Source of the DNA: Rhizobacter sp. Root1238
GTDB taxonomy: Bacteria; Pseudomonadota; Gammaproteobacteria; Burkholderiales; Burkholderiaceae_C
DNA: 64,000 bases
Assembly: GCF_001425825.1 (NCBI RefSeq)
Contig: NZ_LMDM01000049.1
Location: 124,001-188,000 of the forward strand
Direction: 5' to 3'
Shown one piece after another: positions 1 through 64,000 of the stretch (the first letter of the stretch is position 1; every line of letters begins with the position of its first letter). A model generated the notes under the pieces. That model saw nothing but the letters and a program-made list of their open reading frames with translations. It ran no database searches and had not been told where the DNA came from. Made by a program: the position numbers and the translations under genes.

Positions 1-1
1 C

Positions 2-811
2 CTGAAGGCCGGCAACGACTACGACCTGGTCAACACCGAGCACGACGAGCGCTACCGCGACTACTGGCAGACCTACCACCGCATGATGGCGCGCAAGGGC
101 GTGACCGCGCAGCTCGCGAAGATCGAGATGCGCCGCCGCCTGACGCTGATCGGCGCGATGCTGCTGCACAAGGGCGAAGTCGACGGCATGCTGTGCGGCA
201 CCTGGGGCAACACCGCGATGCACCTGCAGTACATCGACCAGGTGATCGGCCTGCGCAAGGGCACCAAGACCTATGCCTGCATGAACGGGCTGATCCTGCC
301 GAACCGGCAGGTGATGCTGGTCGACACGCACGTCAACTACGACCCGACCGCGGCCCAGCTGGCCGAGATCACCGTGATGGCGGCCGAGGAGATGAAGCGC
401 TTCGGCCTGCGCCCGAAGGCGGCGCTGCTGTCGCACAGCAACTTCGGCTCGAGCAACCAGCCGTCGGCGATCAAGATGCGCGAGGCGCTCGCGCTGCTGC
501 ACGAGCAGGCGCCGTGGCTGGAGGTCGACGGCGAGATGCACGGCGACGCCGCGCTCGATCCCGGCTACCGCGCCGAGCTGATGCCGACGAGCACGCTGTC
601 CGGTGAGGCCAACTTGCTGGTGCTGCCGAACATCGACGCCGCCAACATCAGCTACAACCTGCTGAAGACGGCCGCCGGCGGCGGCATCGCGATCGGTCCG
701 GTGCTGCTGGGCGCGGCCAAGCCGGTGCACATCCTGACGCCGTCGGCCACCGTGCGCCGCATCGTCAACATGACCGCGCTGACGGTCGCCGACGCGAACG
801 CGGCCCGCTGA
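2..811 (+). CDS. maeB: NADP-dependent malic enzyme, C-terminal phosphotransacetylase-like part (5' truncated by window)
   Basis: The reading frame enters from the left edge, so only the last 269 residues are seen. They match the phosphate acetyltransferase-like tail found on the long (about 760-residue) MaeB malic enzymes of proteobacteria. Typical stretches are MLCGTWGNTAMHL, the SNFGSSNQPSA motif and the closing NIDAANISYNLLK segment. The catalytic malic enzyme half (oxidative decarboxylation of malate to pyruvate with NADP) would lie upstream of base 1. In known MaeB proteins this tail is regulatory, responding to acetyl-CoA, and does not act as a transacetylase. It stands alone at the 3' side, with 284 bp before the next gene. 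A stand-alone Pta is less likely because this sub-type of tail is characteristic of MaeB. Confidence 0.85.
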   Translation: MKAGNDYDLVNTEHDERYRDYWQTYHRMMARKGVTAQLAKIEMRRRLTLIGAMLLHKGEVDGMLCGTWGNTAMHLQYIDQVIGLRKGTKTYACMNGLILPNRQVMLVDTHVNYDPTAAQLAEITVMAAEEMKRFGLRPKAALLSHSNFGSSNQPSAIKMREALALLHEQAPWLEVDGEMHGDAALDPGYRAELMPTSTLSGEANLLVLPNIDAANISYNLLKTAAGGGIAIGPVLLGAAKPVHILTPSATVRRIVNMTALTVADANAAR

Positions 812-844
812 GCGGCGCGATCTGACAAAAACGGGCGCCGGCCG

Positions 845-902
845 CGCACCAAGCACAGCTTGGTGCGTGTGCCAAAAATGCCCGGGGGTCCTGCACGGGC
901 AT
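845..902. other. two consecutive stem-loops after maeB
   Basis: CGCACCAAGC (845-854) pairs perfectly with GCTTGGTGCG (858-867) around an ACA loop. ATGCCCG (878-884) pairs with CGGGCAT (896-902). Neither is followed by a clear T-run on the plus strand, so this may be an mRNA 3'-end structure or a weak terminator. The rest of 812-1095 shows no convincing gene. Confidence 0.5.
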
Positions 903-1095
903 GTGACGCCCTTGTCATCGATCCGCCAGCGCTGGTTGAGGCCACAAAGTCCGTCCGGATGTGCCGACTCATATGGCCCTGGACGAATGCGAGCATTCAC
1001 TGATTTTCAGCTCACCCTGCCCCAAATTGAGGCAGCGGCTTGAGCTTTGCGGGTTGATTCGGTACCATCCTGGTTTCCGAATTCAGGGATAACCC

Positions 1096-1530
1096 GTGTC
1101 TCTCTCCGGTATGCTGGCCGGTTTTGCAAGTCAGTTCGATGGCCGGGCCCGCTGGGGCCGCGCGGCGATCGTGGTGGCGGTCATGGCGGCCAGCGTGGTG
1201 TCAGTGCCTGCAAAAGAAGCACCGCCGGCCGCCGACGAGTTGGCCACGGTGTCCCTGGCGGCGCTGCCGGCCGAAGCCCAGGCGACAGAGCGGCTGATTC
1301 GAACCGGGGGCCCGTTTCCGTATCCGAAGGATGGCAGTGTGTTCGGCAACCGCGAGCGCCAGCTACCGGCACAGCGCCGCGGCTACTACCGCGAGTACAC
1401 CGTGCCGACCCCGGGGGCCAGGAACCGCGCTGCCAAGCGCATCGTCTGCGGTGGCTATCAGGTCACGACACCGCAGGCGTGTTACTACACCGACGACCAC
1501 TACGCGAGTTTTCGCCGCATCGTGAAGTGA
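1096..1530 (+). CDS. secreted barnase-like guanyl-specific ribonuclease (N1/T1 family)
   Basis: The predicted protein has 144 residues. An N-terminal hydrophobic stretch (about residues 20-38) looks like a signal or export sequence. The C-terminal 60 residues carry the microbial ribonuclease fold. The YREYTV segment supplies the catalytic Glu, the KRIVCGG segment the Arg, and the YYTDDHYASF segment the catalytic His. Two cysteines in this half could form a disulfide. Enzymes of this family cleave single-stranded RNA after guanine. The GTG start at 1096 has AGGGAT upstream, and an in-frame ATG at 1111 is an alternative. The next gene, 43 bp downstream, encodes a barstar-type inhibitor, which strongly supports the assignment. 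It could serve in RNA scavenging or competition; the sequence does not say which. Confidence 0.85.
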   Translation: MSLSGMLAGFASQFDGRARWGRAAIVVAVMAASVVSVPAKEAPPAADELATVSLAALPAEAQATERLIRTGGPFPYPKDGSVFGNRERQLPAQRRGYYREYTVPTPGARNRAAKRIVCGGYQVTTPQACYYTDDHYASFRRIVK

Positions 1531-1573
1531 AGGTCAGCTGATGGATTCTTTTGAACCAAGGAGGAACGAGACC

Positions 1574-1969
1574 ATGCTCTTGCAGACCGTCCGTCCAAAC
1601 ATCGTCCAGTCGATACGCGCCTACCGCGTCGAGGATTTGCAGGAAGCCGCGCAAGGCGTGGGCCAGCACTTCCTCTATGCGAACCTGACCAACGCCCAGT
1701 CCAAGCAGGACGTGCTGGACAGCATTGCCGAGTCCTTCCTGTTCCCGTCGCATTTCGGCAAGAACCTCGACGCGCTGTACGACTGCATGACCGACCTGGT
1801 GCACAAGTCGGGCACGCAGCCCGGCTTCGTCGTGGTGCTGGAGCAGCTGCCCGACAACCCGCGTTTCGACCGCGAGGCCCGCGAGCAGCTGCTCGACGTC
1901 TTCCGCGATGCCGCCGATTTCTGGGCGGAGCGAAAGATACCGTTCAGGTGCTTCTATTCTTTTCAGTAG
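1574..1969 (+). CDS. barstar-family ribonuclease inhibitor
   Basis: The 131-residue protein is of the barstar (PF01337) type. The middle shows the typical pattern of a strand, then a helix with SKQDVLDSIAESF, then FPSHFGKNLDALYDCMTDL, the region that plugs the RNase active site in barstar. Lengths of 90-140 residues are normal for the family. The start is chosen at 1574 because AAGGAGG (1558-1564) sits 9 bp before this ATG; an upstream in-frame ATG at 1541 has no comparable site. It follows the RNase gene on the same strand, so enzyme and cytoplasmic inhibitor are probably co-expressed and protect the producer from unexported RNase. A perfect 11-bp inverted repeat begins at the last base of its stop codon. 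Confidence 0.88.
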   Translation: MLLQTVRPNIVQSIRAYRVEDLQEAAQGVGQHFLYANLTNAQSKQDVLDSIAESFLFPSHFGKNLDALYDCMTDLVHKSGTQPGFVVVLEQLPDNPRFDREAREQLLDVFRDAADFWAERKIPFRCFYSFQ

Positions 1970-2003
1970 CCCGCTCCCAGGAACAAGGGTCATGGGAGCG
2001 GGC
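1969..2003. other. 11-bp perfect stem-loop at the barstar stop codon
   Basis: GCCCGCTCCCA (1969-1979) and TGGGAGCGGGC (1993-2003) form a perfect 11-bp stem with a 13-nt loop. No U-tract follows on either strand, so it may be an mRNA-stabilising 3' structure or a protein-binding palindrome. Confidence 0.55.
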
Positions 2004-2271
2004 GACGGAAACGGCCCAGATTGCAGAGAACAAGCCCGCCAAGCCGGCGGCGAAGAGCGCGGCCAACGCGAACTTCGGAATGAACATGCCGATGATGAGC
2101 AGCGCGTTCGACACCTCGATGTGGTTGAACGCTGCCTGAGCTGATCGATCGAGCTCGTGGCACCAGCCCGCTTCGGCGGGCTTTTTCTTGCGCGTTCATC
2201 GTCAACATTGAGCTTGCCTTCGGCATCGGGGACGACACAATGCGCCGCACACAACAAGAGGGAGGACAACG
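1970..2271. other. 302-bp interval with no secure gene; possible gene remnant or small membrane protein
   Basis: Two readings compete. On the plus strand a frame ending at 2139 reads KPAKPAAKSAANANFGMNM and on to its stop, with good codon use only in its last 45 codons, as if it were the 3' remnant of a gene; a rho-independent terminator follows 25 bp later. On the minus strand a GTG-started frame (2117 down to 1944, 57 codons) encodes a very hydrophobic segment (ALLIIGMFIPKFALAALFAA) but has no good ribosome site and overlaps the barstar end. Neither is certain. Confidence 0.35.
2164..2187 (+). terminator. rho-independent terminator
   Basis: AGCCCGC-TTC-GGCGGGCT forms a stable hairpin followed by TTTTTC on the plus strand. 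It would end transcripts of the RNase/barstar pair before the outer-membrane protein gene. Confidence 0.8.
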
Positions 2272-2865
2272 ATGGCATTCGGTCGTGGTGCGCGAGCGTG
2301 GCTCGCGACGGCATTGACGCTCGGCATTGCCGCTGCAGCAGGCGCACAAGAGAATGACGCGGCAATCGGGCCGCTGCCGGTGGCCGTGTCGGCCTCCGGC
2401 TGGTACGTGTCCGGCGGCGTCGGTGTGAGCCGATACCGTGTGTCGAACGGACAGGACGGCCACGAGACCCTGATCGGGCACGGCGGCAAGCTGATGGTGG
2501 GCTACCAGTTCCGCCGCTCGCTGCGGCTGGAGGCGGGCGCCGTGTCGCTCGGCTCCGACTGGCGAACCGGCCCGGCCATCGCGCTGGTCGGCGCGATCCA
2601 CCTCGGCGACCACGTCGCGCTGCTCGGACGCATCGGGGCCTACTACCGGCGCACGGCCCGCAGCGAGTCGTTCTTCGGTTTCGACACCCGCGAGCAGGAC
2701 GAGAAGGGCACCGAACCCACGCTGGGGATCGGTGTCGAGTGGTACCTGCAGCCGCGGCTGTCGGCGTTGCTGGAGGTCGAATCGTATGAATCGCAGCTGA
2801 AATACATCTTCGATGAAACGCGCGGCGCCAACATGACGACGCTGTCGCTTCGCTACCGCTTCTGA
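2272..2865 (+). CDS. outer-membrane beta-barrel protein, unassigned family
   Basis: The 197-residue protein has an N-terminal signal peptide (residues 1-25, ending ...AAAAGAQ) and then alternating amphipathic strands (GWYVSGGVGVSRY, GKLMVGYQF, LRLEAGAVSL, ALVGAIHLG, PTLGIGVEWYLQP). It ends in LRYRF, a terminal aromatic typical of Bam-assembled barrels. The size fits an 8-stranded OmpA/OmpW-like barrel. AGGGAGG lies just before the ATG. It is monocistronic and converges tail to tail with rsmA, with 1 bp between the stop codons. The substrate or role cannot be read from the sequence. Confidence 0.7.
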   Translation: MAFGRGARAWLATALTLGIAAAAGAQENDAAIGPLPVAVSASGWYVSGGVGVSRYRVSNGQDGHETLIGHGGKLMVGYQFRRSLRLEAGAVSLGSDWRTGPAIALVGAIHLGDHVALLGRIGAYYRRTARSESFFGFDTREQDEKGTEPTLGIGVEWYLQPRLSALLEVESYESQLKYIFDETRGANMTTLSLRYRF

Positions 2866-2866
2866 T

Positions 2867-3631
2867 CTAGCGCGGCCCGACCGCCCGGACCAGCGCCAGG
2901 TAGTCCGCGACTGGCACCTCCTCGGCGCGGCGCTGCACGTCGAAGCTTCCGCCGAAGCCGCGTTCGTCGAGCCAGCGGCCCAGCGTGTGCCGCAGCAGCT
3001 TGCGGCGCTGCGAGAACGCCACCGTCACCAGTTCGCCGAGCAGCGCCTGCGGCACGCTGGCGGCGTCGGGCAGCGGCTGCATGCGCACCACCGCTGAATC
3101 GACCCGGGGCGGCGGGTCGAACGATTCGGGCGGCACGTCGAGCACCGACTCGATGTCGTAGCGCCACTGCAGCATCACGGTCAGCCGGCCGTAGTCCTTG
3201 TTGCCGGGCGATGCCGCCATGCGGTCGACGACCTCCTTCTGCAGCATGAAATGCTGGTCCTGCACCTGGTCGACGGCATCGAGCAGGTGGAACAGGATGG
3301 GCGTCGAGATGTTGTACGGCAGGTTGCCGACGACCCGCAGCTTCTGGCCGGCCTGGGCGGCCAGTGCGGCGAAATCGACCTTCAGCACATCGGACTCGAC
3401 GACGTTCAGCTCGGCGCGCTTGCGCAGCCGCGCCGCCAGGTCGCGGTCGAGCTCGATCACCGTCAGGCGCTCGCTGCGCGCGACCAGTGGATCGGTCATC
3501 GCGCCGAGGCCCGGCCCGATCTCGACCAGCGCCTGGCCCGGCCGCGGATCGATCGCGTCGACGATGGCGCCGATCACCGCGCCATCGGACAGGAAATGCT
3601 GCCCGAAGCGCTTGCGGGGGATGTGTTTCAT
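2867..3631 (-). CDS. rsmA: 16S rRNA (adenine1518/1519-N6)-dimethyltransferase
   Basis: RsmA (KsgA) dimethylates two adjacent adenines in the 3' hairpin of 16S rRNA during 30S subunit maturation. The 254-residue protein begins with the family signature [10 protein letters not shown], followed by the SAM-binding [14 protein letters not shown] motif (about residues 36-50), the acidic VIELDRDL loop and the NLPYNIS catalytic motif IV. A C-terminal helical region includes [13 protein letters not shown]. The length is normal for the family. It lies 93 bp downstream of surA, as in the conserved lptD-surA-(pdxA)-rsmA order; pdxA is absent here. Confidence 0.95.
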
Positions 3632-3640
3632 GGAACCCCT

Positions 3641-3720
3641 CGATGAACGAGTACGTTCATCGATCCCCCGAGGGGATGCCGGCCGGCTTGGGAGCGGCCC
3701 GGCGCTCGGCCGGGGGCGCT
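3641..3720. repeat. palindromic intergenic repeat between surA and rsmA
   Basis: A perfect hairpin CGATGAACG-AGTA-CGTTCATCG (3641-3662) is followed directly by ATCCCC-CGA-GGGGAT (3663-3677) and a long G+C-rich tract (to about 3720). The part CCCCGAGGGG...GCCGGC resembles, in opposite orientation, the repeat inside the urtC 3' end (about 52400-52475). It looks like a REP-type element shared through the genome. Confidence 0.5.
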
Positions 3721-3724
3721 ACCT

Positions 3725-5119
3725 TCACTGCGGTGCCTCGCGCATCTCGATGTAGGCCCGCGCGCGCAGGTCGCGCGCCCATTCGGTGTAGGCCTCCTCG
3801 AACTTCTGCTCGCGCAGGATGTTGCGGGCCTGCTCGCGCTGCTGGCGCAGGTCGAGCGAGGTCTTGCGCCGCTCGATCACCTGGATCAGGTGCACGCCGA
3901 AGCGCGAGACCACCGGCTCCGACAGCCCGTTGATCGGCAGCGCATTCATCGCCTCCTCGAACTCCGGCACGAAGCCGCCCGGCGACACCCAGCCGAGGTC
4001 GCCGCCCTGCGCCGCGCTGCCGTCTTCGGAGTTGTCGCGCGCCAGCTGGTCGAAATTGCGCGAGCCGCTCTGGATCTGCCGCTTCATCTCCTGCAGGCGC
4101 CGCACCGCGGCCTCCTGCGACAGCTGCGCCGACGGGCGCAGCAGGATGTGGCGGGCCCGCGTCTGCGTGACCGAGAAGGCGGCGCCTTCACGCTTGTCGA
4201 TCAGCTTCATCACGTGGAAGCCCGCACCGGAGCGCAGCAGCGTCGGTGCGATCTCGCCCGGCTTCAGGCCGCGCACCGCCTCGACGAAGATGTCGGGCAG
4301 CCGGTCGGCCGGGCGCATGCCGATCTCGCCGCCGCGCGCCTTGTTGCCGTCTTCCGAAACTTCTTTCGCGACCACGTCGAACGGGGCGCTGCTGCGAACC
4401 CGGTTCAGCGCCGCCTCGGCCTTGGTGCGGCGCTCGGCGATCAGGCTTTCGCTCGCGTTCTCGGGCACCGTGACCAGGATCTGCGCGATGTTGTATTCGG
4501 TCGCGCTACCGGCCGCGGCGCGCTGCTTGTCGAGCACCGCGTCGATCTCGGCGTCGGTGATCTTGATGCGGCCCTGCACCTCGCGTTCGCGCACCCGCTC
4601 GACCTGCAACTGGTCGCGCACGTTGTTGCGGAAGCGCACGTAGTCGATGCCTTCCTTCTTGAGCCGCTCGCGCAGCTGGGCCGGCGTCAGCTGGTTCTGC
4701 GCCGCGACGTTGGCCACCGCGCGTTCGAGTTCGACGTCGTCGACGCGCTGGCCCACGTCGCGGGCGTTGGTGATCTGCACGCGCTCGTCGATCAGCGCCT
4801 CGACCACCTGGTGGCGCAGTTCGTCGTCCGGCGGCAGCTTGGCCTGGCTGCGCTGGGCCTCCTCGCGCAGGCGGTCGATGCGTTGCTGCACCTCGCCGGC
4901 GGTGACGAGCTCCTGGTTGACGATCGCGACGATGTAGTCGGCGGTCAGCGTGCGCGAGCGCGACGACGGCGAGGGTGCGGGTGCGGGTGCGGGTGCGGGT
5001 GCGGGTGCAGAGGCGGCCGCAGCGGGCGCGGCGGTCTGGGCCTGCACGGCCGGCGTCGCGACGGTCGCGGACAGCAGCGACATCAGCGCGCGGGAAGCAA
5101 GGCGTTGGAATGCAATCAT
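3725..5119 (-). CDS. surA: periplasmic chaperone and peptidyl-prolyl isomerase SurA
   Basis: SurA escorts unfolded outer-membrane proteins across the periplasm to the Bam complex. The 464-residue protein has a signal peptide (residues 1-28, ending VQAQ), an Ala-Pro-rich linker, the N-terminal SurA chaperone domain (YIVAIVNQELVTAGEVQQRI onward) and two parvulin domains. The first parvulin domain starts near YNIAQILVTVP and the second near RARHILLRPS; both contain the GGEIGM/GGDLGW type motif. The ATG overlaps the lptD stop codon (ATGA), so the two are translationally coupled. The linker is encoded by a hexanucleotide tandem repeat that could vary in copy number without breaking the frame. Confidence 0.93.
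   Translation of the reverse strand: MIAFQRLASRALMSLLSATVATPAVQAQTAAPAAAASAPAPAPAPAPAPSPSSRSRTLTADYIVAIVNQELVTAGEVQQRIDRLREEAQRSQAKLPPDDELRHQVVEALIDERVQITNARDVGQRVDDVELERAVANVAAQNQLTPAQLRERLKKEGIDYVRFRNNVRDQLQVERVREREVQGRIKITDAEIDAVLDKQRAAAGSATEYNIAQILVTVPENASESLIAERRTKAEAALNRVRSSAPFDVVAKEVSEDGNKARGGEIGMRPADRLPDIFVEAVRGLKPGEIAPTLLRSGAGFHVMKLIDKREGAAFSVTQTRARHILLRPSAQLSQEAAVRRLQEMKRQIQSGSRNFDQLARDNSEDGSAAQGGDLGWVSPGGFVPEFEEAMNALPINGLSEPVVSRFGVHLIQVIERRKTSLDLRQQREQARNILREQKFEEAYTEWARDLRARAYIEMREAPQ
4974..5009. repeat. hexanucleotide tandem repeat (GGTGCG) inside surA
   Basis: Five perfect GGTGCG units and a sixth with one change (GGTGCA) run from 4974 to 5009. On the coding strand they encode Ala-Pro repeats just after the SurA signal peptide. 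The unit of 6 bp keeps the frame if copies are gained or lost. Confidence 0.85.
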
Positions 5120-7521
5120 GGTGTCGTGGGGCTCGCAGCGGGCGCGACAGAATCGTCGCGCAGCAGGCGGTAACCGGGGATATTGTCCTTCAAGACCTTC
5201 AGCGGGTTGGTCCCTAGGCGCGACAGGCCGATCAGCTCCAGCTCGAAGCCGAGCTGCGTGGTCGCTTCCTGCTGGCTGGTCGACAGCCGCTTGGCGATCA
5301 CGCGGCCGATCCAGCAGCCGGCGTCGTACTCGAAACCCACCACCGAATCGGTGAGCCGCCGCTCGGACACGTTGTAGCTCATGCGCCCGACGCTGTACCA
5401 CGCGCCGGTGCAGCGCCCGCCGCGGTCGCTGCTCTGGCCGGGGCGGCCGTACAGCGGCCATTGCCAACCCACCTCGAACTGCTCGCTCGGCAGCCCGGTG
5501 ACGCTGTCGTTGCGGTTGAAGCGGTAGTTGGTGTTGATCGTGCGGTACGGGCCCGGCGCATAGCGCACGCCGAGGATCGAACGCACCGTCTGGTGCTGCT
5601 CGGGGCTGTACTGCACGGCGGCGTCGAAGCGCCAGTGCTTCAGCAGGCCCGATGAGCCCGTCAGCAGCAGGTCGGACACGCTCTGCGAGATCGGCTGCTT
5701 GTCCGGCGTGATGCGCTGGTCCTCGAACAGGTAGCGCTGCGCCAGCCCCAGGCGCAGCAGCTCGGAGCCGTCGCCCGAGTCGAGCATGCGCGTGGTGACG
5801 CCGGCGGTCAGCTGGTGCGCATCCGACACCCGGTCGATGCCCGAGAAGCTGTTCTCGGTGTAGATCGAATCGAAGTTGAAGTCCTTCTCGGCCGAGTCGA
5901 AGTTCGGCAGCTCGTTCTGCTCGCGGTACGGCGTCTTCGTGTAGAACAGGCGCGGCTCCATGGTCTGGCGCGCCGGGCGGCCGAACAGCTGCGTGTCGCG
6001 CTCCAGCACCCACGCGCTGTCGAGGCTGAAGGTCGGGATCACGCGGTGGAAGCGGTCGCGTCCGTCGGCCATCGGGGCATCGAGCCGGTAGCTGGCGGCG
6101 TTCACCAGCACCTTCGGCGTCAGCGTCCAGCCCGGCGTGCCGAACGGCCAGGCGAGCGAGCCCAGCACGTGCAGCCGCGAGCCGACCGGCCGCGGGTTCG
6201 CCACCGTGTCGTCGGGCGCGATGCCGACCCGGTGGCCATTCGGGTTGACGAAGCGGTTCGCCTCGGCCTCCATGCCGAACTCGAGGCCGCCGATCAGCGG
6301 CTGCCAGGTGCGCACGCCGACCTGCGGCAGCCGGTCGTAGGGCGTCGCCAGCGGGCTGTCGGCGTCCTGCAGCACCTGCCAGCGCTCGACGCGCGCGTAG
6401 GTCGTCCACAGGCCGAAATCGCTGGCCACCCGCGCATCGCCGAGCAGCAGGCGCGGTGTCAGGCTGTTGATGCCGCGCGGCAGGTCTTTCCAGTAGTCGT
6501 CGTCGCTGACGCGCATGACGTTGGTGCTGTAGCGCGTGTTGCCGAGCAGCACGCCTTCCTGTTCCAGGTTGAACGCGCTGCGGGTGATGCCGGCCTGCCG
6601 GTCGTTGGGCAGCAGGTTCAGGTCGACGCGGCCTTCGTGGCCCGGCTCGAGGTAGCGGAACTCGGTGTCGAGCGCCGCGCCGCGCTTGGAGATGATGGCC
6701 GGCGTCAAGGTCGCATCGCGGTTCGGCGCGATGTTCCAGTAGTACGGCACGGCCACCTGCAAGCCGCTCTTGTTGTCGAGGTCGATGCTCGGCGGCAGCC
6801 AGCCGGACTTGCGGTCGTCGCTCAGCGGGAAGCTCAGTACCGGCGCCGCGAGGATCGGCACGCCGTAGAAGCGCAGTACCGCGCCCTGCGCGATGCCTTC
6901 GTTGTTCGCGAAGTCGAGCTTCACGCGGTCGGTCGACAGGATCCACGCCGGCGTGCTGCCGTCGGTGTCGTCGACGCGGCAGCTGGTGTAGGTGGCGCCG
7001 GTGGCGACCGTCAACTGGTCGCCGAGGAAGTCGAGCCGCTCGGCGCTGCCGCCGGCCTGGGTGCGCGAGAAGAAGTAGGTCGGCCGCAGGAAGAAGCCTT
7101 CGAAGCGTTCGACCTTCAGCTGCAGTTCGGGGCCGCTGTAGACGTTGCCGTCGCGGGTCACGCGCACCTTGCCGGTGGCATGGGCCAGGTCGCTTGCCTG
7201 CTCGTAGGTCATGCGGTCGGCGCTGATCTGCATCGGGCCGCGCTGGAACCGGGCGTTGCCCTCGGCGATGACGTCCTGGTCGGGGCGGGCGCGGACCTCG
7301 TCGGCTTCGAGCACCATCGTGTTGTCGGGCGCGGACGCGGCGGATGCGGCCGGGGCCGCCGCGACGGCCGACGCCGCGGAGGCTGCTGAAGCCGCCGAAG
7401 CCGGCGAGGCAGGCGGCAGCACCGCCTGCGCCCACCCGGTCGACAGCCAGCCCGCGGCCGAGGCCGCGAGGCTCAGGCGGATCGCGCAGACGCAGAGTCG
7501 AAGTGGGAACGGCGGCAGCAA
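5116..7521 (-). CDS. lptD: LPS-assembly outer-membrane protein LptD
   Basis: LptD with LptE inserts lipopolysaccharide into the outer leaflet of the outer membrane. The proposed start is the TTG at 7521, giving 801 residues. It places a signal peptide at residues 1-33 (ending STGWAQA), followed by an Ala/Ser-rich linker, the LptA/OstA-like periplasmic domain (ADEVRARPDQDVIAEGNARF...) and the large LptD barrel, ending in a conserved segment with ...ELIGLSRLG. Cysteines occur near the start of the barrel domain (YTSCRVDD) and near the C-terminus, as needed for the LptD disulfides. No ATG exists in the right place, so the start is the weak point; the frame remains open further upstream into amgK territory. 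It is coupled to surA by a stop/start overlap and divergent from amgK. Confidence 0.9.
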   Translation of the reverse strand: MLPPFPLRLCVCAIRLSLAASAAGWLSTGWAQAVLPPASPASAASAASAASAVAAAPAASAASAPDNTMVLEADEVRARPDQDVIAEGNARFQRGPMQISADRMTYEQASDLAHATGKVRVTRDGNVYSGPELQLKVERFEGFFLRPTYFFSRTQAGGSAERLDFLGDQLTVATGATYTSCRVDDTDGSTPAWILSTDRVKLDFANNEGIAQGAVLRFYGVPILAAPVLSFPLSDDRKSGWLPPSIDLDNKSGLQVAVPYYWNIAPNRDATLTPAIISKRGAALDTEFRYLEPGHEGRVDLNLLPNDRQAGITRSAFNLEQEGVLLGNTRYSTNVMRVSDDDYWKDLPRGINSLTPRLLLGDARVASDFGLWTTYARVERWQVLQDADSPLATPYDRLPQVGVRTWQPLIGGLEFGMEAEANRFVNPNGHRVGIAPDDTVANPRPVGSRLHVLGSLAWPFGTPGWTLTPKVLVNAASYRLDAPMADGRDRFHRVIPTFSLDSAWVLERDTQLFGRPARQTMEPRLFYTKTPYREQNELPNFDSAEKDFNFDSIYTENSFSGIDRVSDAHQLTAGVTTRMLDSGDGSELLRLGLAQRYLFEDQRITPDKQPISQSVSDLLLTGSSGLLKHWRFDAAVQYSPEQHQTVRSILGVRYAPGPYRTINTNYRFNRNDSVTGLPSEQFEVGWQWPLYGRPGQSSDRGGRCTGAWYSVGRMSYNVSERRLTDSVVGFEYDAGCWIGRVIAKRLSTSQQEATTQLGFELELIGLSRLGTNPLKVLKDNIPGYRLLRDDSVAPAASPTTP

Positions 7522-7636
7522 GGGAGCGAGGGCATCAAGGGCGGAGGGACGGCTCGGCGCCGCGGCACCGGCACGACGACAGGCGGCGCGCCCAGGGCGA
7601 TTTGTAGAATCGATTATCCACGAGCAGTATCCCCAC

Positions 7637-8704
7637 ATGCCCCCGACTCCTGATCTGGTCCCCGAATCGACCGCGCCCCAGCTCACCTGGCCCGACGACA
7701 GCCGCCGCATCGCCTTCGAAAGCTGGCTCAGGCAATTGGCGGGCCGGGGCATCCACGCGAGCGGTGCGCGGCCAGCCAGCACCGATGCGAGCTTCCGCCG
7801 CTACCTGCGGGTCGACACCGAGGTGGGCACGCGCATCGTGATGGATGCGCCGCCCGAGAAAGAGGATTGCCGGCCGTTCGTGAAGGTCGCCGCGTTGCTG
7901 CGCGCCGCCGGCCTGAACGCGCCGGAGGTGCTCGACTGGCATGCCGACGACGGCTTCATGCTGCTGTCAGACCTGGGCGACCACACCTACCTGTCGCAGC
8001 TCGACGACCACAGCGCGCCGGCGCTGTACGCCGACGCCAGCCAGGCGCTGGTGCGCCTGCAGGGCATCGAGGCGGCATCGCAGCTGCCCGCGTACGACCG
8101 CACGCTGCTGATGCGCGAGATGCAGCTGTTCCCCGACTGGTACGTGAAGCACGCCGGCCAGACGCTGACGGCCGACGAGCAGGGCCAGTGGGCCGACTGC
8201 GTCGAGCGCATCGTGCAGAACAACCTGGCGCAGCCGATGGTGCTGGTGCACCGCGACTACCACTCGCGCAACCTGATGGTCTGCCCGGTGGCGGGTGCGG
8301 CCACCAACCCCGGCATCCTCGACTTCCAGGACGCCGTCTGGGGCCCGATCACCTACGACCTGGCCAGCCTGCTGCGCGACGCCTACGTCGAGCTCGAGGA
8401 AGACGTGCAGATCGACCTCGCGGTGCGCCACTGGGAACGCGCCCGCAAGGCCGGCCTGCCGGTGCACGCGGACTTCGGCGAGTTCTGGCGCGATTTCGAG
8501 TGGATGAGCCTGCAACGCCACCTGAAGGTGCTCGGCATCTTCGCGCGGCTGTACCACCGCGACGGCAAGGACGCCTACCTGCCGCACCTGCCGCGGGTGT
8601 GGCGCTATGCGCACCGCACCGCGAGCCGCTACAACGGGCTGGGCGCGCTGGCGCGGCTGCTGGAGCGCCTCGTCGGCGAGACGCGCCAGGACGTCTTCAG
8701 GTAA
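7637..8704 (+). CDS. amgK: anomeric MurNAc/GlcNAc kinase (aminoglycoside phosphotransferase fold)
   Basis: The 355-residue protein has an APH/choline-kinase fold. It carries the Brenner motif VLVHRDYHSRNLMV (about residues 204-217), the metal-binding GILDFQDAVWGPITYDL segment and an N-terminal DASFRRYLRV nucleotide-loop region. AmgK phosphorylates the anomeric carbon of recycled N-acetylmuramic acid and GlcNAc in the MurU peptidoglycan-recycling route. In Pseudomonas the same kinase gene also sits divergently next to lptD, which supports the name. The usual partner nucleotidyltransferase murU does not follow; instead a LysR gene converges 6 bp downstream. An undetermined phosphotransferase specificity remains possible. 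Confidence 0.8.
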   Translation: MPPTPDLVPESTAPQLTWPDDSRRIAFESWLRQLAGRGIHASGARPASTDASFRRYLRVDTEVGTRIVMDAPPEKEDCRPFVKVAALLRAAGLNAPEVLDWHADDGFMLLSDLGDHTYLSQLDDHSAPALYADASQALVRLQGIEAASQLPAYDRTLLMREMQLFPDWYVKHAGQTLTADEQGQWADCVERIVQNNLAQPMVLVHRDYHSRNLMVCPVAGAATNPGILDFQDAVWGPITYDLASLLRDAYVELEEDVQIDLAVRHWERARKAGLPVHADFGEFWRDFEWMSLQRHLKVLGIFARLYHRDGKDAYLPHLPRVWRYAHRTASRYNGLGALARLLERLVGETRQDVFR

Positions 8705-8710
8705 CCCGGA

Positions 8711-9661
8711 TCACCTCGTCTCGCAACCCGCGGCCGCCAGCCACGGGTCGGCGTCGGCGCCGCCGAAGGTCTCCAGCAGGAAATCGATGAACGCCCGCGT
8801 GCGCGCCGGCACGTGCTTGCGCGTCGGCATCGCGGCATACAGCGTGGTGGTCAGCAGGTGCCAGCGCGGCAGCACGCGTTCGAGCGCGTGCTCCATCAGC
8901 GCATCCTCGACGACGAACGACGGCAGCCCGGCAATGCCCATGCCGGCCAGTGCCGCGGCGTACATCGTGTCGATGTGCGTCGTGCCGAGCGCAGGGCGTC
9001 CGGGCGTCAGCGTGTACGACTCGCCGGACGGCTCGTCGTCGCCCCAGACGCCTTCGTGGAAGGTCAGCTCGCGCAGGAAGGTCGGCACCATCGCCTCGTG
9101 GCCGGCCAGCTCCGACGGGTGCACCGGGCGGCCGCGGCGGTTCAGGTAGTCGGGCGATGCGCAGGTGATGACCTCGGAGCGCGCCAGCCGCCGCGCGACG
9201 AAATCGCCGTCGAGCGGGCGGTCGCCGACCGACAGGATGCTGACGTCGAAGTTCTCGTCGACCGCCTCCACCGGGCCGGGGCACGACAGCTCGATCGTGA
9301 CCTTCGGGAACAGCGTGCGGAACTTCGGCAGGTGCTTGGCGATCTGGTGCACCGCGAAGGCCGGCGGCGCCAGCACGCGCAGGTGGCCCCGCGGCTCGGA
9401 CGTGGCGGCACTCGCGAGCGCCTCGGCTTCTTCGACCTCGGTCAGGATCTGCTGCACCCGTTCGAGGTAGAGCTCGCCGGTGTCGGTGAGCGCGAGGCGG
9501 CGCGTCGTGCGGTTGATCAGCCGGGCGCCGAGGTGCTCTTCGAGGTCGGCGACGAGCCGCGTGACGACGGCCGGCGACAGGTTCAGCCGGCGTGCCGCCG
9601 ACGCGAAGCTTCCCTCTTCAATCACCCGGGAAAACACCCGCATTGAATGCAGCCGGTCCAT
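8711..9661 (-). CDS. LysR-family transcriptional regulator
   Basis: The 316-residue protein has an N-terminal winged helix-turn-helix (RVFSRVIEEGSFASAARRLNLSPAVVTRLVADLEEHLG) and a C-terminal periplasmic-binding-like effector domain starting near PRGHLRVLAPP. The helix pattern with PAVVTRLVADLE and RLINRTTRRLALTDTGELY is that of the CrgA/AaeR-like LysR subgroup. The start at 9661 is preferred over an upstream in-frame ATG at 9700 because GAGGG precedes it and because a LysR-type palindrome lies between the two. The effector and targets are not evident; autoregulation from that palindrome is likely. Confidence 0.9.
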   Translation of the reverse strand: MDRLHSMRVFSRVIEEGSFASAARRLNLSPAVVTRLVADLEEHLGARLINRTTRRLALTDTGELYLERVQQILTEVEEAEALASAATSEPRGHLRVLAPPAFAVHQIAKHLPKFRTLFPKVTIELSCPGPVEAVDENFDVSILSVGDRPLDGDFVARRLARSEVITCASPDYLNRRGRPVHPSELAGHEAMVPTFLRELTFHEGVWGDDEPSGESYTLTPGRPALGTTHIDTMYAAALAGMGIAGLPSFVVEDALMEHALERVLPRWHLLTTTLYAAMPTRKHVPARTRAFIDFLLETFGGADADPWLAAAGCETR

Positions 9662-9672
9662 TCTTTCGCCCT

Positions 9673-9694
9673 CATTGTTTCTGTTTTGACAATG
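9673..9694. promoter_or_regulatory. putative LysR operator
   Basis: CATTGT (9673-9678) and ACAATG (9689-9694) form a dyad separated by 10 bp, containing an ATTGT/ACAAT interrupted palindrome of the T-N11-A class. It lies just upstream of the LysR start and on the path to the DUF4148 gene. Confidence 0.5.
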
Positions 9695-9858
9695 GGGCAT
9701 TGAAGCACGTGCTGTTTATTGATTCAAGCGCAATGTCTACAGTTCACCCCATCGATGAGGCCAACGCAACAGTGACTCACCGAGGCTGGACAAGACGGCT
9801 CGAACCAACCCCTGAAGCCGCCCTGCCTGGAAACGTCAACCCTCTGAAGGAATTCATC

Positions 9859-10293
9859 ATGACCACCAAGAACTTCGCCGCCCTTGCCACCGTCGCCCTT
9901 GCCCTGGCTGGCGCCTCCGTCACCGCGTTCGCTGCCGATACCGGCCTGACCCGCGAGCAGGTGCGTGCCGAACTGGCCCGTGCCCGTGCCAGCGGCGATC
10001 TGCTGCCGAACTCGGAAAGCTACGGCTACAACAACGCGTCGGTCACGCTGCCGAAGGCACAGGCTGCAGCCACCGCCGACAGCGGCAAGACCCGCGAGCA
10101 AGTGCGCGCCGAACTGGCCCGTGCCCGTGTCGACGGCACGCTGGTGCCGAACTCGGAAAGCTATGGCTACGCCGCACCGGTCGTCGCTGGTGGTAGCAGC
10201 CGCACCCGCGCTGAAGTCCGCGCCGAAGCGATCGAAGCCGCCAAGACGCACAAGAGCGACGCCAACTACGGCGCGCTGTCGACCGGCTACTGA
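9859..10293 (+). CDS. DUF4148-type exported small protein with two internal repeats
   Basis: The 144-residue protein starts with a clear signal peptide (residues 1-25, ending VTAFA). Two near-identical units follow, TREQVRAELARARASGDLLP... and TREQVRAELARARVDGTLVP..., each closing with NSESYGY, then a third degenerate unit TRAEVRAEAIEAAKTH. This is the DUF4148 repeat, common as small exported proteins in Burkholderiales with no known biochemical role. GAAGG precedes the ATG. A second protein with related TREQVKAET repeats is encoded at 58282-58698. The gene is monocistronic and is followed by a stem-loop terminator. Confidence 0.8.
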   Translation: MTTKNFAALATVALALAGASVTAFAADTGLTREQVRAELARARASGDLLPNSESYGYNNASVTLPKAQAAATADSGKTREQVRAELARARVDGTLVPNSESYGYAAPVVAGGSSRTRAEVRAEAIEAAKTHKSDANYGALSTGY

Positions 10294-10351
10294 TCGCCGA
10301 CGACGGATCGCTGACGCGCCCGCCGGGGCGCATCGGTTGAGGGACACCGCA

Positions 10352-10380
10352 GAAGCCGCCTCCGGGCGGCTTCCGTCGTT
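10352..10380 (+). terminator. stem-loop terminator after the DUF4148 gene
   Basis: GAAGCCGCC-TCCG-GGCGGCTTC is a perfect 9-bp stem with a 4-nt loop, followed by the T-containing stretch CGTCGTTT. It lies 59 bp after the stop codon. The U-tract is imperfect. Confidence 0.6.
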
Positions 10381-10461
10381 TCCGCGCGAGAATGGCGCAT
10401 CCCCCAACCTCCCAACGCGGCGCACGCCACCAGCCTGCGCCGCCTTGCCATTGGCGTCGCC

Positions 10462-12396
<1,935 letters not shown>

Positions 12397-12401
12397 CGCC
12401 C

Positions 12402-14045
12402 ATGCTCCGAATCACCGAACTGCGGCTGCCGCTCGACCATGCCGAAGGCGCATTGCGCCCGGCCGTGCTGCAGCGCCTGGGCCTGGCCGATGCCGCGCTG
12501 AAGGCCTTCACCGTGTTCAAGCGCAGCTACGACGCGCGCAAGAAGGCCGCCATCGTGCTGATCTACACGGTCGACTGCGAACTCGCGGACCCGGCCGACG
12601 AGGCCGCGCTGCTGCAGCGCTTCGCGGCCGACCCGCACGTCAAGCCGTCGCCCGACACCACCTACCGCTTCGTCGGCCATGCGCCGGTGGATTTCCAGGC
12701 CTCGGGCCGACCGCGTCCGCTGGTCGTCGGCTTCGGCCCGTGCGGGCTGTTCGCCGCGCTGATCCTCGCGCAGATGGGCCTGCGGCCGATCGTGCTGGAG
12801 CGCGGCAAGGAGGTGCGCCAGCGCACCCAGGACACCTGGGGCCTGTGGCGCAAGAACGTGCTGAACCCCGAATCCAACGTGCAGTTCGGCGAAGGCGGCG
12901 CCGGCACCTTCTCCGACGGCAAGCTGTGGAGCCAGATCAGCGACCCGCGCCACCTGACGCGCAAGGTGCTGGCCGAGTTCGTCAAGGCCGGTGCGCCGGA
13001 AGAGATCCTGTTCGTCAGCAAGCCGCACATCGGCACCTTCCGGCTGGTCGGCATGATCGAGAAGATGCGCGCCGACATCGAGGCGCTGGGCGGCGAGATC
13101 CGCTTCGAACAGCGCGTGATCGACGTGCTGATCGAGAGCGGTCACATCCGCGGCGTGACGCTCGCGTCCGGCGAGCAGCTGCGCGCCGACCACGTCGTGC
13201 TCGCGCTCGGCCACAGCGCGCGCGACACCTTCGCGATGCTGCACGAGTGCGGCGTCTTCATGGAAGCCAAGCCGTTCTCGGTGGGCTTTCGCATCGAGCA
13301 TCCGCAGTCGATCATCGACCGCGCGCGCTTCGGGCCGAACGCCGGCAACCCGATCCTCGGCGCGGCCGACTACAAGCTGGTGCACCACGCGGCCAACGGC
13401 CGCTCGGTCTACAGCTTCTGCATGTGCCCGGGCGGCACGGTGGTTGCGGCGACGTCCGAGGTCGGGCGCGTCGTCACCAACGGCATGAGCCAGTACTCCC
13501 GCAACGAGCGCAACGCGAATGCCGGCATCGTCGTCGGCATCGCGCCGAAGGACTACGCGGTGGATCCGAACGCGCCGGGGCCGGTCAACCCGCTCGACGG
13601 CATCGCGTTCCAGCGGCGCATCGAGTCGCGGGCCTTCGAACTCGGCGGCGGCAACTATGAAGCGCCGGGCCAGCTGGTCGGCGATTTCGTGAAGGGCCAG
13701 CGCTCGCGCGAGTTCGGCAGCGTGCAGCCGTCGTACAAGCCGGGCGTGCTGCTCGGCGACCTGCACCCGAGCCTGCCCGACTACGCGATCGAGGCGATCC
13801 GCGAGGCGCTGCCGGCCTTCGAGCGGCAGATCAAGGGCTTCTCGATGCCGGATGCGGTGCTGACCGGCGTCGAGACGCGCACCTCGTCGCCGCTGCGCAT
13901 CACGCGCGGCAAGGATTACCAGAGCCTGAACGTGAAGGGCCTGTACCCGGCCGGCGAGGGCGCGGGCTATGCCGGCGGCATCATGTCGGCCGGCGTCGAC
14001 GGGATCGAGGTCGCCGAAGCACTGGGCAGGGCGATGCTCCCGTAG
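12402..14045 (+). CDS. FAD-dependent oxidoreductase of the COG2509 type
   Basis: The 547-residue flavoprotein has an N-terminal domain of about 100 residues before the dinucleotide-binding site, and then VVGFGPCGLFAALILAQMGLRPIVLERG, the Rossmann GxGxxG region of FAD proteins (about residues 108-130). NVQFGEGGAGTFSDGKL follows, a motif typical of this uncharacterised dehydrogenase group. The end has GLYPAGEGAGYAGGIMSAGVDGIEVAEA, the second FAD contact. The family is broadly distributed and annotated only as NAD(P)/FAD-dependent oxidoreductase. The gene begins 5 bp after the ABC exporter; a functional link is not obvious. Confidence 0.85.
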   Translation: MLRITELRLPLDHAEGALRPAVLQRLGLADAALKAFTVFKRSYDARKKAAIVLIYTVDCELADPADEAALLQRFAADPHVKPSPDTTYRFVGHAPVDFQASGRPRPLVVGFGPCGLFAALILAQMGLRPIVLERGKEVRQRTQDTWGLWRKNVLNPESNVQFGEGGAGTFSDGKLWSQISDPRHLTRKVLAEFVKAGAPEEILFVSKPHIGTFRLVGMIEKMRADIEALGGEIRFEQRVIDVLIESGHIRGVTLASGEQLRADHVVLALGHSARDTFAMLHECGVFMEAKPFSVGFRIEHPQSIIDRARFGPNAGNPILGAADYKLVHHAANGRSVYSFCMCPGGTVVAATSEVGRVVTNGMSQYSRNERNANAGIVVGIAPKDYAVDPNAPGPVNPLDGIAFQRRIESRAFELGGGNYEAPGQLVGDFVKGQRSREFGSVQPSYKPGVLLGDLHPSLPDYAIEAIREALPAFERQIKGFSMPDAVLTGVETRTSSPLRITRGKDYQSLNVKGLYPAGEGAGYAGGIMSAGVDGIEVAEALGRAMLP

Positions 14046-14063
14046 CCCGGAGGCCCATCCTGG

Positions 14064-15401
14064 CTACGGTTGGACCAGATAGTCGAGCGCCAGCGTCGCG
14101 AGCGCCTTCACGCCGAGCCGCATCGCGCCTTCGTCGAAATCGAAGTCCGGCGCATGGTTCGGCGGCGCGTTCTGCGGCGTCTTGCCGGGCGGCGTCGCGC
14201 CGAGGATGAAGAACAACCCCGGCACCTGCTTCTGGTACTCCGAGAAGTCCTCCGACGCGCTGATCTTCGGCAGCTCGATCACCCGGTCGCCGCTCGCGCG
14301 CTGCAGCGACGGCATCATCCGCGCCAGCAGCTCGCGCGGGTTGTCGGTGACCGCATAGGTGGCCGGCCCGAAGCTGACGCTCGCCCGCGCGCCGCTGGCC
14401 GCGGCGATCGATTCGGCGGTCGTCACGATGCGGCGCTTCGCGTCCTCGCGCATGTCCTCGTCGAAGCTGCGCAGCGTGCCGCGCATCTCGACGCTGTCGG
14501 GCAGCACGTTCTCGCGGTTGCCGCCGTGGATCGACGAGATGCTCAGCACCGCCGGCTCGTGGCTGATGTTGAGCTGGCGGCTGACGATGGTCTGCAGCCC
14601 GGTGACGATCTGCGCCGCGACGACGACCGGGTCGACCCCGGCCCACGGCGCGCCGCCATGCGTGCCGCGGCCGCGCACCGTGATGCGCAGCGAATCGGCG
14701 CCGGCCAGCATCGGCCCGCCGCGCACGCCGAGCAGGCCGGAGGCCAGGTTCGGCGACAGGTGCAGGCCGAACATCGCGTCGACCTTCGGCCGCTCGAGCA
14801 CGCCTTCCTCGACCATCGCGCGCGCGCCCCAGCTGTCGGCGGCGGTCGACGGCAGGTCGGCCAGGCCTTCCTCGGCGGGCTGGAAGATGAACTTCACGCT
14901 GCCCGGGATCTGCGCGCGCAGCCCGGTCAGCAGCTCGGCCACGCCCATCAGCATCGCGGTGTGGCCGTCGTGCCCGCAGGCGTGCATCACCGGCACCTGC
15001 GCGCCCTGGTAGCGGCCGGTCTGCTGCGACGCGAACGGCAGGTCGGTCGCCTCGGCCACCGGCAGCGCGTCCATGTCGGCGCGCAGCGCCACCACCTTGG
15101 AGCCGGGCAGCCCGCCGCGCAGCAGGCCGACCACGCCGAGGCCGCCGACGCCGGTCTTCACCTCGAGGCCGAGACGGCGCAGGTGCTCGGCCACCAGCGC
15201 GGCGGTGCGCACTTCCTGGCCCGACAGCTCGGGGTGGGCGTGCAGGTCGCGCCGCCACGCGACCACGTGCGGCGCGATCGCGGCGAGGCGTGCGTCGAGC
15301 GGTGCGAGGTCGCTGCCTTGCGGCTGCGCGGCAGCGCCGGCGCCGACCAGCACCCAGCACGCGGCAAACAACCAGGCCGCCGTGCGGGCGGGGGCGCTCA
15401 C
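14064..15401 (-). CDS. exported M20-family amidohydrolase (hippuricase/IAA-amino-acid hydrolase type)
   Basis: The 445-residue protein has an N-terminal signal peptide (residues 1-25, ending GAGAAAQ) and then the M20D core. RRDLHAHPELSGQE opens it, LRADMDALPV and HACGHDGHTAML give metal ligands, FQPAEEG gives the catalytic Glu region, and GTHGGAPWAGVDP belongs to the dimerisation domain. Members hydrolyse N-acyl amino acids, so this one probably acts in the periplasm. The start is a GTG only 4 bp after the stop of the upstream M20 gene, implying translational coupling. It converges with the flavoprotein gene. The natural substrate is unknown. Confidence 0.88.
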   Translation of the reverse strand: MSAPARTAAWLFAACWVLVGAGAAAQPQGSDLAPLDARLAAIAPHVVAWRRDLHAHPELSGQEVRTAALVAEHLRRLGLEVKTGVGGLGVVGLLRGGLPGSKVVALRADMDALPVAEATDLPFASQQTGRYQGAQVPVMHACGHDGHTAMLMGVAELLTGLRAQIPGSVKFIFQPAEEGLADLPSTAADSWGARAMVEEGVLERPKVDAMFGLHLSPNLASGLLGVRGGPMLAGADSLRITVRGRGTHGGAPWAGVDPVVVAAQIVTGLQTIVSRQLNISHEPAVLSISSIHGGNRENVLPDSVEMRGTLRSFDEDMREDAKRRIVTTAESIAAASGARASVSFGPATYAVTDNPRELLARMMPSLQRASGDRVIELPKISASEDFSEYQKQVPGLFFILGATPPGKTPQNAPPNHAPDFDFDEGAMRLGVKALATLALDYLVQP

Positions 15402-15405
15402 CGCG

Positions 15406-16881
15406 TCACGGGCAGGCCGCCATCACCTGGGCGACCGCGGCCGTCAGCTTCTTGCCGTAGGGCACATGCAGGAATTCGTTCGGGCCGTGCGCATTGCTCT
15501 TCGGGCCGAGCACGCCGCAGACCATCATCTGGGCCTTCGGAAAGCCCTTCTGCAGCAGGCTCATCAGCGGGATCGTGCCGCCCTGGCCGACATAGCCGCA
15601 GGGGGCGCCGAACTGCGCCTGCGATGCGCCGTTCAGCGCGTCTTCCAGCCACGGCGCGAGGCTCGGCGCATTCCAGCCGCTCGCGCCGTAGGCCCCGGCG
15701 CGGCCATCGGCCGCGAAGGTGACGCGCGCGTTGTACGGCGCGTTGTCCTCGAGCAGCGTCTTCAGGCGCTGCGCCGCCTCGTTGCCGTCGATCAGCGGCG
15801 GCAGGCGCAGGCTCAGCTTGAACGCGGTGTACGGCCGCAGCACGTTGCCGGCGTTCTTCAGCTCGGGGAAACCGTCGGCGCCGGTGACGCTCAGCGTCGG
15901 GCGCCAGGTGCGGTTCAGCAGCGCCTCGGTCGGGTCGGTGGTGGTCGGCAGCGTCGGGCCGCCGTCGGCGCCGCAGGCCCACGGGAAGCGTTTCCAGACC
16001 TCGTCGCCGAGGATCTGCGCGGTCGTCTGCGCCTGCGACAGGCGGTCGCCGGGAATCTCGCAATGGAAGCTGTCCGGCAGCAGCCGGCCGGTCTTGCTGT
16101 CCTCGAGCCGGTCCAGCACCTGGCGCAGGATGCGGAAGCTCGACGGCACCAGGCCGCTCGAATCGCCGGAGTGGATGCCCTCGGTCAGGATCTCGACCTT
16201 CAGCACGCCGCTGACCATGCCGCGCAGGCTGGTCGTGAGCCACAGCTGGTCGTAGTTGCCGGCGCCGCTGTCGAGGCAGACCACCAGGCTGACGTTGCCC
16301 AGCCGCTCGCGCAGCACGTCGAGGTAGGCCGGCAGGTCGAACGAGCCGCTTTCTTCGCAGGCTTCGATGATGCCGACGCAGCGCGGGCGCGGGATGCCCT
16401 GCCGGTCGAGCGCCATGATCGCGGTCAGCGACGCGTAGACCGCGTAGCCGTCGTCGGCGCCGCCGCGGCCGTACAGCAGGCCGTTCTCGTACTTCGGCGT
16501 CCACGGGCCGAGGTCGTTGCGCCAGCCGTTGAATTCGGGTTGCTTGTCGAGGTGGCCGTACAGGCAGATGGTGTCGGTGCTGCCCGGCTTCGTGGCCGGC
16601 ACTTCGAAGAAGATCACCGGCGTGCGGCCTTCGAGCCGCACCACCTCGAGCTTCAGCCCGGCGAGCTTGCGGCCTTCGACCCAGCTCGCGGCGTCGCGGA
16701 TCACCCGCTCGATGTGGCCGTTCTTCTGCCAGTCGGCATCGAACATCGGGCTTTTTGCCGGGATCGCGATGTAGTCGGTCAGTGCCGGAACGATCTCTTC
16801 GTCCCAGGTGCGGTTCGCAAACTCGGCGATCGCGGTGGCTTCGTCGGGTTGCAGCGGGAGGTTGGGGTCGCGAGCGTTCAT
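15406..16881 (-). CDS. M20-family metallopeptidase (dipeptidase-like)
   Basis: The 491-residue cytoplasmic protein has no signal peptide. Metal-binding motifs are LYGHLDKQPE, YGRGGADDGYAVYA and ACEESGSFDLPAY, with a late AHGPNEFLHVPYGK carrying the last His. The pattern fits the ArgE/DapE/CNDP-type dipeptidases. The ATG at 16881 is chosen because AGGAGA precedes it. It is the first gene of a two-gene unit with the exported M20 amidohydrolase, so the two may act in sequence on peptides or acyl-amino acids outside and inside the cell; that is inference. It is divergent from the DUF4399 gene. Confidence 0.87.
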   Translation of the reverse strand: MNARDPNLPLQPDEATAIAEFANRTWDEEIVPALTDYIAIPAKSPMFDADWQKNGHIERVIRDAASWVEGRKLAGLKLEVVRLEGRTPVIFFEVPATKPGSTDTICLYGHLDKQPEFNGWRNDLGPWTPKYENGLLYGRGGADDGYAVYASLTAIMALDRQGIPRPRCVGIIEACEESGSFDLPAYLDVLRERLGNVSLVVCLDSGAGNYDQLWLTTSLRGMVSGVLKVEILTEGIHSGDSSGLVPSSFRILRQVLDRLEDSKTGRLLPDSFHCEIPGDRLSQAQTTAQILGDEVWKRFPWACGADGGPTLPTTTDPTEALLNRTWRPTLSVTGADGFPELKNAGNVLRPYTAFKLSLRLPPLIDGNEAAQRLKTLLEDNAPYNARVTFAADGRAGAYGASGWNAPSLAPWLEDALNGASQAQFGAPCGYVGQGGTIPLMSLLQKGFPKAQMMVCGVLGPKSNAHGPNEFLHVPYGKKLTAAVAQVMAACP

Positions 16882-16986
16882 GCCGGTTCTCCTGGAAGGA
16901 ATCCCTTGTGGGGAATTGGAGAGTGTAGAACCGACCGCCCCCGGGCTATGCTGATCCGCTTCACAAGAACACACGAGGAGACGGAG

Positions 16987-17781
16987 ATGCGCTACGGCGT
17001 CACACAGGCCGCAGGCCTGGTTGCGGTTGTCCTGCTGGGCGCCACCGCCGGCCATGCCGAGGAGGCGCAGCACCCGTGGGTGGTCCCGTCGCCGCGCGCC
17101 GGCAAGGAGACCTACTTCAGCAACCTGAGCTCCGGAGCGCGCATCGAGACGCCGTTTCTGCTGAAGTTCGGTCTCAGCGGCATGGGCCTGGCACCGATCA
17201 CCAGGCCGCAGGCGCGCACCGGGCACCACCACCTGCTGATCAACCGCGAGCTGCCGCTCGACTTCTCGAAGCCGCTGCCGTTCAACGAGCAGTACGTGCA
17301 CTTCGGCAAGGGCCAGATGGAGACGGTGCTGACCTTGGCGCCCGGCGATTACGAGCTGCGGCTGGTGCTGGCCGACGACAAGCACATCCCGAACTTCGTC
17401 TACAGCAAGCCGATGCGCATCACGGTGACGAAGAAGAACGCCGACGTCGACCCGGCCAGCGTCAGCCAGCCCGGCGTCGAGCTGATGCTGCCGGTGGCCG
17501 AAGTGGCAGCCGGCAAGCCGCTGCAACTGCAGTTCCACGCGTCGCGGCTCAACGTGTCGCACATCGCGCTGCAGGAGAAGGGCACCGGCCACTTCCGGCT
17601 GAGTGCATTGCGCGACGGCGCGAAGCCCGAGACGCTGGACTTCCCCGGTGGGCAGACCGAGGCCTGGATCAAGCCGCCGCCGGGGCGCTACCAGCTGAAG
17701 CTGGAGTTCGTCGACAACCTGGCGCCGGCCAAGGTGCTGGCCGCGGCGGCGCCGCAGTCGGTCACGGTGTTGGCGAAGTGA
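16987..17781 (+). CDS. exported DUF4399 protein, two-domain
   Basis: The 264-residue protein has a signal peptide (residues 1-24, ending AGHA). The first half matches DUF4399: GARIETPFLLKFGLSGMGLAP, then TGHHHLLI with consecutive histidines, then HFGKGQMETVLTLAPGDYELRLVLAD. A second beta-rich half of about 120 residues (PVAEVAAGKPLQLQFHASRLNVSHIAL...) looks like another Ig-like domain. The His-rich motif suggests metal binding, but no function is established. GAGGAG precedes the ATG. It is divergent from the M20 unit and converges with a hydrolase gene. Confidence 0.75.
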   Translation: MRYGVTQAAGLVAVVLLGATAGHAEEAQHPWVVPSPRAGKETYFSNLSSGARIETPFLLKFGLSGMGLAPITRPQARTGHHHLLINRELPLDFSKPLPFNEQYVHFGKGQMETVLTLAPGDYELRLVLADDKHIPNFVYSKPMRITVTKKNADVDPASVSQPGVELMLPVAEVAAGKPLQLQFHASRLNVSHIALQEKGTGHFRLSALRDGAKPETLDFPGGQTEAWIKPPPGRYQLKLEFVDNLAPAKVLAAAAPQSVTVLAK

Positions 17782-17786
17782 TCAAG

Positions 17787-17814
17787 CCGGCGTGATCAGA
17801 CCGGCGTGATCAGA
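17787..17814. repeat. 14-bp tandem duplication between convergent genes
   Basis: CCGGCGTGATCAGA occurs twice in direct succession (17787-17800 and 17801-17814). Each unit contains the palindrome TGATCA, a stop signal in both directions; the second one provides the stop codon of the minus-strand hydrolase. Confidence 0.7.
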
Positions 17815-18643
17815 CCGCAGTGAAGCGCCGCAGCCCCGCCTGCAGCGCGGCGAACACCTCCGCCTGCTCGGGTTCGTTGAAGATCTCGTGGAACAGCGGC
17901 GTGAACTCCTGCGCCGTGACCATCGCCTGCGGTGCCGCCGTCGCGAACGCGCGGCTGCCCGCCGGGGCGACGCAGCGGTCGCTGCCGGCGTAGAGCAGCA
18001 GCGTCGGCACGGTCCAGGTGGCGGCGCGGGCGCGCACCCACTCGCCGCCGTCGACGATGAAGCGCACCAGCCGCGGCGTCACGCGGTCGTGCACCAGCGG
18101 ATCGGCGACGTAGGCCGCGACGACGGCCGGATCGCGCGAGATCCAGGCCGGCTTCAGCCCGTTGCCGACCGCGAGCGACGGCGCGATCGGGCCGAGCAGC
18201 GCGAGCAGCAGCTTCTGCGCGCCGTTCATGCCGGGGTCGAGCGCGGGCGACGACATCACCAGGCCGTCGACCGGCCGCCACCACGGCGCCTTCGTGTCGG
18301 CGGCGAAGCGCGAGACGACCAGCCCGCCCATGCTGTGACCGAGCAGCACCAGCGGGCCGCGGTGTGCGGTGCGGGCCGCGTCGATCACGTGGGACAGGTC
18401 GTCCAGCAGGTCGTGCGTGGTCGCGAGCTGCCCGCGGCCGCCCTCGCTGCGGCCGTGGCCGCGCTGGTCGTAGGCCAGCACATGCCAGCCCCAGCGGTTC
18501 AGGTGCGCGATCACATGCGCGTAGCGGCCGAGGTGCTCGCCCAGGCCGTGCACCAGCACGACGACGCCGTGCGCCGCGGTGCCGGCGGGATGATGCGAAA
18601 GATGCAGCTTCAGGCCGTCGGTGGTGTGCAGCGAGGTGTCCAT
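17810..18643 (-). CDS. alpha/beta hydrolase, monoacylglycerol lipase-like
   Basis: The 277-residue protein has the lysophospholipase/serine aminopeptidase S33 layout. VLVHGLGEHLGRYA is the oxyanion-hole region, AYDQRGHGRSEG follows, and GHSMGG gives the nucleophile Ser (about residue 102). The Asp is expected near LLYAGSDRCVAP and the His in the FHEIFNE tail. It probably cleaves acyl esters such as monoacylglycerols. No signal peptide is seen. It is the last gene of a minus-strand run starting at 23219; gaps within the run suggest partial co-transcription. Confidence 0.82.
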   Translation of the reverse strand: MDTSLHTTDGLKLHLSHHPAGTAAHGVVVLVHGLGEHLGRYAHVIAHLNRWGWHVLAYDQRGHGRSEGGRGQLATTHDLLDDLSHVIDAARTAHRGPLVLLGHSMGGLVVSRFAADTKAPWWRPVDGLVMSSPALDPGMNGAQKLLLALLGPIAPSLAVGNGLKPAWISRDPAVVAAYVADPLVHDRVTPRLVRFIVDGGEWVRARAATWTVPTLLLYAGSDRCVAPAGSRAFATAAPQAMVTAQEFTPLFHEIFNEPEQAEVFAALQAGLRRFTAV

Positions 18644-18700
18644 GGCGAGCCAGTCTAGGCAGTGTCCGCGACACCGGCCACCGGGCTTGCCAGGATCGAC

Positions 18701-19561
18701 TCAGGCAGCCTCGGGTTGCAGGTCGAGCCGCGACGCGGCCACCGGATCGAGGTGCGTCGCCATCCAGCGCACGACCTCGGCCGCATGCGTGATCGGCCCG
18801 AGGTGGCCGGCACCGGCCAGCTCGCAGTGCTGCGCCTGCGGCAACGCCTGCGCGAGCAGCTCGACGATGCGGCGCGCCGGCGCGCGGGTGCGCTGGCCGT
18901 GGATCAGCAGCACCGGCATCGTCAGCCGCGACAGCACCTGCGGGCCCCAGGTGGCCGAGAACAGCGCGTCGAAGTGATGCGGCACCACCGGCATGCGCGC
19001 CGCGATGGCCTCGCGGCGGGCCACGCTGAGGCCGTCCCAGGCCGCTTCGCCGCCCCAGTAGCTCGTGAAGGCACGCGCCGCCGCCAGCGTGTCGCCCTGC
19101 GCCAGCCACCGCGCGACGCGCGCCGCGATCTCGCGCACCTCGCCGAGCGACGGATCCTGCGGCGCCGAGCGGCGGACGATGCCGAACGCGACCGGCTCGT
19201 ACAGCGTCAGCGAGCGCACCCACTGCGGGTGGCGCAGCGCGATCTGCATCGCGACCGCCGCGCCATACGAATGGCCGACCAGGTGGATGCCGCGCCGCAC
19301 CAGGCCCCAGGCCGGCTGCACCAGCTGCGTGACGGCGTTCGCATCGACGTGCAGCGTGTCCAGCGCGGCCGACGGCCAGGCCGGGCTGCGGCCATGGCCG
19401 TGCAGGTCGGGCGCGACGACCTGCCAGCGCGCGCTCAGCGCGTCGGCCAGGCCGTTCCATTGCGCATGCGTGCCGGTCGACGAGTGCAGGCACAGCACGA
19501 CCGGGCCGTCGCCCTGCGAGCGGACTGCCAGGCGGCCGGGGTGGGGATGGGGCGCTTTCAT
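18701..19561 (-). CDS. alpha/beta hydrolase
   Basis: The 286-residue protein has the alpha/beta-hydrolase pattern: VLCLHSSTGTHAQWNGLADAL, VAPDLHGHGRSPAW, then the nucleophile elbow GHSYGAAVAMQIAL (Ser about residue 120). The acid probably lies in MPVLLIHGQRTRAP and the His in AGAGHLGPITH. The sequence falls within the broad esterase/epoxide-hydrolase-like group and the substrate is unknown. Its neighbour downstream is another alpha/beta hydrolase with little similarity outside the core, so these are not recent duplicates. Confidence 0.8.
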   Translation of the reverse strand: MKAPHPHPGRLAVRSQGDGPVVLCLHSSTGTHAQWNGLADALSARWQVVAPDLHGHGRSPAWPSAALDTLHVDANAVTQLVQPAWGLVRRGIHLVGHSYGAAVAMQIALRHPQWVRSLTLYEPVAFGIVRRSAPQDPSLGEVREIAARVARWLAQGDTLAAARAFTSYWGGEAAWDGLSVARREAIAARMPVVPHHFDALFSATWGPQVLSRLTMPVLLIHGQRTRAPARRIVELLAQALPQAQHCELAGAGHLGPITHAAEVVRWMATHLDPVAASRLDLQPEAA

Positions 19562-19646
19562 GACTTCTCCAGCGGATCGGAGCGGTCAGGATGCCCAGCC
19601 GGTGTATCGGCGCCGTGTCGTCAACGGCCGCCGATTGATTCATTCG

Positions 19647-20177
19647 TTATGCCTGCTCGGCCGCCGCCTTCAGGTTCGAGAGCCCGGCCTCGAAATCGCG
19701 CCCGATCAGCGTGTCCATGCTGAAGAACAGGCCCATCAGCTTCGACACGTACGGTGTCGGGCCGTGCATCACCCAGTGCACCAGCGTCGCGTCGTCCTGC
19801 GGCTTCAGCGTGAACTCGGCGATGTTGTGGCCTTCGAACGGCTTGATGAAATCGAGCTTGATCGCGAGCGCCTGGGCGGGCGTGCTCTGCGTGATCTCCA
19901 TGCGACCCTGGCCCACCTTCGCGTTGCCGCGCCATTCGTAGACGGCGCCCACGCCGCGCGGCGGGCCGCTGTGCGTGCGCACCAGGGCCGGGTCGAGCTT
20001 CTCCCACGGCGACCACTCGGGCCAGCGGTGGAAGTCATCGAGCATCGGGAAGATCCGCTCGGCCGGGGCCTTGATCGCGAGCGAGCGCTCGACGCGGAAG
20101 CGGTCGGGCCGCGTCGTCGCGAACAACAGCACCGCTGCGATCAGCAGCAGCACGACGAGGGCGATGGTCATCCACAT
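19647..20177 (-). CDS. SRPBCC-fold protein with N-terminal membrane anchor
   Basis: The 176-residue protein starts with one hydrophobic helix (WMTIALVVLLLIAAVLLFA) and continues with a polyketide-cyclase/SRPBCC domain: RSLAIKAPAERIFPMLDDFHRWPEWSPWEKLDP is the hallmark opening, and a long C-terminal helix covers IGRDFEAGLSNLKAAAE. Such domains bind hydrophobic ligands in a helix-grip cavity. The ligand is unknown. The start lies 19 bp after the stop of the MBL-fold gene, so the two are probably in one operon. Confidence 0.8.
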   Translation of the reverse strand: MWMTIALVVLLLIAAVLLFATTRPDRFRVERSLAIKAPAERIFPMLDDFHRWPEWSPWEKLDPALVRTHSGPPRGVGAVYEWRGNAKVGQGRMEITQSTPAQALAIKLDFIKPFEGHNIAEFTLKPQDDATLVHWVMHGPTPYVSKLMGLFFSMDTLIGRDFEAGLSNLKAAAEQA

Positions 20178-20196
20178 GGGGCGTGTCCTCCGCAGG

Positions 20197-21216
20197 TCAG
20201 CCGGGTGCGGGCCGGCGAGGCGGGAATTGTCGCGTCTCGCCGATCGCCAGCACGAAGAATTCTTCGTCGGACAGCGCCTGCAGCCGGCGTTGCTCGATCA
20301 GTGCATGCGGCGGGTCGTCCAACGCCTCGTCGGACAGCTGGAAGGTGCCCCAGTGCACGCCGAGCGAGCGCTTGGCGCGCAGGTCGCGGTGGATGCGGAT
20401 CGCTTCCTCGACGTCGACGTGCTGCGGCGCCATGAACCAGCGCGGCTCGTAGGCGCCGATCGGCAGCAGCGCGATGTCGAAGCCGCCGCCGTTCGCGGGC
20501 GACTGCCGTTCGGCGAAGCGCGCCTGGATGTCGATGAAATCGCGCGAGTAGGCGGTGTCGCCGGCGTAGAACAGGTGGCAGTCGGGCGCGAACACCGCGA
20601 AGCCGCCCCACAGCGTCTTCATGCGGTCGGCGAGGCCGCGGCCCGACCAGTGCTGGGCCGGCACCAGCGTCACCTCGACCGGGCCGCTCGGCGACGGCAC
20701 CGGGTGCGAGGTCCACCAGTCGAGCTCGACCGCGTTCGCGATGCCGCGTTCGGCCAGCCAGGCCTTCACGCCCAGCGGCACGATGAACAGCGGCGCGCCG
20801 CCCGGCTGGCGCTGCAGCGCGTCGACCGACGCACCGTCGAGGTGGTCGTAGTGGTTGTGCGAGGCCAGCACCACGTCGATGTGCGGCAGGTCGGCCAGCG
20901 CGACGCCCGGCGGCAGATGCCGCTTCGGGCCGGCGAACGGCACCGGCGACGCGCGTTCGGAGAACACCGGGTCGGTCAGCAGGTTCAGCCCACCGAGCTG
21001 GGCCAGCACGGTCGCGTGGCCGATCCACGTGGCGGCGGGCCGCATCGCCGCGCCGGCGCGCGCATTGGCCTGCAGGAACGCGAGATCGGGCGCGACCTGC
21101 GGGATCGGCCCGCGCGGTGGCCGCGGCACGCCGTTGCGGTGGGCCGCCCAGCGCCAGCGCAGCACGTCGGCGAGGCTCTTCGGTTCGAAGCCGGCGTAGT
21201 TGTTCTTGAACGCCAT
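20197..21216 (-). CDS. metallo-beta-lactamase-fold hydrolase, NAPE-PLD/UlaG-like
   Basis: The 339-residue protein has the MBL metal signature ASHNHYDHLD (about residues 115-124), with further ligands in PAQHWSGR, FYAGDTAYS and LGVHWGTFQLSDE. The N-terminal segment FKNNYAGFEPKSLADVLRWRW and the HATVLAQLGG motif match the N-acyl-phosphatidylethanolamine phospholipase D-like group seen in bacteria. It may cleave phosphodiesters of lipids; the bacterial members are mostly untested. Its ATG overlaps the stop of the upstream CDGSH gene (TGATG), so the two proteins are made together. Confidence 0.85.
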   Translation of the reverse strand: MAFKNNYAGFEPKSLADVLRWRWAAHRNGVPRPPRGPIPQVAPDLAFLQANARAGAAMRPAATWIGHATVLAQLGGLNLLTDPVFSERASPVPFAGPKRHLPPGVALADLPHIDVVLASHNHYDHLDGASVDALQRQPGGAPLFIVPLGVKAWLAERGIANAVELDWWTSHPVPSPSGPVEVTLVPAQHWSGRGLADRMKTLWGGFAVFAPDCHLFYAGDTAYSRDFIDIQARFAERQSPANGGGFDIALLPIGAYEPRWFMAPQHVDVEEAIRIHRDLRAKRSLGVHWGTFQLSDEALDDPPHALIEQRRLQALSDEEFFVLAIGETRQFPPRRPAPG

Positions 21217-23219
21217 CACACGCCGTCGGCGACGAAGCCAACCACCGCGTGCGAGTTGTCGCAGAACGGCTTGTTCTGCGACTGGCCGCAGCGGCACAGC
21301 CGCGTGCTGGTCAGCCGGTCGACGGTGCGGCCGGTGCCGGCACACAGCTCCAGGTTGCCGCTGACTTCGAGCGGGCCGTTGCGCAGCGGGTCGACGCGCA
21401 GGGCACCGCCGCGCAGCGCCAGCGGTTGCGATTCGCGCGTCGCCGGCTCGCCGGTCGCCTTGAAGCCGGCCGCGTTGTGCGAGCCGTCGCAGTAGGGCTT
21501 GTTCGCCGATTGCCCGCAGCGGCACAGCGTGGCGCGCAGGCGAGAACCGCCATTGGGTGGCGTGCCCGACAGCTGCATGTCGGCATGGAAGGCCAGCGGC
21601 CCGTTTTCGCGCAGCCGGGCGACGTTGACCAGCGGCGGCGCCTCGTCCGGACCGCCATCGAGGCGCTGGTAGGTGACCGCGCCCGACGGACAGCTGTGCG
21701 CGACGATCGCGATGCGCTCCGGCGTCGCCTGGTCGGGGTACAGCCAGTCGCCCGGCGTGTTGGCCAGGAACACCGCGGGCTCGCCGAGCACGCAGTGGCG
21801 CGAATGGATGCAGCGCTGCGTGTCGAAACGCAGCAGCACGTCGCGGCCGCGCGCCTCGTCGGGCGGCTTCGGCCGGCTGGCCACCACCGCCACCGGGACC
21901 GGCACCGGTGCGGCTGGCGGGGGCGGCGCGGCGGGGGCCATCGGCTTGTGTCCGAGCGCCGGCCAGCGCTTCGCATGCTCGGCCGACCAGTGGTCCGAGA
22001 AGCGCCGCAGCGCCGCCGCATGCCGCGCCAGCGACGGCAGCGCGCCCGGCTGGGCGGCCAGCGTGGCCAGGCGGTCGGCGACGCAGCCGCAGCGCTCGGC
22101 CAGCACCAGCGTCGCGGTCTCGGCCGACAGGTAGGCGAGCACGGTGCGCGACGCGGTGAAGGTCATGCCGGCGTTGATGCCGGGGTGCTTGTCGCTGGCC
22201 GGCAGCGTGGCCAGTGCGCTGCCGATGTCGCCCATCATGTGCATCATCGCGAGCGTCTGGTCGGCCATCTCGCGGCGGCGCGCGGCCGCTTCTTCGGAGC
22301 GCGGCGGCACGTCGGACATCGCGGTCAGAAGCCGCAGCATCAGCTCGTAGCAGACGTTGGCGGCATCCAGCAGGCTGGCCGCCGGCTCGGCGGTGACGTG
22401 GATGCGCTGCCCGGTGACCACCGGGTCGCGCATCACCGGGTGGCGCGCGGCCGGTCGCGCCGGCTCGAAGCCCGGGCGGCGCGCCTTCAGGCCCTGCCAC
22501 TCGCGGCGGATCGCGCAGAAGCGGGCGTAGTGCGAGCCGGCCTTCTCGGCCTTGGAGCCCTCGCCCTGCTGCACGATGAAGTCGATGGCCTGCTTCGCCT
22601 CGGCCAGCGTGCCGATGGTGGCCAGCCCGGGCAGCCGGAAATCCTGCGGCGACAGCTGCGCCGCGCGCGGGCCGATGAACAGCGTGGCCTCGCCGCCGCG
22701 CTGCACCAGCAGTTCGCAGCTGGCGGCGATCGTTTCGTACAGCTCCCCGACGGTGGTGTAGTCGTCCGGCAGCATCGACAGCCGGCCGGCGACGGCGTGG
22801 CGGCGGTAGCTGGTCTTCTCGTAGCGGTCGCCGTCGCGTTCGGCGACGTCGGCCGGGCGTTCGAGGTAGACGAAGTGGTCGAGCGTGGCTTCGTCGAAGG
22901 GCGCGAGCTCGACCGCGACGTCGGCCGGGAACAGGCCGGCGGCGATCGGGAAGTTGAAGCGCCGGTAGTGCGGGCGCGCGCCGATCGCGATCGCGAGGTT
23001 GTTGGCGAGCGACAGGTGCAGCATCTCGTCGGTGGCGATCGCGATGATCTCGCGGCGCCAGCGCTGCACCGCGGCGAGTTCGTCGGGTTCGAGGCCCTCG
23101 TCGGCGTTCTGCTTCAGCGAGAACGCCGCATAGAGGTAGGTGCACATCAGGCAATGCTCGATCTCGGCGGCTTCGGCGAGCATGCCCACGAGCTGGGCGC
23201 GGTGGGAGGCGGGGGTCAT
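21216..23219 (-). CDS. ferritin-like / Fer4_19 / double CDGSH multidomain iron protein
   Basis: The 667-residue protein joins three iron-related modules. Residues 1 to about 260 form a VioB-like ferritin domain with paired acidic/His motifs (AEAAEIEHCLMCTYLYAAF and IIAIATDEMLHLSLANNLA), which in this fold hold a di-iron site. After a helical middle region and a Pro/Ala-rich linker, a divergent mono-cluster ferredoxin domain (Fer4_19) has RCIHSRHCVLGEPAVF and HSCPSGAV. Two CDGSH iron-sulfur motifs end the protein: LCRCGQSANKPYCDGSH and LCRCGQSQNKPFCDNSH, the second with Asn for Gly. CDGSH clusters are labile [2Fe-2S] groups with a His ligand. A role in iron or redox handling is plausible. It is translationally coupled to the MBL hydrolase. 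Confidence 0.8.
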   Translation of the reverse strand: MTPASHRAQLVGMLAEAAEIEHCLMCTYLYAAFSLKQNADEGLEPDELAAVQRWRREIIAIATDEMLHLSLANNLAIAIGARPHYRRFNFPIAAGLFPADVAVELAPFDEATLDHFVYLERPADVAERDGDRYEKTSYRRHAVAGRLSMLPDDYTTVGELYETIAASCELLVQRGGEATLFIGPRAAQLSPQDFRLPGLATIGTLAEAKQAIDFIVQQGEGSKAEKAGSHYARFCAIRREWQGLKARRPGFEPARPAARHPVMRDPVVTGQRIHVTAEPAASLLDAANVCYELMLRLLTAMSDVPPRSEEAAARRREMADQTLAMMHMMGDIGSALATLPASDKHPGINAGMTFTASRTVLAYLSAETATLVLAERCGCVADRLATLAAQPGALPSLARHAAALRRFSDHWSAEHAKRWPALGHKPMAPAAPPPPAAPVPVPVAVVASRPKPPDEARGRDVLLRFDTQRCIHSRHCVLGEPAVFLANTPGDWLYPDQATPERIAIVAHSCPSGAVTYQRLDGGPDEAPPLVNVARLRENGPLAFHADMQLSGTPPNGGSRLRATLCRCGQSANKPYCDGSHNAAGFKATGEPATRESQPLALRGGALRVDPLRNGPLEVSGNLELCAGTGRTVDRLTSTRLCRCGQSQNKPFCDNSHAVVGFVADGV

Positions 23220-23291
23220 GCCGGCAGCATGCCGGGGAGGGCGGCCCGATGCAAGGGCAGCGAGCGAGAGCCCGACTGCTACGCTCGCGCG

Positions 23292-24197
23292 ATGAACCCA
23301 CCCCTGCTCTGGACGGCCTCGGTGCCGGTCTTCCTGCGCTACCTGGAGCGGCTGCGCGGCTGGCTCGATCTGGCGCAAGGCCACGCCACCGGGCCGGATG
23401 CGCAGCGCCTGCTCGGCGCCCGGCTCAGCGACGACATGAACCCGTTCGAGACCCAGGTCGTCATCGCGGCGAACTTCGCGTTGCGCGCCTGCCATCCGCT
23501 GGCCGGCCTGCCGATCCCGTCGGCGGGCGAGCCGGGGCCGGGCTTCGACGGGCTGCGCGCTCTGATCGACCGCGTGACATCGCTGCTGCGCGAATTGCCG
23601 CCGGCGCTGTTCAAGGACGCGGACCAACGCACGCTGGAGAGCCGTGCCGGCGAGGCGCTGGCGCGCCTGCCGGCCGCCGAGTTCCTGCAGCTCTATGCGC
23701 TGCCGAACTTCTTCTTTCACCTGACCACGGCGTACGCGATCCTGCGCAGCCGGGGCGTGCCGATCGGCAAGGCGGATTTCGACGGGTTCCATGCGTATCC
23801 GCGGACCCGCGCCGAGGCGCCTGTGCGGACGGACGCCAGCGAGGTCGAGACCCTGCGCGAGATCGAGCGCTCGCGGCTGCGCGCACTGGTCGACGTCGAC
23901 ATGACACTCGCCGGGCGCCTTCATGCACCGCAGTTCCAGCTCGTCACGCCGGGCGGCCGCGCATTCACCCGCGACGAGTACCTCGGCAAGATCGAGCGCG
24001 GCGACCTGCGCTACCTGCGCTGGGAACCCGGCCCGATCGACGTGCGCCTGCATGCCGACAGCGCGGTGCTCCGCTACCAGGCCACGCTGGCGTTCGATGC
24101 GGACGCGCCGTTCCGCTGCTGGCACATCGATGCGTACGAACGCCTCGACGGCCGCTGGCAGGTGGTGTGGTCGCAGGCGACGGCGATCAAGCCCTGA
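23292..24197 (+). CDS. DUF1993 domain fused to a DUF4440/SnoaL-like domain
   Basis: The 301-residue protein has two parts. Residues 1 to about 170 match DUF1993 (DinB-like helical bundle): FLRYLERLRGWLDLAQ, MNPFETQVVIAANFALRACHPLAG and LPNFFFHLTTAYAILRSRGVPIGKADFDG. Residues about 190-301 form an NTF2-like domain of the DUF4440 type, opening EIERSRLRALVDVDMTLAGRLHAPQFQLVTPGG and ending YERLDGRWQVVWSQAT. Each domain is usually a separate small protein. The function of the fusion is unknown. It is divergent from the CDGSH gene (72 bp apart) and abuts the efflux operon tail to tail. Confidence 0.75.
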   Translation: MNPPLLWTASVPVFLRYLERLRGWLDLAQGHATGPDAQRLLGARLSDDMNPFETQVVIAANFALRACHPLAGLPIPSAGEPGPGFDGLRALIDRVTSLLRELPPALFKDADQRTLESRAGEALARLPAAEFLQLYALPNFFFHLTTAYAILRSRGVPIGKADFDGFHAYPRTRAEAPVRTDASEVETLREIERSRLRALVDVDMTLAGRLHAPQFQLVTPGGRAFTRDEYLGKIERGDLRYLRWEPGPIDVRLHADSAVLRYQATLAFDADAPFRCWHIDAYERLDGRWQVVWSQATAIKP

Positions 24198-25613
24198 TCA
24201 GTTCGTCGCTGCCGCGTCCTTCCACCCCCCACCCAGCGCCTTGTACAGCGTCACCAGGTTCTGCGCCTGCAGCGCCTGCACCTGCACCACCGCCTGCTGC
24301 GCCGCGAACAGCGAGCGCTGCGCATCGAGCACGTCGAGGTAGCTCGCCGCGCCATTGCGGTAGCGCAGGTCGGCCAGCCGATAGCGTGCCTGCTCGGCAT
24401 CGGCCTGCGCGCGTTGCGCGCGCGCCTGCTCGCCGAGCGTTGCGCGGCCGGCCAGCGAATCGGAGACCTCGCGGAACGCGGTCTGGATCGCCTTCTCGTA
24501 CTGCGCCAGCGCGATCTCGCGGCCGACCTTCACGCTGTCGAGGTTGGCCTTGTTGCGCCCGGCGTCGAAGATCGGCAGCGTCGCCTGCGGCTGGAAGCTC
24601 CAGCCGAACGAGCCGCTCTTGAACAGGCCCGACAGGTCGCTGCTGACCGAGCCGACCAGCCCGGTCAGCGTGATGCGCGGGAAGAACGCCGCGCGCGCCG
24701 CGCCGATGTTGGCATTGGCCGCGATCAGCTGCTGCTCGGCCGCGCGCACGTCGGGCCGGCGGTTCAGCAGGTCCGACGGCAGCCCGGCCGGCACCTCCCG
24801 CAGCACCTGGTCGGCCACCAGCGACACGCCGGCCGGCAGGTCGTCCGGCAGCGCCTGCCCGAGCAGCAGCACCAGCGCGTTCTCGTCCAGCAGGCGCTGG
24901 CGCGTCTGCTGCGCGAGCGACACCCGGGCCGCTTCGAGCAGCGATTCGGCCTGCCGCAGGTCGAGCTCGGAGCTCGCGCCGTTGTCGAACTTCAGCCGCG
25001 TCAGCTTCTGCGAATCCTCGCGCGTCTTCAGCGTCTGCCGGGTCACCTCGAGCAGCTCGTCGTCGGCCAGCAGGTTGAAGTACGCATTGGCGACCGACGC
25101 GATCAGGCTGATCTGCACCGCCTTGCGCGTCTCTTCGGTCGCCATGTATTGCGCGAGGGCGGCCTGGCTCAGGCTGCGCACCCGGCCGAACAGGTCGAGC
25201 TCGTAGGCCGAGACCGCGAGGCCGACGCTGTAGCTGCTGGTGATCGTGTCGGGCCCGGCCGTCTGGCGAAGGCCGTTCGCGGCCGCGTTGATCGTCGGCC
25301 ATTCGTCGGCCCGCTTGATCTGGTAGGCCGCGCGCACCTGCTCGATGTTGAGCACCGCGACCCGCAGGTCGCGGTTGTTCTTCAGCGACAGGTCGATCAG
25401 CCGCTTCAGTCGCTCGTCGGCGAAGTAGCTCTGCCATTCGATGTCGCTCGCCTTCGGGCCGGGCCGCGCGGTCGTCGCCTCGCCGGCGAACGAACCGGGC
25501 ACCGGCGCCGGCGGGCGCTCGTAGGTCGGGATCATCGTGCAGCCGGTCGCGAGCAGCGCGGCGGCGACCAGGGCCGGGCCGCGCCGCAGCCGGGGGCTTC
25601 GGAAATCACTCAT
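24198..25613 (-). CDS. RND efflux outer-membrane factor lipoprotein (NodT/OprM family)
   Basis: The 471-residue protein begins with a lipoprotein signal peptide ending LLATGC (acylated Cys about residue 23). It contains two outer-membrane-efflux-protein repeats: SYFADERLKRLIDLSLKNNRDLRVA in the first and ...VRAAEQQLIAANANIGAARAAFFPRITLTG in the second. OprM-like trimers form the outer-membrane duct of RND pumps. The ATG overlaps the 3' end of the pump gene by 8 bp, consistent with one operon. It ends adjacent to the convergent DUF1993 fusion gene. It is probably controlled by the TetR regulator encoded at 30334. Confidence 0.92.
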   Translation of the reverse strand: MSDFRSPRLRRGPALVAAALLATGCTMIPTYERPPAPVPGSFAGEATTARPGPKASDIEWQSYFADERLKRLIDLSLKNNRDLRVAVLNIEQVRAAYQIKRADEWPTINAAANGLRQTAGPDTITSSYSVGLAVSAYELDLFGRVRSLSQAALAQYMATEETRKAVQISLIASVANAYFNLLADDELLEVTRQTLKTREDSQKLTRLKFDNGASSELDLRQAESLLEAARVSLAQQTRQRLLDENALVLLLGQALPDDLPAGVSLVADQVLREVPAGLPSDLLNRRPDVRAAEQQLIAANANIGAARAAFFPRITLTGLVGSVSSDLSGLFKSGSFGWSFQPQATLPIFDAGRNKANLDSVKVGREIALAQYEKAIQTAFREVSDSLAGRATLGEQARAQRAQADAEQARYRLADLRYRNGAASYLDVLDAQRSLFAAQQAVVQVQALQAQNLVTLYKALGGGWKDAAATN

Positions 25614-28600
25614 GGGAACCATCCTTCGCCGAGCCGGCCGCCGGGGCGGCGGGTGCCGGGCTGCCATTCAATTCGTGGGCGTACATGCGGCGCTGCCGCT
25701 CGCTGCCCTTGAAGAGGCGGCGCACGACGACGAAGAACACCGGCACGAAGAACACCGCCAGCAGCGTCGCACTGAACATGCCGCCCATCACGCCGGTGCC
25801 GATCGCGCGCTGGCTCGCCGAGCCCGCGCCCGACGCGACCACCAGCGGCAGCACGCCGAGGATGAAGGCCATCGAGGTCATCAGGATCGGCCGGAAGCGC
25901 AGGTGCGCCGCTTCCAGCACCGACTCGACCACCCCCTTGCCCTGCGCGTGCAGGTCCTTCGCGAACTCGATGATCAGCACCGCGTTCTTCGCGCTCAGCC
26001 CGATCACCGTGATCAGGCCGACCTTGAAGTAGATGTCGTTCTCGAGGCCGCGGAAGGTGGCCGCCAGCACCACGCCGAGCACGCCGAGCGGCACCACCAG
26101 GATCACCGACAGCGGGATCGACCAGCTCTCGTACAGCGCCGCGAGGCACAGGAACACCGCCAGCAGCGAGAAGCCGAGCAGGATGAACGCGGTCGAGCCC
26201 GACAGCTTCTCCTCGCGCGACTGGCCCGTCCATTCGAACGCGAAGCCCGGCGGCAGCTGGCCCGCGAGCCGCTCCATCTCGTTCATCGCCTCGCCGGTGC
26301 TGCGGCCCGGCGCGGCATCGCCGGCCAGCCGCATCGTCGGGTAGCCGTTGTAGCGGATGGTCTGCACCGGGCCGCTGATCCAGCGCGTCGTCGCGAAGGC
26401 CGACAGCGGCACCGGCTGGCCCTTGCTGTTCAACGCGTTCAGGCGCAGCAGGTCGTCCGGCTGCATGCGGGCCGGCGCATCGGCCTGCACCACCACGCGC
26501 TGCAGGCGGCCGGCGTTCGGGAAGTCGTTGATGTAGGCCGAACCGAGGGCGGTCGACAGCGTCGAGTTGATCGAATCGAAGCTCACGCCGAGCGCGTTCG
26601 CCTTGTCGCGGTCGACGTCGATCTGCAGCTGCGACGCGTCTTCCAGGCCGTCGGGGCGCACGCCCGCGACGATCTTGCTCTGGCCCGCGAGGCCCAGCAG
26701 CTGGTTGCGTGCCGCCAGCAGCGCCGCGTGGCCGTTGCCGCCGCGGTCCTGCAGCCGGAACGCGAAGCCCGACGAGGTGCCCAGTTCGGGGATCGGCGGC
26801 GGGCTGAGCGGGAAGATGAACGCATCGCGCACGCCCATCAGCGCGCCGAACGCGCGGCCGGCCAACGCCTGCGCCGAATGCTGCGCGCCCTTGCGCTCGT
26901 CCCAGTCCTTCAGCGTGACGAACGCGAGGCCGGCGTTCTGGCCCTGGCCGGAGAAGCTGAAGCCCAGCACGCCGACCATGCTCTGCACTTCCGGCTGCTT
27001 CAGGATGAAGCCCTCGACCTGCTGCATCACCTCGACCGTGCGGTTCACGGTGGCGCCCGGCGGCAGCTGCACGTTGACGATGATGTAGCCCTGGTCTTCG
27101 GCGGGCAGGAACGAGGCCGGCAGGCGCGAGAAGGTCCAGCCCACCGCGGCGATGATCGCCGCGTAGATGATCAGGAAGCGGCCGGCGCGTTTCAGGATCT
27201 TCGCGACCCAGCCTTCGTAGCCCTTCGCGGTGCGGGCGAAGCCGCGGTTGAACCAGCCGAAGAAGCCGGTCTTCTCGTGGTGGTGGCCGGCTTCGACCGG
27301 CTTCAGCAGCGTCGCGCACAGCGCCGGCGTCAGCGACAGCGCCATGAAGGCCGACAGCGCGATCGACGCCACCATCACCGCCGAGAACTGGCGGTAGATG
27401 TTGCCGATCGAGCCGGCGAAGAACGCGAGCGGCACGAACACCGAGATCAGCACCACCGTCACGCCGATGATCGCGCCGGAGATCTGGCCCATCGCCTTGC
27501 GGGTGGCCTCGCGCGGCGAGAGTCCCTCCTCGCTCATGATGCGCTCGACGTTCTCGACCACGACGATCGCATCGTCGACCACGATGCCGATCACCAGCAC
27601 CATGCCGAACATCGTCAGCACGTTGATCGAGAAGCCCAGGCCGAGCAGCGCGCCGAAGGTGCCCAGCAGCGCGATCGGCACGACCAGCGTCGGGATCACG
27701 GTGTAGCGCCAGTTCTGCAGGAACAGGTACATCACGACGAACACCAGCGCGACCGCCTCGAGCAGCGTCTCGACCACCTGCGAGATCGAGATCTTGACGA
27801 AGCGCGAGCTGTCGTACGGCACGCTGTACTTGACGCCCTGCGGGAAGTAGCGCGCGAGCTCGTCCATGCGCTTGCGGATGGCGGTCGCGGTGGCGAGCGC
27901 ATTGCCGCTCGGCGAGAGCTGCACGCCGATGCCGGTCGACGGCTTGCCGTTCAGGCGCGCCGAAGTGGCGTAGGTCTGCGCGCCGAGCTCGATGCGGGCG
28001 ACATCCTTCAGGCGCACCGTGGAGCCGTCGGCGTTCGCGCGCAGCACGATGTTGCCGAACTGCTCGACGTTGCTCAGCTGGCCGTTGACGACCACGGTCG
28101 CGAAGATCGACTGGCCGGGCAGGTTCGGCAGGTCGCCGATGGTGCCGGACGAGACCTGCGCGTTCTGCGTGCGGATCGCGGCGGCGACGTCGGCGGCCGA
28201 CAGGTTGAAGCCGACCAGCTTCGCCGGGTCGATCCAGACGCGCATCGCGCGCTCGGTGCCGAACAGCTGGGCCTGGCCGACGCCGGGGATGCGCTGGATC
28301 TCGGGCAGCACGGTGCGCGACGCGTAGTCGCCGAGCGCGATCGGGTCGTAGGCCGGGTTGTCGGACGAGAGGATCGTGAACAGCAGGAAGTTCGAGCGCG
28401 CCTTGTCGACCCGCACGCCCTGCTGCGTGACGGCCGACGGCAGCCGCGGCGCGGCGCGGCTCAGCCGGTTCTGCACGTCGACCTGCGCCAGGTCCGGGTT
28501 GGTGCCGGGTTCGAAGCTGATCGTGATCGAGCCGGTGCCGTTGGCCTGGCTGACCGACTCCATGTAGAGCAGGCCGGGCGAGCCGTTCATTTCCTGCTCG

Positions 28601-28794
28601 ATGACGCTGATCACGCTGTCTTCGAGCGTCTGCGCCGAGGCACCGGGGTAGGTGGCCGACACGACGATGGAGGGCGGTGCGACCGGCGGGTACTGCGAGA
28701 CCGGCAGTTGCGCGATCGACACGCTGCCGAGCACGATGATGAACAGCGCGATCACCCACGCAAAGATGGGGCGATCGATGAAGAACTTGGCCAT
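25606..28794 (-). CDS. RND multidrug efflux pump permease (AcrB/MexB, HAE1 family)
   Basis: This inner-membrane proton/drug antiporter of 1062 residues has the full family length. The start FFIDRPIFAWVIALFIIVLG is the first membrane helix. The proton-relay Asp pair is in GIVVDDAIVVVENVER (TM4) and the relay Lys in GLSAKNAVLIIEFAKDL (TM10). Two large periplasmic loops give the porter and docking domains. The sequence is in the MexB/TtgB/AdeB-like range; drug range cannot be inferred. It lies between the adaptor gene (40 bp upstream) and the overlapping outer-membrane factor gene. Confidence 0.95.
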   Translation of the reverse strand: MAKFFIDRPIFAWVIALFIIVLGSVSIAQLPVSQYPPVAPPSIVVSATYPGASAQTLEDSVISVIEQEMNGSPGLLYMESVSQANGTGSITISFEPGTNPDLAQVDVQNRLSRAAPRLPSAVTQQGVRVDKARSNFLLFTILSSDNPAYDPIALGDYASRTVLPEIQRIPGVGQAQLFGTERAMRVWIDPAKLVGFNLSAADVAAAIRTQNAQVSSGTIGDLPNLPGQSIFATVVVNGQLSNVEQFGNIVLRANADGSTVRLKDVARIELGAQTYATSARLNGKPSTGIGVQLSPSGNALATATAIRKRMDELARYFPQGVKYSVPYDSSRFVKISISQVVETLLEAVALVFVVMYLFLQNWRYTVIPTLVVPIALLGTFGALLGLGFSINVLTMFGMVLVIGIVVDDAIVVVENVERIMSEEGLSPREATRKAMGQISGAIIGVTVVLISVFVPLAFFAGSIGNIYRQFSAVMVASIALSAFMALSLTPALCATLLKPVEAGHHHEKTGFFGWFNRGFARTAKGYEGWVAKILKRAGRFLIIYAAIIAAVGWTFSRLPASFLPAEDQGYIIVNVQLPPGATVNRTVEVMQQVEGFILKQPEVQSMVGVLGFSFSGQGQNAGLAFVTLKDWDERKGAQHSAQALAGRAFGALMGVRDAFIFPLSPPPIPELGTSSGFAFRLQDRGGNGHAALLAARNQLLGLAGQSKIVAGVRPDGLEDASQLQIDVDRDKANALGVSFDSINSTLSTALGSAYINDFPNAGRLQRVVVQADAPARMQPDDLLRLNALNSKGQPVPLSAFATTRWISGPVQTIRYNGYPTMRLAGDAAPGRSTGEAMNEMERLAGQLPPGFAFEWTGQSREEKLSGSTAFILLGFSLLAVFLCLAALYESWSIPLSVILVVPLGVLGVVLAATFRGLENDIYFKVGLITVIGLSAKNAVLIIEFAKDLHAQGKGVVESVLEAAHLRFRPILMTSMAFILGVLPLVVASGAGSASQRAIGTGVMGGMFSATLLAVFFVPVFFVVVRRLFKGSERQRRMYAHELNGSPAPAAPAAGSAKDGSHE

Positions 28795-28834
28795 GGAGGA
28801 AGGCTCGCTGGTTCTGTCTTGTGGGAAGTGCGGA

Positions 28835-30115
28835 TCAGCCGCCTGACGCGGCAGACGCCGGCGCGGGTGCGGCCGATGCCGCCGCCGCGGCCGACGCCGC
28901 GCGCGGCTGCCACGGCACCGGCTTCACCGGGCCCGGGCCGCGCAGCTTCTGGAAGCCGTCGACCATCACCTGCTCGCCGGGCTTCAGGCCGTCGGTGACG
29001 AGCCACTGGCCGTCCTGCGCGGCCGAGCCGATCTTGATCGGGCGCGGCGCGACCTTGCCGTCGGCGCCGACCACCATCACGGTGTCGCCCTGGTTGCTGC
29101 GGGTGACCGCCTGCTGCGGCAGCGCGATCGCGCCGTCGACCTGCGCCTGCTCGAGCCGCACGCGCACGTACATGCCGGGCAGCAGCAGGCCGTCGGCGTT
29201 CGGCACCTCGGCGCGCAACGTGATCTGGCCCGACGTGGGATCGACCGTCAGGTCGGAGAACAACAGCCGGCCGGGCTTCGCGTACTCGGTGCCGTCTTCC
29301 AGCACGATGCGCACCTGGGCGGCCTCGCCGCTGCCTGCACGCTTGAGCTTGCCGGCCTCGAGCGCCTTGCGCAGCTTCAGCGTCTCGGTGGTGGACTGCG
29401 TGAAGTTCACGTACATCGGGTTGATCTGCTGCACCACGGCGAGCTGGGTCGCCTCGCCCTGGCCGACCAGCGCGCCTTCGGTCACCAGCGCGCGGCCGAT
29501 GCGGCCCGCGATCGGCGAGGTGACGGCGGCGTAGCCGAGGTTGATCTGCGCGGTCTGCAGCGCGGCGCGAGCCGATGCGACATCGGCCTCGGCGGACTTC
29601 TGCGCGGCGACCGCGTTGATGAAGTCCTGCTTGCTGATCGCGTTGGCCTCGATCAGCGGCTTGTAGCGTTCGGCCTGCGCGGTGGCCTGCGTCAGGTTGG
29701 CCTGCGCGCGGGCCAGCGTGGCCTGGGCGCTCTGCTGGCTCGCGAGGTACGGCGCGGCGTCGATCTGGAACAGCGGCTGGCCGGCCTTCACGTCGCTGCC
29801 TTCGCGGAACAGCCGCTTCTGCAGGATGCCGGCCGCGCGGGCCCGCACCTGCGCGACGCGCGAGGCCTCGAGCCGGCCCGGCAGCTCGGTCACCAGGCCG
29901 ACCTCGCGCGGCGCGACGGTCACCACCCCCACCTCGGGCGGTGGCGGGGCGCCGGCGCCACCCGGGGCTGCACCGGCGCCGCCGGCCGCGCCGTCCTTGG
30001 CGCCGCAGGCCACCAGCAACGCGGCGACGATCGCCAGCGGCAGCGCTTTCAGCGCGCCACGGACCGGGGACACAACAGCAGCACTTTCCGCCGCGACGTT
30101 CTTCAACGCAGACAT
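28835..30115 (-). CDS. RND efflux periplasmic adaptor lipoprotein (AcrA/MexA family)
   Basis: The 426-residue membrane-fusion protein has a lipoprotein signal peptide (ALLVACG, acylated Cys about residue 38) followed by a Gly/Ala/Pro-rich linker. The beta-barrel/lipoyl part opens TELPGRLEASRVAQVRARAAGIL and continues REGSDVKAGQPLFQIDAAPY. A coiled-coil hairpin region has ATLARAQANLTQATAQAERYKPL. It bridges pump and outer-membrane factor. The start at 30115 is supported by GGAAGGAA upstream. It is the first gene of the operon and is divergent from the TetR gene, with an AcrR-like palindrome between them. Confidence 0.93.
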   Translation of the reverse strand: MSALKNVAAESAAVVSPVRGALKALPLAIVAALLVACGAKDGAAGGAGAAPGGAGAPPPPEVGVVTVAPREVGLVTELPGRLEASRVAQVRARAAGILQKRLFREGSDVKAGQPLFQIDAAPYLASQQSAQATLARAQANLTQATAQAERYKPLIEANAISKQDFINAVAAQKSAEADVASARAALQTAQINLGYAAVTSPIAGRIGRALVTEGALVGQGEATQLAVVQQINPMYVNFTQSTTETLKLRKALEAGKLKRAGSGEAAQVRIVLEDGTEYAKPGRLLFSDLTVDPTSGQITLRAEVPNADGLLLPGMYVRVRLEQAQVDGAIALPQQAVTRSNQGDTVMVVGADGKVAPRPIKIGSAAQDGQWLVTDGLKPGEQVMVDGFQKLRGPGPVKPVPWQPRAASAAAAASAAPAPASAASGG

Positions 30116-30232
30116 GCAAATTCCTTCCGGATGCTGCGCCCGCCGCGGGCGCCTGATGAGCTGGGGGAAAGCCGACAAAGCGCAAAGGCCGGGTGAGAAC
30201 CCGGCTGGACTTGTCGACGATGCGGGTTAGTA

Positions 30233-30252
30233 TACATACACGATTGAATGTA
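30233..30252. promoter_or_regulatory. putative AcrR/TtgR-type operator
   Basis: TACATAC (30233-30239) and GAATGTA (30246-30252) form a 20-bp dyad with 6 of 7 arm positions matching. The sequence strongly resembles the TACATACA...TGTATGTA operator of AcrR-like repressors. It lies between the TetR gene and the efflux operon and overlaps an A+T-rich stretch suited to a promoter. Confidence 0.6.
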
Positions 30253-30333
30253 AATGTCCCGTTTACCTGCACGGTAGCGGCTGCGCTCTTGCCGAGTGCT
30301 TGCCGGCACCGATCACCGAGGAGTCGCCACGCG

Positions 30334-31035
30334 ATGGCGCGACGCACGAAAGAAGAGGCCCAGGCCACCCGCAGCCACATCCTGGACACCGCCGAGCTGG
30401 TGTTCCAGGAGCGTGGCGTGTCGCGCACTTCGCTCAACGACATCGCGCTGGCGGCCGGCCTGACCCGCGGCGCCATCTACTGGCACTTCAAGGACAAGGG
30501 CGACCTCTTCAACGCGATGATGCTGCGCGTGACCTTGCCGATGGAGCAGATGGTTCACGCGAGCGACGACCCGCAGTTGGACGCGCCAGTGGATCACATT
30601 CTGGAAAGCTTTGTCGATGCCCTGCGCAAGACGGTGCACGACCCGCAGGTGCGGCGGGTGTTCGACATCGCATCCCACAAGGTCGAGTACATCGACGATC
30701 TCGACAAGGTGTGGGAGCGCCACCGCCAGGTGCACAACGAGATGCTCGCGCGCGTCGAGAGCGCGCTGAAGCGGGCGGTGCAGCGCCGCCAGATCGTGCT
30801 GCGCACGCCGGCGCGCACGGCAGCGATCGGGCTGCATGCGCTGATCGACGGGCTGATCCGCACCTGGCTGCTGGAGCCGGACTCGTTCGACCTGGTGCGG
30901 GTCGGCCGGCAGACGCTGGAAGGCTATCTGGCGGGCATGGCGCCGCCGCCCGCCGTGCCGACGATCACGCCCGTGCCGGGTTCGTCGCCGGCACCGGCCG
31001 GGGTTCGTCGAGGTGGTGGGCGAGCAGCGCGATAG
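30334..31035 (+). CDS. TetR-family repressor of the AcrR/TtgR type
   Basis: The 233-residue protein has the N-terminal TetR helix-turn-helix (TRSHILDTAELVFQERGVSRTSLNDIALAAGLTRGAIYWHFKDKGDLFNAM), near-identical in layout to AcrR, TtgR and MexR2-like repressors. The ligand domain follows, with RTWLLEPDSFDLVRVGR near the end. A Pro-rich tail closes the protein. The ATG at 30334 is chosen because GAGGAG lies upstream and the HTH then begins at a normal distance. It likely represses the divergent RND operon and itself through the palindrome at 30233-30252. Its last 71 bp overlap the convergent MFS gene. Confidence 0.92.
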   Translation: MARRTKEEAQATRSHILDTAELVFQERGVSRTSLNDIALAAGLTRGAIYWHFKDKGDLFNAMMLRVTLPMEQMVHASDDPQLDAPVDHILESFVDALRKTVHDPQVRRVFDIASHKVEYIDDLDKVWERHRQVHNEMLARVESALKRAVQRRQIVLRTPARTAAIGLHALIDGLIRTWLLEPDSFDLVRVGRQTLEGYLAGMAPPPAVPTITPVPGSSPAPAGVRRGGGRAAR

Positions 31036-32143
31036 TCGCTGCCAGGCCGGCCAGCACCAGCAGCGCGAAGCGCAGGCTGGTCAGTTGCGCGAGCCAGCCG
31101 ATCAGCGGCGGCCCGAGCAGGAAGCCGCCGTAGCCGAGCGTGGCCATCGCCGCGATGCCCTGGCCCGGACCGCGGCGCGCGCGCCGTGCGGCGGTGCCGA
31201 AGACCAGCGGGGCGACGGTGGCGACGCCGAGCCCGACCGCGACGAAGGCCGCGAGCGTCAGGCCGGCATGCTGCGTGAGCAGTGCCGCCGCGAAGAGCAG
31301 CGCGGCCACCGCATTGCCGGCGCGCAGCAGCGTGGCGGCGCGCCACACCGCCATCAGCCGGTCGCCGGCCAGGCGCAGCACCATCATCGCGCAAGCGAAC
31401 GCGGCGTAGCCGAAGGCGCCGAGCGCGGCGCTGAGCCCGAGGCCGTCCTTCACATAGACCGCGCTCCAGTCGGCCATGCCGCCTTCGATCAGGAACGCGC
31501 AGAACACGATCGCGCCGAGGCCGCCCATGCCGGGCTCGGGCAGCGCGAAATGCGGTGCCGGCTCGGCCGGCTTCGGCGGCGTGGCCTGCAGCCAGCGCAT
31601 CGCGACCAGCAGCACCAGCGCGAGCAGCCCGGCGACCACGCCGATGTGCAGCCCCGGCGCGACGCCGTGGTGCGCCATCGTGCCGCCGAGCGCCGCGCCG
31701 CACAGCCCGCCGGCGCTCCACAGCCCGTGCAGGCCCGACATGATCGGCTTGCCGCGGCGCGACTCGACCTCGACGGCCAGCGCGTTCATCGCGACGTCCA
31801 TCGCGCCGTTGGCCGCGCCGAGCAGGAACAGCGTGAACGCCAGCGGCAGCAGCGAGCCGACCAGCACCGGGTGCGGCAGCAGGAAGCAGTAGACGAAGCC
31901 GGTCGCGAGCGTCAGTCCGCGTGCGCCCAACTGGCCGATGCCACGTCCGGCGAGCTGGAACGACACCAGCGCGCCGGCGCCCATCGCCAGCAGCGCCATG
32001 CCGAGCTGGCCTTCGCTCAGGCTCAGCGCATCGCGCACCGCCGGGATGCGCGAGACCCAGCTCGCGAAGCCGGCGCCGTTGGCGAAGAACACGGCGGCCA
32101 TCGCGAGGTGCTCGGCCCGCGAGGCGGTGGGAGAGGAAGACAT
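30965..32143 (-). CDS. MFS transporter, YbjJ-like
   Basis: The 392-residue inner-membrane protein has about 12 predicted hydrophobic helices. GFASWVSRIPAVRDALSLSEGQLG and GAANGAMDVAMNALAVEVESRRGKPIMSGLHGLWSAGG are characteristic of the YbjJ/fucose-permease-like MFS branch. The substrate is unknown. It is divergent from a DeoR-type regulator, a layout often seen for sugar or sugar-phosphate transporters under local control. Its 3' end overlaps the TetR gene tail to tail. Confidence 0.85.
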   Translation of the reverse strand: MSSSPTASRAEHLAMAAVFFANGAGFASWVSRIPAVRDALSLSEGQLGMALLAMGAGALVSFQLAGRGIGQLGARGLTLATGFVYCFLLPHPVLVGSLLPLAFTLFLLGAANGAMDVAMNALAVEVESRRGKPIMSGLHGLWSAGGLCGAALGGTMAHHGVAPGLHIGVVAGLLALVLLVAMRWLQATPPKPAEPAPHFALPEPGMGGLGAIVFCAFLIEGGMADWSAVYVKDGLGLSAALGAFGYAAFACAMMVLRLAGDRLMAVWRAATLLRAGNAVAALLFAAALLTQHAGLTLAAFVAVGLGVATVAPLVFGTAARRARRGPGQGIAAMATLGYGGFLLGPPLIGWLAQLTSLRFALLVLAGLAATIALLAHHLDEPRPVPATNPARA

Positions 32144-32164
32144 GGCGGCTCCGGAAGGCGTGAC

Positions 32165-32212
32165 AAGCTTGAGCGAAATCGATCAAGATCGAGCATATTA
32201 GAGCAAGCGATC
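32165..32212. promoter_or_regulatory. possible DeoR operator/promoter region
   Basis: The short interval between the divergent MFS and DeoR genes carries three spaced GAGC repeats (GAGCGAAA, GAGCATAT, GAGCAAGC) and alternating GATC/CGAT steps. It is the likely site of DeoR binding, but the motif is not a recognised consensus. Confidence 0.3.
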
Positions 32213-32241
32213 GGGCCGGGCAAGCTAGAATTCTCGCCACG

Positions 32242-33012
32242 ATGGTCCGCAAGACACCTGCCCCTCCCTGGTTCGGCGAAGAGCGCCGAGCCCGCACACT
32301 GAAGCTGTTGCAGGAGAAGGGGCGCGTCGAGGTGCTCGACCTTGCTCGGATGATGGGCGTGTCCGAGCACACGATCCGCCGCGACCTGCTCGACCTGCAG
32401 GCGCAGGGCGCGCTGCACAAGACGCATGGCGGCGCGGTGTCGCTGGACACCGCGCGGCTCGATTTCGCGGGGCGCGTCGACGTGATGGCCGATGCCAAGC
32501 AGGCGATCGGCCGGGCCGGCGCGGCGTTGATCGAGCCGGGCCAGACGGTGATCATCGATGCCGGCTCGACCTCGCTGAGCCTGGCGCGCGCGCTGGCGGT
32601 GCGGCCGGTCACGGTGATCACGAACTCGCTCGACGTCGCGGCGCTGTTCGACCGCGACCCCGGCGTGCAACTGGTGCTGACCGGCGGCACCTGGCACGTG
32701 CAGGCGCGCGCGCTGTGGGGGCCGGCCGCGCGCGAGATGCTGCAGCAGTGCCGCGCCGACTGGGCGGTGCCGGGCGCCTGCTCGGTCGACCTGCGCATGG
32801 GCATCACCGTCACCGACGAGGCCGACGCCGCGACCAAGCGCGCGATGATCGGCGCCGCGGCCCGCACGATGGTGCTGGCCGATCACTCGAAGCAGAACAA
32901 CGTGTCGCCGTTCGCGGTCGCGCAGTGGCGCGAGGCGCACACGCTGGTCAGCGACCGCGCCTGGCCCGAGGTCGAGGCGCTGGGCGTGCAGGTGGTGGTC
33001 GCGCAGGATTGA
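32242..33012 (+). CDS. DeoR/GlpR-family transcriptional regulator
   Basis: The 256-residue protein has an N-terminal DeoR winged helix (ARTLKLLQEKGRVEVLDLARMMGVSEHTIRRDLLDLQAQGALHKTHGGAV). The sugar-phosphate-sensing isomerase-like domain shows IDAGSTSLSLARAL, VITNSLDVAALF and LTGGTWH, ending ADHSKQNNVSPFAV. In this family a phosphorylated sugar relieves repression. The divergent MFS transporter is the obvious target. The start follows directly on a compact intergenic region. Confidence 0.9.
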   Translation: MVRKTPAPPWFGEERRARTLKLLQEKGRVEVLDLARMMGVSEHTIRRDLLDLQAQGALHKTHGGAVSLDTARLDFAGRVDVMADAKQAIGRAGAALIEPGQTVIIDAGSTSLSLARALAVRPVTVITNSLDVAALFDRDPGVQLVLTGGTWHVQARALWGPAAREMLQQCRADWAVPGACSVDLRMGITVTDEADAATKRAMIGAAARTMVLADHSKQNNVSPFAVAQWREAHTLVSDRAWPEVEALGVQVVVAQD

Positions 33013-33090
33013 GGGATGGAACCTTGCCGTTGAGCTGGTGACTCAGGCTGGGCGATCGGTGTGCGATCGCCCAACCCACCAGGAGATGAG

Positions 33091-34065
33091 ATGCAGCCCA
33101 AGGGCAAGGTCGAAGGACCGGGAATGTCGACCATCACGCCGGCCGAAACGAGGCGGCCCATGCCGCGCCTGGTCGATACCGTGCCAATCGATGTCGCACC
33201 GTTCATGAACGGGCAGGGCTTGCGCGCGTTCCTCCTCGGCACGAGCTCGGGCCGGGTCGCGTGCCTGGAGCGCGCGGGCGACGGCGTGCCGATGCTGTTC
33301 ATCCACGCCAATTCGGCCAGCAAGGAGTTCTTCCTGCGCCAGTTCGAATCGGCCTTGCCGGGGCGTCGCTTGATCGCGGTCGACCTGCCCGGGCACGGCC
33401 AGAGCGAGAAGGTGTGTAGCAATCCGGCGGACGTCTACACGTTCAAGGGCTACGCCGGGGTCGTGAAGGAAGTGCTGGATCAGCTGGTGGAAGGGCCGGC
33501 CATGCTGTGCGGCTGGTCCCTGGGCGGGCACGTGGCGATGGAGTTGATGGCCTTGTGTCCGGATCGGCTCGCGGGCGTGGCGATCACCGGAGCGCCGCCG
33601 ATCGAGCTGAGCGGGTCGGGCGTGTCGAGCGGCTTCAAGCTGTCTGCCGACGCCAGGATTCTCCGGTTGATGGGCCAGGCAGCGTCCTTCAGCGAGGAGG
33701 AGGCCATGACGTTCGTCGAGGCGGGTGGGCGCGGGGACGTGCCGGCAGAGGCGCTGAAGCACTTCGTCGCATCGGCCATGAACACGGATGGTGCCGCACG
33801 ATCAACCATGTGCGCCGCCATGGTGGACGGATCGGGCGGTTGCGACGAACGTGCGCTGGTCGGGGCCTCGCCGCTTCCGCTGCTGGTGGTCTGCGGCGAG
33901 GGCGACAAGGGCATCAACAACGACTATCTGCGCAGTCTCGACTACCGAAACATCCATGGCGGCAAGCCTCAAGAGATCGCCGGGGTGGGCCACAGCGTCT
34001 TCCTGGAGGCGCCCGAGGCGTTCAACCAGCTTCTGAAGGAGTTTGTCGACTCGCTGAAGCAGTGA
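33091..34065 (+). CDS. alpha/beta hydrolase
   Basis: The 324-residue protein has MLFIHANSASKEFFLRQFESAL (oxyanion region), AVDLPGHGQSEK, the nucleophile elbow CGWSLGGHVAMEL (Ser about residue 144), LLVVCGEGDKG (acid region) and GVGHSVFLEAPEAF (catalytic His). An N-terminal extension of about 45 residues precedes the fold. AGGAGA lies 4 bp before the ATG at 33091; an in-frame ATG at 33124 is possible. Codon choice is a little less G/C-biased than that of neighbours. The function within the hydrolase superfamily is open. Confidence 0.75.
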   Translation: MQPKGKVEGPGMSTITPAETRRPMPRLVDTVPIDVAPFMNGQGLRAFLLGTSSGRVACLERAGDGVPMLFIHANSASKEFFLRQFESALPGRRLIAVDLPGHGQSEKVCSNPADVYTFKGYAGVVKEVLDQLVEGPAMLCGWSLGGHVAMELMALCPDRLAGVAITGAPPIELSGSGVSSGFKLSADARILRLMGQAASFSEEEAMTFVEAGGRGDVPAEALKHFVASAMNTDGAARSTMCAAMVDGSGGCDERALVGASPLPLLVVCGEGDKGINNDYLRSLDYRNIHGGKPQEIAGVGHSVFLEAPEAFNQLLKEFVDSLKQ

Positions 34066-34090
34066 AGCCTCGGTACGAGGTGGCTCCCGC

Positions 34091-35053
34091 TCAGCGGATC
34101 TGCTGGTAGTCGACAGGCACCCACACATACCCGCGGCCTTCGGCGCGGATGTGCCCGATGCCCGGGAACGGCAGGTGGGCGGCGGCGACGAAGTAGCCTT
34201 CCTTCGCGGCCTCGGCATATGCCTTCTTGCGCTGGATCGCGGCCGACTTCGAATCGGTGTCGAACGAGATCGTGACCTGCGGCTGCGGGAACTGCACCGC
34301 GGCGACGTGCATCAGGTCGCCCCACAGCACCAGCTTCTGGCCCTTCGACTCGACCGCATAGATCGAGTGGCCCGGCGTGTGGCCGCGCGCGGCGATCGCG
34401 CGCACGCCCGGCACCAGCTCGGTCTCGCCGTCGAACGGCTTGAACTTGCCGGCGGCGACGTACGGGTTCAGCGAGGCCTGCGCGCCCTGGAAGAAGCCCT
34501 TCATCTTTTCCGGGGCCTTGTCGAGGTTCTCCTTGCTGAGCCAGAAGTCGGCGTCATGCTGGTCGGCGCGCACGATGGCGTTGGGGAACACCAGCTGGCC
34601 GTCGGCCACGAGGCCGCCGACGTGGTCGCCGTGCATGTGCGTGATGTAGATCTCGTCGACCTGCTCCGGCTGGTAGCCGGCCGCCTTCAGGTTGGCGACC
34701 AGGCTGCCCAGCGTCGGGCCGAACAGCTTGCCGGCGCCGGTGTCGACCAGCACCAGCTTGCTGCCGGTGTTGACCAGGTAGCCGTCGACCGAGGTCTGCA
34801 CGACGTCTTTCTGAAAGCCCTTGTCGAGCAGCTTGCCGACTTCCTTCTGCGTCGTGTTGGTCAGCAGCTGCTTGGGCTGCAGGTCGAGCGTGCCGTCGTT
34901 CAGCGCGGTGACCTCGATGTCGCCGAGCATCATCCGGTAGAAGCCGGGAGCCTGCGTCTTGACCTGCGGCGCGCCGGCCTGCGCGGCGGTGGCAAGCACC
35001 AGCGAACCGATCAGCGTGGCGACGCCGTTGCGAATCCAGGGCGTGAATGTCAT
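34091..35053 (-). CDS. exported metallo-beta-lactamase-fold hydrolase
   Basis: The 320-residue protein has a signal peptide (residues 1-28, ending TAAQAGA) and a metallo-beta-lactamase domain. It has YITHMHGDHVGGL (HxHxDH, about residues 128-140), then ARGHTPGHSIY (His) and VLWGDLMH (bridging Asp). The family resembles the quorum-quenching/aryl-esterase-like MBL proteins with N-terminal DIEVTALNDGTLDLQP. It acts in the periplasm. GAGGAGA precedes the ATG. The physiological substrate is unknown. Confidence 0.85.
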   Translation of the reverse strand: MTFTPWIRNGVATLIGSLVLATAAQAGAPQVKTQAPGFYRMMLGDIEVTALNDGTLDLQPKQLLTNTTQKEVGKLLDKGFQKDVVQTSVDGYLVNTGSKLVLVDTGAGKLFGPTLGSLVANLKAAGYQPEQVDEIYITHMHGDHVGGLVADGQLVFPNAIVRADQHDADFWLSKENLDKAPEKMKGFFQGAQASLNPYVAAGKFKPFDGETELVPGVRAIAARGHTPGHSIYAVESKGQKLVLWGDLMHVAAVQFPQPQVTISFDTDSKSAAIQRKKAYAEAAKEGYFVAAAHLPFPGIGHIRAEGRGYVWVPVDYQQIR

Positions 35054-35135
35054 TCGAATTTCTCCTCGGGTGCGAAATTGCGGGCGCAAGCATAGGGGCG
35101 CAGTGCATTCCCCACAGCGCAGAGGGGTAGCCTTC

Positions 35136-35741
35136 CTACACGCCCGCCTTGGCGAGCACGACCAACGAAATGCCGCGCGCAGGCGCGAGCGCATCCGCGT
35201 TCTGGTACGAGTGCGGCAGGTTGCCGGGAAAGGCCAGCACCTCGCCTTCGGCCAGCGTGTAGCGCTCGCCGGCCACCATCAGGTGCACGCGGCCGTCCAG
35301 GCAGGTGAAGAACTCGCGCGTGCCCGGCAGGTGCGGCGTGCCGCCCATCACCGCGCCGGGCTCGAAGTCCATCACCTCCATCATCTCGTCCGGCACCGAT
35401 TCGGGCACCAGCACGCGCAGCATGACGCCGCGGCCCTTGCCGGCCGGCCGGCTGCGCAGCGCCACTTCGTCGGCGGCCCAATGACGCACCAGCGCGCGCG
35501 GCGACGCGAGCAGCTCGTCGATCGGCACGCCGAGCGCGCCGGCCACCTTCACCAGCACCGACAGCGACGGGTTGCCGTCGCCGGACTCCAGCGTCGCGAT
35601 CGTCGAGCGCGGCAGCGCGGCCGATTTCGCGAGGCCGTCCTGCGTCAACCCGCGCGCGTGGCGCAGGCTGACGAGGTTGCGGGCCAGGTGGCTGGCTGTC
35701 GGGCTGGTGTGATCGCTGGAGGGGGCGGCGGGCTCGCTCAT
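35136..35741 (-). CDS. XRE-type regulator with C-terminal cupin domain
   Basis: The 201-residue protein has a Cro/CI helix-turn-helix (NLVSLRHARGLTQDGLAKSAALPRSTIATLESGDGNPSLSVLVKVAGALGVPIDELL) and a cupin sensor domain (FEPGAVMGGTPHLPGTREFFTCLDGRVHLMVAGERYTLAEGEVLAFPGNLPHSYQN). This architecture is that of PuuR/SutR-like regulators that bind a small ligand or metal in the cupin. It stands upstream of the exported MBL gene on the same strand and divergent from the SDR gene; either may be a target. Confidence 0.88.
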   Translation of the reverse strand: MSEPAAPSSDHTSPTASHLARNLVSLRHARGLTQDGLAKSAALPRSTIATLESGDGNPSLSVLVKVAGALGVPIDELLASPRALVRHWAADEVALRSRPAGKGRGVMLRVLVPESVPDEMMEVMDFEPGAVMGGTPHLPGTREFFTCLDGRVHLMVAGERYTLAEGEVLAFPGNLPHSYQNADALAPARGISLVVLAKAGV

Positions 35742-35871
35742 GAGGGCCGCATTGTGACCACATGGGGCCGCCGTGACGACGGAACGGACGCTTCGCCAAC
35801 GGATCGGTCCGTGCGCTGGGCGATGCGGGTGGTGCTGCCTATCGTGAAGCCATCACTTCACGGAGCACCCC

Positions 35872-36585
35872 ATGAACATCCTTCGAGACGATCCGCTGGC
35901 CGGCCTGCGCGTGGCCATCACCGGCGGCACCTCGGGCCTCGGCCTCGCGCTGGTGCAGGCGCTGTCGGCCCGCGGCGCGCGCGTCGCCTTCATCGCCCGC
36001 GATGCGGCCCGCGTGCGGCGGGTCGCGCACGACCTGCCGGGCAGCCACGGCATCGTCGGCGACATCGCGCGCCGCGACGACATCCACCCGATCGCGCTGC
36101 AGGTCACGGCCGCGCTCGGCGGGCTGGACGTGCTGGTCAACAACGCGTCGAGCCTCGGTCCGGTGCCGCTCGCGCTGCTGGCCGACACCGACTGCGAAGA
36201 CCTTGAGGCCGCACTGGCCGCCAACCTGCTCGGCCCGTTCCGCCTCGGCAAGGCGCTGCTCGGCGCGTTGGCCGCGTCGGCGCGTGGCGGGGCGCAGGGG
36301 CTGGTGCTCAACATCAGCAGCGATGCCGCCGTCACGCCGTACCCCGGCTGGGGCGCGTACGGTGCCAGCAAGGCCGCGCTGCACCACCTGAGCCGCATCT
36401 GGGATGCCGAGCTGCGCGAGCACGGCGTGCGCGTGTTCTCGGTCGACCCGGGCGACATGGACACGCCGCTGCATGCGCTGGCCGCGCCCGATGCCGACCC
36501 GGCCGCGCTGCAGCGCCCGGCCGATGCGGCGCGGCCGATCGTCGCGCTGGTCGCCAACACCGTCGCGCACCGGGAGGCCGCATGA
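35872..36585 (+). CDS. short-chain dehydrogenase/reductase
   Basis: The 237-residue protein is a classical SDR. The cofactor motif is TGGTSGLGLAL (about residues 16-26), the NNAS motif appears as LVNNASSLGP, the catalytic Ser is in LNISSDAAVTPY, and the YxxxK motif is YGASKAALHH. Loop sequence after the second strand (FIARDAARV) suggests NADP preference. The stop overlaps the start of the QueA-like gene (ATGA), so both enzymes are produced together. The substrate is unknown. Confidence 0.88.
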   Translation: MNILRDDPLAGLRVAITGGTSGLGLALVQALSARGARVAFIARDAARVRRVAHDLPGSHGIVGDIARRDDIHPIALQVTAALGGLDVLVNNASSLGPVPLALLADTDCEDLEAALAANLLGPFRLGKALLGALAASARGGAQGLVLNISSDAAVTPYPGWGAYGASKAALHHLSRIWDAELREHGVRVFSVDPGDMDTPLHALAAPDADPAALQRPADAARPIVALVANTVAHREAA

Positions 36586-37703
36586 GGGCCGCCGCGGTGC
36601 CGACCCAGCGCCCGCGCGACGCGCGCCTGCTGGTGATCGACCGGCATGGCGAGCTGCACCATGCCGAGCGGACACGGCTGGCCCACTGGCTGCGCCCCGG
36701 CGACCTGCTGGTGGCCAACGATGCGGCGACGCTGCCGGCCAGCCTGCACGGCACGCACCTGCGCAGCGGCGCTGCGATCGAGGTGCGGTTGGCCGGGCGG
36801 CCGTCGCTGCAGGTGGATGCGGTGCACGACTTCACCGCGGTCGCCTTCGGTGCCGGCGACTTCCGCACCCGCACCGAAGACCGTCCCGCGCCACCGCCGC
36901 TGAGCGCGGGCGACCGGCTGCAGCTCGGCCCGCTGCAGGCGCGCGTCGTGCGCCTGCTCGACCACCCGCGGCTGGTGGCGCTGCACTTCGACGGCGACGC
37001 CGACGGCATCCGCGCCGGCATCGCCCGCCACGGCCGGCCGATCCAGTACGCCCACCTGCCGCAGCCGCTCGCGCTGTGGGACGTGTGGACGCGCGTCGCG
37101 GCACAGCCGGTCGCGTTCGAGCCGCCGTCGGCCGGCTTCGTGCTCGACTGGCAGATGCTGCACACGCTGCGCGAGCGCGCGATCGGCTTCGCGACGCTGA
37201 CGCACGCGGCGGGCCTGTCGTCGACCGGCGATGCGGTCCTTGACGCGCGGCTGCCGTTCGACGAGCCCTACCACCTGCCGGCATCAACGGTGCAGGCCAT
37301 CGCCGACACCCGGCGCAGCGGCGGGCGCATCGTCGCGCTCGGCACCACCGTCACGCGGGCGCTCGAGCATGCGGCGCAGGGCGGGCCATTGCGCGCCGGC
37401 GAGGGGCTGGCAAACCAACGGCTCGGGCCGCACAGCCGGCTGCAGGTGGTCGACGCGATCGTCAGCGGCACGCACGAGGCGGGCAGCAGCCACCACGCGC
37501 TGTTGCAGGCCTTCGTCGATGCCGCGGTGCTGCACCGCGCCGATGCGGCGCTGGTGGCCGGCGGCTACCGCACGCACGAGTTCGGCGATTCGGTGCTGGT
37601 CGAAAACGCGCGGAGTTCCCAAAGATCACCGCGCCAGGGTTCACGAACGATCGTGCGATCCGTCGATCGGGCCGGGTTCGCCGGCTTGTTGCGGCCGGCA
37701 TAA
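36582..37703 (+). CDS. QueA-like S-adenosylmethionine:tRNA ribosyltransferase-isomerase paralogue
   Basis: The 373-residue protein matches the QueA fold. It has PRDARLLVIDRHGELHH and LRPGDLLVANDAATLPASLHG at the N-terminus and IGFATLTHAAGLSSTGDAVLDARLPFDEPYHL in the middle. GGRIVALGTTVTRALEHA and GGYRTHEFGDSVLV follow. Canonical QueA has the LHVGAGTF segment where this protein has LTHAAGLSSTGD, so it is probably not the housekeeping queuosine enzyme. The last 30 residues (after VLVENA) are unlike QueA and rich in Arg/Ser, perhaps a run-on. Coupling to an SDR suggests a small dedicated pathway. Confidence 0.75.
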   Translation: MRAAAVPTQRPRDARLLVIDRHGELHHAERTRLAHWLRPGDLLVANDAATLPASLHGTHLRSGAAIEVRLAGRPSLQVDAVHDFTAVAFGAGDFRTRTEDRPAPPPLSAGDRLQLGPLQARVVRLLDHPRLVALHFDGDADGIRAGIARHGRPIQYAHLPQPLALWDVWTRVAAQPVAFEPPSAGFVLDWQMLHTLRERAIGFATLTHAAGLSSTGDAVLDARLPFDEPYHLPASTVQAIADTRRSGGRIVALGTTVTRALEHAAQGGPLRAGEGLANQRLGPHSRLQVVDAIVSGTHEAGSSHHALLQAFVDAAVLHRADAALVAGGYRTHEFGDSVLVENARSSQRSPRQGSRTIVRSVDRAGFAGLLRPA

Positions 37704-37752
37704 GCCCGAATAATCGGCGCCATCCTATAAACAGATGGTCCCGAGGAGACGC

Positions 37753-38355
37753 ATGATCTTGATTCGCACCCACGCGATCCGCACCCCCTTCGCCGCCCTG
37801 ACGCTCGGGCTGGCCTTGATCGCCGGGGCCGCCGAGGCCGCCCAGACGACGAGCAAGTTCGAGCCGATGCTGCAGGTGCAGGGCACGCCGCTGTTGCTGA
37901 ACGGTGCGGGAACGCGCTTCAAGGCCATCTTCAAGGTCTACGACCTGGGGCTGTACACCAGCAAGAAGGTCGGCACGCCGGAAGAGCTGATCGCGCTGCC
38001 CGGTCCGAAGCGGCTGCAGTTCACTGCGCTGCGCGACCTGCCGGGCACCGACCTCGGGCGGCTGTTCATCAAGGGCATGTCGGAGAACTCGCCGAAGGAG
38101 ATGGTGCAGAAGCACACCTTGTCGGCGACCCGGCTGATCGAGATCTTCTCCGGCCGCTCGAAGATGGCGGCTGGCGAGACCTTCGCGATGGAGTTCGTGC
38201 CGGGCAAGGGCACCACCTTCTACATCATGGGCCAGCCGCAGGGCGAGCCGGTGGGCGATGCGGAGTTCTTCGCGATGGTGCTGAAGATCTGGGTCGGCGA
38301 TGCGCCAGCCGACCACCTGCTGAAGGCCGCACTGCTGGGGCGCGACAAGGAATAG
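37753..38355 (+). CDS. exported chalcone isomerase-like protein
   Basis: The 200-residue protein has a signal peptide (residues 1-27, ending GAAEAA) and a chalcone-isomerase-like domain (CHASE/Chalcone_3 type). LLLNGAGTRFKAIFKVYDLGLYTSKK is the hallmark, followed by KRLQFTALRDL and GTTFYIMGQPQGEPVGDAEFFAMVLKIWVGDAPADHLLKAALLG. Bacterial members are periplasmic and mostly lack known catalysis. GAGGAG precedes the ATG. No clear operon partner. Confidence 0.82.
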   Translation: MILIRTHAIRTPFAALTLGLALIAGAAEAAQTTSKFEPMLQVQGTPLLLNGAGTRFKAIFKVYDLGLYTSKKVGTPEELIALPGPKRLQFTALRDLPGTDLGRLFIKGMSENSPKEMVQKHTLSATRLIEIFSGRSKMAAGETFAMEFVPGKGTTFYIMGQPQGEPVGDAEFFAMVLKIWVGDAPADHLLKAALLGRDKE

Positions 38356-38452
38356 CAGCAGCTCCGGCGGGGCGATGCCCCCACCGCGCTTGCCAGCTGC
38401 GGCGGGATCATGTACATATCATGTCCATCCCCTGAACCCGCTGGAGCGTGCC

Positions 38453-38752
38453 GTGTCCGGAGCCGTTGAACGCATCGTGGTGCAAGCCACCTCCCAGGAA
38501 AAGAAGGCGATTGCCGCGAAGGCCGAGCGGCTCGGCCTGCCGATCTCCGAACTGATGCGCCGCGGTGCCGCGGCCTACGAAACCACCGAAGGCGAGGCCG
38601 ACCTGCAGGCCCTGGCCGAAGCGGCCCGGGACGCCGCCGACCGCGCCGCCGCGTCGATCGACGATGCGCTCGACTTCATCGCTGCCAGCAACCAGCGCAT
38701 TGTCGCGATGGAAGCCAAGGCGGCCCGAACCCCGGCGCGCAAGGCCGCCTGA
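38453..38752 (+). CDS. small helical protein of unknown function
   Basis: The 99-residue protein (GTG start) reads VERIVVQATSQEKKAIAAKAERLGLPISELMRRGAAAYE, a pattern like a ribbon-helix-helix or mobilisation-type DNA-binding domain. A long Ala-rich helix follows (LQALAEAARDAADRAAASIDDALDFI). The start at 38453 has CTGGAG upstream. The stop codon overlaps the next ATG (TGATG). A direct repeat ATCATGT/ATCATGT lies just upstream and could be an operator. No family recognised with certainty. Confidence 0.6.
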   Translation: MSGAVERIVVQATSQEKKAIAAKAERLGLPISELMRRGAAAYETTEGEADLQALAEAARDAADRAAASIDDALDFIAASNQRIVAMEAKAARTPARKAA

Positions 38753-38946
38753 TGGGGGTCACGGACAAGGTCTGGAGTGCGTTCACCTCCGTCATCAAGC
38801 TCGAGGACAAGGTCAACCGCCAGTCCGAGGCGATGAAATCCCAGCAGCAGAAGATCGAGGACCTGACCGGCCGCGTGATCCGGCTCGAAGCGCAGCTCGA
38901 ACTGCTGACCGGCGCCGCGCTGCTGAAGCGCCTGACCAAGGACTGA
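38752..38946 (+). CDS. small coiled-coil protein, partner of upstream gene
   Basis: The 64-residue protein is predicted as a short helix plus a coiled coil (KVNRQSEAMKSQQQKIEDLTGRVIRLEAQLELL). Its ATG overlaps the stop of the preceding gene, so the two are translationally coupled and may form a complex. It converges with metW with 3 bp between. No family assignment is possible. Confidence 0.6.
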   Translation: MGVTDKVWSAFTSVIKLEDKVNRQSEAMKSQQQKIEDLTGRVIRLEAQLELLTGAALLKRLTKD

Positions 38947-38949
38947 AGC

Positions 38950-39534
38950 TCAGGCCCTCTCGAACTTGAACACCGCGACGCTCGCGGTCAGGTTCGGCCG
39001 GCGCCGGCGCACCGTGCCGTTCTGGATGCCGAACGAATCGAGGATCTGCAGCCCGCTCTTGCGCGCCAGCACCTCGAAATCCGCATACGTGCCGACGCGG
39101 ATGTTCGGCGTGTCGTACCACTCGTAGGGCAGCGTCTTCGTGACCGGCATGCGCCCGCTCGCAATGCGCAGCCGGTTGGCCCAGTGCGCGAAATTCGGGA
39201 AGCTGACGATGCCCACCCGGCCGACGCGCGCCGTCTCGATCAGCATGCGCTCGGTGTTGCGCAGGTGCTGCAGCGTGTCGAGCTGCAGCACGACGTCGAA
39301 GCTGCGATCCTCGAACATCGAGAGGCCTTCCTCGAGGTTCAGCTGGATCACGTTGACGCCGCGCTGCGTGCACGACAGCACGTTGGCGTCGGAGATCTCG
39401 ATGCCGTAGCCGCTGCACTGGCGCTTGTCGCGCAGGTGGGCGAGCAGCTCGCCGTTGCCGCAACCGAGGTCGAGCACGCGCGAGCCGATGGGCACCATCT
39501 CGGCGATGAGTTCGATGTCCTTGCGATCACTCAT
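38950..39534 (-). CDS. metW: methionine biosynthesis protein MetW (methyltransferase fold)
   Basis: The 194-residue protein has the SAM-methyltransferase fold: [17 protein letters not shown] (motif I) and [12 protein letters not shown]. The conserved MetW segments [34 protein letters not shown] and the terminal helix region are all present. MetW works with MetX in homoserine acylation and is thought to activate it. Its ATG overlaps the metX stop (ATGA), a conserved arrangement in proteobacteria. Confidence 0.95.
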
Positions 39535-40673
39535 GCGCGGGCTCCGGCGAATTCTTTCGCGATGTTGTCGAAGCGCGCCCGCAGCACCCCGTGGTAGCGC
39601 GCGTCGTCGAGCAGGAAGGCGTCGTGCCCGTGCGGCGCGTCGATCTCGGCGTAGCTGACGTCGAAGCGGTTGTCGAGCAGCGCGCGCACGATCTCGCGCG
39701 AGCGCTCCGGCGAGAAGCGCCAGTCGGTCGTGAAGCTCACCAGCTGGAACTTGCAGCGCGCGGCGGCGAAGGCCGCGCTCAGGTCGCCGCCGTGCTCGCG
39801 TGCCGGGTCGAAGTAGTCGAGCGCACGCGTGATCAGCAGGTAGGTGTTGGCGTCGAAGTACTCGCTGAACTTGTCGCCCTGGTGGCGCAGGTAGCTCTCG
39901 ATCTCGAACTCGATGTCCTGCGTGCTGTAGCCCGGCGAGCCGCTCTTCAGGCCGCGGCCGAACTTGGCCTCCATCGCGTCGTCGCTCAGGTAGGTGATGT
40001 GGCCGATCATCCGCGCCACCCGCAGCCCGCGCCGCGGCACCACGCGGTAGCCGTAGTAGTGGCCGCCGTGGAATTCGGGGTCGGTGACGATCGCGCGCCG
40101 CGCGACCTCGTTGAACGCGATGTTCTGTGCCGACAGGTTCGGCGCGGTGGCCACCGCGATGCAGTGGCGCAGCCGGTCCGGGTAACGCAGCGACCAGCTC
40201 AGCGCCTGCATGCCGCCCAGGCTGCCGCCGAGCACCGCGGCGAGCTGGGCGATGCCCAGCCGGTCGAGCAGCCGGGCCTGCGCATCGACCCAGTCTTCCA
40301 CCGTGACGACCGGGAAATCGGCGCCGTAGACGCGGCCGGTGGCCGGGTCGACATGCATCGGGCCGGTCGAGCCGAAGCAGGAGCCGGGGTTGTTGATGCC
40401 GATCACGAAGAAGCGGTCGGTGTCGAGGGGCTTGCCCGGGCCGACCAGGTTGTCCCACCAGCCTTCGCTGCGCGGTTCGCCCTCCAGCGTGCCGGCGACA
40501 TGGTGCGACGCGTTCAACGCGTGGCACACCAGCACCGCGTTGCTGCGGTCGGCGTTCAGCGTGCCGTAGGTTTCGTAGACGAGCGTGTAGTCGCTCAGCT
40601 TGGCGCCGCTGCGCAGCGGCAGCGCTTCGGTGAACTGCATCACCTGCGGTTTCACATCACCCACGGAACTCAT
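39531..40673 (-). CDS. metX: homoserine O-acyltransferase MetX
   Basis: The 380-residue enzyme activates homoserine by acylation (acetyl- or succinyl-CoA) in methionine biosynthesis. The alpha/beta-hydrolase core has [29 protein letters not shown], the nucleophile elbow [11 protein letters not shown] (Ser), the acid in [11 protein letters not shown] and the His in [11 protein letters not shown]. The ATG at 40673 is preferred over upstream in-frame starts because it fits the family N-terminus ([18 protein letters not shown]). Proteobacterial MetX paired with MetW often prefers succinyl-CoA, so the donor is uncertain here. It lies downstream of a structured intergenic region. Confidence 0.95.
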
Positions 40674-40805
40674 GTGGACACACACCCTGAAAAGAAAACC
40701 GGCGTCGCCAAGAATCGGGACACCTGTGGGTGCGTCCATTCTTTAGCTGGTTTTTTAAAGCGCCCGCAAGCCGGAACAAATCAGCGCTGGCGGCAAGTAT
40801 AGGGC

Positions 40806-40826
40806 GCCGGGGCGTGTCGCCCCGGC
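40806..40826. other. strong hairpin in the metX leader region
   Basis: GCCGGGGCG (40806-40814) pairs perfectly with CGCCCCGGC (40818-40826) around a TGT loop. It lies 133 bp upstream of metX on its transcript side. It could be a regulatory or terminator-like structure; no U-tract is seen. Confidence 0.5.
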
Positions 40827-40843
40827 ATGCGACGGACGCAGTT

Positions 40844-40976
40844 AGTCATCGTATCTCTTGAGGACGAGCCGCTTTAAATGTGTCGAATCGCGTGCAATCC
40901 GACAGGGATAGCCCCAGTAAGCCGTTGATTCCTGAGTTGTACGATGACTGATGACACACGATGAAATCGTTTGTCA
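40844..40976. promoter_or_regulatory. nested dyads in the metX / pectate lyase divergent region
   Basis: Two dyads stand out. AGTCATCGTA (40844-40853) is the exact inverse of TACGATGACT (40940-40949). TGACACACGAT-GAA-ATCGTTTGTCA (40952-40976) is a 25-bp dyad with 10 of 11 pairs. The second sits 26 bp before the pectate lyase ATG and is a good operator candidate. No further gene is seen in 40674-41002. Confidence 0.45.
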
Positions 40977-41002
40977 CTTCATAACATCAGGAGGCAGACA
41001 AC

Positions 41003-42781
41003 ATGCAACGACGCAGCTTTCTCGGGGCCGCACTGAGCCCCATCGCCCTGGCCGCCTGTGGCGGTGGCGACGATGACAACCCGGTGCCGCCGCCCACCGC
41101 GCAAGGCACCGCGATCGACGCGATGAAACGCGCGGTGGCCTACATGGACGAAAAGGTCTCGTACCGCGGCGGCTACGTCTGGTCGTACTCGCCGGACCTG
41201 ACGCAGACCTTCGGCGAGATGGAGGCCAAGCGCACGATGTGCTGGATCCAGCCGCCCGGCACGCCGTCGGTCGGCAACGTGTTCCTCGATGCGTACCACG
41301 CGACCGGCGACGAGCGCTTCTACCAGGCCGCCGAGCGCACCGCGCTCGCGGTCGTCGCGGCGCAGCATGCTTCGGGCGGCTGGAACTACATCCACGACTT
41401 CGCCGGCGAAGAGTCGCTGAAGCACTGGTACGAGACCATCGGCAAGAACGGCTGGCGCCTCGAGGAATTCCAGAACTACTACGGCAACGCCACCTTCGAC
41501 GATGCCGGCACTGCGGTCGCCTCGCAGCTGATGCTGCGCATGTGGCTCGAGAAGAAGGACGCGCGCTTCGAAGCGCCGCTGAATCGAGCAATCGATTTCA
41601 TCAAGCAGGCCCAGTTTGGCGCCGAGCTCGGCATCGCCAACGGCGGCTGGCCGCAGCGCTTTCCGCACTACGCCGGCTCGAAGGCCAGCATGCCGCAGCC
41701 GAACCCCGAGCAGCTCCCGGCCGGTGCGCATGCCGGCATGGAGGACGGCGACTACACGCTGCACGTCACCTTCAACGACGACGTGATGGGCGAGAACATC
41801 AAGTTCCTGACGATGTGCGTGCTGGCGCTCGGCCGCACCGACCTGCTGGACAACATCGGCCGCGCGATGGAGTGCATGCGCGCGATGCAGCAGCCCGGGC
41901 CGCAGGCCGGCTGGAGCCTGCAGCACCTGTCGCGCGAGACGAACGGCCGCCCGGCCGGCGCTGCCGCCGGCGCGCGCACCTACGAGCCGCGCTCGCTGGC
42001 CACGCACACCACGCAGACCAACATCCAGCAGCTGTTCCACTACTTCACGCTGACCGGCGACCGCAAGTTCCTCGCGCGCATCCCCGAAGCCATCGCGTGG
42101 CTGAAGACGGTGCCGCTGCCGGCCGATGCGATCCAGCGCAATGCCTTGCTCAACGGCCGCACGCACGCCACCTTCATCGAGCTCGACAGCAACGAGTCGC
42201 TGTTCGTGCACCGCTACGGCTCCAACATCCACAACGGCGCCTACTTCGCCGACAAGGACCTGACGAACACGCTGAGCCACTACTCGGCCGGGCGTTCGAT
42301 CGACATCGCCGGGCTGCAGAAGCGCTACGACGATCTCGCCGGGATGAGCGACGCGGCGGTGGCCGAACTGGTGGCACGCTCGCCGCTGAAGGCGACGCAG
42401 CCGACGGCGCTGCCGAAGTTCTTCGGCATCCGCGAGGTCGATTTCCCCGACCTGTTCGCGGGCGCGAAGATGACGACGCCGGTGGTGCCGCAGACCGAGG
42501 TCGACACGCTGGTCGCCGACCTCGGCACGAAGAACTACTGGACGGCCCCGGTGCCCGAGGTGGTGAACCCGTACCGCGGCGACGGGCCGGCGACGCCGTA
42601 CACCGGCACCGCCTACCGCAGCAAGCATGTCGGCGACATCTATGACACCTCGCCGTACCCGGCCGACAACCCACCGGACATCGCGCCCTACGTGAAGCGC
42701 GACAAGCCGCAGTTCATCGTGACGGCGGATGTGATCCGGCGCCTCGGGCGGCTGATCGCGTTCGTGTCGCCGGTGGCCTGA
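41003..42781 (+). CDS. pectate lyase lipoprotein (polysaccharide lyase family 10)
   Basis: The 592-residue protein begins with a lipoprotein signal peptide (RRSFLGAALSPIALAAC, acylated Cys about residue 19) and an Asp/Pro linker. The body is a PL10-type pectic acid lyase: YMDEKVSYRGGYVWSYSPDL, the YQAAERTALAVVAAQHASGGWNYI region, FDDAGTAVASQLMLRMW, a Gly-Gly-Trp-Pro-Gln motif (NGGWPQRFPHY) and THTTQTNIQQLFHYF. Such enzymes cleave polygalacturonate by beta-elimination with Ca2+. AGGAGG lies 8 bp before the ATG. The protein should be membrane-anchored, facing periplasm or surface. Upstream dyads suggest regulation. Confidence 0.82.
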   Translation: MQRRSFLGAALSPIALAACGGGDDDNPVPPPTAQGTAIDAMKRAVAYMDEKVSYRGGYVWSYSPDLTQTFGEMEAKRTMCWIQPPGTPSVGNVFLDAYHATGDERFYQAAERTALAVVAAQHASGGWNYIHDFAGEESLKHWYETIGKNGWRLEEFQNYYGNATFDDAGTAVASQLMLRMWLEKKDARFEAPLNRAIDFIKQAQFGAELGIANGGWPQRFPHYAGSKASMPQPNPEQLPAGAHAGMEDGDYTLHVTFNDDVMGENIKFLTMCVLALGRTDLLDNIGRAMECMRAMQQPGPQAGWSLQHLSRETNGRPAGAAAGARTYEPRSLATHTTQTNIQQLFHYFTLTGDRKFLARIPEAIAWLKTVPLPADAIQRNALLNGRTHATFIELDSNESLFVHRYGSNIHNGAYFADKDLTNTLSHYSAGRSIDIAGLQKRYDDLAGMSDAAVAELVARSPLKATQPTALPKFFGIREVDFPDLFAGAKMTTPVVPQTEVDTLVADLGTKNYWTAPVPEVVNPYRGDGPATPYTGTAYRSKHVGDIYDTSPYPADNPPDIAPYVKRDKPQFIVTADVIRRLGRLIAFVSPVA

Positions 42782-42794
42782 GCGCGCGGGTGGC

Positions 42795-44483
42795 TCAGAC
42801 GGTCTCGTACAGGGCCAGCGTCAGTGCCAGCGCGTCACCGGCCGGCACCAGGCGCAGGCCCGGGCTGCGCGGGTCCAGCCCGCACGCCGGCGTCGCGATG
42901 ACCGGCAGGCCGCGGGCGAGCGCCTGCAACAGCCAGCGCGGCGCATGCTCGACATGCGCCGGCAGCACCACGGCGCCGATGCCGTGCCACGGGTCGTCCG
43001 CATCGAGCGGCACCGGCGCGAGGCCATGCCAGAAGCCGGGCGATTCGCTGGCGCGGCCGAGCACGGCCAGCGGCAGCCCGAGCGCCCGGCAGGCCTCGCG
43101 CAGCGCCGGCGCGCCCTTGCGCGCCAGCGACGAGGCTGGAAAGAGCAGCGTGCTGCCGCGCGCTGAAGGCGTTGCCGCGGGCCGGTCCCATTCGAGAAGG
43201 TCCACCTGATGGAGGCCGCGGGTCCGCAACCAGCGGGCGACCGCATGGTGCGGCGTCAGCACGCGAACCGCGCCACGCAGCGCTGTCCACTCGGCATCGA
43301 CGCGCCAGTCCGGCGCACGGTACTCGCGCAGGCCGGCCGCGGCCGGTTCGCCGGCCTGGCCGTCCAGCTGCTGATGCAGCATGCGCAGCGGCGACCGGGT
43401 CATCATCACCGTCACGCGGCGGCCGCCGAGCGCGCCGCGGCGCTGCAGTTCGGCCAGCGCCTCGACCGGAACGATCAGTTCGTCGGCCTCGGTCGGCACC
43501 CGCGCAAGCCAGGCCGTGGCACGCGCATCGTCGGCGGCGACCAGGTGGTGCTGGCGCCGCGCCGGTCGATGGCGGCAGGCGTGCGCCGCGAGCCGATGCC
43601 AGCGCTCGGCCAGGCCGGTCGGCGACGTCGCGCGAAGGCGGATGCCGCGAGCGGCGAGCCAGGTGTCGAACTCCGGCCAGCCGGCCACCGGCATCGCGGC
43701 GACCCGATCGCCGACGGGGCGCGAAGCCACGCGGCGCAGGCAGTCCGCTTGCGCGCAGTCCAGGCAGTCGTGCGCCGGCGGTCGACGCTCGGGCTCGATC
43801 GGAACGGGCCGTGCCGACCGCGCCGGCGGCGACGCACCGCGCAGCCGGACGATCAAGCGCTCGCTGTCGAGCCGCGCCTCGACGACGAAACGCTGCGGCA
43901 GCGCGAAGCGCAAGTCGAGGTAGTTCCAGAACACCGTCGCGTCGCGCCCTGCCTCGGCCTGCGAACCCGGCACGGCACGCGAATGCGGATGGCGCTCGAC
44001 GATCCGCGCCCCGGCATCGAGCGCCACGGCATACAGCGCATTCGACAGCTGGCACAGGCCCCCGCCGATGCTCGCGACCAGGCAGCCCTCGCGCAACTCC
44101 CGGCCGGGGACGAAGCCGCGGCGGCGGGTCGGGGCGCCGATCGCATGCCAGAAGCTGAAGACTTCGCCGGCTTGCACGACGAGTCCGTCGAGCCGCGAGG
44201 CTGCCGTCCGCAGGTTGTGGACCTTGCCGGCGGTCAGCGGCCATTCGTGCGGCGCGTGTTGCGTCCACAACGGCGTGATGCACTCGGCATGCACCGGGTC
44301 CTGCGATGCCGATCGGGTGATCGCGAAGCGGGTGCCGTTCCATCGGTCGACCAGGTCGCGGCCGCGGCGCATCCAGCGCAGGCCCTCGGCACGCCACGCG
44401 AAGTCGAGGGCCTGGAGGCGCGAGGTCCACCAGCCCGATGCGGCCGGCAACGAGGGAGCGGGGAGGGGAGCGGTGTCGTGCAT
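42795..44483 (-). CDS. VanW-domain protein with C-terminal glycosyltransferase-like part
   Basis: The 562-residue protein has an N-terminal VanW domain (about residues 85-230): HNLRTAASRLDGLVVQAGEVFSFWHAIGAPTRRRGFVPGRELREGCLVASIGGGLCQLSNALY. A short Cys segment follows (CLDCAQADC). The C-terminal half has LLFPASSLARKGAPALREACRALGLPLAVLG, an array resembling group-1 glycosyltransferases, and ends PRWLLQALARGLPVIATPACGLDPRSPGLRLVPAGDA. The start at 44483 is chosen over upstream in-frame options. VanW is named from vancomycin clusters but is widespread with unknown function. The combined protein could bind or transfer a sugar on the cell surface. Confidence 0.7.
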   Translation of the reverse strand: MHDTAPLPAPSLPAASGWWTSRLQALDFAWRAEGLRWMRRGRDLVDRWNGTRFAITRSASQDPVHAECITPLWTQHAPHEWPLTAGKVHNLRTAASRLDGLVVQAGEVFSFWHAIGAPTRRRGFVPGRELREGCLVASIGGGLCQLSNALYAVALDAGARIVERHPHSRAVPGSQAEAGRDATVFWNYLDLRFALPQRFVVEARLDSERLIVRLRGASPPARSARPVPIEPERRPPAHDCLDCAQADCLRRVASRPVGDRVAAMPVAGWPEFDTWLAARGIRLRATSPTGLAERWHRLAAHACRHRPARRQHHLVAADDARATAWLARVPTEADELIVPVEALAELQRRGALGGRRVTVMMTRSPLRMLHQQLDGQAGEPAAAGLREYRAPDWRVDAEWTALRGAVRVLTPHHAVARWLRTRGLHQVDLLEWDRPAATPSARGSTLLFPASSLARKGAPALREACRALGLPLAVLGRASESPGFWHGLAPVPLDADDPWHGIGAVVLPAHVEHAPRWLLQALARGLPVIATPACGLDPRSPGLRLVPAGDALALTLALYETV

Positions 44484-44553
44484 GCCGGCGAATGTGCCGG
44501 CCGGCCGCGACGCGGGCGCGAAGTCCGTGTGAAGCGCGCGAGAAAGACCCGGC

Positions 44554-45414
44554 TCAGCCGAGTTCCCGGCTCGCCAGCGCCGCCGCCGCGGCGCGGGTCT
44601 CCACGCCCAGCTTCTCGAACACATGCTCGAGGTGCTTGTTCACGGTGCGCGGGCTCATGCCGAGGATCTCGCCGACATCGCGGTTGGTCTTGCCCTTCGC
44701 GATCCATGACAGCACCTCGGTCTCGCGCGGTGTCAGCGATGCGGTGCTGAGGCGCGTCGGCAGCGCGTCGCTGGCGGCCTGCACCCGCAGCAGCAGCATG
44801 CACTCGCCGAGCCCGACCGCACCGGCGTGGCGCACCGCCAGCACCCGGCCGTCCACGGCGGCGCTGCGGTGCTCGAGCGGGCCGTCGCCCGCCCACGCCG
44901 GCGGCAAGCCGTCCGGATGGAACTCGCGCAGCCACGCCGCCGCCTGCGGCGAGCGCCACGCGACGCGCCCCCGCGCGTCGAGCACCAGCACGCCATGCCC
45001 GCCGACGTCCACCGCCTCGCGCGCGAGCCGCACCGCGCGCGCATTGCGCACGTGCGTGGCCAGCCGCACCAGCACCTCCTGCGCCCGCACCGGCTTCACG
45101 ACGTAGTCGACGCCGCCGCTCTCGAAGCCCTCGACGATGTGCGGCGTCTCCGACAGGCCGGTCATGAAGATCACCGGGATGTGAGACAGCGCCGGGTCCT
45201 GCTTGATGCGCCGGCAGGTCTCGAAGCCCGACAGCCCCGGCATCAGCGCGTCGAGCAGGATCGCGTCCGGCGTCGCGAGGTCCAGCCGCGCGAGCGCCGA
45301 CTCGCCGTCGCGCGCGACCAGCACCGTGTAGCCCTCGGCCTCGAGCGACACGCACAGCGCGCCCAGCGACTGCGGCGCGTCGTCGACCACCAGCACCACC
45401 GGCGACGCGCTCAC
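44554..45414 (-). CDS. LuxR-type response regulator with central PAS-like segment
   Basis: The 286-residue protein has a receiver domain with VVLVVDDAPQS, LLDALMPG (phospho-Asp), FMTG and VKPV, all canonical. A short PAS-like segment follows (GHGVLVLDARGRVAWRSPQAAAWL). The LuxR/NarL HTH is LTPRETEVLSWIAKGKTNRDVGEILGMSPRTVNKHLEHVFEKLGV. The GTG start at 45414 overlaps the stop of the sensor-kinase gene (GTGA), so it is the dedicated output partner of that kinase. It probably regulates the divergent urt-fmd operon. Confidence 0.9.
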   Translation of the reverse strand: MSASPVVLVVDDAPQSLGALCVSLEAEGYTVLVARDGESALARLDLATPDAILLDALMPGLSGFETCRRIKQDPALSHIPVIFMTGLSETPHIVEGFESGGVDYVVKPVRAQEVLVRLATHVRNARAVRLAREAVDVGGHGVLVLDARGRVAWRSPQAAAWLREFHPDGLPPAWAGDGPLEHRSAAVDGRVLAVRHAGAVGLGECMLLLRVQAASDALPTRLSTASLTPRETEVLSWIAKGKTNRDVGEILGMSPRTVNKHLEHVFEKLGVETRAAAAALASRELG

Positions 45415-48400
45415 GGCGCCTCCGTCGACACGTCGCCCAGCGCCTGCGTCAGACGGTCGAGCAGCGCGTCCAGCTCGAAGCGCTCCACCAGCAGCTGCAT
45501 CGCGCGCAGTTCGGCTTGCGCTGCCGGGTGCTCCCCGGTCGCCGCGTCGAGCGCCGCCTGCACGCCCTGCAGGTGGCCGAGCCGCACCAGCCGGATCAGG
45601 TCGCCGATCAGCTCGGCCGGCAGCGCCGTCGCCCCCGCCCGCTCGGGCGCGCCGGGCACCGCCCAGTTCGGCAGCGCCAGCTCGGCCAGCCACTCGATCT
45701 GAAGGTGCCGCTGCAGCATGCCGAGCAGCTCCGATTCGATCACCGGCTTGTCGACGAAACCCTGGCAGCCGGCCGCGGCCAGCTTGTCCGCCTGGTTCTC
45801 GAAAGCGTTCGCCGACACCATCAGGATCGGCACGTGCAACAGCCCGGCGGCGCGGATCTGGCGCGCCGTCTGCCAGCCGTCCATGTCGTCCATCGAGACG
45901 TCGAGCAGCACCGCATCGGGGCAGTCGTCGAGCACGCTCTCCAGGCATTCGCGCCCGCTGGCTGCCTCGCGGATGCGAAAGCCCAGCGGCATCAGCAGGC
46001 CGGCCAGCATCTGGCGCTGCGTCGGTTGGTCGTCCACCACCAGCAGGCTGCGCCGCGGTCCCAGGTAGCCGGTGACCGGCCGGTGCGTGCGCCGCGGCAG
46101 CATCGGCGCGCGGATCTCGCGCAGGTACAGCCGCGCGGTGAAGGTGCTGCCCTGGCCGGGCGCGCTCTTCAGCGACAGCTCGCCGCCCATCAGCTGGGTC
46201 AGCAGGTGCGTGATGGTCAGTCCGAGCCCGGTGCCCGGCTCGCCGGTGCGCCGCCCGGCGCTGCCGCGCTCGAACGGCAGGAAGATGCGCTCCTGGTCCT
46301 GCACCGCGATGCCGATGCCGGTGTCGACCACCTCGAAACGCGCGAGCTCCAGCCGGTAGTCCAGCTTCAGCGTCACGATGCCGCGGTCGGTGAAGCGCAC
46401 CGCGTTGCTCAGCAGGTTGATCAGGATCTGGCGCAGCCGCTTCGCGTCGGCGTTCACGTGGTCGGGCACGCGGCCGCTGGTCTGCAGCGTGAAGACGAGG
46501 CCTTTCGCCTCGGCCTGCGGCGCCACCATGCGCACCAGGTCGTCGAGGAACTCGTGCATCGGCAGCGGCGCCATGTCCAGCCGCAGCCGCCCGGCCTCGA
46601 TGCGCGCCAGGTCGAGCAGCCCGTCGACCAGGCCGTGCAGGTGCTCGCCGCTGCGGTGGATGGTGTCGACCGACGCACGCCGCACGCCCTGCACCTGCTC
46701 GTCCTTCAGCAGGATCTGCGCATAGCCGAGGATGCTGTTCAGCGGCGTGCGCAGCTCGTGCGTCATGCCGGCCACGTAGCGCGTCTTCGCCTGGTTGGCG
46801 GCCTCGGCCAGGTCCTTCGCCGCCTGCAGCGCGGCATCGGTGCGGCGGTGCGCATCGATCTCCTTCGTCAGCAGCTGGTTCTGCCGGTTCGATTCGTCCT
46901 GCGCCATGTGCCGGCTCTCGCTGCCCAGCACCACCCACCAGGCGCCGACCGCCGCGGCCAGCGACAGCAGCGCGAACACCTTCAGCAGCGGCGCCTTCAA
47001 TGCCGCCTGCGCGGTCGCGTGCAGCACGCCCTCCTGGTCGTAGACCACGCCGAGGATCACCGCCAGCAGCCCGATCAGCGAGGCCGCCACCACCAGGTAG
47101 TGGGCGACGCGGAAGTTCACCCGCGACGCGAGCCGCTGCGGCAGCACCGCGGCCAGCACCGCGCTGACCTGCTCGGCGGCGCGCGAATCGGTCTTGCAAC
47201 GGTCATGGCAGCGCGATTCCAGCGTGCAGCACAGCGAGCAGATCGGCGCACCGTAGGCCGGGCAGTGGGCCATGTCCTCGGACTCGAACGCGTTGTCGCA
47301 GACCGTGCAGGTCACGCTCTGGCCGGCCGCCCAGCGCGCGGTGTCGCGCCGCGCCAGGTACCAGCGCCCGCGCGTCGCCCAGGCCAGCAGCGGCGACACC
47401 CCCATCGCGGTGGCCAGCGCGATGAACGGCGCGAAGGCCTGCGCCGCGGCGCCGAGCGCGCCGGCGTAGGCGACGATCGCGAGCACCGCCGCGCTCAACA
47501 TCGCGCCCAGCCCGACCGGGTTGATGTCGTACAGGTGCGCGCGCTTGAACTCGATGTGGCGCGGGCTCCAGCCGAGCGGCTTGTTGATCACGAGGTCGGC
47601 GACGAGCGCGCCCACCCAGGCGATCGCAACGTTGCTGTACAGCCCGAGCACCCGCTCCAGCGCCTCGAACACGCCGAGCGTCATCAGCAGCACCGCGATC
47701 AGCACGTTGAACACCAGCCACACCACGCGGCCCGGGTGGCTGTGCGTCAGCCGCGCGAAGAAGTTCGACCAGGCGAGCGAGCCGGCATACGCATTGGTCA
47801 GGTTGATCTTCAGCTGCGAGACCAGCACGAACAGCGTGGTCGCGCCGAGGATCCAGGCCGGGTTGTCGAACACGTAGCCGAAGCCGGCGAGGTACATCTG
47901 CGTGGGCTCGACCGCCTTCTCGGTCGGGATCTGGTGCTGCAGCGCGAGGAAGGCGAGGAACGCGCCGCCCAGCATCTTGACCATGCCGGGCACGATCCAG
48001 CCGGGCCCGGCCACCAGCACCGCGGCCCACCAGCGGCGCCGGTTGGCGCGCGTCTTCTCGGGCAGGAAGCGCAGGTAGTCGACCTGCTCGCCGATCTGCA
48101 CCACCAGCGAGAACGCCACGGTGGCCGCGGTGCCGAACATCAGCCAGCTGAAGCCGTTGCTGCCCGAGGCGCGGCCGACCAGCCCGGTGAAATCGGCGAA
48201 CACCTGCGGGTTCTTCGCGAGCACGAAGGCGTAGGGGCAGACCAGCAGCGCGAGCCACAGCGGCTGCGTCCACAGCTGCAGCCGTGAGATCAGCGTGATG
48301 CCGTGCATCACCAGCGGTACGATGCCCAGCGACGACAGCAGGTAGCACAGCGACAGCGGCCAGTCGAAGTACATCTGCAGCGCGAGCGCGAGGATCGCCG

Positions 48401-48803
48401 CCTCGAGCGCGAGGAAGATGAAGGTGAAGCTCGCGTAGACCAGCGAGGTCAGCGTGGAGCCGAGGTAGCCGAAGCCGGCGCCGCGCGTCAGCAGGTCCAT
48501 GTCGACGCCGTACTTCGCCGCGTAGTAGCTGATCGGCAGCCCGGTCAGGAAGGTGATCAGCCCGACGACGAGGATCGCCCACAGCGCGTTCGAGAAGCCG
48601 TAGCCGATCGCGATCGAGCCGCCGATGGCCTCGAGCGCGAGGAACGAGGTGGCGCCGAACGCGGTGTTGGCGACGCGGAACTCGCTCCACTTGCGGAAGC
48701 TGCGCGGCGTGTAGCGCAGCGCGTAGTCCTCGAGCGTCTCGTTGCCGACCCAGGTGTTGTAGTCCCGGCGGATGCGAAAGATCTTTTGCGTGGCCACGGA
48801 CAC
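45411..48803 (-). CDS. NCS1-type permease fused to hybrid histidine kinase
   Basis: The predicted protein has 1130 residues. Residues 1 to about 480 form a nucleobase:cation symporter-1 (NCS1) like transporter with about 12 membrane segments (opening TPRSFRKWSEFRVANTAFG, with LPISYYAAKYGVDMDLLTRGAGFGY). A Cys-rich module follows (CTVCDN...CPAYGAPICSLCCTLESRCHDRC, about residues 495-530) that could bind zinc. Two more membrane helices lead to HisKA (AGMTHELRTPLNSILGYAQILL, His about 680), HATPase (INLLSNAVRF, DTGIGI, GTGLGL), then a receiver (LLVVDDQPTQRQ, LLDVSMDDMDG). The GTG at 48803 has GGAGA upstream. It likely senses transport of an amide or base, as in CbrA-like solute-carrier kinases. 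Confidence 0.82.
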   Translation of the reverse strand: MSVATQKIFRIRRDYNTWVGNETLEDYALRYTPRSFRKWSEFRVANTAFGATSFLALEAIGGSIAIGYGFSNALWAILVVGLITFLTGLPISYYAAKYGVDMDLLTRGAGFGYLGSTLTSLVYASFTFIFLALEAAILALALQMYFDWPLSLCYLLSSLGIVPLVMHGITLISRLQLWTQPLWLALLVCPYAFVLAKNPQVFADFTGLVGRASGSNGFSWLMFGTAATVAFSLVVQIGEQVDYLRFLPEKTRANRRRWWAAVLVAGPGWIVPGMVKMLGGAFLAFLALQHQIPTEKAVEPTQMYLAGFGYVFDNPAWILGATTLFVLVSQLKINLTNAYAGSLAWSNFFARLTHSHPGRVVWLVFNVLIAVLLMTLGVFEALERVLGLYSNVAIAWVGALVADLVINKPLGWSPRHIEFKRAHLYDINPVGLGAMLSAAVLAIVAYAGALGAAAQAFAPFIALATAMGVSPLLAWATRGRWYLARRDTARWAAGQSVTCTVCDNAFESEDMAHCPAYGAPICSLCCTLESRCHDRCKTDSRAAEQVSAVLAAVLPQRLASRVNFRVAHYLVVAASLIGLLAVILGVVYDQEGVLHATAQAALKAPLLKVFALLSLAAAVGAWWVVLGSESRHMAQDESNRQNQLLTKEIDAHRRTDAALQAAKDLAEAANQAKTRYVAGMTHELRTPLNSILGYAQILLKDEQVQGVRRASVDTIHRSGEHLHGLVDGLLDLARIEAGRLRLDMAPLPMHEFLDDLVRMVAPQAEAKGLVFTLQTSGRVPDHVNADAKRLRQILINLLSNAVRFTDRGIVTLKLDYRLELARFEVVDTGIGIAVQDQERIFLPFERGSAGRRTGEPGTGLGLTITHLLTQLMGGELSLKSAPGQGSTFTARLYLREIRAPMLPRRTHRPVTGYLGPRRSLLVVDDQPTQRQMLAGLLMPLGFRIREAASGRECLESVLDDCPDAVLLDVSMDDMDGWQTARQIRAAGLLHVPILMVSANAFENQADKLAAAGCQGFVDKPVIESELLGMLQRHLQIEWLAELALPNWAVPGAPERAGATALPAELIGDLIRLVRLGHLQGVQAALDAATGEHPAAQAELRAMQLLVERFELDALLDRLTQALGDVSTEAP

Positions 48804-49041
48804 CGGTTTCTCCGACAACGACGGCAGTGTCGGCTCCTGCTTGCAAGAAGCGCTCCCGCCGCTCGCGCTGCTCGGTGCGGCGCGAGTGTCGCCTCGCGCG
48901 GCGCGGCCGGCGCTACGTTGATTGACGTATTCGGGTTGCGCACGCCATCCGGGACAGTCGGCACCAGCGTGAACGACGCGGCACCGCACAGGCTTGGTGC
49001 CGAGCGTGACGACGATGCCCTCAACCTGCACGGAGCCTTCC

Positions 49042-50307
49042 ATGTCCCAAGACCGCAACGACGATCTCCAGCCCGATTCGATGCAGCGCCGCCGGCTGCT
49101 GCAAGGCGCCGCCGCGCTGCCGCTGGCCGGGCTTTCGGGCCTCGCGCTGGCGCAAGCCGCCCCGACCGCCAAGGTCAACACGACGAAGCTGGCGGTCACC
49201 GACACCGAGGTGACGGTCGGCCAGCTGCACTCGGGCACCGGCACGATGGCGATCTCGGAGACCGGCTCGATCCAGGCCGAGCAGCTCGCGATCGACCAGA
49301 TCAACGCGATGGGCGGCGTGCTGGGCCGCAAGATCAAGGTGATCAAGGAGGACGGCGCGTCCGACTGGCCGACCTTCGCCGAGAAGTCGAAGAAGCTGCT
49401 GGTCAACGACCGCGTGGCCTGCGTGTTCGGCTGCTGGACCTCGGCCTCGCGCAAGGCGGTGCTGCCGATCTTCGAGAAGGAGAACGGCATGCTCTATTAC
49501 CCGACCTTCTACGAAGGCCTGGAGCAAAGCAAGAACGTGATCTACACCGGCCAGGAGGCGACGCAGCAGATCCTGTGGGGCCTCGACTGGGCGGCCAAGG
49601 AGAAGAAGGCCAAGACCTACTTCCTGGTCGGCTCCGACTACATCTGGCCGCGCACCTCGATGAAGATCGGCCGCAAGCACATCGAGGGGCACCTGGCCGG
49701 CAGCAAGGTGGTCGGCGAGGAGTACTACCCGCTGGGCCACACCAACTTCAACTCGCTGATCAACAAGATCAAGGTCGCCAAGCCCGACTGCATCTTCGTC
49801 GCGGTGGTGGGCGGCTCGAACGTCGCGTTCTACAAGCAGCTGAAGGCGGCCGGCGTCACCGCCGACAAGCAGTTCCTGCTGACGATCTCGGTGACCGAGG
49901 ACGAGGTGCTGGGCATCGGCGGCGAGAACATGGCCGGCTTCTACGCGTCGATGAAGTACTTCCAGTCGCTGGACAACGCGAACAACAAGGCCTTCGTGTC
50001 GGCGTTCCGCACCAAGTACGGCCCGAGTTCGGTGATCGGCGACGTGACGCAGGCCGGCTACCTCGGCCCGTGGCTGTGGAAGGCGGCGGTCGAGAAGGCC
50101 GGCAGCTTCGATGTCGACAAGATCGCCGCCGCGTCGGCGGGGATCGAGCTGAAGACCGCGCCCGAGGGCTACGTGAAGGTGCACGAGAACCACCACCTGT
50201 GGAGCAAGACGCGCATCGGCATCGCGCAGGCGGACGGGCAGTTCAAGGTGGTCGCGGAGTCGCCGGAGCTCATCGAGCCGAATCCGTTCCCGAAGGGCTA
50301 CCAGTAA
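49042..50307 (+). CDS. urtA: urea/short-chain amide ABC transporter substrate-binding protein
   Basis: The 421-residue protein opens with a twin-arginine-like signal (MQRRRLLQGAAALPLAGLSG) and then the periplasmic binding-protein fold of the UrtA/FmdD type. VGQLHSGTGTMAISETGSIQAEQLAIDQINAMGGVLGRKI is highly characteristic, as is VFGCWTSASRKAVLPIFEKENGMLYYPTFYEGLEQSKN. The gene starts at 49042 because the mature part then follows directly. It begins the urtABCDE-fmdA-fmdB operon and is divergent from the transporter-like sensor kinase. The ligand is likely urea, with formamide or short-chain amides possible given the neighbouring formamidase. Confidence 0.93.
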   Translation: MSQDRNDDLQPDSMQRRRLLQGAAALPLAGLSGLALAQAAPTAKVNTTKLAVTDTEVTVGQLHSGTGTMAISETGSIQAEQLAIDQINAMGGVLGRKIKVIKEDGASDWPTFAEKSKKLLVNDRVACVFGCWTSASRKAVLPIFEKENGMLYYPTFYEGLEQSKNVIYTGQEATQQILWGLDWAAKEKKAKTYFLVGSDYIWPRTSMKIGRKHIEGHLAGSKVVGEEYYPLGHTNFNSLINKIKVAKPDCIFVAVVGGSNVAFYKQLKAAGVTADKQFLLTISVTEDEVLGIGGENMAGFYASMKYFQSLDNANNKAFVSAFRTKYGPSSVIGDVTQAGYLGPWLWKAAVEKAGSFDVDKIAAASAGIELKTAPEGYVKVHENHHLWSKTRIGIAQADGQFKVVAESPELIEPNPFPKGYQ

Positions 50308-50347
50308 ACAGAGGGTCGAAGGGCCCCCCCACGAGCATCGCCACGCC

Positions 50348-51262
50348 ATGACCCTCTCCGAAATCCTGAACATCTCGCTGATGCAAGGCTTCGCCGGCCT
50401 GAGCCTGTTCTCGGTGCTGCTGCTGATGGGCCTGGGCCTGGCCATCATCTTCGGCCAGATGGGCGTTATCAACATGGCCCACGGCGAGTTCATGACGATC
50501 GGCGCCTACACGATCTACCTGTTCTCGCACCTGGCCGAAAGCTATGCACCCAAGCTGGTGGGGGCGTACTTCCCGGTCGCGATCGTCGCCGCGTTCGGCT
50601 TCGCGTTCGCCGCCGGCTGGGCGGTCGAGTGGCTGTTCATCCGCCACCTGTACCGCCGCCCGCTCGACACGCTGCTGGCCACCTGGGGGCTGTCGCTGGG
50701 CATGCAGCAGATCTTCCGCTCCACCTTCGGCGCGAAGGAGGTCAGCCCGACGCTGCCCGACTGGCTGATGGGCTCCTGGGCCCCGTCGGCTGGCCTCGAC
50801 ATCCCGATCAACGGGCTGTTCGTGATGGCGCTGACGGCGGTCGTCACCGGCGGCGTGCTGCTCGCGCTGTACCGCTCGCGCTGGGGCCTGCGGGTGCGCG
50901 CCACGGTGGCCAACCGCGTGATGGCCAACGCGACCGGCATCAACACGCGGCAGACCGACCGGCTGACCTTCGCGATCGGCTGCGGCATCGCCGGCGTCGC
51001 GGGTGCCGCGTTCACCACCATCGGCTCCACCGGCCCGACCAGCGGCTCGCTGTACATCGTCGACGCCTTCCTGGTCGTCACCTTCGGCGGCGCGGCCAGC
51101 CTGCTGGGCACCGTGGTCTCGGCCTTCGGCATCGCGCAGACGCAGTCGATCGCCGAGTTCTTCATCACCGGCTCGATGGCCAAGGTGCTGACGCTGTCGC
51201 TGATCGTGCTGATCCTGATGGTGCGGCCGCAGGGGCTGTTCGCGGCCAAGGTGCGGCGTTGA
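50348..51262 (+). CDS. urtB: urea/amide ABC transporter permease UrtB
   Basis: The 304-residue inner-membrane permease of the branched-chain amino-acid/urea (LivH-like) class has about eight hydrophobic helices. MGLGLAIIFGQMGVINMAHGEFMTIGAYTIYLF is the family hallmark, and DAFLVVTFGGAASLLGTVVSAFGIAQTQSIAEFF closes the core. The protein matches the transmembrane part of UrtB and lacks the long N-terminal periplasmic extension of some homologues. It begins 40 bp after urtA. Confidence 0.93.
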   Translation: MTLSEILNISLMQGFAGLSLFSVLLLMGLGLAIIFGQMGVINMAHGEFMTIGAYTIYLFSHLAESYAPKLVGAYFPVAIVAAFGFAFAAGWAVEWLFIRHLYRRPLDTLLATWGLSLGMQQIFRSTFGAKEVSPTLPDWLMGSWAPSAGLDIPINGLFVMALTAVVTGGVLLALYRSRWGLRVRATVANRVMANATGINTRQTDRLTFAIGCGIAGVAGAAFTTIGSTGPTSGSLYIVDAFLVVTFGGAASLLGTVVSAFGIAQTQSIAEFFITGSMAKVLTLSLIVLILMVRPQGLFAAKVRR

Positions 51263-51290
51263 TTCCTTCCACCTCACCCAGGGCAATCCG

Positions 51291-52481
51291 ATGAATCGCA
51301 TCAAGCAGTGGCTGGACCGCAGCGGCATGGGCAGCGTGCTGCTGCTCGCGCTGGTGCTGGCGGTGGTGTTCCCGCTGGTCTTCGACCTGTTCCGCCTCAA
51401 CCTCGTCGGCAAGTACCTGAGCTATGCCTTCGTCGCGCTCGGCCTCGTGATGCTGTGGGGCTACGGCGGCGTGCTGAGCCTCGGGCAGGGCGTGTTCTTC
51501 GGCCTCGGCGGCTACGGCATGGCGATGTTCCTGAAGCTCGAGGCGAGCGACCCCGTCACGACGAAGATCCAGTCGACGCCGGGCATCCCCGACTTCATGG
51601 ACTGGAACCAGCTCACCGCGCTGCCTTTGTGGTGGGAGCCGTTCCGGCACTTCCCGTTCGCGTTGCTCGCGATCCTCGCGGTGCCGACGCTGCTGGCGTT
51701 CGTGATCGGCTACGCGATGTTCAAGCGGCGGGTCGGCGGGGTGTACTTCGCGATCATCACGCAGGCGGTGGCGCTGATCCTGACGGTGCTGATCATCGGC
51801 CAGCAGGGCTACACCGGCGGCGTCAACGGCATGACCGACCTGAAGACGCTGCTCGGCTGGGACACCCGCAGCAACGGCGCGAAGTACATCCTGTACTTCC
51901 TGACGGTGGCGCTGCTGATCGGCGCCATCGTCGTGTGCCGCTGGATCCAGCAGAGCAAGCTCGGCACGCTGCTGCTCGCGATGCGCGACAAGGAAGACCG
52001 CGTGCGCTTCTCGGGCTACGACGTCGCGATGTTCCGGGTGTTCGCGTTCTGCCTGGCGGCGCTGCTGGCGGCCATCGGCGGGGCGCTGTTCACGTTGCAG
52101 GTGGGCTTCATGTCGCCGTCGCTGGTGGGCATCGTCCCGAGCATCGAGATGGTGATCTTCGCGGCGGTGGGCGGGCGCATGTCACTGGTGGGTGCGGTGT
52201 ACGGCGCGTTGCTCGTCAACTTCGGCAAGACCTACTTTTCCGAGAGCCTGCCCGACCTGTGGCTGTTCCTGATGGCGGCGATGTTCCTCGGCGTGGTGCT
52301 GGCGTTCCCCGACGGGCTCGCCGGGCTGTATGCCGACAAGCTGAAGCCGTGGTGGTTGCGCAGGACGAGCAAGCGCAGCGAAGCGACCGATCAAGCAACG
52401 GCCGCTCCCCCGGGCCGCCCCGGGGGACCAGTCGGCGCCCCCTCGGGGGGCAGGAGCGAAGCGACGTGGGGGCTGTCATGA
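51291..52481 (+). CDS. urtC: urea/amide ABC transporter permease UrtC, 3' end extended by a repeat
   Basis: The 396-residue LivM-like permease has GYGGVLSLGQGVFFGLGGYGMAMFLKLEASD near the N-terminus and VGGVYFAIITQAVALIL in the middle, with RWIQQSKLGTLLLAMRDKEDRVRFSGYDVA at the cytoplasmic EAA-like loop. The last 37 residues (from SKRSEATDQ) are encoded by a G+C-rich palindromic repeat and are unlike UrtC elsewhere. It starts 28 bp after urtB and its stop overlaps the urtD start (ATGA). Confidence 0.92.
   Translation: MNRIKQWLDRSGMGSVLLLALVLAVVFPLVFDLFRLNLVGKYLSYAFVALGLVMLWGYGGVLSLGQGVFFGLGGYGMAMFLKLEASDPVTTKIQSTPGIPDFMDWNQLTALPLWWEPFRHFPFALLAILAVPTLLAFVIGYAMFKRRVGGVYFAIITQAVALILTVLIIGQQGYTGGVNGMTDLKTLLGWDTRSNGAKYILYFLTVALLIGAIVVCRWIQQSKLGTLLLAMRDKEDRVRFSGYDVAMFRVFAFCLAALLAAIGGALFTLQVGFMSPSLVGIVPSIEMVIFAAVGGRMSLVGAVYGALLVNFGKTYFSESLPDLWLFLMAAMFLGVVLAFPDGLAGLYADKLKPWWLRRTSKRSEATDQATAAPPGRPGGPVGAPSGGRSEATWGLS
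52400..52475. repeat. G+C-rich palindromic repeat overlapping the urtC 3' end
   Basis: The segment holds CCCCGGGCCGCCCCGGGG and GCCCCCTCGGGGGGC palindromes followed by AGGAGCGAAGCGACGTGGGG, a pattern repeated in many Burkholderiales genomes. It supplies the last codons of urtC and the leader just before the urtD ATG. A degenerate relative lies at 3663-3720. Confidence 0.6.
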
Positions 52482-53221
52482 GCAACACCGATTTCGTGCT
52501 GGCGGTCGAGGACCTGACCGTCTCGTTCGACGGCTTCAAGGCGATCGACGCGCTGACGCTGTACGTCGACAAGAACGAGCTGCGCGTGATCATCGGGCCG
52601 AACGGCGCCGGCAAGACCACGCTGCTCGACCTGATCTGCGGCAAGACCCGCGCGAGCGCCGGCAGCATCAAGTTCAAGAACGCCGAGATGAGCCGGCTGC
52701 CCGAATACCAGATCGTGCGCTCCGGCATCGGCCGCAAGTTCCAGACGCCGTCGATCTACGAGAACCTCAGCGTGTTCCAGAACCTGGAGGTGTCGTTTCC
52801 GCGCGGGCGCGGCGTGTTCGGTGCGCTTGCATTCAAGCGCGATGCCGAGGTGCGCGACGCGGTGCAGTCGGTGGCCGCCGAGATCGGCCTGGCCGACCAG
52901 CTCGCGCTGGAGGCCGGCCTGCTGTCGCACGGCCAGAAGCAGTGGCTCGAGATCGGCATGCTGCTGATGCAGGACCCGGAGCTGCTGATGCTCGACGAGC
53001 CGATCGCCGGCATGAGCGTGCGCGAGCGCGAGCTGACGGCCGAGCTGCTGAAGCGCATCTGCAAGGGCCGCTCGATGATCGTGATCGAGCACGACATGGA
53101 TTTCGTCAAGCAGATCGCCCACAAGGTGACGGTGATGCACCAGGGAAAGATCCTCGCCGAAGGCTCGATGGAGCAGGTGCAGGCCGACCCGAAGGTGATC
53201 GATGTCTACCTGGGCCACTGA
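52478..53221 (+). CDS. urtD: urea/amide ABC transporter ATPase UrtD
   Basis: The 247-residue ATPase has Walker A GPNGAGKTTLLDL, the Q-loop/lid KFQTPSIYENLSVFQNLEVSF, the signature in LSHGQKQWLEIGMLL (the SHGQ variant typical of UrtD), Walker B LLMLDEPIAGM and the switch His in IVIEHDMDFVKQIA. It is the LivG-like subunit of the transporter. The ATG overlaps the urtC stop codon. Confidence 0.95.
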   Translation: MSNTDFVLAVEDLTVSFDGFKAIDALTLYVDKNELRVIIGPNGAGKTTLLDLICGKTRASAGSIKFKNAEMSRLPEYQIVRSGIGRKFQTPSIYENLSVFQNLEVSFPRGRGVFGALAFKRDAEVRDAVQSVAAEIGLADQLALEAGLLSHGQKQWLEIGMLLMQDPELLMLDEPIAGMSVRERELTAELLKRICKGRSMIVIEHDMDFVKQIAHKVTVMHQGKILAEGSMEQVQADPKVIDVYLGH

Positions 53222-53231
53222 GGACCACGCG

Positions 53232-53921
53232 ATGCTCACAGTCAGGAACCTGCACGTCGCCTACGGCCAGAGCGAGGCCTTGCACGGCATCGACTTCGAG
53301 GCGAGGAAGAACGAGACCGTCGCGGTGATGGGCCGCAACGGCATGGGCAAGACCACGCTGTTCAAGAGCCTGATGGGCGTGCTGCCGGTCAAGTCCGGCA
53401 GCATCGAGGTCGACGGCCGCGAGGTCACGAAGGACGAGAGCTTCCAGCGCGTGCGCAAGGGCCTGGCCTACGTGCCGCAGGGCCGGATGATCTTCCCGAC
53501 GCTGACGGTCGAGGAGAACATCCGCACCGGCCTGGAGAACGCCGCGAGCCGGCGCATCCCCGACGAGATCTACGCGCTGTTCCCGGTGCTGTTCGACATG
53601 CGCGCGCGCAAGGGCGGCAACCTGTCGGGCGGCCAGCAGCAGCAGCTCGCGATCGCACGCGCGCTCGTCACCAACCCGAAGGTGCTGCTGCTCGACGAGC
53701 CGACCGAAGGCATCCAGCCGTCGATCATCAAGGACATCGCCCGTGCGCTGAACGAGATCCGCAAGCGGCGCGAGATCACGATCGTCGTGTCGGAGCAGGT
53801 GCTGAGCTTCGCGCTGGACGTGGCCGACCGGCTGTTCGTCATCGAGGGCGGCCGGCTGGTGCACGAGAGCCCGCGCGCGAGCACCGACGTGCAGCGCATC
53901 AAGCAGTTCCTTTCCGTCTGA
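53232..53921 (+). CDS. urtE: urea/amide ABC transporter ATPase UrtE
   Basis: The 229-residue LivF-like ATPase has Walker A GRNGMGKTTLFKSL, signature LSGGQQQQLAIARAL, Walker B LLLDEPTEGIQPSI and VVSEQVLSFALDVADR, where the usual switch His position is Gln. GRMIFPTLTVEENIRTGL is typical of UrtE. The start at 53232 is chosen because it matches the usual N-terminus (MLTVRNLHVAYGQSEALHGI); an in-frame ATG at 53202 overlaps urtD. It pairs with UrtD in the transporter. Confidence 0.94.
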   Translation: MLTVRNLHVAYGQSEALHGIDFEARKNETVAVMGRNGMGKTTLFKSLMGVLPVKSGSIEVDGREVTKDESFQRVRKGLAYVPQGRMIFPTLTVEENIRTGLENAASRRIPDEIYALFPVLFDMRARKGGNLSGGQQQQLAIARALVTNPKVLLLDEPTEGIQPSIIKDIARALNEIRKRREITIVVSEQVLSFALDVADRLFVIEGGRLVHESPRASTDVQRIKQFLSV

Positions 53922-53944
53922 ACAAACACCCCCAGGAGCACGCC

Positions 53945-55174
53945 ATGCCCGACACCCTGATCAAGGTCGACCTGAAGCAGTCGCCGTACGAGAACGAGCA
54001 GATCCACAACCGCTGGCATCCGGACATCCCGATGGCCTGCTGGGTCAAGCCGGGCGAGGACTTCGTGCTGGAAACCTACGACTGGACCGGCGGTTTCATC
54101 CAGAACAACGACAGCGCCGACGACGTGCGCGACATCGACCTGTCGATCGTGCACTTCCTGTCGGGCCCGGTCGGTGTGCACGGTGCCGAGCCGGGCGACC
54201 TGCTGGTGGTCGACCTGCTGGACATCGGTGCCAAGGCCGACAGCCTGTGGGGTTTCAACGGCTTCTTCTCGAAGAACAACGGCGGCGGCTTCCTGACCGA
54301 CCACTTCCCGTTCGCGCAGAAGTCGATCTGGGACATCCAGGGCATGTTCACCAAGTCGCGCCACGTGCCGGGCGTGAACTACGCCGGGCTGATCCACCCC
54401 GGGCTGATCGGCTGCCTGCCGGACCCGTCGCTGCTGGAGAAGTGGAACGAGCGCGAGGTCGGCCTGATCGCGACCGAGCCCGACCGCGTGCCGCCGCTGG
54501 CGAACCCGCCGTTCGCCGCCACCGCGCACCTCGGCAAGCTGGGCGGCGACGCGAAGACCAAGGCGGCCGCCGAGGGGGCGCGCACCGTGCCACCGCGCGA
54601 GCACGGCGGCAACTGCGACATCAAGGACCTGTCGCGCGGCTCGAAGATCTACTTCCCGGTGTACGTGAAGGGCGCGGGCCTGTCGGTCGGCGACCTGCAC
54701 TTCAGCCAGGGCGACGGCGAGATCACCTTCTGCGGCGCGATCGAGATGGCCGGCTGGGTGCACATGAAGGTCGAGGTGATCAAGGGCGGGATGGCGATGT
54801 ATGGCATCAAGAACCCGATCTTCCGGCCGAGCCCGATCACGCCGCATTACAACGACTACCTGATCTTCGAGGGCATCTCGGTCGACGAGGCCGGCAAGCA
54901 GCACTACCTGGACGTCAACGTCGCGTACCGCCAGGCCTGCCTGAACGCGATCGAGTACCTGACGAAGTTCGGCTACAGCAAGGCCCAGGCGTATTCGATC
55001 CTCGGCACCGCGCCGGTGCAGGGGCACATCAGCGGCGTGGTCGACATCCCCAACTCCTGCGCGACGTTGTGGCTGCCGACGCAGATCTTCGATTTCGACA
55101 TCCGGCCGAACGCCAGCGGTCCGGTGAAGCACATCCAGGGCGGGCCGGAGATGCCGCTGTCGCCGGACCTCTGA
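53945..55174 (+). CDS. fmdA: formamidase (acetamidase/formamidase family)
   Basis: The 409-residue enzyme hydrolyses formamide to formate and ammonia. It matches the Methylophilus-type FmdA in length and sequence: PDTLIKVDLKQSPYENEQIHNRWHPDIPMACWVKPGEDFVLETYDWTGG at the start, then VNYAGLIHPGLIGCLPDPSLL and REHGGNCDIKDLSRGSKIYFPVYVKGAGLSVGDLHFSQGDGEITFCGAIEM. The family binds zinc. It lies 23 bp after urtE, so transport and hydrolysis are encoded together. Related acetamidases act on longer amides, so some breadth is possible. Confidence 0.95.
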   Translation: MPDTLIKVDLKQSPYENEQIHNRWHPDIPMACWVKPGEDFVLETYDWTGGFIQNNDSADDVRDIDLSIVHFLSGPVGVHGAEPGDLLVVDLLDIGAKADSLWGFNGFFSKNNGGGFLTDHFPFAQKSIWDIQGMFTKSRHVPGVNYAGLIHPGLIGCLPDPSLLEKWNEREVGLIATEPDRVPPLANPPFAATAHLGKLGGDAKTKAAAEGARTVPPREHGGNCDIKDLSRGSKIYFPVYVKGAGLSVGDLHFSQGDGEITFCGAIEMAGWVHMKVEVIKGGMAMYGIKNPIFRPSPITPHYNDYLIFEGISVDEAGKQHYLDVNVAYRQACLNAIEYLTKFGYSKAQAYSILGTAPVQGHISGVVDIPNSCATLWLPTQIFDFDIRPNASGPVKHIQGGPEMPLSPDL

Positions 55175-55190
55175 AGCCGGAGCGACGACG

Positions 55191-55517
55191 ATGCCGACCT
55201 ACGACTACCAGTGCCCGCAGTGCGGGCCGTTCGATGCGTTGCGGCGCATGGCCGAGCGCGACGTGCCGGCCGATTGCCCGCGTTGCGAGATGCCGTCGGC
55301 ACGCGCCTGGCTGGCCGCGCCCCGGCTCGCCGACATGCCGGCCGAGCGGCGCCTGGCGCTCGCGACCAACGAGCGGGCGCAGCACGAGCCGAAGGAATCG
55401 GCGCGCTACCGGCATCCGGCCGGGTGCGGGTGCTGTGCCGGGCCGAAGCGCAGCGGCGACGCGGCGAAGGCGCCGCGCTCATTTGCCGGCAAGCGGCCTT
55501 GGATGATCAGTCATTGA
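55191..55517 (+). CDS. fmdB: FmdB-family zinc-ribbon protein
   Basis: The 108-residue protein has the FmdB zinc ribbon at the N-terminus (MPTYDYQCPQCGPFDALRRMAERDVPADCPRCEM) with CxxC/CxxC ligands. A C-terminal stretch includes a further GCGCCAG cysteine cluster. In Methylophilus this gene accompanies fmdA and was proposed as a regulator. It starts 16 bp after fmdA and closes the operon. Confidence 0.88.
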   Translation: MPTYDYQCPQCGPFDALRRMAERDVPADCPRCEMPSARAWLAAPRLADMPAERRLALATNERAQHEPKESARYRHPAGCGCCAGPKRSGDAAKAPRSFAGKRPWMISH

Positions 55518-55571
55518 AGGGCTTCGACAGGCTCAGCCCGACCCTTCGACGGGCTCAGGGCGAGCGGGTTC
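55518..55571. repeat. CTTCGAC-type interspersed repeat
   Basis: CTTCGACAGGCTCAG (55522-55536) and CTTCGACGGGCTCAG (55544-55558) are direct repeats with one difference and a 22-bp period, followed by GGCGAGCGGG. This is the well-known CTTCGACAAGCTCAGGGCGAACGG family spread through many proteobacterial genomes. Confidence 0.75.
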
Positions 55572-55584
55572 AGCTTTGAGCCCG

Positions 55585-55791
55585 TCACATCTGCTTGGCC
55601 AGCTCCCGGCTGCGGCAGATCTCGTTGTTGTCGACGGTGACCCACTCGCCGCCTTTCTGCAGGCAGACCGTCCGCGCGGTCTGGTGGCGTTCGCGGATGC
55701 GGTCGGGGGCGGTGGCAACCCGGAACACCGCGCCGGCGACGGCAACGATGCTGATCAGCGCGAAAGCGGTGCGTGCGAAACGGGTGCCCAT
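55585..55791 (-). CDS. small membrane-anchored or exported protein, unknown
   Basis: The 68-residue protein has an N-terminal hydrophobic helix (TAFALISIVAVAGAVF) and then a short polar domain with two cysteines (TARTVCLQKGGEWVTVDNNEICRSRELAKQM) that could form a disulfide in the periplasm. The start has GGAGAG upstream. No family recognised. Confidence 0.65.
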   Translation of the reverse strand: MGTRFARTAFALISIVAVAGAVFRVATAPDRIRERHQTARTVCLQKGGEWVTVDNNEICRSRELAKQM

Positions 55792-55882
55792 GGCGCTCTC
55801 CGGTGGAGTGGCAATTGTGGGGCATCGACCGCGGTTTTGCTGGCCCGCTAGCATCCCCACTTTTGCGCATGCGAGACACCCG

Positions 55883-56269
55883 ATGAAGCCTTCCCAGGCA
55901 GCCGCCATGTCAGATCGGTCGCGCGACGTCGCCGAACACTGGTCCGAGGACGCCGGCGACCACGACGCCGCCCAGCTCGACATCCCGCCGCACGCGACGC
56001 GCGAGCGCCGCTTCGAGATCTTCTGCAGCTTCGAGGTGGCCAACCCGCTGGGCGGCGACGACGCGGCCCACGCGCTGCGCGTGCTGGTCGACGGGGCCCA
56101 GGCCTGGACGCGCCGCGTCGCGACGCACGCCGGCAGCGATTCGCTGGACGTGCGGCTGCGCAGGGTCGTGCCGGTCGGCGAGCCGCTGCGGGTGACGGCC
56201 CGCACCGAGGTGCAGGGCGTGCGGCGGGTCCGCCTGAAGATCACCGCCGACGAGGAACTCGACGGCTGA
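55883..56269 (+). CDS. hypothetical protein, acidic/basic mixed, no family recognised
   Basis: The 128-residue soluble protein has no signal or membrane segment. RRFEIFCSFEVANPLGGDDAAHALRVLVDGAQAWTRRV and VRLRRVVPVGEPLRVTARTEVQGVRRVRLKITADEEL look like beta strands. An ATG at 55907 is an alternative start. Codon use is normal for the window, which supports it being a gene. It is divergent from the small exported protein. Confidence 0.6.
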   Translation: MKPSQAAAMSDRSRDVAEHWSEDAGDHDAAQLDIPPHATRERRFEIFCSFEVANPLGGDDAAHALRVLVDGAQAWTRRVATHAGSDSLDVRLRRVVPVGEPLRVTARTEVQGVRRVRLKITADEELDG

Positions 56270-56288
56270 TCGCGGCGCGGGCCGCGGT

Positions 56289-56444
56289 TCAGTGCAGGCG
56301 GAACGACGACATGCCGAACAGCCCGACCAGGCCGATCACGATCAGGTAGATCGCGACGATGAAGTTCAGCAGCTTCGGCATGACCAGCACCAGGATGCCG
56401 GCGATCAGCGAAATCAGGGGGGTGAGGCTCAGGTGGATGTTCAA
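56289..56444 (-). CDS. DUF3096 small membrane protein (TTG start)
   Basis: The 51-residue protein reads NIHLSLTPLISLIAGILVLVMPKLLNFIVAIYLIVIGLVGLFG, two membrane helices that match DUF3096 closely. Family members usually begin MNIHLSL, which fixes the start at the TTG (56444). The function is unknown. The gene is easily missed because of its size and start codon. Confidence 0.8.
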   Translation of the reverse strand: MNIHLSLTPLISLIAGILVLVMPKLLNFIVAIYLIVIGLVGLFGMSSFRLH

Positions 56445-56562
56445 GGTGGGGGTTCCGGTGGGTGGGGACGGGGTGGATGACGGCGGGACCTCGGGCAGGT
56501 CCCTAGAATGTCGGCCCGCGCATCGAAGACGATGGCGCACCCGATTCTCCCTGGAGCCTGCT

Positions 56563-56868
56563 GTGGACCTGAAACTGCCGATTGTCATCTTCGACGAGCT
56601 CACCGAGTCCGTCATCCGTTCCACCGGCATGCTCGACCTGGCCAGCGGCGAGATCCGCAACGTGCAGTACGAGGACTACGACGTGAAGGCCGAGGGCATG
56701 CCGATCGAGGACGAAACCTACGAGTTCACCTCCGGGCTGCTGACCAACGGCAAGCGGGACGTCGAATTCCGCATCGAGGTGGACATCATGTCGGGCGCGT
56801 ACTCGGTGACGCCGAGCGAATTGCTCGAGTTGAAGGGCCGCGCCGCCAAGCTGTTCTCCACCAAATGA
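56563..56868 (+). CDS. hypothetical small soluble protein
   Basis: The 101-residue protein starts at a GTG with CTGGAG upstream. It is acidic and predicted beta-rich (LPIVIFDELTESVIRSTGMLDLASGEIRNVQYEDYDVKAEGMPIEDETYEFTSGLL, then KRDVEFRIEVDIMSGAYSVTPSELLELKGRAAKLF). No known domain was recognised. Its codon use agrees with expressed neighbours. It stands 69 bp upstream of the phosphofructokinase gene and may share its transcript. Confidence 0.65.
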   Translation: MDLKLPIVIFDELTESVIRSTGMLDLASGEIRNVQYEDYDVKAEGMPIEDETYEFTSGLLTNGKRDVEFRIEVDIMSGAYSVTPSELLELKGRAAKLFSTK

Positions 56869-56937
56869 TCCCGGGATAGCCGGCCGCCGCTGCAGCCGCT
56901 ACCCTTGGCGTCTTCCAGAACCGCCGCGGAGCAGCCC

Positions 56938-58161
56938 ATGCCGACGACGCCCGACGCCAGGATCCTGATCGCCCAGGGCGGTGGCCCGACCGCCGTGATC
57001 AACCAGTCGCTGGTCGGCGCGGTGCTCGCGGCGCAGCGCTTCCCCGAGGTGAGGGCCGTCTACGGCGCCCGCCACGGCGTGCGCGGCATCGTCGACGAGG
57101 ACTTCGTCGACCTCGCGCGCGAAACCCCGCAGCAGCTCGAGGCTGTGGCCGCGACGCCCGCGTCGGCGCTCGGCAGCACCCGCGACAAGCCCGACCTGGC
57201 CTACTGCCGCGCGATCCTGAAGGTGCTGCAGGCGCACGGCATCAGCCATTTCCTGTACATCGGCGGCAACGATTCGTCGGACACCGTGCGCATCGTCAGC
57301 GACGAGGCCCGCCAGGCCGGCCACCCGCTGCGCTGCATCCACGTGCCGAAGACCATCGACAACGACCTGGTGGGCAACGACCACACGCCGGGGTATGCCT
57401 CAGCGGCGCGCTTCGTCGCGCAGGCCTTTGCCGGCGCCAACCTCGACAACGCCGCGTTGCCGGGCGTCTACCTCGGCGTCGTGATGGGCCGGCATGCCGG
57501 TTTCCTGACGGCGGCGGCCGCGCTCGGCGCGCGCTACCCGGACGACGGCCCGCACCTGATCTACCTGCCCGAGCGCGTGTTCGAACGCGAGCGCTTCCTG
57601 GCCGACGTGCGCGCGACGCACCAGCGCCTCGGGCGCTGCGTGATCGCGGTTTCCGAAGGCATCCACGACGCGTCGGGCGAGCCGATTGCGGCGCAACTCG
57701 CCAGCGGCGGGCCGGAGCGCGATGCGCACGGCAACGTGCAGCTGTCGGGCACCGGCGCGCTGGCCGACCTGCTGTGCGACCTGATCAAGGACCAGCTGAA
57801 GATCAAGCGCGTGCGCGGCGACACCTTCGGCTACCTGCAGCGCTCGTTCCTCGGCTGCGTGTCGGACGTCGACCAGCGCGAGGCGCGCGAGGTCGGCGAG
57901 ACCGCGCTGCAGTTCGCGCTGCGCGGCGACCGCGACGGTTCGGTCGCGATCCAGCGCTGTGGCGACTATGCGGTGCGCTACGAGCTGCTGCCGCTGGAAG
58001 CGGTGGCCGGCAAGACGCGGGTGATGGAAGACGTGTTCATCGCCGAGGGCGGCCATGCCGTCACCGACGCGTTCCGCAGCTACCTGCGGCCGCTGCTCGG
58101 CAGCGACATGCCGCAGGCGCACCGGCTGCGCGGCCACCCGGTTGCGAAATTGCTCGGCTGA
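56938..58161 (+). CDS. pfp: diphosphate-dependent 6-phosphofructokinase
   Basis: The 407-residue protein is a PfkA-superfamily enzyme that phosphorylates fructose 6-phosphate. The N-terminal AQGGGPTAVINQSLVGAV, the nucleotide-discriminating YIGGNDSSDT (GGND-S instead of the ATP-type GGDGS), the catalytic PKTIDNDL and the substrate loop VMGRHAGFLT are visible. The Asp after GGN is the mark of the pyrophosphate-using group, so the reaction is probably reversible with PPi. The length fits the long PPi type. Confidence 0.85.
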   Translation: MPTTPDARILIAQGGGPTAVINQSLVGAVLAAQRFPEVRAVYGARHGVRGIVDEDFVDLARETPQQLEAVAATPASALGSTRDKPDLAYCRAILKVLQAHGISHFLYIGGNDSSDTVRIVSDEARQAGHPLRCIHVPKTIDNDLVGNDHTPGYASAARFVAQAFAGANLDNAALPGVYLGVVMGRHAGFLTAAAALGARYPDDGPHLIYLPERVFERERFLADVRATHQRLGRCVIAVSEGIHDASGEPIAAQLASGGPERDAHGNVQLSGTGALADLLCDLIKDQLKIKRVRGDTFGYLQRSFLGCVSDVDQREAREVGETALQFALRGDRDGSVAIQRCGDYAVRYELLPLEAVAGKTRVMEDVFIAEGGHAVTDAFRSYLRPLLGSDMPQAHRLRGHPVAKLLG

Positions 58162-58281
58162 CACAGGTGCACTGACGCGAAGGTCGGGCAATTCCTACCG
58201 CAGCGCCCGGTCCCGGCTGATGGGCCGTGGCGTCGCAACCGGGTCTGATGGGATCACTCCATTCAACGGAAAGGGATCACC

Positions 58282-58698
58282 ATGACCCACAAGATGCTTT
58301 TGCTCTCCGCACTGCTGGCCGGCGCCTTCGGTTCGCAGACCGTGCTCGCCCAGACCACCACCGACGACCCGTCCGCGCCGAAGACGCGCGAGCAGGTCAA
58401 GGCCGAAACCCGCGACGCCGCGGCGACCGGCAAGAAGGTGCCGATCGGCGAGCAGCACAACAACAAGCGCAAGCCGGTCACGTCGGAAACGACGCGCGAG
58501 CAGGTCAAGGCGGACACCAAGGCCGCGAAGGCGATGGGCGAGATGAAGACGTCGGAAGGCGACCTGAACAAGATGCCGCCGCCGGCCGCCGGATCGCCGC
58601 CGCCGGCCGACCGGGCCGATGTGAAGGCCGAAACGAAGCGCGCGATGAAGAATGGCCAGATCGAGCGCAGCGAAGAGTCCGGCAAGCCGAAGAACTGA
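58282..58698 (+). CDS. exported protein with DUF4148-like TREQVK repeats
   Basis: The 138-residue protein has a signal peptide (residues 1-23, ending TVLAQ). Three repeat units follow: KTREQVKAETRDAAATGK, TTREQVKADTKAAKAMGE and the degenerate ADVKAETKRAMKNGQI. The pattern parallels the DUF4148 protein at 9859-10293, but with Lys-rich units. The gene is monocistronic; AAAGG precedes the ATG. Function unknown. Confidence 0.7.
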   Translation: MTHKMLLLSALLAGAFGSQTVLAQTTTDDPSAPKTREQVKAETRDAAATGKKVPIGEQHNNKRKPVTSETTREQVKADTKAAKAMGEMKTSEGDLNKMPPPAAGSPPPADRADVKAETKRAMKNGQIERSEESGKPKN

Positions 58699-58736
58699 GC
58701 TCGCGCAGCGGGTTCGCGTGACCCGGCCGGCGGCGC

Positions 58737-59219
58737 TCAGGGCGTCGCCGGCTTCCTTGTTTTCTCGGCAACCTCTTTCGGCGCCGGTGCGCTCCAGGTC
58801 GCCCGCACCACCTCGCCCTGCAGCAGGCTGAGGGTGCGGTTCTCGACGCGGTAGCCGTCGACCTCGCCGAGCATCTTCAGCACCGCCTGCTCCTGCGTCA
58901 TCGCCGGTTCGGCGCAAGCCATGCGCGTGGTGCCGAGCGGCAACAGCGTCAGCAGCGTGCCGCGCTGCACGAAGCGGCCCATCAGCCGGTTGCAGCCGGT
59001 GTGGCCGCTCAGGCGCCTGGACGCGGCGTCGAGCTTCAACTGCACCGGCGTGCCGCCCGCGACCTGCGCCTGGGCCGCGCCGCCGAGGGTCTGCAGCGTC
59101 CAGGGCGTGCCGACGAGCGTGGCATTCAGGTCGGACAGCTTGTCGTCCGCAGCGGCGACGTTGACGAAGCTGCACAGCACGGTGCCGCACAGTGCGCGGC
59201 GAAACGGGAAGGAGGTCAT
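58737..59219 (-). CDS. exported META-domain protein (HslJ-like)
   Basis: The 160-residue protein has a signal peptide (residues 1-25) and a META domain: LVGTPWTLQTLGGAA, LKLDAASRRLSGHTGCNRLMGRFVQRGTLLTLLPLGTTRMACAEPAMTQEQAVLKML and YRVENRTLSLLQGEVVRATW. HslJ-type proteins are linked to heat-shock and novobiocin resistance in E. coli but have no settled mechanism. The conserved GCN and MAC motifs are intact. It converges with the repeat protein gene. Confidence 0.85.
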   Translation of the reverse strand: MTSFPFRRALCGTVLCSFVNVAAADDKLSDLNATLVGTPWTLQTLGGAAQAQVAGGTPVQLKLDAASRRLSGHTGCNRLMGRFVQRGTLLTLLPLGTTRMACAEPAMTQEQAVLKMLGEVDGYRVENRTLSLLQGEVVRATWSAPAPKEVAEKTRKPATP

Positions 59220-59364
59220 CGCGCGAGCATACGGAGCGGTGCCGATGCTGTCCATCGCCGTCACCCCCCGCGGGTCGCCCGAACAGCAAGGCTTCGGTCT
59301 CGTTGTTCCGTCATTCGCCGCGCCGGGCCAGCGACTACCATCGCGCGACCACGAGGAGGCTCCG

Positions 59365-60993
59365 ATGCAAGACTGGCTGCTCCGGCTGAACCGGTATTTC
59401 CCGATCCGCTACAGCGCCTGGCTGGTGTGTGCGGTCGGCCTGCTGCTCAGCGCGTTCACGCTGGTGGCCTTTCATGTCGGGCTGACCTTCGTGCTGCTGT
59501 TCGCGTTGCTGCTCGCGGTGGGCGCGCGCGACGTGATGCAGACCCGGCATTCGGTGCTGCGCAACTACCCGGTGATCGGGCACCTGCGCTTCCTGCTGGA
59601 GTTCATCCGCCCCGAGATGCGCCAGTACTTCATCGAGGGCGACAACGAGGCGGCGCCGTTCTCGCGCCAGCAGCGCTCGCTGGTCTACCAGCGCGCGAAG
59701 AACGACCCCGACAAGCGACCCTTCGGCACGCAGATGGACGTCGGCGCACTCGGCTACGAATGGATCAACCATTCGCTGGTGCCGACCGAGCTGCCGACGC
59801 ACGACTTCCGCGTGATGATCGGTGCCGGCCGTGCGCAGCCCTATTCGGCCAGTGTCTTCAACATCTCGGCGATGAGCTTCGGCGCGCTGTCGGCCAATGC
59901 CATCCTGGCGCTGAACGCCGGCGCGAAGCGCGGCGGCTTCGCGCACGACACCGGCGAAGGCAGCATCAGCCGGCACCACCGCGAGAACGGTGGCGACCTC
60001 ATCTGGGAGATCGGCTCCGGCTACTTCGGCTGCCGCAACGACGACGGCAGCTTCAACGAACAGCGCTTCGCCGACAACGCGACCCAGCCGCAGGTGCGGA
60101 TGATCGAACTGAAGCTGAGCCAGGGGGCGAAGCCCGGCCATGGCGGCGTGCTGCCGGGACCGAAGGTCACGCCCGAGATCGCCGAGGCGCGCGGTGTCGC
60201 GGCCTGGGTCGACTGCATCTCGCCGGCCCGCCACAGCGCGTTCGACACACCGGTCGAGATGATGCATTTCATCGAGCGGCTGCGCACGCTGTCGGGCGGC
60301 AAGCCGACCGGCTTCAAGCTGTGCATCGGCCACCCGTGGGAGTGGTTCGCTATCGCGAAGGCGATGCTTGCCACCGGCATCGCGCCCGACTTCATCGTCG
60401 TCGACGGGGCCGAGGGTGGCACCGGCGCCGCGCCGCTGGAGTTCACCGACCACGTCGGCGCGCCGCTGCAGGAGGGCCTGCTGCTGGTGCACAACACGCT
60501 GGTCGGGCTGAACCTGCGCGACCAGGTCAAGCTCGGCTGCGCCGGCAAGGTGGTCAGCGCGTTCGACATCGCGCGGATGATGGCGCTCGGTGCCGACTGG
60601 TGCAACGCGGCGCGCGGCTTCATGTTCGCGCTCGGCTGCATCCAGGCGCAGGCCTGCCACACCGGCAACTGCCCGACCGGCGTCAGCACGCAGGACCCGC
60701 AGCGCCAGCGTGCGCTGGTGGTGCCGACCAAGTCGGAACGCGTCTTCCACTATCACCAGAACACGCTGCGCGCGCTGAAAGAGCTGGTGCAGGCGGCCGG
60801 GCTGGCGCACCCGGGCGGCATCACCGCATCGCACATCGTGCGGCGCTCCGCCGACCACGAGGTGAAGCTGCTCGCGAACCTGCTGCCGTTCCTGAAGCCG
60901 GGTTCGCTGCTCGACGGCAGCGAGCCGGCGCACAACGTCTTCCGGCTGTACTGGCCGGCGGCGCAGGCCCACAGTTTTGCGATGACCCCTTAG
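59365..60993 (+). CDS. membrane-anchored FMN-binding glutamate-synthase-like protein
   Basis: The 542-residue protein has two N-terminal membrane helices (AWLVCAVGLLLSAFTLVAF and VGLTFVLLFALLLAV) and then the FMN/iron-sulfur central domain of glutamate synthase, without the amidotransferase or the GXGXG parts. The FMN barrel includes NISAMSFGALSANAILALNAGAKRGGFAHDTGEGSIS and VVDGAEGGTGAAPLEF. The cluster ligands are in CIQAQACHTGNCPTGVSTQDP (3Fe-4S type). GAGGAG precedes the ATG. The family is widely present but its substrate is unknown. Confidence 0.9.
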   Translation: MQDWLLRLNRYFPIRYSAWLVCAVGLLLSAFTLVAFHVGLTFVLLFALLLAVGARDVMQTRHSVLRNYPVIGHLRFLLEFIRPEMRQYFIEGDNEAAPFSRQQRSLVYQRAKNDPDKRPFGTQMDVGALGYEWINHSLVPTELPTHDFRVMIGAGRAQPYSASVFNISAMSFGALSANAILALNAGAKRGGFAHDTGEGSISRHHRENGGDLIWEIGSGYFGCRNDDGSFNEQRFADNATQPQVRMIELKLSQGAKPGHGGVLPGPKVTPEIAEARGVAAWVDCISPARHSAFDTPVEMMHFIERLRTLSGGKPTGFKLCIGHPWEWFAIAKAMLATGIAPDFIVVDGAEGGTGAAPLEFTDHVGAPLQEGLLLVHNTLVGLNLRDQVKLGCAGKVVSAFDIARMMALGADWCNAARGFMFALGCIQAQACHTGNCPTGVSTQDPQRQRALVVPTKSERVFHYHQNTLRALKELVQAAGLAHPGGITASHIVRRSADHEVKLLANLLPFLKPGSLLDGSEPAHNVFRLYWPAAQAHSFAMTP

Positions 60994-61081
60994 TCAGGGG
61001 GGGTGGTGCCCCGGGGTCGTGGGGATGCACCGGCGGGTGGCGCGCCGAAGAATGAGCGATCTTCGTGCCCGACCGTTTTAC

Positions 61082-61729
61082 ATGCCGTCCCTCGTCTTAC
61101 TGCAGCGCGACCACGAGGCCAGCCCCCACCTGGCCGCCCTGATCGCTGCCACCCCGGGTTTCCAGGTGGTCGGCACGGTTCACACGGTCGAGGAGGCGCG
61201 CCTGCTGATCGCGCGCACCGACCCCGACATCCTGGTGACCGACCTGCGGGTGCAGGACGGCCCGGTCGACGGCCTGCTCGGCGACCTGCGCCAGGGCGGC
61301 CGTGCGACGCGACCGCAGGTGCTGGTGACGCTGATGTCGCACGACGACACGGTGCTGCTGCAGGCCTTGCGGGCCGGTGCCGACGGCTACTGGGTGCACG
61401 CCAATTCGCACGAAGCGCTGATCAGCAGGCTGCAGGAGGTGGTGCGGGGCGAATCGCCGATGACGCCGACCATTGCCCGCCAGGTGCTGTCGCACTTCGA
61501 GGCGCCGCCGCGGTACCTGTTGGCCGACACGATGACCGAGGCGTTGAACCCGCTGGTGCTGACCGGGATGGAGCGGCAGATCCTGCAGTGGCTGGCGCAG
61601 GGCTACCTGATCGACGAGATCGCGCAGCAGTGGCATGCGAGCGTGCATACCGTCGCTTGCGGGATCCGCAGGGTTTATCAGAAGCTGCAGTTCGATATTC
61701 GGGCTAATGGGCTTTCGCTTACTGCGTGA
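61082..61729 (+). CDS. LuxR-type response regulator with atypical receiver
   Basis: The 215-residue protein has a receiver-like domain (LVLLQRDHEASPHLAALIAATPGFQVVGTVHTVEEARLLIARTDPDILVTDLRVQDG) and a LuxR-like HTH (LTGMERQILQWLAQGYLIDEIAQQWHASVHTVACGIRRVYQKL). The phospho-acceptor Asp is present (LVTDLRV), but the first acidic pocket residue is Arg (QRD) and the switch Lys is replaced (GYWVHANS). It may thus signal without standard phosphorylation. In-frame ATGs at 61025 and 61052 are alternative starts. Its stop codon lies inside the terminal arm of the inverted-repeat element. No kinase gene is adjacent. Confidence 0.72.
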   Translation: MPSLVLLQRDHEASPHLAALIAATPGFQVVGTVHTVEEARLLIARTDPDILVTDLRVQDGPVDGLLGDLRQGGRATRPQVLVTLMSHDDTVLLQALRAGADGYWVHANSHEALISRLQEVVRGESPMTPTIARQVLSHFEAPPRYLLADTMTEALNPLVLTGMERQILQWLAQGYLIDEIAQQWHASVHTVACGIRRVYQKLQFDIRANGLSLTA

Positions 61730-62199
61730 GGCTGCTGCCGGGTCTCGCCCCGGACGCTGAGCTGTGCCACCGGCAGGTTTCGCCCTGCCGGGCGAGTCAC
61801 TTTCATTTGCTGGCTCAAATGAAAGTAACCAAAGCAAAGGGCCTCAACACACACCATACGGTTCGTTCAGTCTCGCTGCGGACAACACTGCCACTCGGCT
61901 GCACATCCCCGTTCGTCGGGATTGTTGTTCTCCCCCTGCCACTCGACTCGCGCTCGTCGCTTCGTCTCGCCCCCGCGACCGCCGCGTCATCCTGGCGAAG
62001 CGCAGCGAGCCGGGTGGAGAAGAACGGTCAACAATCCCGGCGAAGGTGGAGCCCTAGCCGAAGTGGCAGTGTTGTCCGCAGCGAGTCAGAACGAACCGTA
62101 TGGTGTTCGGGTTCAGCCCTTTGCTTTGGTTACTTTCATTTGGGCTCAAATGAAAGTGACTCGCCCGCCGGGGCGAGACCCGGCGCGGCCTCACGCAGT
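61721..62199. repeat. 479-bp imperfect inverted-repeat element
   Basis: The left arm (61721-61927) and right arm (62029-62199) are inverse copies with terminal ACTGCGTGAGGC / GCCTCACGCAGT. Shared blocks include GGGTCTCGCCCCGG, CGGGCGAGTCACTTTCATTTG, CAAATGAAAGTAACCAAAGC, ACCATACGGTTCGTTC, TCGCTGCGGACAACACTGCC and GGGATTGTTG. The left arm carries about 35-40 bp absent from the right. Each arm has its own perfect sub-hairpin ACTTTCATTTG/CAAATGAAAGT (61799-61826 and 62132-62157). The centre of about 101 bp is asymmetric. No transposase is seen. Short open frames within look non-coding. It fills the interval between the LuxR gene and gst. Confidence 0.85.
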
Positions 62200-62224
62200 G
62201 AACGAACCCCTCACGCAGCGCGCC

Positions 62225-62842
62225 TCAACCCTTCGGCGGCGCCGTATCAATGAAACTCTGCCGAAGCGCCAGCTTCTCGTAGAGCTTCGACAAGTTCGGG
62301 TAACTCGCCCGCCAGTCGATGTGCGCGAAGCGGAAGTCGAGGTACCCGAGCGCACAGCCGGTCGCGATGTCGGCCAGCGTGAAATGCGTCCCCGAACACC
62401 AGGCCTTGTCGCCCAGGCCCTGGCTCATCGCGGCCAGGCAGGCGTGCACCTTGTCCATCTGCCGGCTGACCCAGGCCGCGCTGCGCTGGCCCTCGCTGCG
62501 GCCGGCCCAGGTCTGCTCGAGCCGGGCCAGGATCGCGGCATCCTGCAGGCCGTCGCCGAGCGCTTCCCAGGTGCGCACCTCGGTGCGCTCGCGGCCGGTC
62601 TCGGGGATCAGCTTGCCGACCGGCGAACGGGTGTCGATGTACTCGACGATCACGCGCGAATCGAACACCGCCTCGCCGCCTTCCATCACCAGCACCGGCA
62701 CCTTGCCGAGCGGGTTGGACTTCATGATCGCGTCGCGCGTCCACACGTCTTCCAGTTCGAACTGGTAGTCGAGCTTCTTTTCCGCCATCACGATGCGCAC
62801 CTTGCGCACGTAGGGGCTTGCGAGCGAGCCGATGAGTTTCAT
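62225..62842 (-). CDS. glutathione S-transferase
   Basis: The 205-residue protein has an N-terminal thioredoxin-like domain: MKLIGSLASPYVRKVRIVMAEKKL with the Ser of the SPYVRK site typical of bacterial GST-like/YfcG-type enzymes, the cis-Pro loop NPLGKVPVLVM and the EAVFDSRVIVEYI glutathione contact. The all-alpha C-terminal domain has FTLADIATGCALGYLDFRF (N-capping box). It probably conjugates or reduces with glutathione in the cytoplasm. The stop lies 25 bp outside the inverted-repeat element. Confidence 0.9.
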   Translation of the reverse strand: MKLIGSLASPYVRKVRIVMAEKKLDYQFELEDVWTRDAIMKSNPLGKVPVLVMEGGEAVFDSRVIVEYIDTRSPVGKLIPETGRERTEVRTWEALGDGLQDAAILARLEQTWAGRSEGQRSAAWVSRQMDKVHACLAAMSQGLGDKAWCSGTHFTLADIATGCALGYLDFRFAHIDWRASYPNLSKLYEKLALRQSFIDTAPPKG

Positions 62843-63004
62843 GTGTGGGTGTCCCTGGAGTGAAAACGATTCTAGCGAAGGGTGCGCTCCCCCATGGCCT
62901 CGAACAGGGGAGTATGGCGGTGGCCTCTCGCGAGCGAACAGCGCGGTGGTACATTTTTCGCAGAGGGAGAACGCCGGCCATTCCAGGGCACGACGCAACA
63001 CTGC

Positions 63005-64000
63005 ATGACACCGCCGCAAGAGGGATTCATCGCGTCCGACGGCGACCAGCCGGCGCAGAGCGCCAGCATCGACAGCGCCGGCCTGAACGGCGTCGTCTCG
63101 ACGCTCGACACCACGCTGCCCCCATCGGCCACCCCGTCCAGTTTCGACAGCACGCTCACCGAGCGCCTGCCGATCCGCTTCACCGGCTCGGGCAGCGAGT
63201 ATTTCCGCATCTGGATCGTCAACCTGCTGCTGACGCTGGTCACCCTCGGGCTCTACTTCCCGTGGGCCAAGGTGCGGCGGCTGCGCTACTTCCACGGCAA
63301 CACGCTGGTGGCCGGCCATCCGCTGGGCTTCCACGGCGACCCGAAGAAGATGCTGCGCGGCTACCTGCTGGTGGCGCTGCTCGGCGTGCTGTACACCGTG
63401 GCCGGCAGCTTCTCGCCGGTGGCCGGGCTGCTGGCCTTCGTGATCGTCGCGCTGCTGTGGCCGGCCCTGTTCAAGTCCTCGCTGCAATTCCGGATGGCCA
63501 ACACCAGCTGGCGCGGACTGCGGTTCCGCTTCAAGGGCAGCACCGGCGGGGCCTACCGCGCGCTGCTGCCGCTGTTCGCGCCGAGCGCGGTGCTGGCCGC
63601 CGTGCTCGCCGCGGTGCCCGACCAGGCCCACCCGCCCGGCTGGTTCGGCGCGGCCTTCGGCAGCGTGATGGGACTGACGCTGCTGGCGCTGCCGCTGCTG
63701 CTCTGGAACCTGAAGAAGTACCAGCACGACCACTATGCGTTCGCGCAGCTGCAGACCGAGCTGCGTGCCGGCTCCGGGTCGTTCTACGGGCTGTGCCTGA
63801 AGAGCCTGGGCGTGTGGCTGCTGTCCGGCCTCGCCGTCGGCCTGCTGATGGCCGGCGGGTTCGCGCTGCTCGGCGACGGCCTGGGCGACTGGCTGCGCCA
63901 CAGCGGCGTCGGGGCCGGCCGGCGGGGCGGCATCGCGGCCGCGATCTTCGTCGTCGTGCTGTTCTTCGCGGTGTCGCTGCTGATGCAGGTCTTCGCCCGC
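63005..64000 (+). CDS. DUF898 (YjgN-like) membrane protein, 3' end beyond window
   Basis: The first 332 residues are seen. An N-terminal polar stretch of about 50 residues precedes PIRFTGSGSEYFRIWIVNLLLTLVTLGLYFPWAKVRRLRYFHGNTLVAGHPLGFHGDPKKMLRGYLL, the diagnostic opening of DUF898. Several more membrane helices follow, and NTSWRGLRFRFKGS and WNLKKYQHDHYAFAQLQT are conserved family segments. It is an inner-membrane protein of unknown function. The frame is open to the right edge. The exact start is uncertain because no strong ribosome site is visible. Confidence 0.82.
   Translation, partial: MTPPQEGFIASDGDQPAQSASIDSAGLNGVVSTLDTTLPPSATPSSFDSTLTERLPIRFTGSGSEYFRIWIVNLLLTLVTLGLYFPWAKVRRLRYFHGNTLVAGHPLGFHGDPKKMLRGYLLVALLGVLYTVAGSFSPVAGLLAFVIVALLWPALFKSSLQFRMANTSWRGLRFRFKGSTGGAYRALLPLFAPSAVLAAVLAAVPDQAHPPGWFGAAFGSVMGLTLLALPLLLWNLKKYQHDHYAFAQLQTELRAGSGSFYGLCLKSLGVWLLSGLAVGLLMAGGFALLGDGLGDWLRHSGVGAGRRGGIAAAIFVVVLFFAVSLLMQVFAR

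Follow-up and report, generated by a model that had tools for sequence, protein, structure and literature searches.

The window, a 64,000-nucleotide stretch of the Rhizobacter sp. Root1238 genome, contains a minus-strand gene pair for a carrier-fused hybrid histidine kinase and a LuxR/NarL-type response regulator, which faces away from a urtABCDE-fmdA-fmdB operon (Table 1). An earlier sequence-only reading had placed an NCS1-type permease, a Cys-rich block, a pair of additional membrane helices, a histidine kinase and a receiver in one gene, and the open reading frame, Pfam matches (HisKA, HATPase_c and Response_reg) and structure model confirmed this order. With His682 in HisKA, an HATPase_c domain and Asp968 in the receiver, the protein is a hybrid histidine kinase; its reading frame opens with a GTG at 48803 downstream of GGAG. 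The 4-nt overlap that had been read between the two genes is present, GTGA holding both the stop of the kinase (TGA) and the start of the regulator (GTG), and so is the divergent layout, with 238 bp between the kinase start and the urtA ATG (49042). In the regulator, a sequence check found D55, and for a PAS-like middle region Pfam PAS gave only E 0.17, in one of four regulators. NCBIfam models bore out the content of the divergent operon, including the FmdB-type zinc ribbon. We found no riboswitch, promoter pattern or terminator pattern in the interval. A single-sequence AlphaFold model of the full kinase (pLDDT 38.7) was useless.

Table 1. Features of the kinase-regulator pair, the divergent interval and the urt-fmd operon (positions in the window)
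Feature	Position	Strand	Basis
LuxR/NarL-type response regulator: REC, ~100-aa middle, GerE HTH	44554..45414	-	Pfam Response_reg + GerE
Carrier-fused hybrid histidine kinase, 1130 aa	45411..48803	-	Pfam; full-length homologues
Receiver (Response_reg) with D968	45714..46043	-	Pfam + sequence
HATPase_c	46122..46448	-	Pfam
HisKA with H682	46590..46790	-	Pfam + sequence
Two extra helices + coil leading to kinase, about residues 564-680	46764..47114	-	model helices 564-594, 596-679
8-Cys module, about residues 496-540, predicted zinc site(s)	47184..47318	-	conservation; short strands in model
NCS1-type carrier domain, about residues 1-486	47346..48803	-	structure model
238-bp divergent interval	48804..49041	.	
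Palindrome CTACGTTGATTGACGTAT, predicted operator	48913..48930	.	118.5 bp from one start codon, 120.5 bp from the other
urtA, urea/amide binding protein	49042..50307	+	TIGR03407 above cut-off
urtB	50348..51262	+	TIGR03409 above cut-off
urtC	51291..52481	+	TIGR03408 above cut-off
urtD, ATG at 52478	52475..53221	+	TIGR03411 above cut-off
urtE, start uncertain	53202..53921	+	TIGR03410 above cut-off
fmdA, formamidase	53945..55174	+	NF045496, 762 bits vs cut-off 500
fmdB, zinc ribbon protein	55191..55517	+	NF053663 + TIGR02605 above cut-off

The carrier domain, the Cys module and stand-alone sister carriers

The label "NCS1-type" given by the sequence-only reading held for structure but not for sequence searches. 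The best structural matches of the carrier model were CodB and Mhp1, with SLC5 structures scoring lower; the modelled domain has the NCS1 (CodB/Mhp1) fold, and we predict such a fold and a ligand pocket for the carrier. Sister proteins, some of which match PF02133, also support the label. However, the kinase's own carrier domain had no PF02133 match at E ≤ 10, the PF02133 search of its own genome gave zero matches, and PDB sequence searches with the carrier, likewise at E ≤ 10, and with profile A1 and two related permeases returned no NCS1 entry. We therefore call the carrier NCS1-type, from a divergent subfamily, rather than a plain NCS1 member. A general Pfam scan of the kinase reported no STAC domain. 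The Cys-rich block proved real: Cys 499, 502, 514, 522, 525, 526, 532 and 536 are each present in all 149 kinases or all but one, and zinc site(s) are predicted in it.

Since the PDB and own-genome searches gave no NCS1 relatives, the hhalign residue comparison with CodB was confined to TM3. There, the stacking Trp of CodB (W108) aligns with F130, which is Phe in 131 of 149 kinases, such that the base-stacking Trp is replaced by Phe or Leu; a substrate-stacking Trp in TM3 predominates in the NCS1 family according to the part of PMC9379551 used here. For TM8, two registers both place K332 on a residue named in that part of the paper as a sodium ligand, the exact position varying by register: T278 of CodB in one, which is ungapped (5/32 identities), and N275 in the other (8/32 identities), which also sets T336-N337 on T279-N280. 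This Lys is invariant among the kinases, as are the polar residues of the presumed pocket, and stand-alone sister carriers have the same pocket residues; the conserved residues are in general common to both groups.

Of eight sisters scanned, four scored above the PF02133 gathering score (P0170, P0185, P0190 and L170) and four did not reach it (P0194, L171, L164 and L162). The sisters are annotated as allantoin or cytosine permease. In A. johnsonii, K. pneumoniae and L170, a stand-alone sister sits in a urease operon; at L171, one lies directly before fmdA-amiE and is divergent from a kinase-regulator pair.

Gene neighbourhoods of the kinase

We observed at least one of UrtA, FmdA, UreC and AmiE near the kinase at 119 of 148 homologous loci. 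This set combines 80 named loci (the highest-ranked among at least 576 relatives) with 68 from an order search and the own paralogue; it leaves out the window itself and holds some near copies (L011 and L097 are identical). At the remaining 29 loci, none of the four genes occurred in the DNA examined, some contigs being short. By genome, fmdA was found in 42 of 65 with the kinase vs 11 of 334 others (odds ratio 54, Fisher test), where kinase-positive means E<1e-100 and 7 further genomes whose matches are weak or partial are classed as negative; FmdA above the cut-off is thus lacking in 23 of the 65 and present in 11 genomes with no kinase. UrtA at E<1e-100 was present in 60/65 kinase genomes vs about 83/334 others (counted by eye). 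The co-occurrence with urt-fmd that the sequence-only reading had looked to is seen, extends to ami and ure genes, and supports its interpretation. Because the kinase lies beside genes for the uptake and splitting of urea and formamide in many genomes, it is likely a sensor of such compounds.

A ring compound that yields urea (allantoin, hydantoin or a nucleobase) might instead be the ligand, with urt, fmd and ure as downstream targets. The NCS1 members of known substrate mostly carry such rings (PMC9379551 and PMC13390362, in the portions used), and the permease names of the sisters point the same way. Against this, the stacking Trp is missing from the kinases, and the sisters stand directly in urease or fmdA-amiE operons. 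Moreover, no allantoin or nucleobase genes were noticed in neighbourhoods read by eye, and the purine or pyrimidine setting that the sequence-only reading had named as the alternative did not appear in the 34 gene clusters, also read by eye, of loci lacking urt, fmd, ami and ure in the first count. We consider a ring ligand improbable.

The loci are divergent, co-directional, urease-linked or plasmid-borne, and spread across many families. The carrier query matched 342 Klebsiella plasmid records, one of which was examined. The matches lie on the kind of locus whose urt-formamidase genes PMC13060141 treats, for K. pneumoniae, as a urea transport system (UTS); "histidine kinase" and "two-component" are absent from its text.

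The kinases fall into two main classes, fmd-linked and urease-linked, and the own genome carries one of each. In a comparison of the two classes for a specificity switch, their presumed pocket residues were alike except at F130, where 27% of the urease set have Leu; outside the presumed pocket, they differ at L140, G377 and G398. The tree label "curt" (canonical urt only) was unclustered, with 13 changes vs 14.5 in shuffles that leave kinship in, many loci being related.

A palindrome between the divergent genes

Between the kinase gene and urtA stands the palindrome ATACGTCAATTGACGTAT, which has its sole exact match in the 6.5-Mb genome here. The pattern TACG-N8-CGTA was present in 56 of the 61 non-redundant intervals between kinase and urtA vs about 0.2 in shuffles, and the palindrome is also found in A. 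baumannii, S. meliloti and a Klebsiella plasmid. With a matrix derived from the same intervals that supply most in-sample sites, 98 of 107 sites of at least 20 bits lay no more than 450 bp upstream of the start of a tested gene; such regions amount to 17% of the DNA, and as a control for the sites each locus was shuffled once. The out-of-sample test comprised 17 later kinase loci only: nine have a site in the divergent interval, the site at L166 scores 15 bits, and none is present at L172-L175, L180, L181 and L183, with L184, a short contig, left out. L180 lacks a site yet has a divergent urtA. In the own genome, the pattern search hit 2 places vs 6 for a reversed control, and the argument for the palindrome is therefore one of position, not number. 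We predict that it is a conserved operator for urt-fmd.

Urease-class loci seldom have the palindrome (3 of 21). The own-genome paralogue has no site above 15 bits, and the three stand-alone carrier loci without a kinase that were scanned (L164, L170 and L186) showed none. A different element is common to 13-14 of 21 urease-class upstream regions, which are mostly related.

Could the neighbours stand together by chance, or by common ancestry of one island, with no regulatory link? The kinship among loci that survives label shuffling would allow it, but several layouts in many families, together with a palindrome common to divergent starts, make this very improbable.

A proposed urea/amide sensor and its known relatives

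We think it probable that the carrier-kinase and its regulator sense urea or short amides and switch on urtABCDE-fmdAB through the 18-bp palindrome midway between them. Urea or an amide would bind the carrier pocket, and the Cys module and the two extra helices could pass the change of carrier state on to the DHp helix. Phosphate would then pass from His682 to the regulator; as no Hpt was seen, the kinase's own receiver would act as a modulator. A phosphorylated regulator dimer would bind the palindrome and activate urt-fmd, and the regulator probably also activates its own gene; in other genomes, its targets may be amiE, a urease-linked urt or a stand-alone carrier. Support that the sequence-only reading lacked comes from the palindrome and from sister carriers encoded within urease operons or with fmdA-amiE.

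The order of events might also be transport first, with the carrier moving urea or amides and the kinase reporting the flux as a true transport-coupled receptor. The residues that the kinases share with stand-alone carriers are consistent with this, and the carrier of CbrA transports histidine (PMC13022988, in part); however, the adjacent genes code for a dedicated ABC importer, and we regard transport first as possible, though not the likely case. Less is to be said for a carrier that reads proton motive force or the general nitrogen or energy state rather than a specific ligand, with the pair still controlling urt-fmd. The invariant Lys at a sodium-site position would fit, as would the CCCP-induced promoter of AmsSR and the altered membrane potential of its mutants (PMC10112286, in part). 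Yet invariant polar pocket residues, which the stand-alone carriers also have, would be superfluous in an energy sensor, and the neighbouring genes are specific to urea and amides; we judge this unlikely.

A wider reading, which we hold only tentatively but as a real possibility, is that an unrecognised NCS1 subfamily consists of urea/short-amide carriers with a sodium-site Lys and a terminal zinc module. The stand-alone members would feed urease (Klebsiella, Acinetobacter), and the kinase-fused ones would be missing urea/amide receptors of two classes, for formamidase and urease operons, the first acting via the palindrome; AmsS would be one such receptor. Under this wider reading, the Lys at the sodium site would make the carrier probably proton-coupled, and the CCCP response of AmsS would reflect that coupling in its own carrier.

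The palindrome, the stand-alone sister carriers, the two kinase classes and the fit of the A. baumannii homologue to AmsSR/StkSR are new here, and among open-licence PMC papers we found no two-component sensor dedicated to urea or amides. As sources of nitrogen, urea and formamide are widespread. If the proposal is true, it provides a receptor, its operator and a test set in one, another carrier fold joins the transceptor kinases, a ligand class is offered for AmsSR/StkSR, and some proteins that bear the name cytosine or allantoin permease are urea/amide carriers.

CbrA-like transceptor kinases are known already, and the carrier-kinase is a variant of that kind. The sequence-only reading had invoked CbrA, and the comparison stands as an analogy, but the CbrA carrier is of the SLC5 family and that of the window NCS1-type. 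We take CrbS and RpuS to be further SLC5-STAC sensor kinases. An ammonium sensor kinase reportedly carries an Amt domain, likewise joining a nitrogen-source transporter domain to a kinase, the transporter fold being unrelated. Within the part of PMC13022988 used, CbrA likewise fuses a LeuT-fold carrier, with a likely ligand pocket, to a histidine kinase; its coupling element is a STAC domain, whereas that of the window kinase is the Cys module with two helices. Among NCS1 carriers, CodB, Mhp1 and MetT share the modelled fold, and MetT is able to carry a non-ring guanidine compound (PMC13390362, in part). Unlike them, the window carrier has a fused kinase, Phe for the TM3 Trp, a Lys at a Na2-site position and a terminal Cys module.

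The fmdCABDEF cluster of Methylophilus methylotrophus encodes an amide/urea importer and formamidase and is reportedly induced by formamide and urea, which counts in favour of the proposal; the part of PMC10781810 used names only a putative positive regulator and no carrier-kinase, whereas the window operon adjoins one. Closest is AmsSR/StkSR of A. baumannii (PMC10112286 and PMC9146086, in part), likewise a many-helix hybrid kinase without Hpt, a LuxR-type regulator and a 4-nt overlap, all of which we found in the window pair and in an A. baumannii pair. The latter, which fits the description of AmsSR/StkSR, is 47% identical to the window kinase over the whole kinase. AmsSR/StkSR differs in being published as an energy-metabolism/colistin system, in the parts used with neither a carrier family nor a urea link, and the word "urea" occurs 0 times in PMC10112286. 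The kinase gene of A. baumannii faces away from a stand-alone sister carrier, and that of the window from urt-fmd.

The kinase locus and its gene neighbours

The sequence-only reading described a minus-strand kinase gene, an overlapping regulator gene and a divergent urt operon, and this layout was borne out in its coordinates and in the GTGA overlap that the kinase and regulator genes share. The start of urtA lies on the opposite strand, 238 bp from the kinase gene. The window UrtA, UrtB, UrtC, UrtD, UrtE and formamidase FmdA all scored above their NCBIfam cut-offs, and an FmdB-type zinc ribbon protein is encoded after fmdA (NCBIfam).

Features of the window, with positions in window nucleotides
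Feature	Position	Strand	Remarks
metX	39531-40739		homoserine O-succinyltransferase model over cut-off
SAM_alpha (SAM-II type) riboswitch	40720-40797	-	ahead of metX; 43 bits, gathering 36
Possible secreted pectate lyase	41003-42781	+	weak match, 48 bits, cut-off 190
609-aa ORF	42795-44624	-	immediately downstream of regulator gene; VanW-like stretch, 83 bits, cut-off 365
Regulator gene	44554-45414	-	REC plus GerE by Pfam
Kinase gene	45411-48803	-	GTG start, 1130 aa; HisKA, HATPase_c and receiver by Pfam
Palindrome CTACGTTGATTGACGTAT	48913-48930		start codons 118.5 and 120.5 bp away
Phosphofructokinase	56905-58161	+	over cut-off for diphosphate-dependent subfamily

The kinase locus is real and widespread. 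Of 399 genomes from the order, 72 match the carrier, and in 65 the match reaches E<1e-100. The own genome holds two copies of the kinase family. FmdA exceeded its cut-off in 42/65 of the carrier-positive genomes (E<1e-100) versus 11/334 others (odds ratio 53.6, p 6e-30). UrtA, over its cut-off in 123/399 genomes, reached E<1e-100 in 60/65 versus approximately 83/334, as read by eye. Among 148 homologous loci, 119 had at least one of UrtA (95), FmdA (71), UreC (33) and AmiE (31) near the kinase, and 29, some on short contigs, had none of the four. A regulator of the same cluster was present in 120 loci, and in 69 a divergent urtA lay no farther than 1.5 kb from the kinase.

We observed four layouts: urt-fmd divergent from the kinase; urt-fmd-ami-ure followed by kinase and regulator; the kinase divergent from urease; and urt after kinase and regulator. 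The locus accompanies canonical urt on Sinorhizobium meliloti pSymB and formamidase in Methylovirgula, with an aliphatic amidase farther along. On a Klebsiella pneumoniae plasmid (L165), formamidase-urtEDCBA is divergent from the kinase, close to IS elements and resistance genes; the carrier query matched 342 Klebsiella plasmid records, and this layout was read in that one. Family members also occur in cyanobacteria (L127, L135, L139, L141; Phormidium, Okeania, Pseudanabaena, Leptolyngbyaceae), where, of the genes tested, amiE was near L141 only; a tree label also places a UrtA-cluster ORF at L141.

A palindrome in the divergent interval

The palindrome ATACGTCAATTGACGTAT is shared by the intervals between kinase and urtA at 65 loci, of which 61, counting the window, are non-redundant. 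ACGT-N6-ACGT occurred in 53/61 non-redundant intervals and TACG-N8-CGTA in 56/61, with almost none in shuffles. The own genome holds a single exact match to TACGTYRNNYRACGTA, in the window interval, and one further match with a mismatch, within a long ORF. Because the reversed-pattern control matched at 6 places in that genome, the argument for the palindrome is its position, not its number. When only the window was shuffled, 31/100 shuffles held a match with at most two mismatches.

A matrix scan at 20 bits returned 107 sites in the 148 loci (2.6 Mb) versus none in a control of one shuffle per locus. Ninety-eight sites lay no more than 450 bp ahead of the start of a tested gene, in stretches that make up 17% of the DNA; seven of these were assigned to fmdA and four to amiE only. 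By context label, sites were found in 57/67 (fmd), 5/15 (canonical urt), 5/13 (both), 3/27 (none) and 3/21 (ure). Furthermore, 9 of 17 later-fetched kinase loci had a site in the divergent interval (Acinetobacter baumannii, S. meliloti, the K. pneumoniae plasmid, L171, L176-L179 and L182). The own-genome paralogue L003 had no palindrome above 15 bits. Upstream regions of the urease class carry a different conserved element (13-14/21, mostly related genomes), with the words AAAGACAA, AGCTTGTC and ATCTTCAC. We read the palindrome as a predicted operator at which the regulator would act, chiefly in fmd-class loci.

Kinase classes and the predicted carrier pocket

A tree of 149 kinases and four stand-alone carriers, built by a quick method with long branches flagged, fell mainly into an fmd-linked and a urease-linked part. 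The fmd label changed 13 times (50.4 in shuffles) and the ure label 4 times (20.1), the shuffles leaving kinship in; canonical-urt-only loci did not cluster (13 versus 14.5). The window kinase sits in the fmd-linked part and L003 (C34), 52% identical to it over the full length and 63% in the carrier, in the urease-linked part. The urease genes ureB-ureC diverge from L003, which has a regulator and canonical urtA approximately 7-8 kb behind it.

Pocket residues of the NCS1 carriers CodB and Mhp1 are named in passages of PMC9379551 and PMC13390362; CodB numbering, which was checked, is that of E. coli. In hhalign, F130 aligned with CodB W108, and E134, four residues past it, has Q121 as its Mhp1 counterpart. 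TM8 has two possible registers, with K332 on T278 (5/32 identities) or N275 (8/32), both sodium ligands of CodB according to a passage of PMC9379551. Among 149 kinases, position 130 is Phe in 131 and E134 is kept in 148; Q236, E239, Q240, K332, N334 and N337 are each present in all 149. These six and E134 are invariant across kinases and stand-alone sisters in a 25-row alignment, in which F130 is not listed as such. Without a ring-stacking Trp, the predicted polar pocket would suit a ligand that is small and polar; a Lys close to the sodium site would perhaps be compatible with proton coupling. Since the presumed pocket residues hardly differ between fmd-linked and urease-linked kinases, the comparison suggests one ligand type for both. 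Overall, the kinase is most likely a transceptor for what we infer to be urea or short amides, and would control both uptake and hydrolysis; gene context and palindrome speak strongly for this in the fmd class.

Stand-alone sisters and published systems

The nearest non-kinase relatives are carriers of approximately 535-560 aa, annotated as cytosine or allantoin permeases, in which four of the eight kinase Cys are retained (L171 has all eight). On an Acinetobacter johnsonii plasmid, one such carrier is first in a urease operon, and another adjoins ureG-F-E-C-D (L170). In a K. pneumoniae record (L186), the sister (7956-9563, plus strand, annotated cytosine permease) comes after ureG, and the gene table lacks ureC, at the site of an IS element. 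In L171, the sister directly precedes fmdA and amiE and diverges from a kinase-regulator pair, the palindrome lying in between; A. baumannii likewise has a stand-alone carrier that diverges from its kinase-regulator pair. These contexts suggest that the sisters transport urea or amides.

Among the open-licence PMC papers searched, we found nothing on an NCS1 or urea sensor kinase. An amiE-fmdA-fmdB-urtABCDE cluster is described on the Pseudomonas veronii chromosome in passages of PMC13209695 that mention no kinase with it. In CbrA, the Na2 site contains a Lys, according to a passage of PMC13022988; here, a Lys is predicted near the sodium site. The A. baumannii AmsSR/StkSR system appears in passages of PMC10112286 and PMC9146086 as the pairing of a LuxR regulator with a hybrid kinase of 14 helices, the two overlapping by 4 nt. 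The A. baumannii pair found here (L162), a kinase of 1154 aa and a regulator of 319 aa that are 47% and 42% identical to their window counterparts, matches that account and is a candidate for AmsSR/StkSR. Its record, NZ_CP077849.1, is 3.66 Mb and labelled a plasmid; the locus is probably chromosomal. The text of PMC10112286 does not contain the word 'urea', and a passage in it discusses quinone or energy as the AmsSR signal. Speculatively, a proton-coupled carrier domain could be a reason for the response of AmsSR to CCCP.
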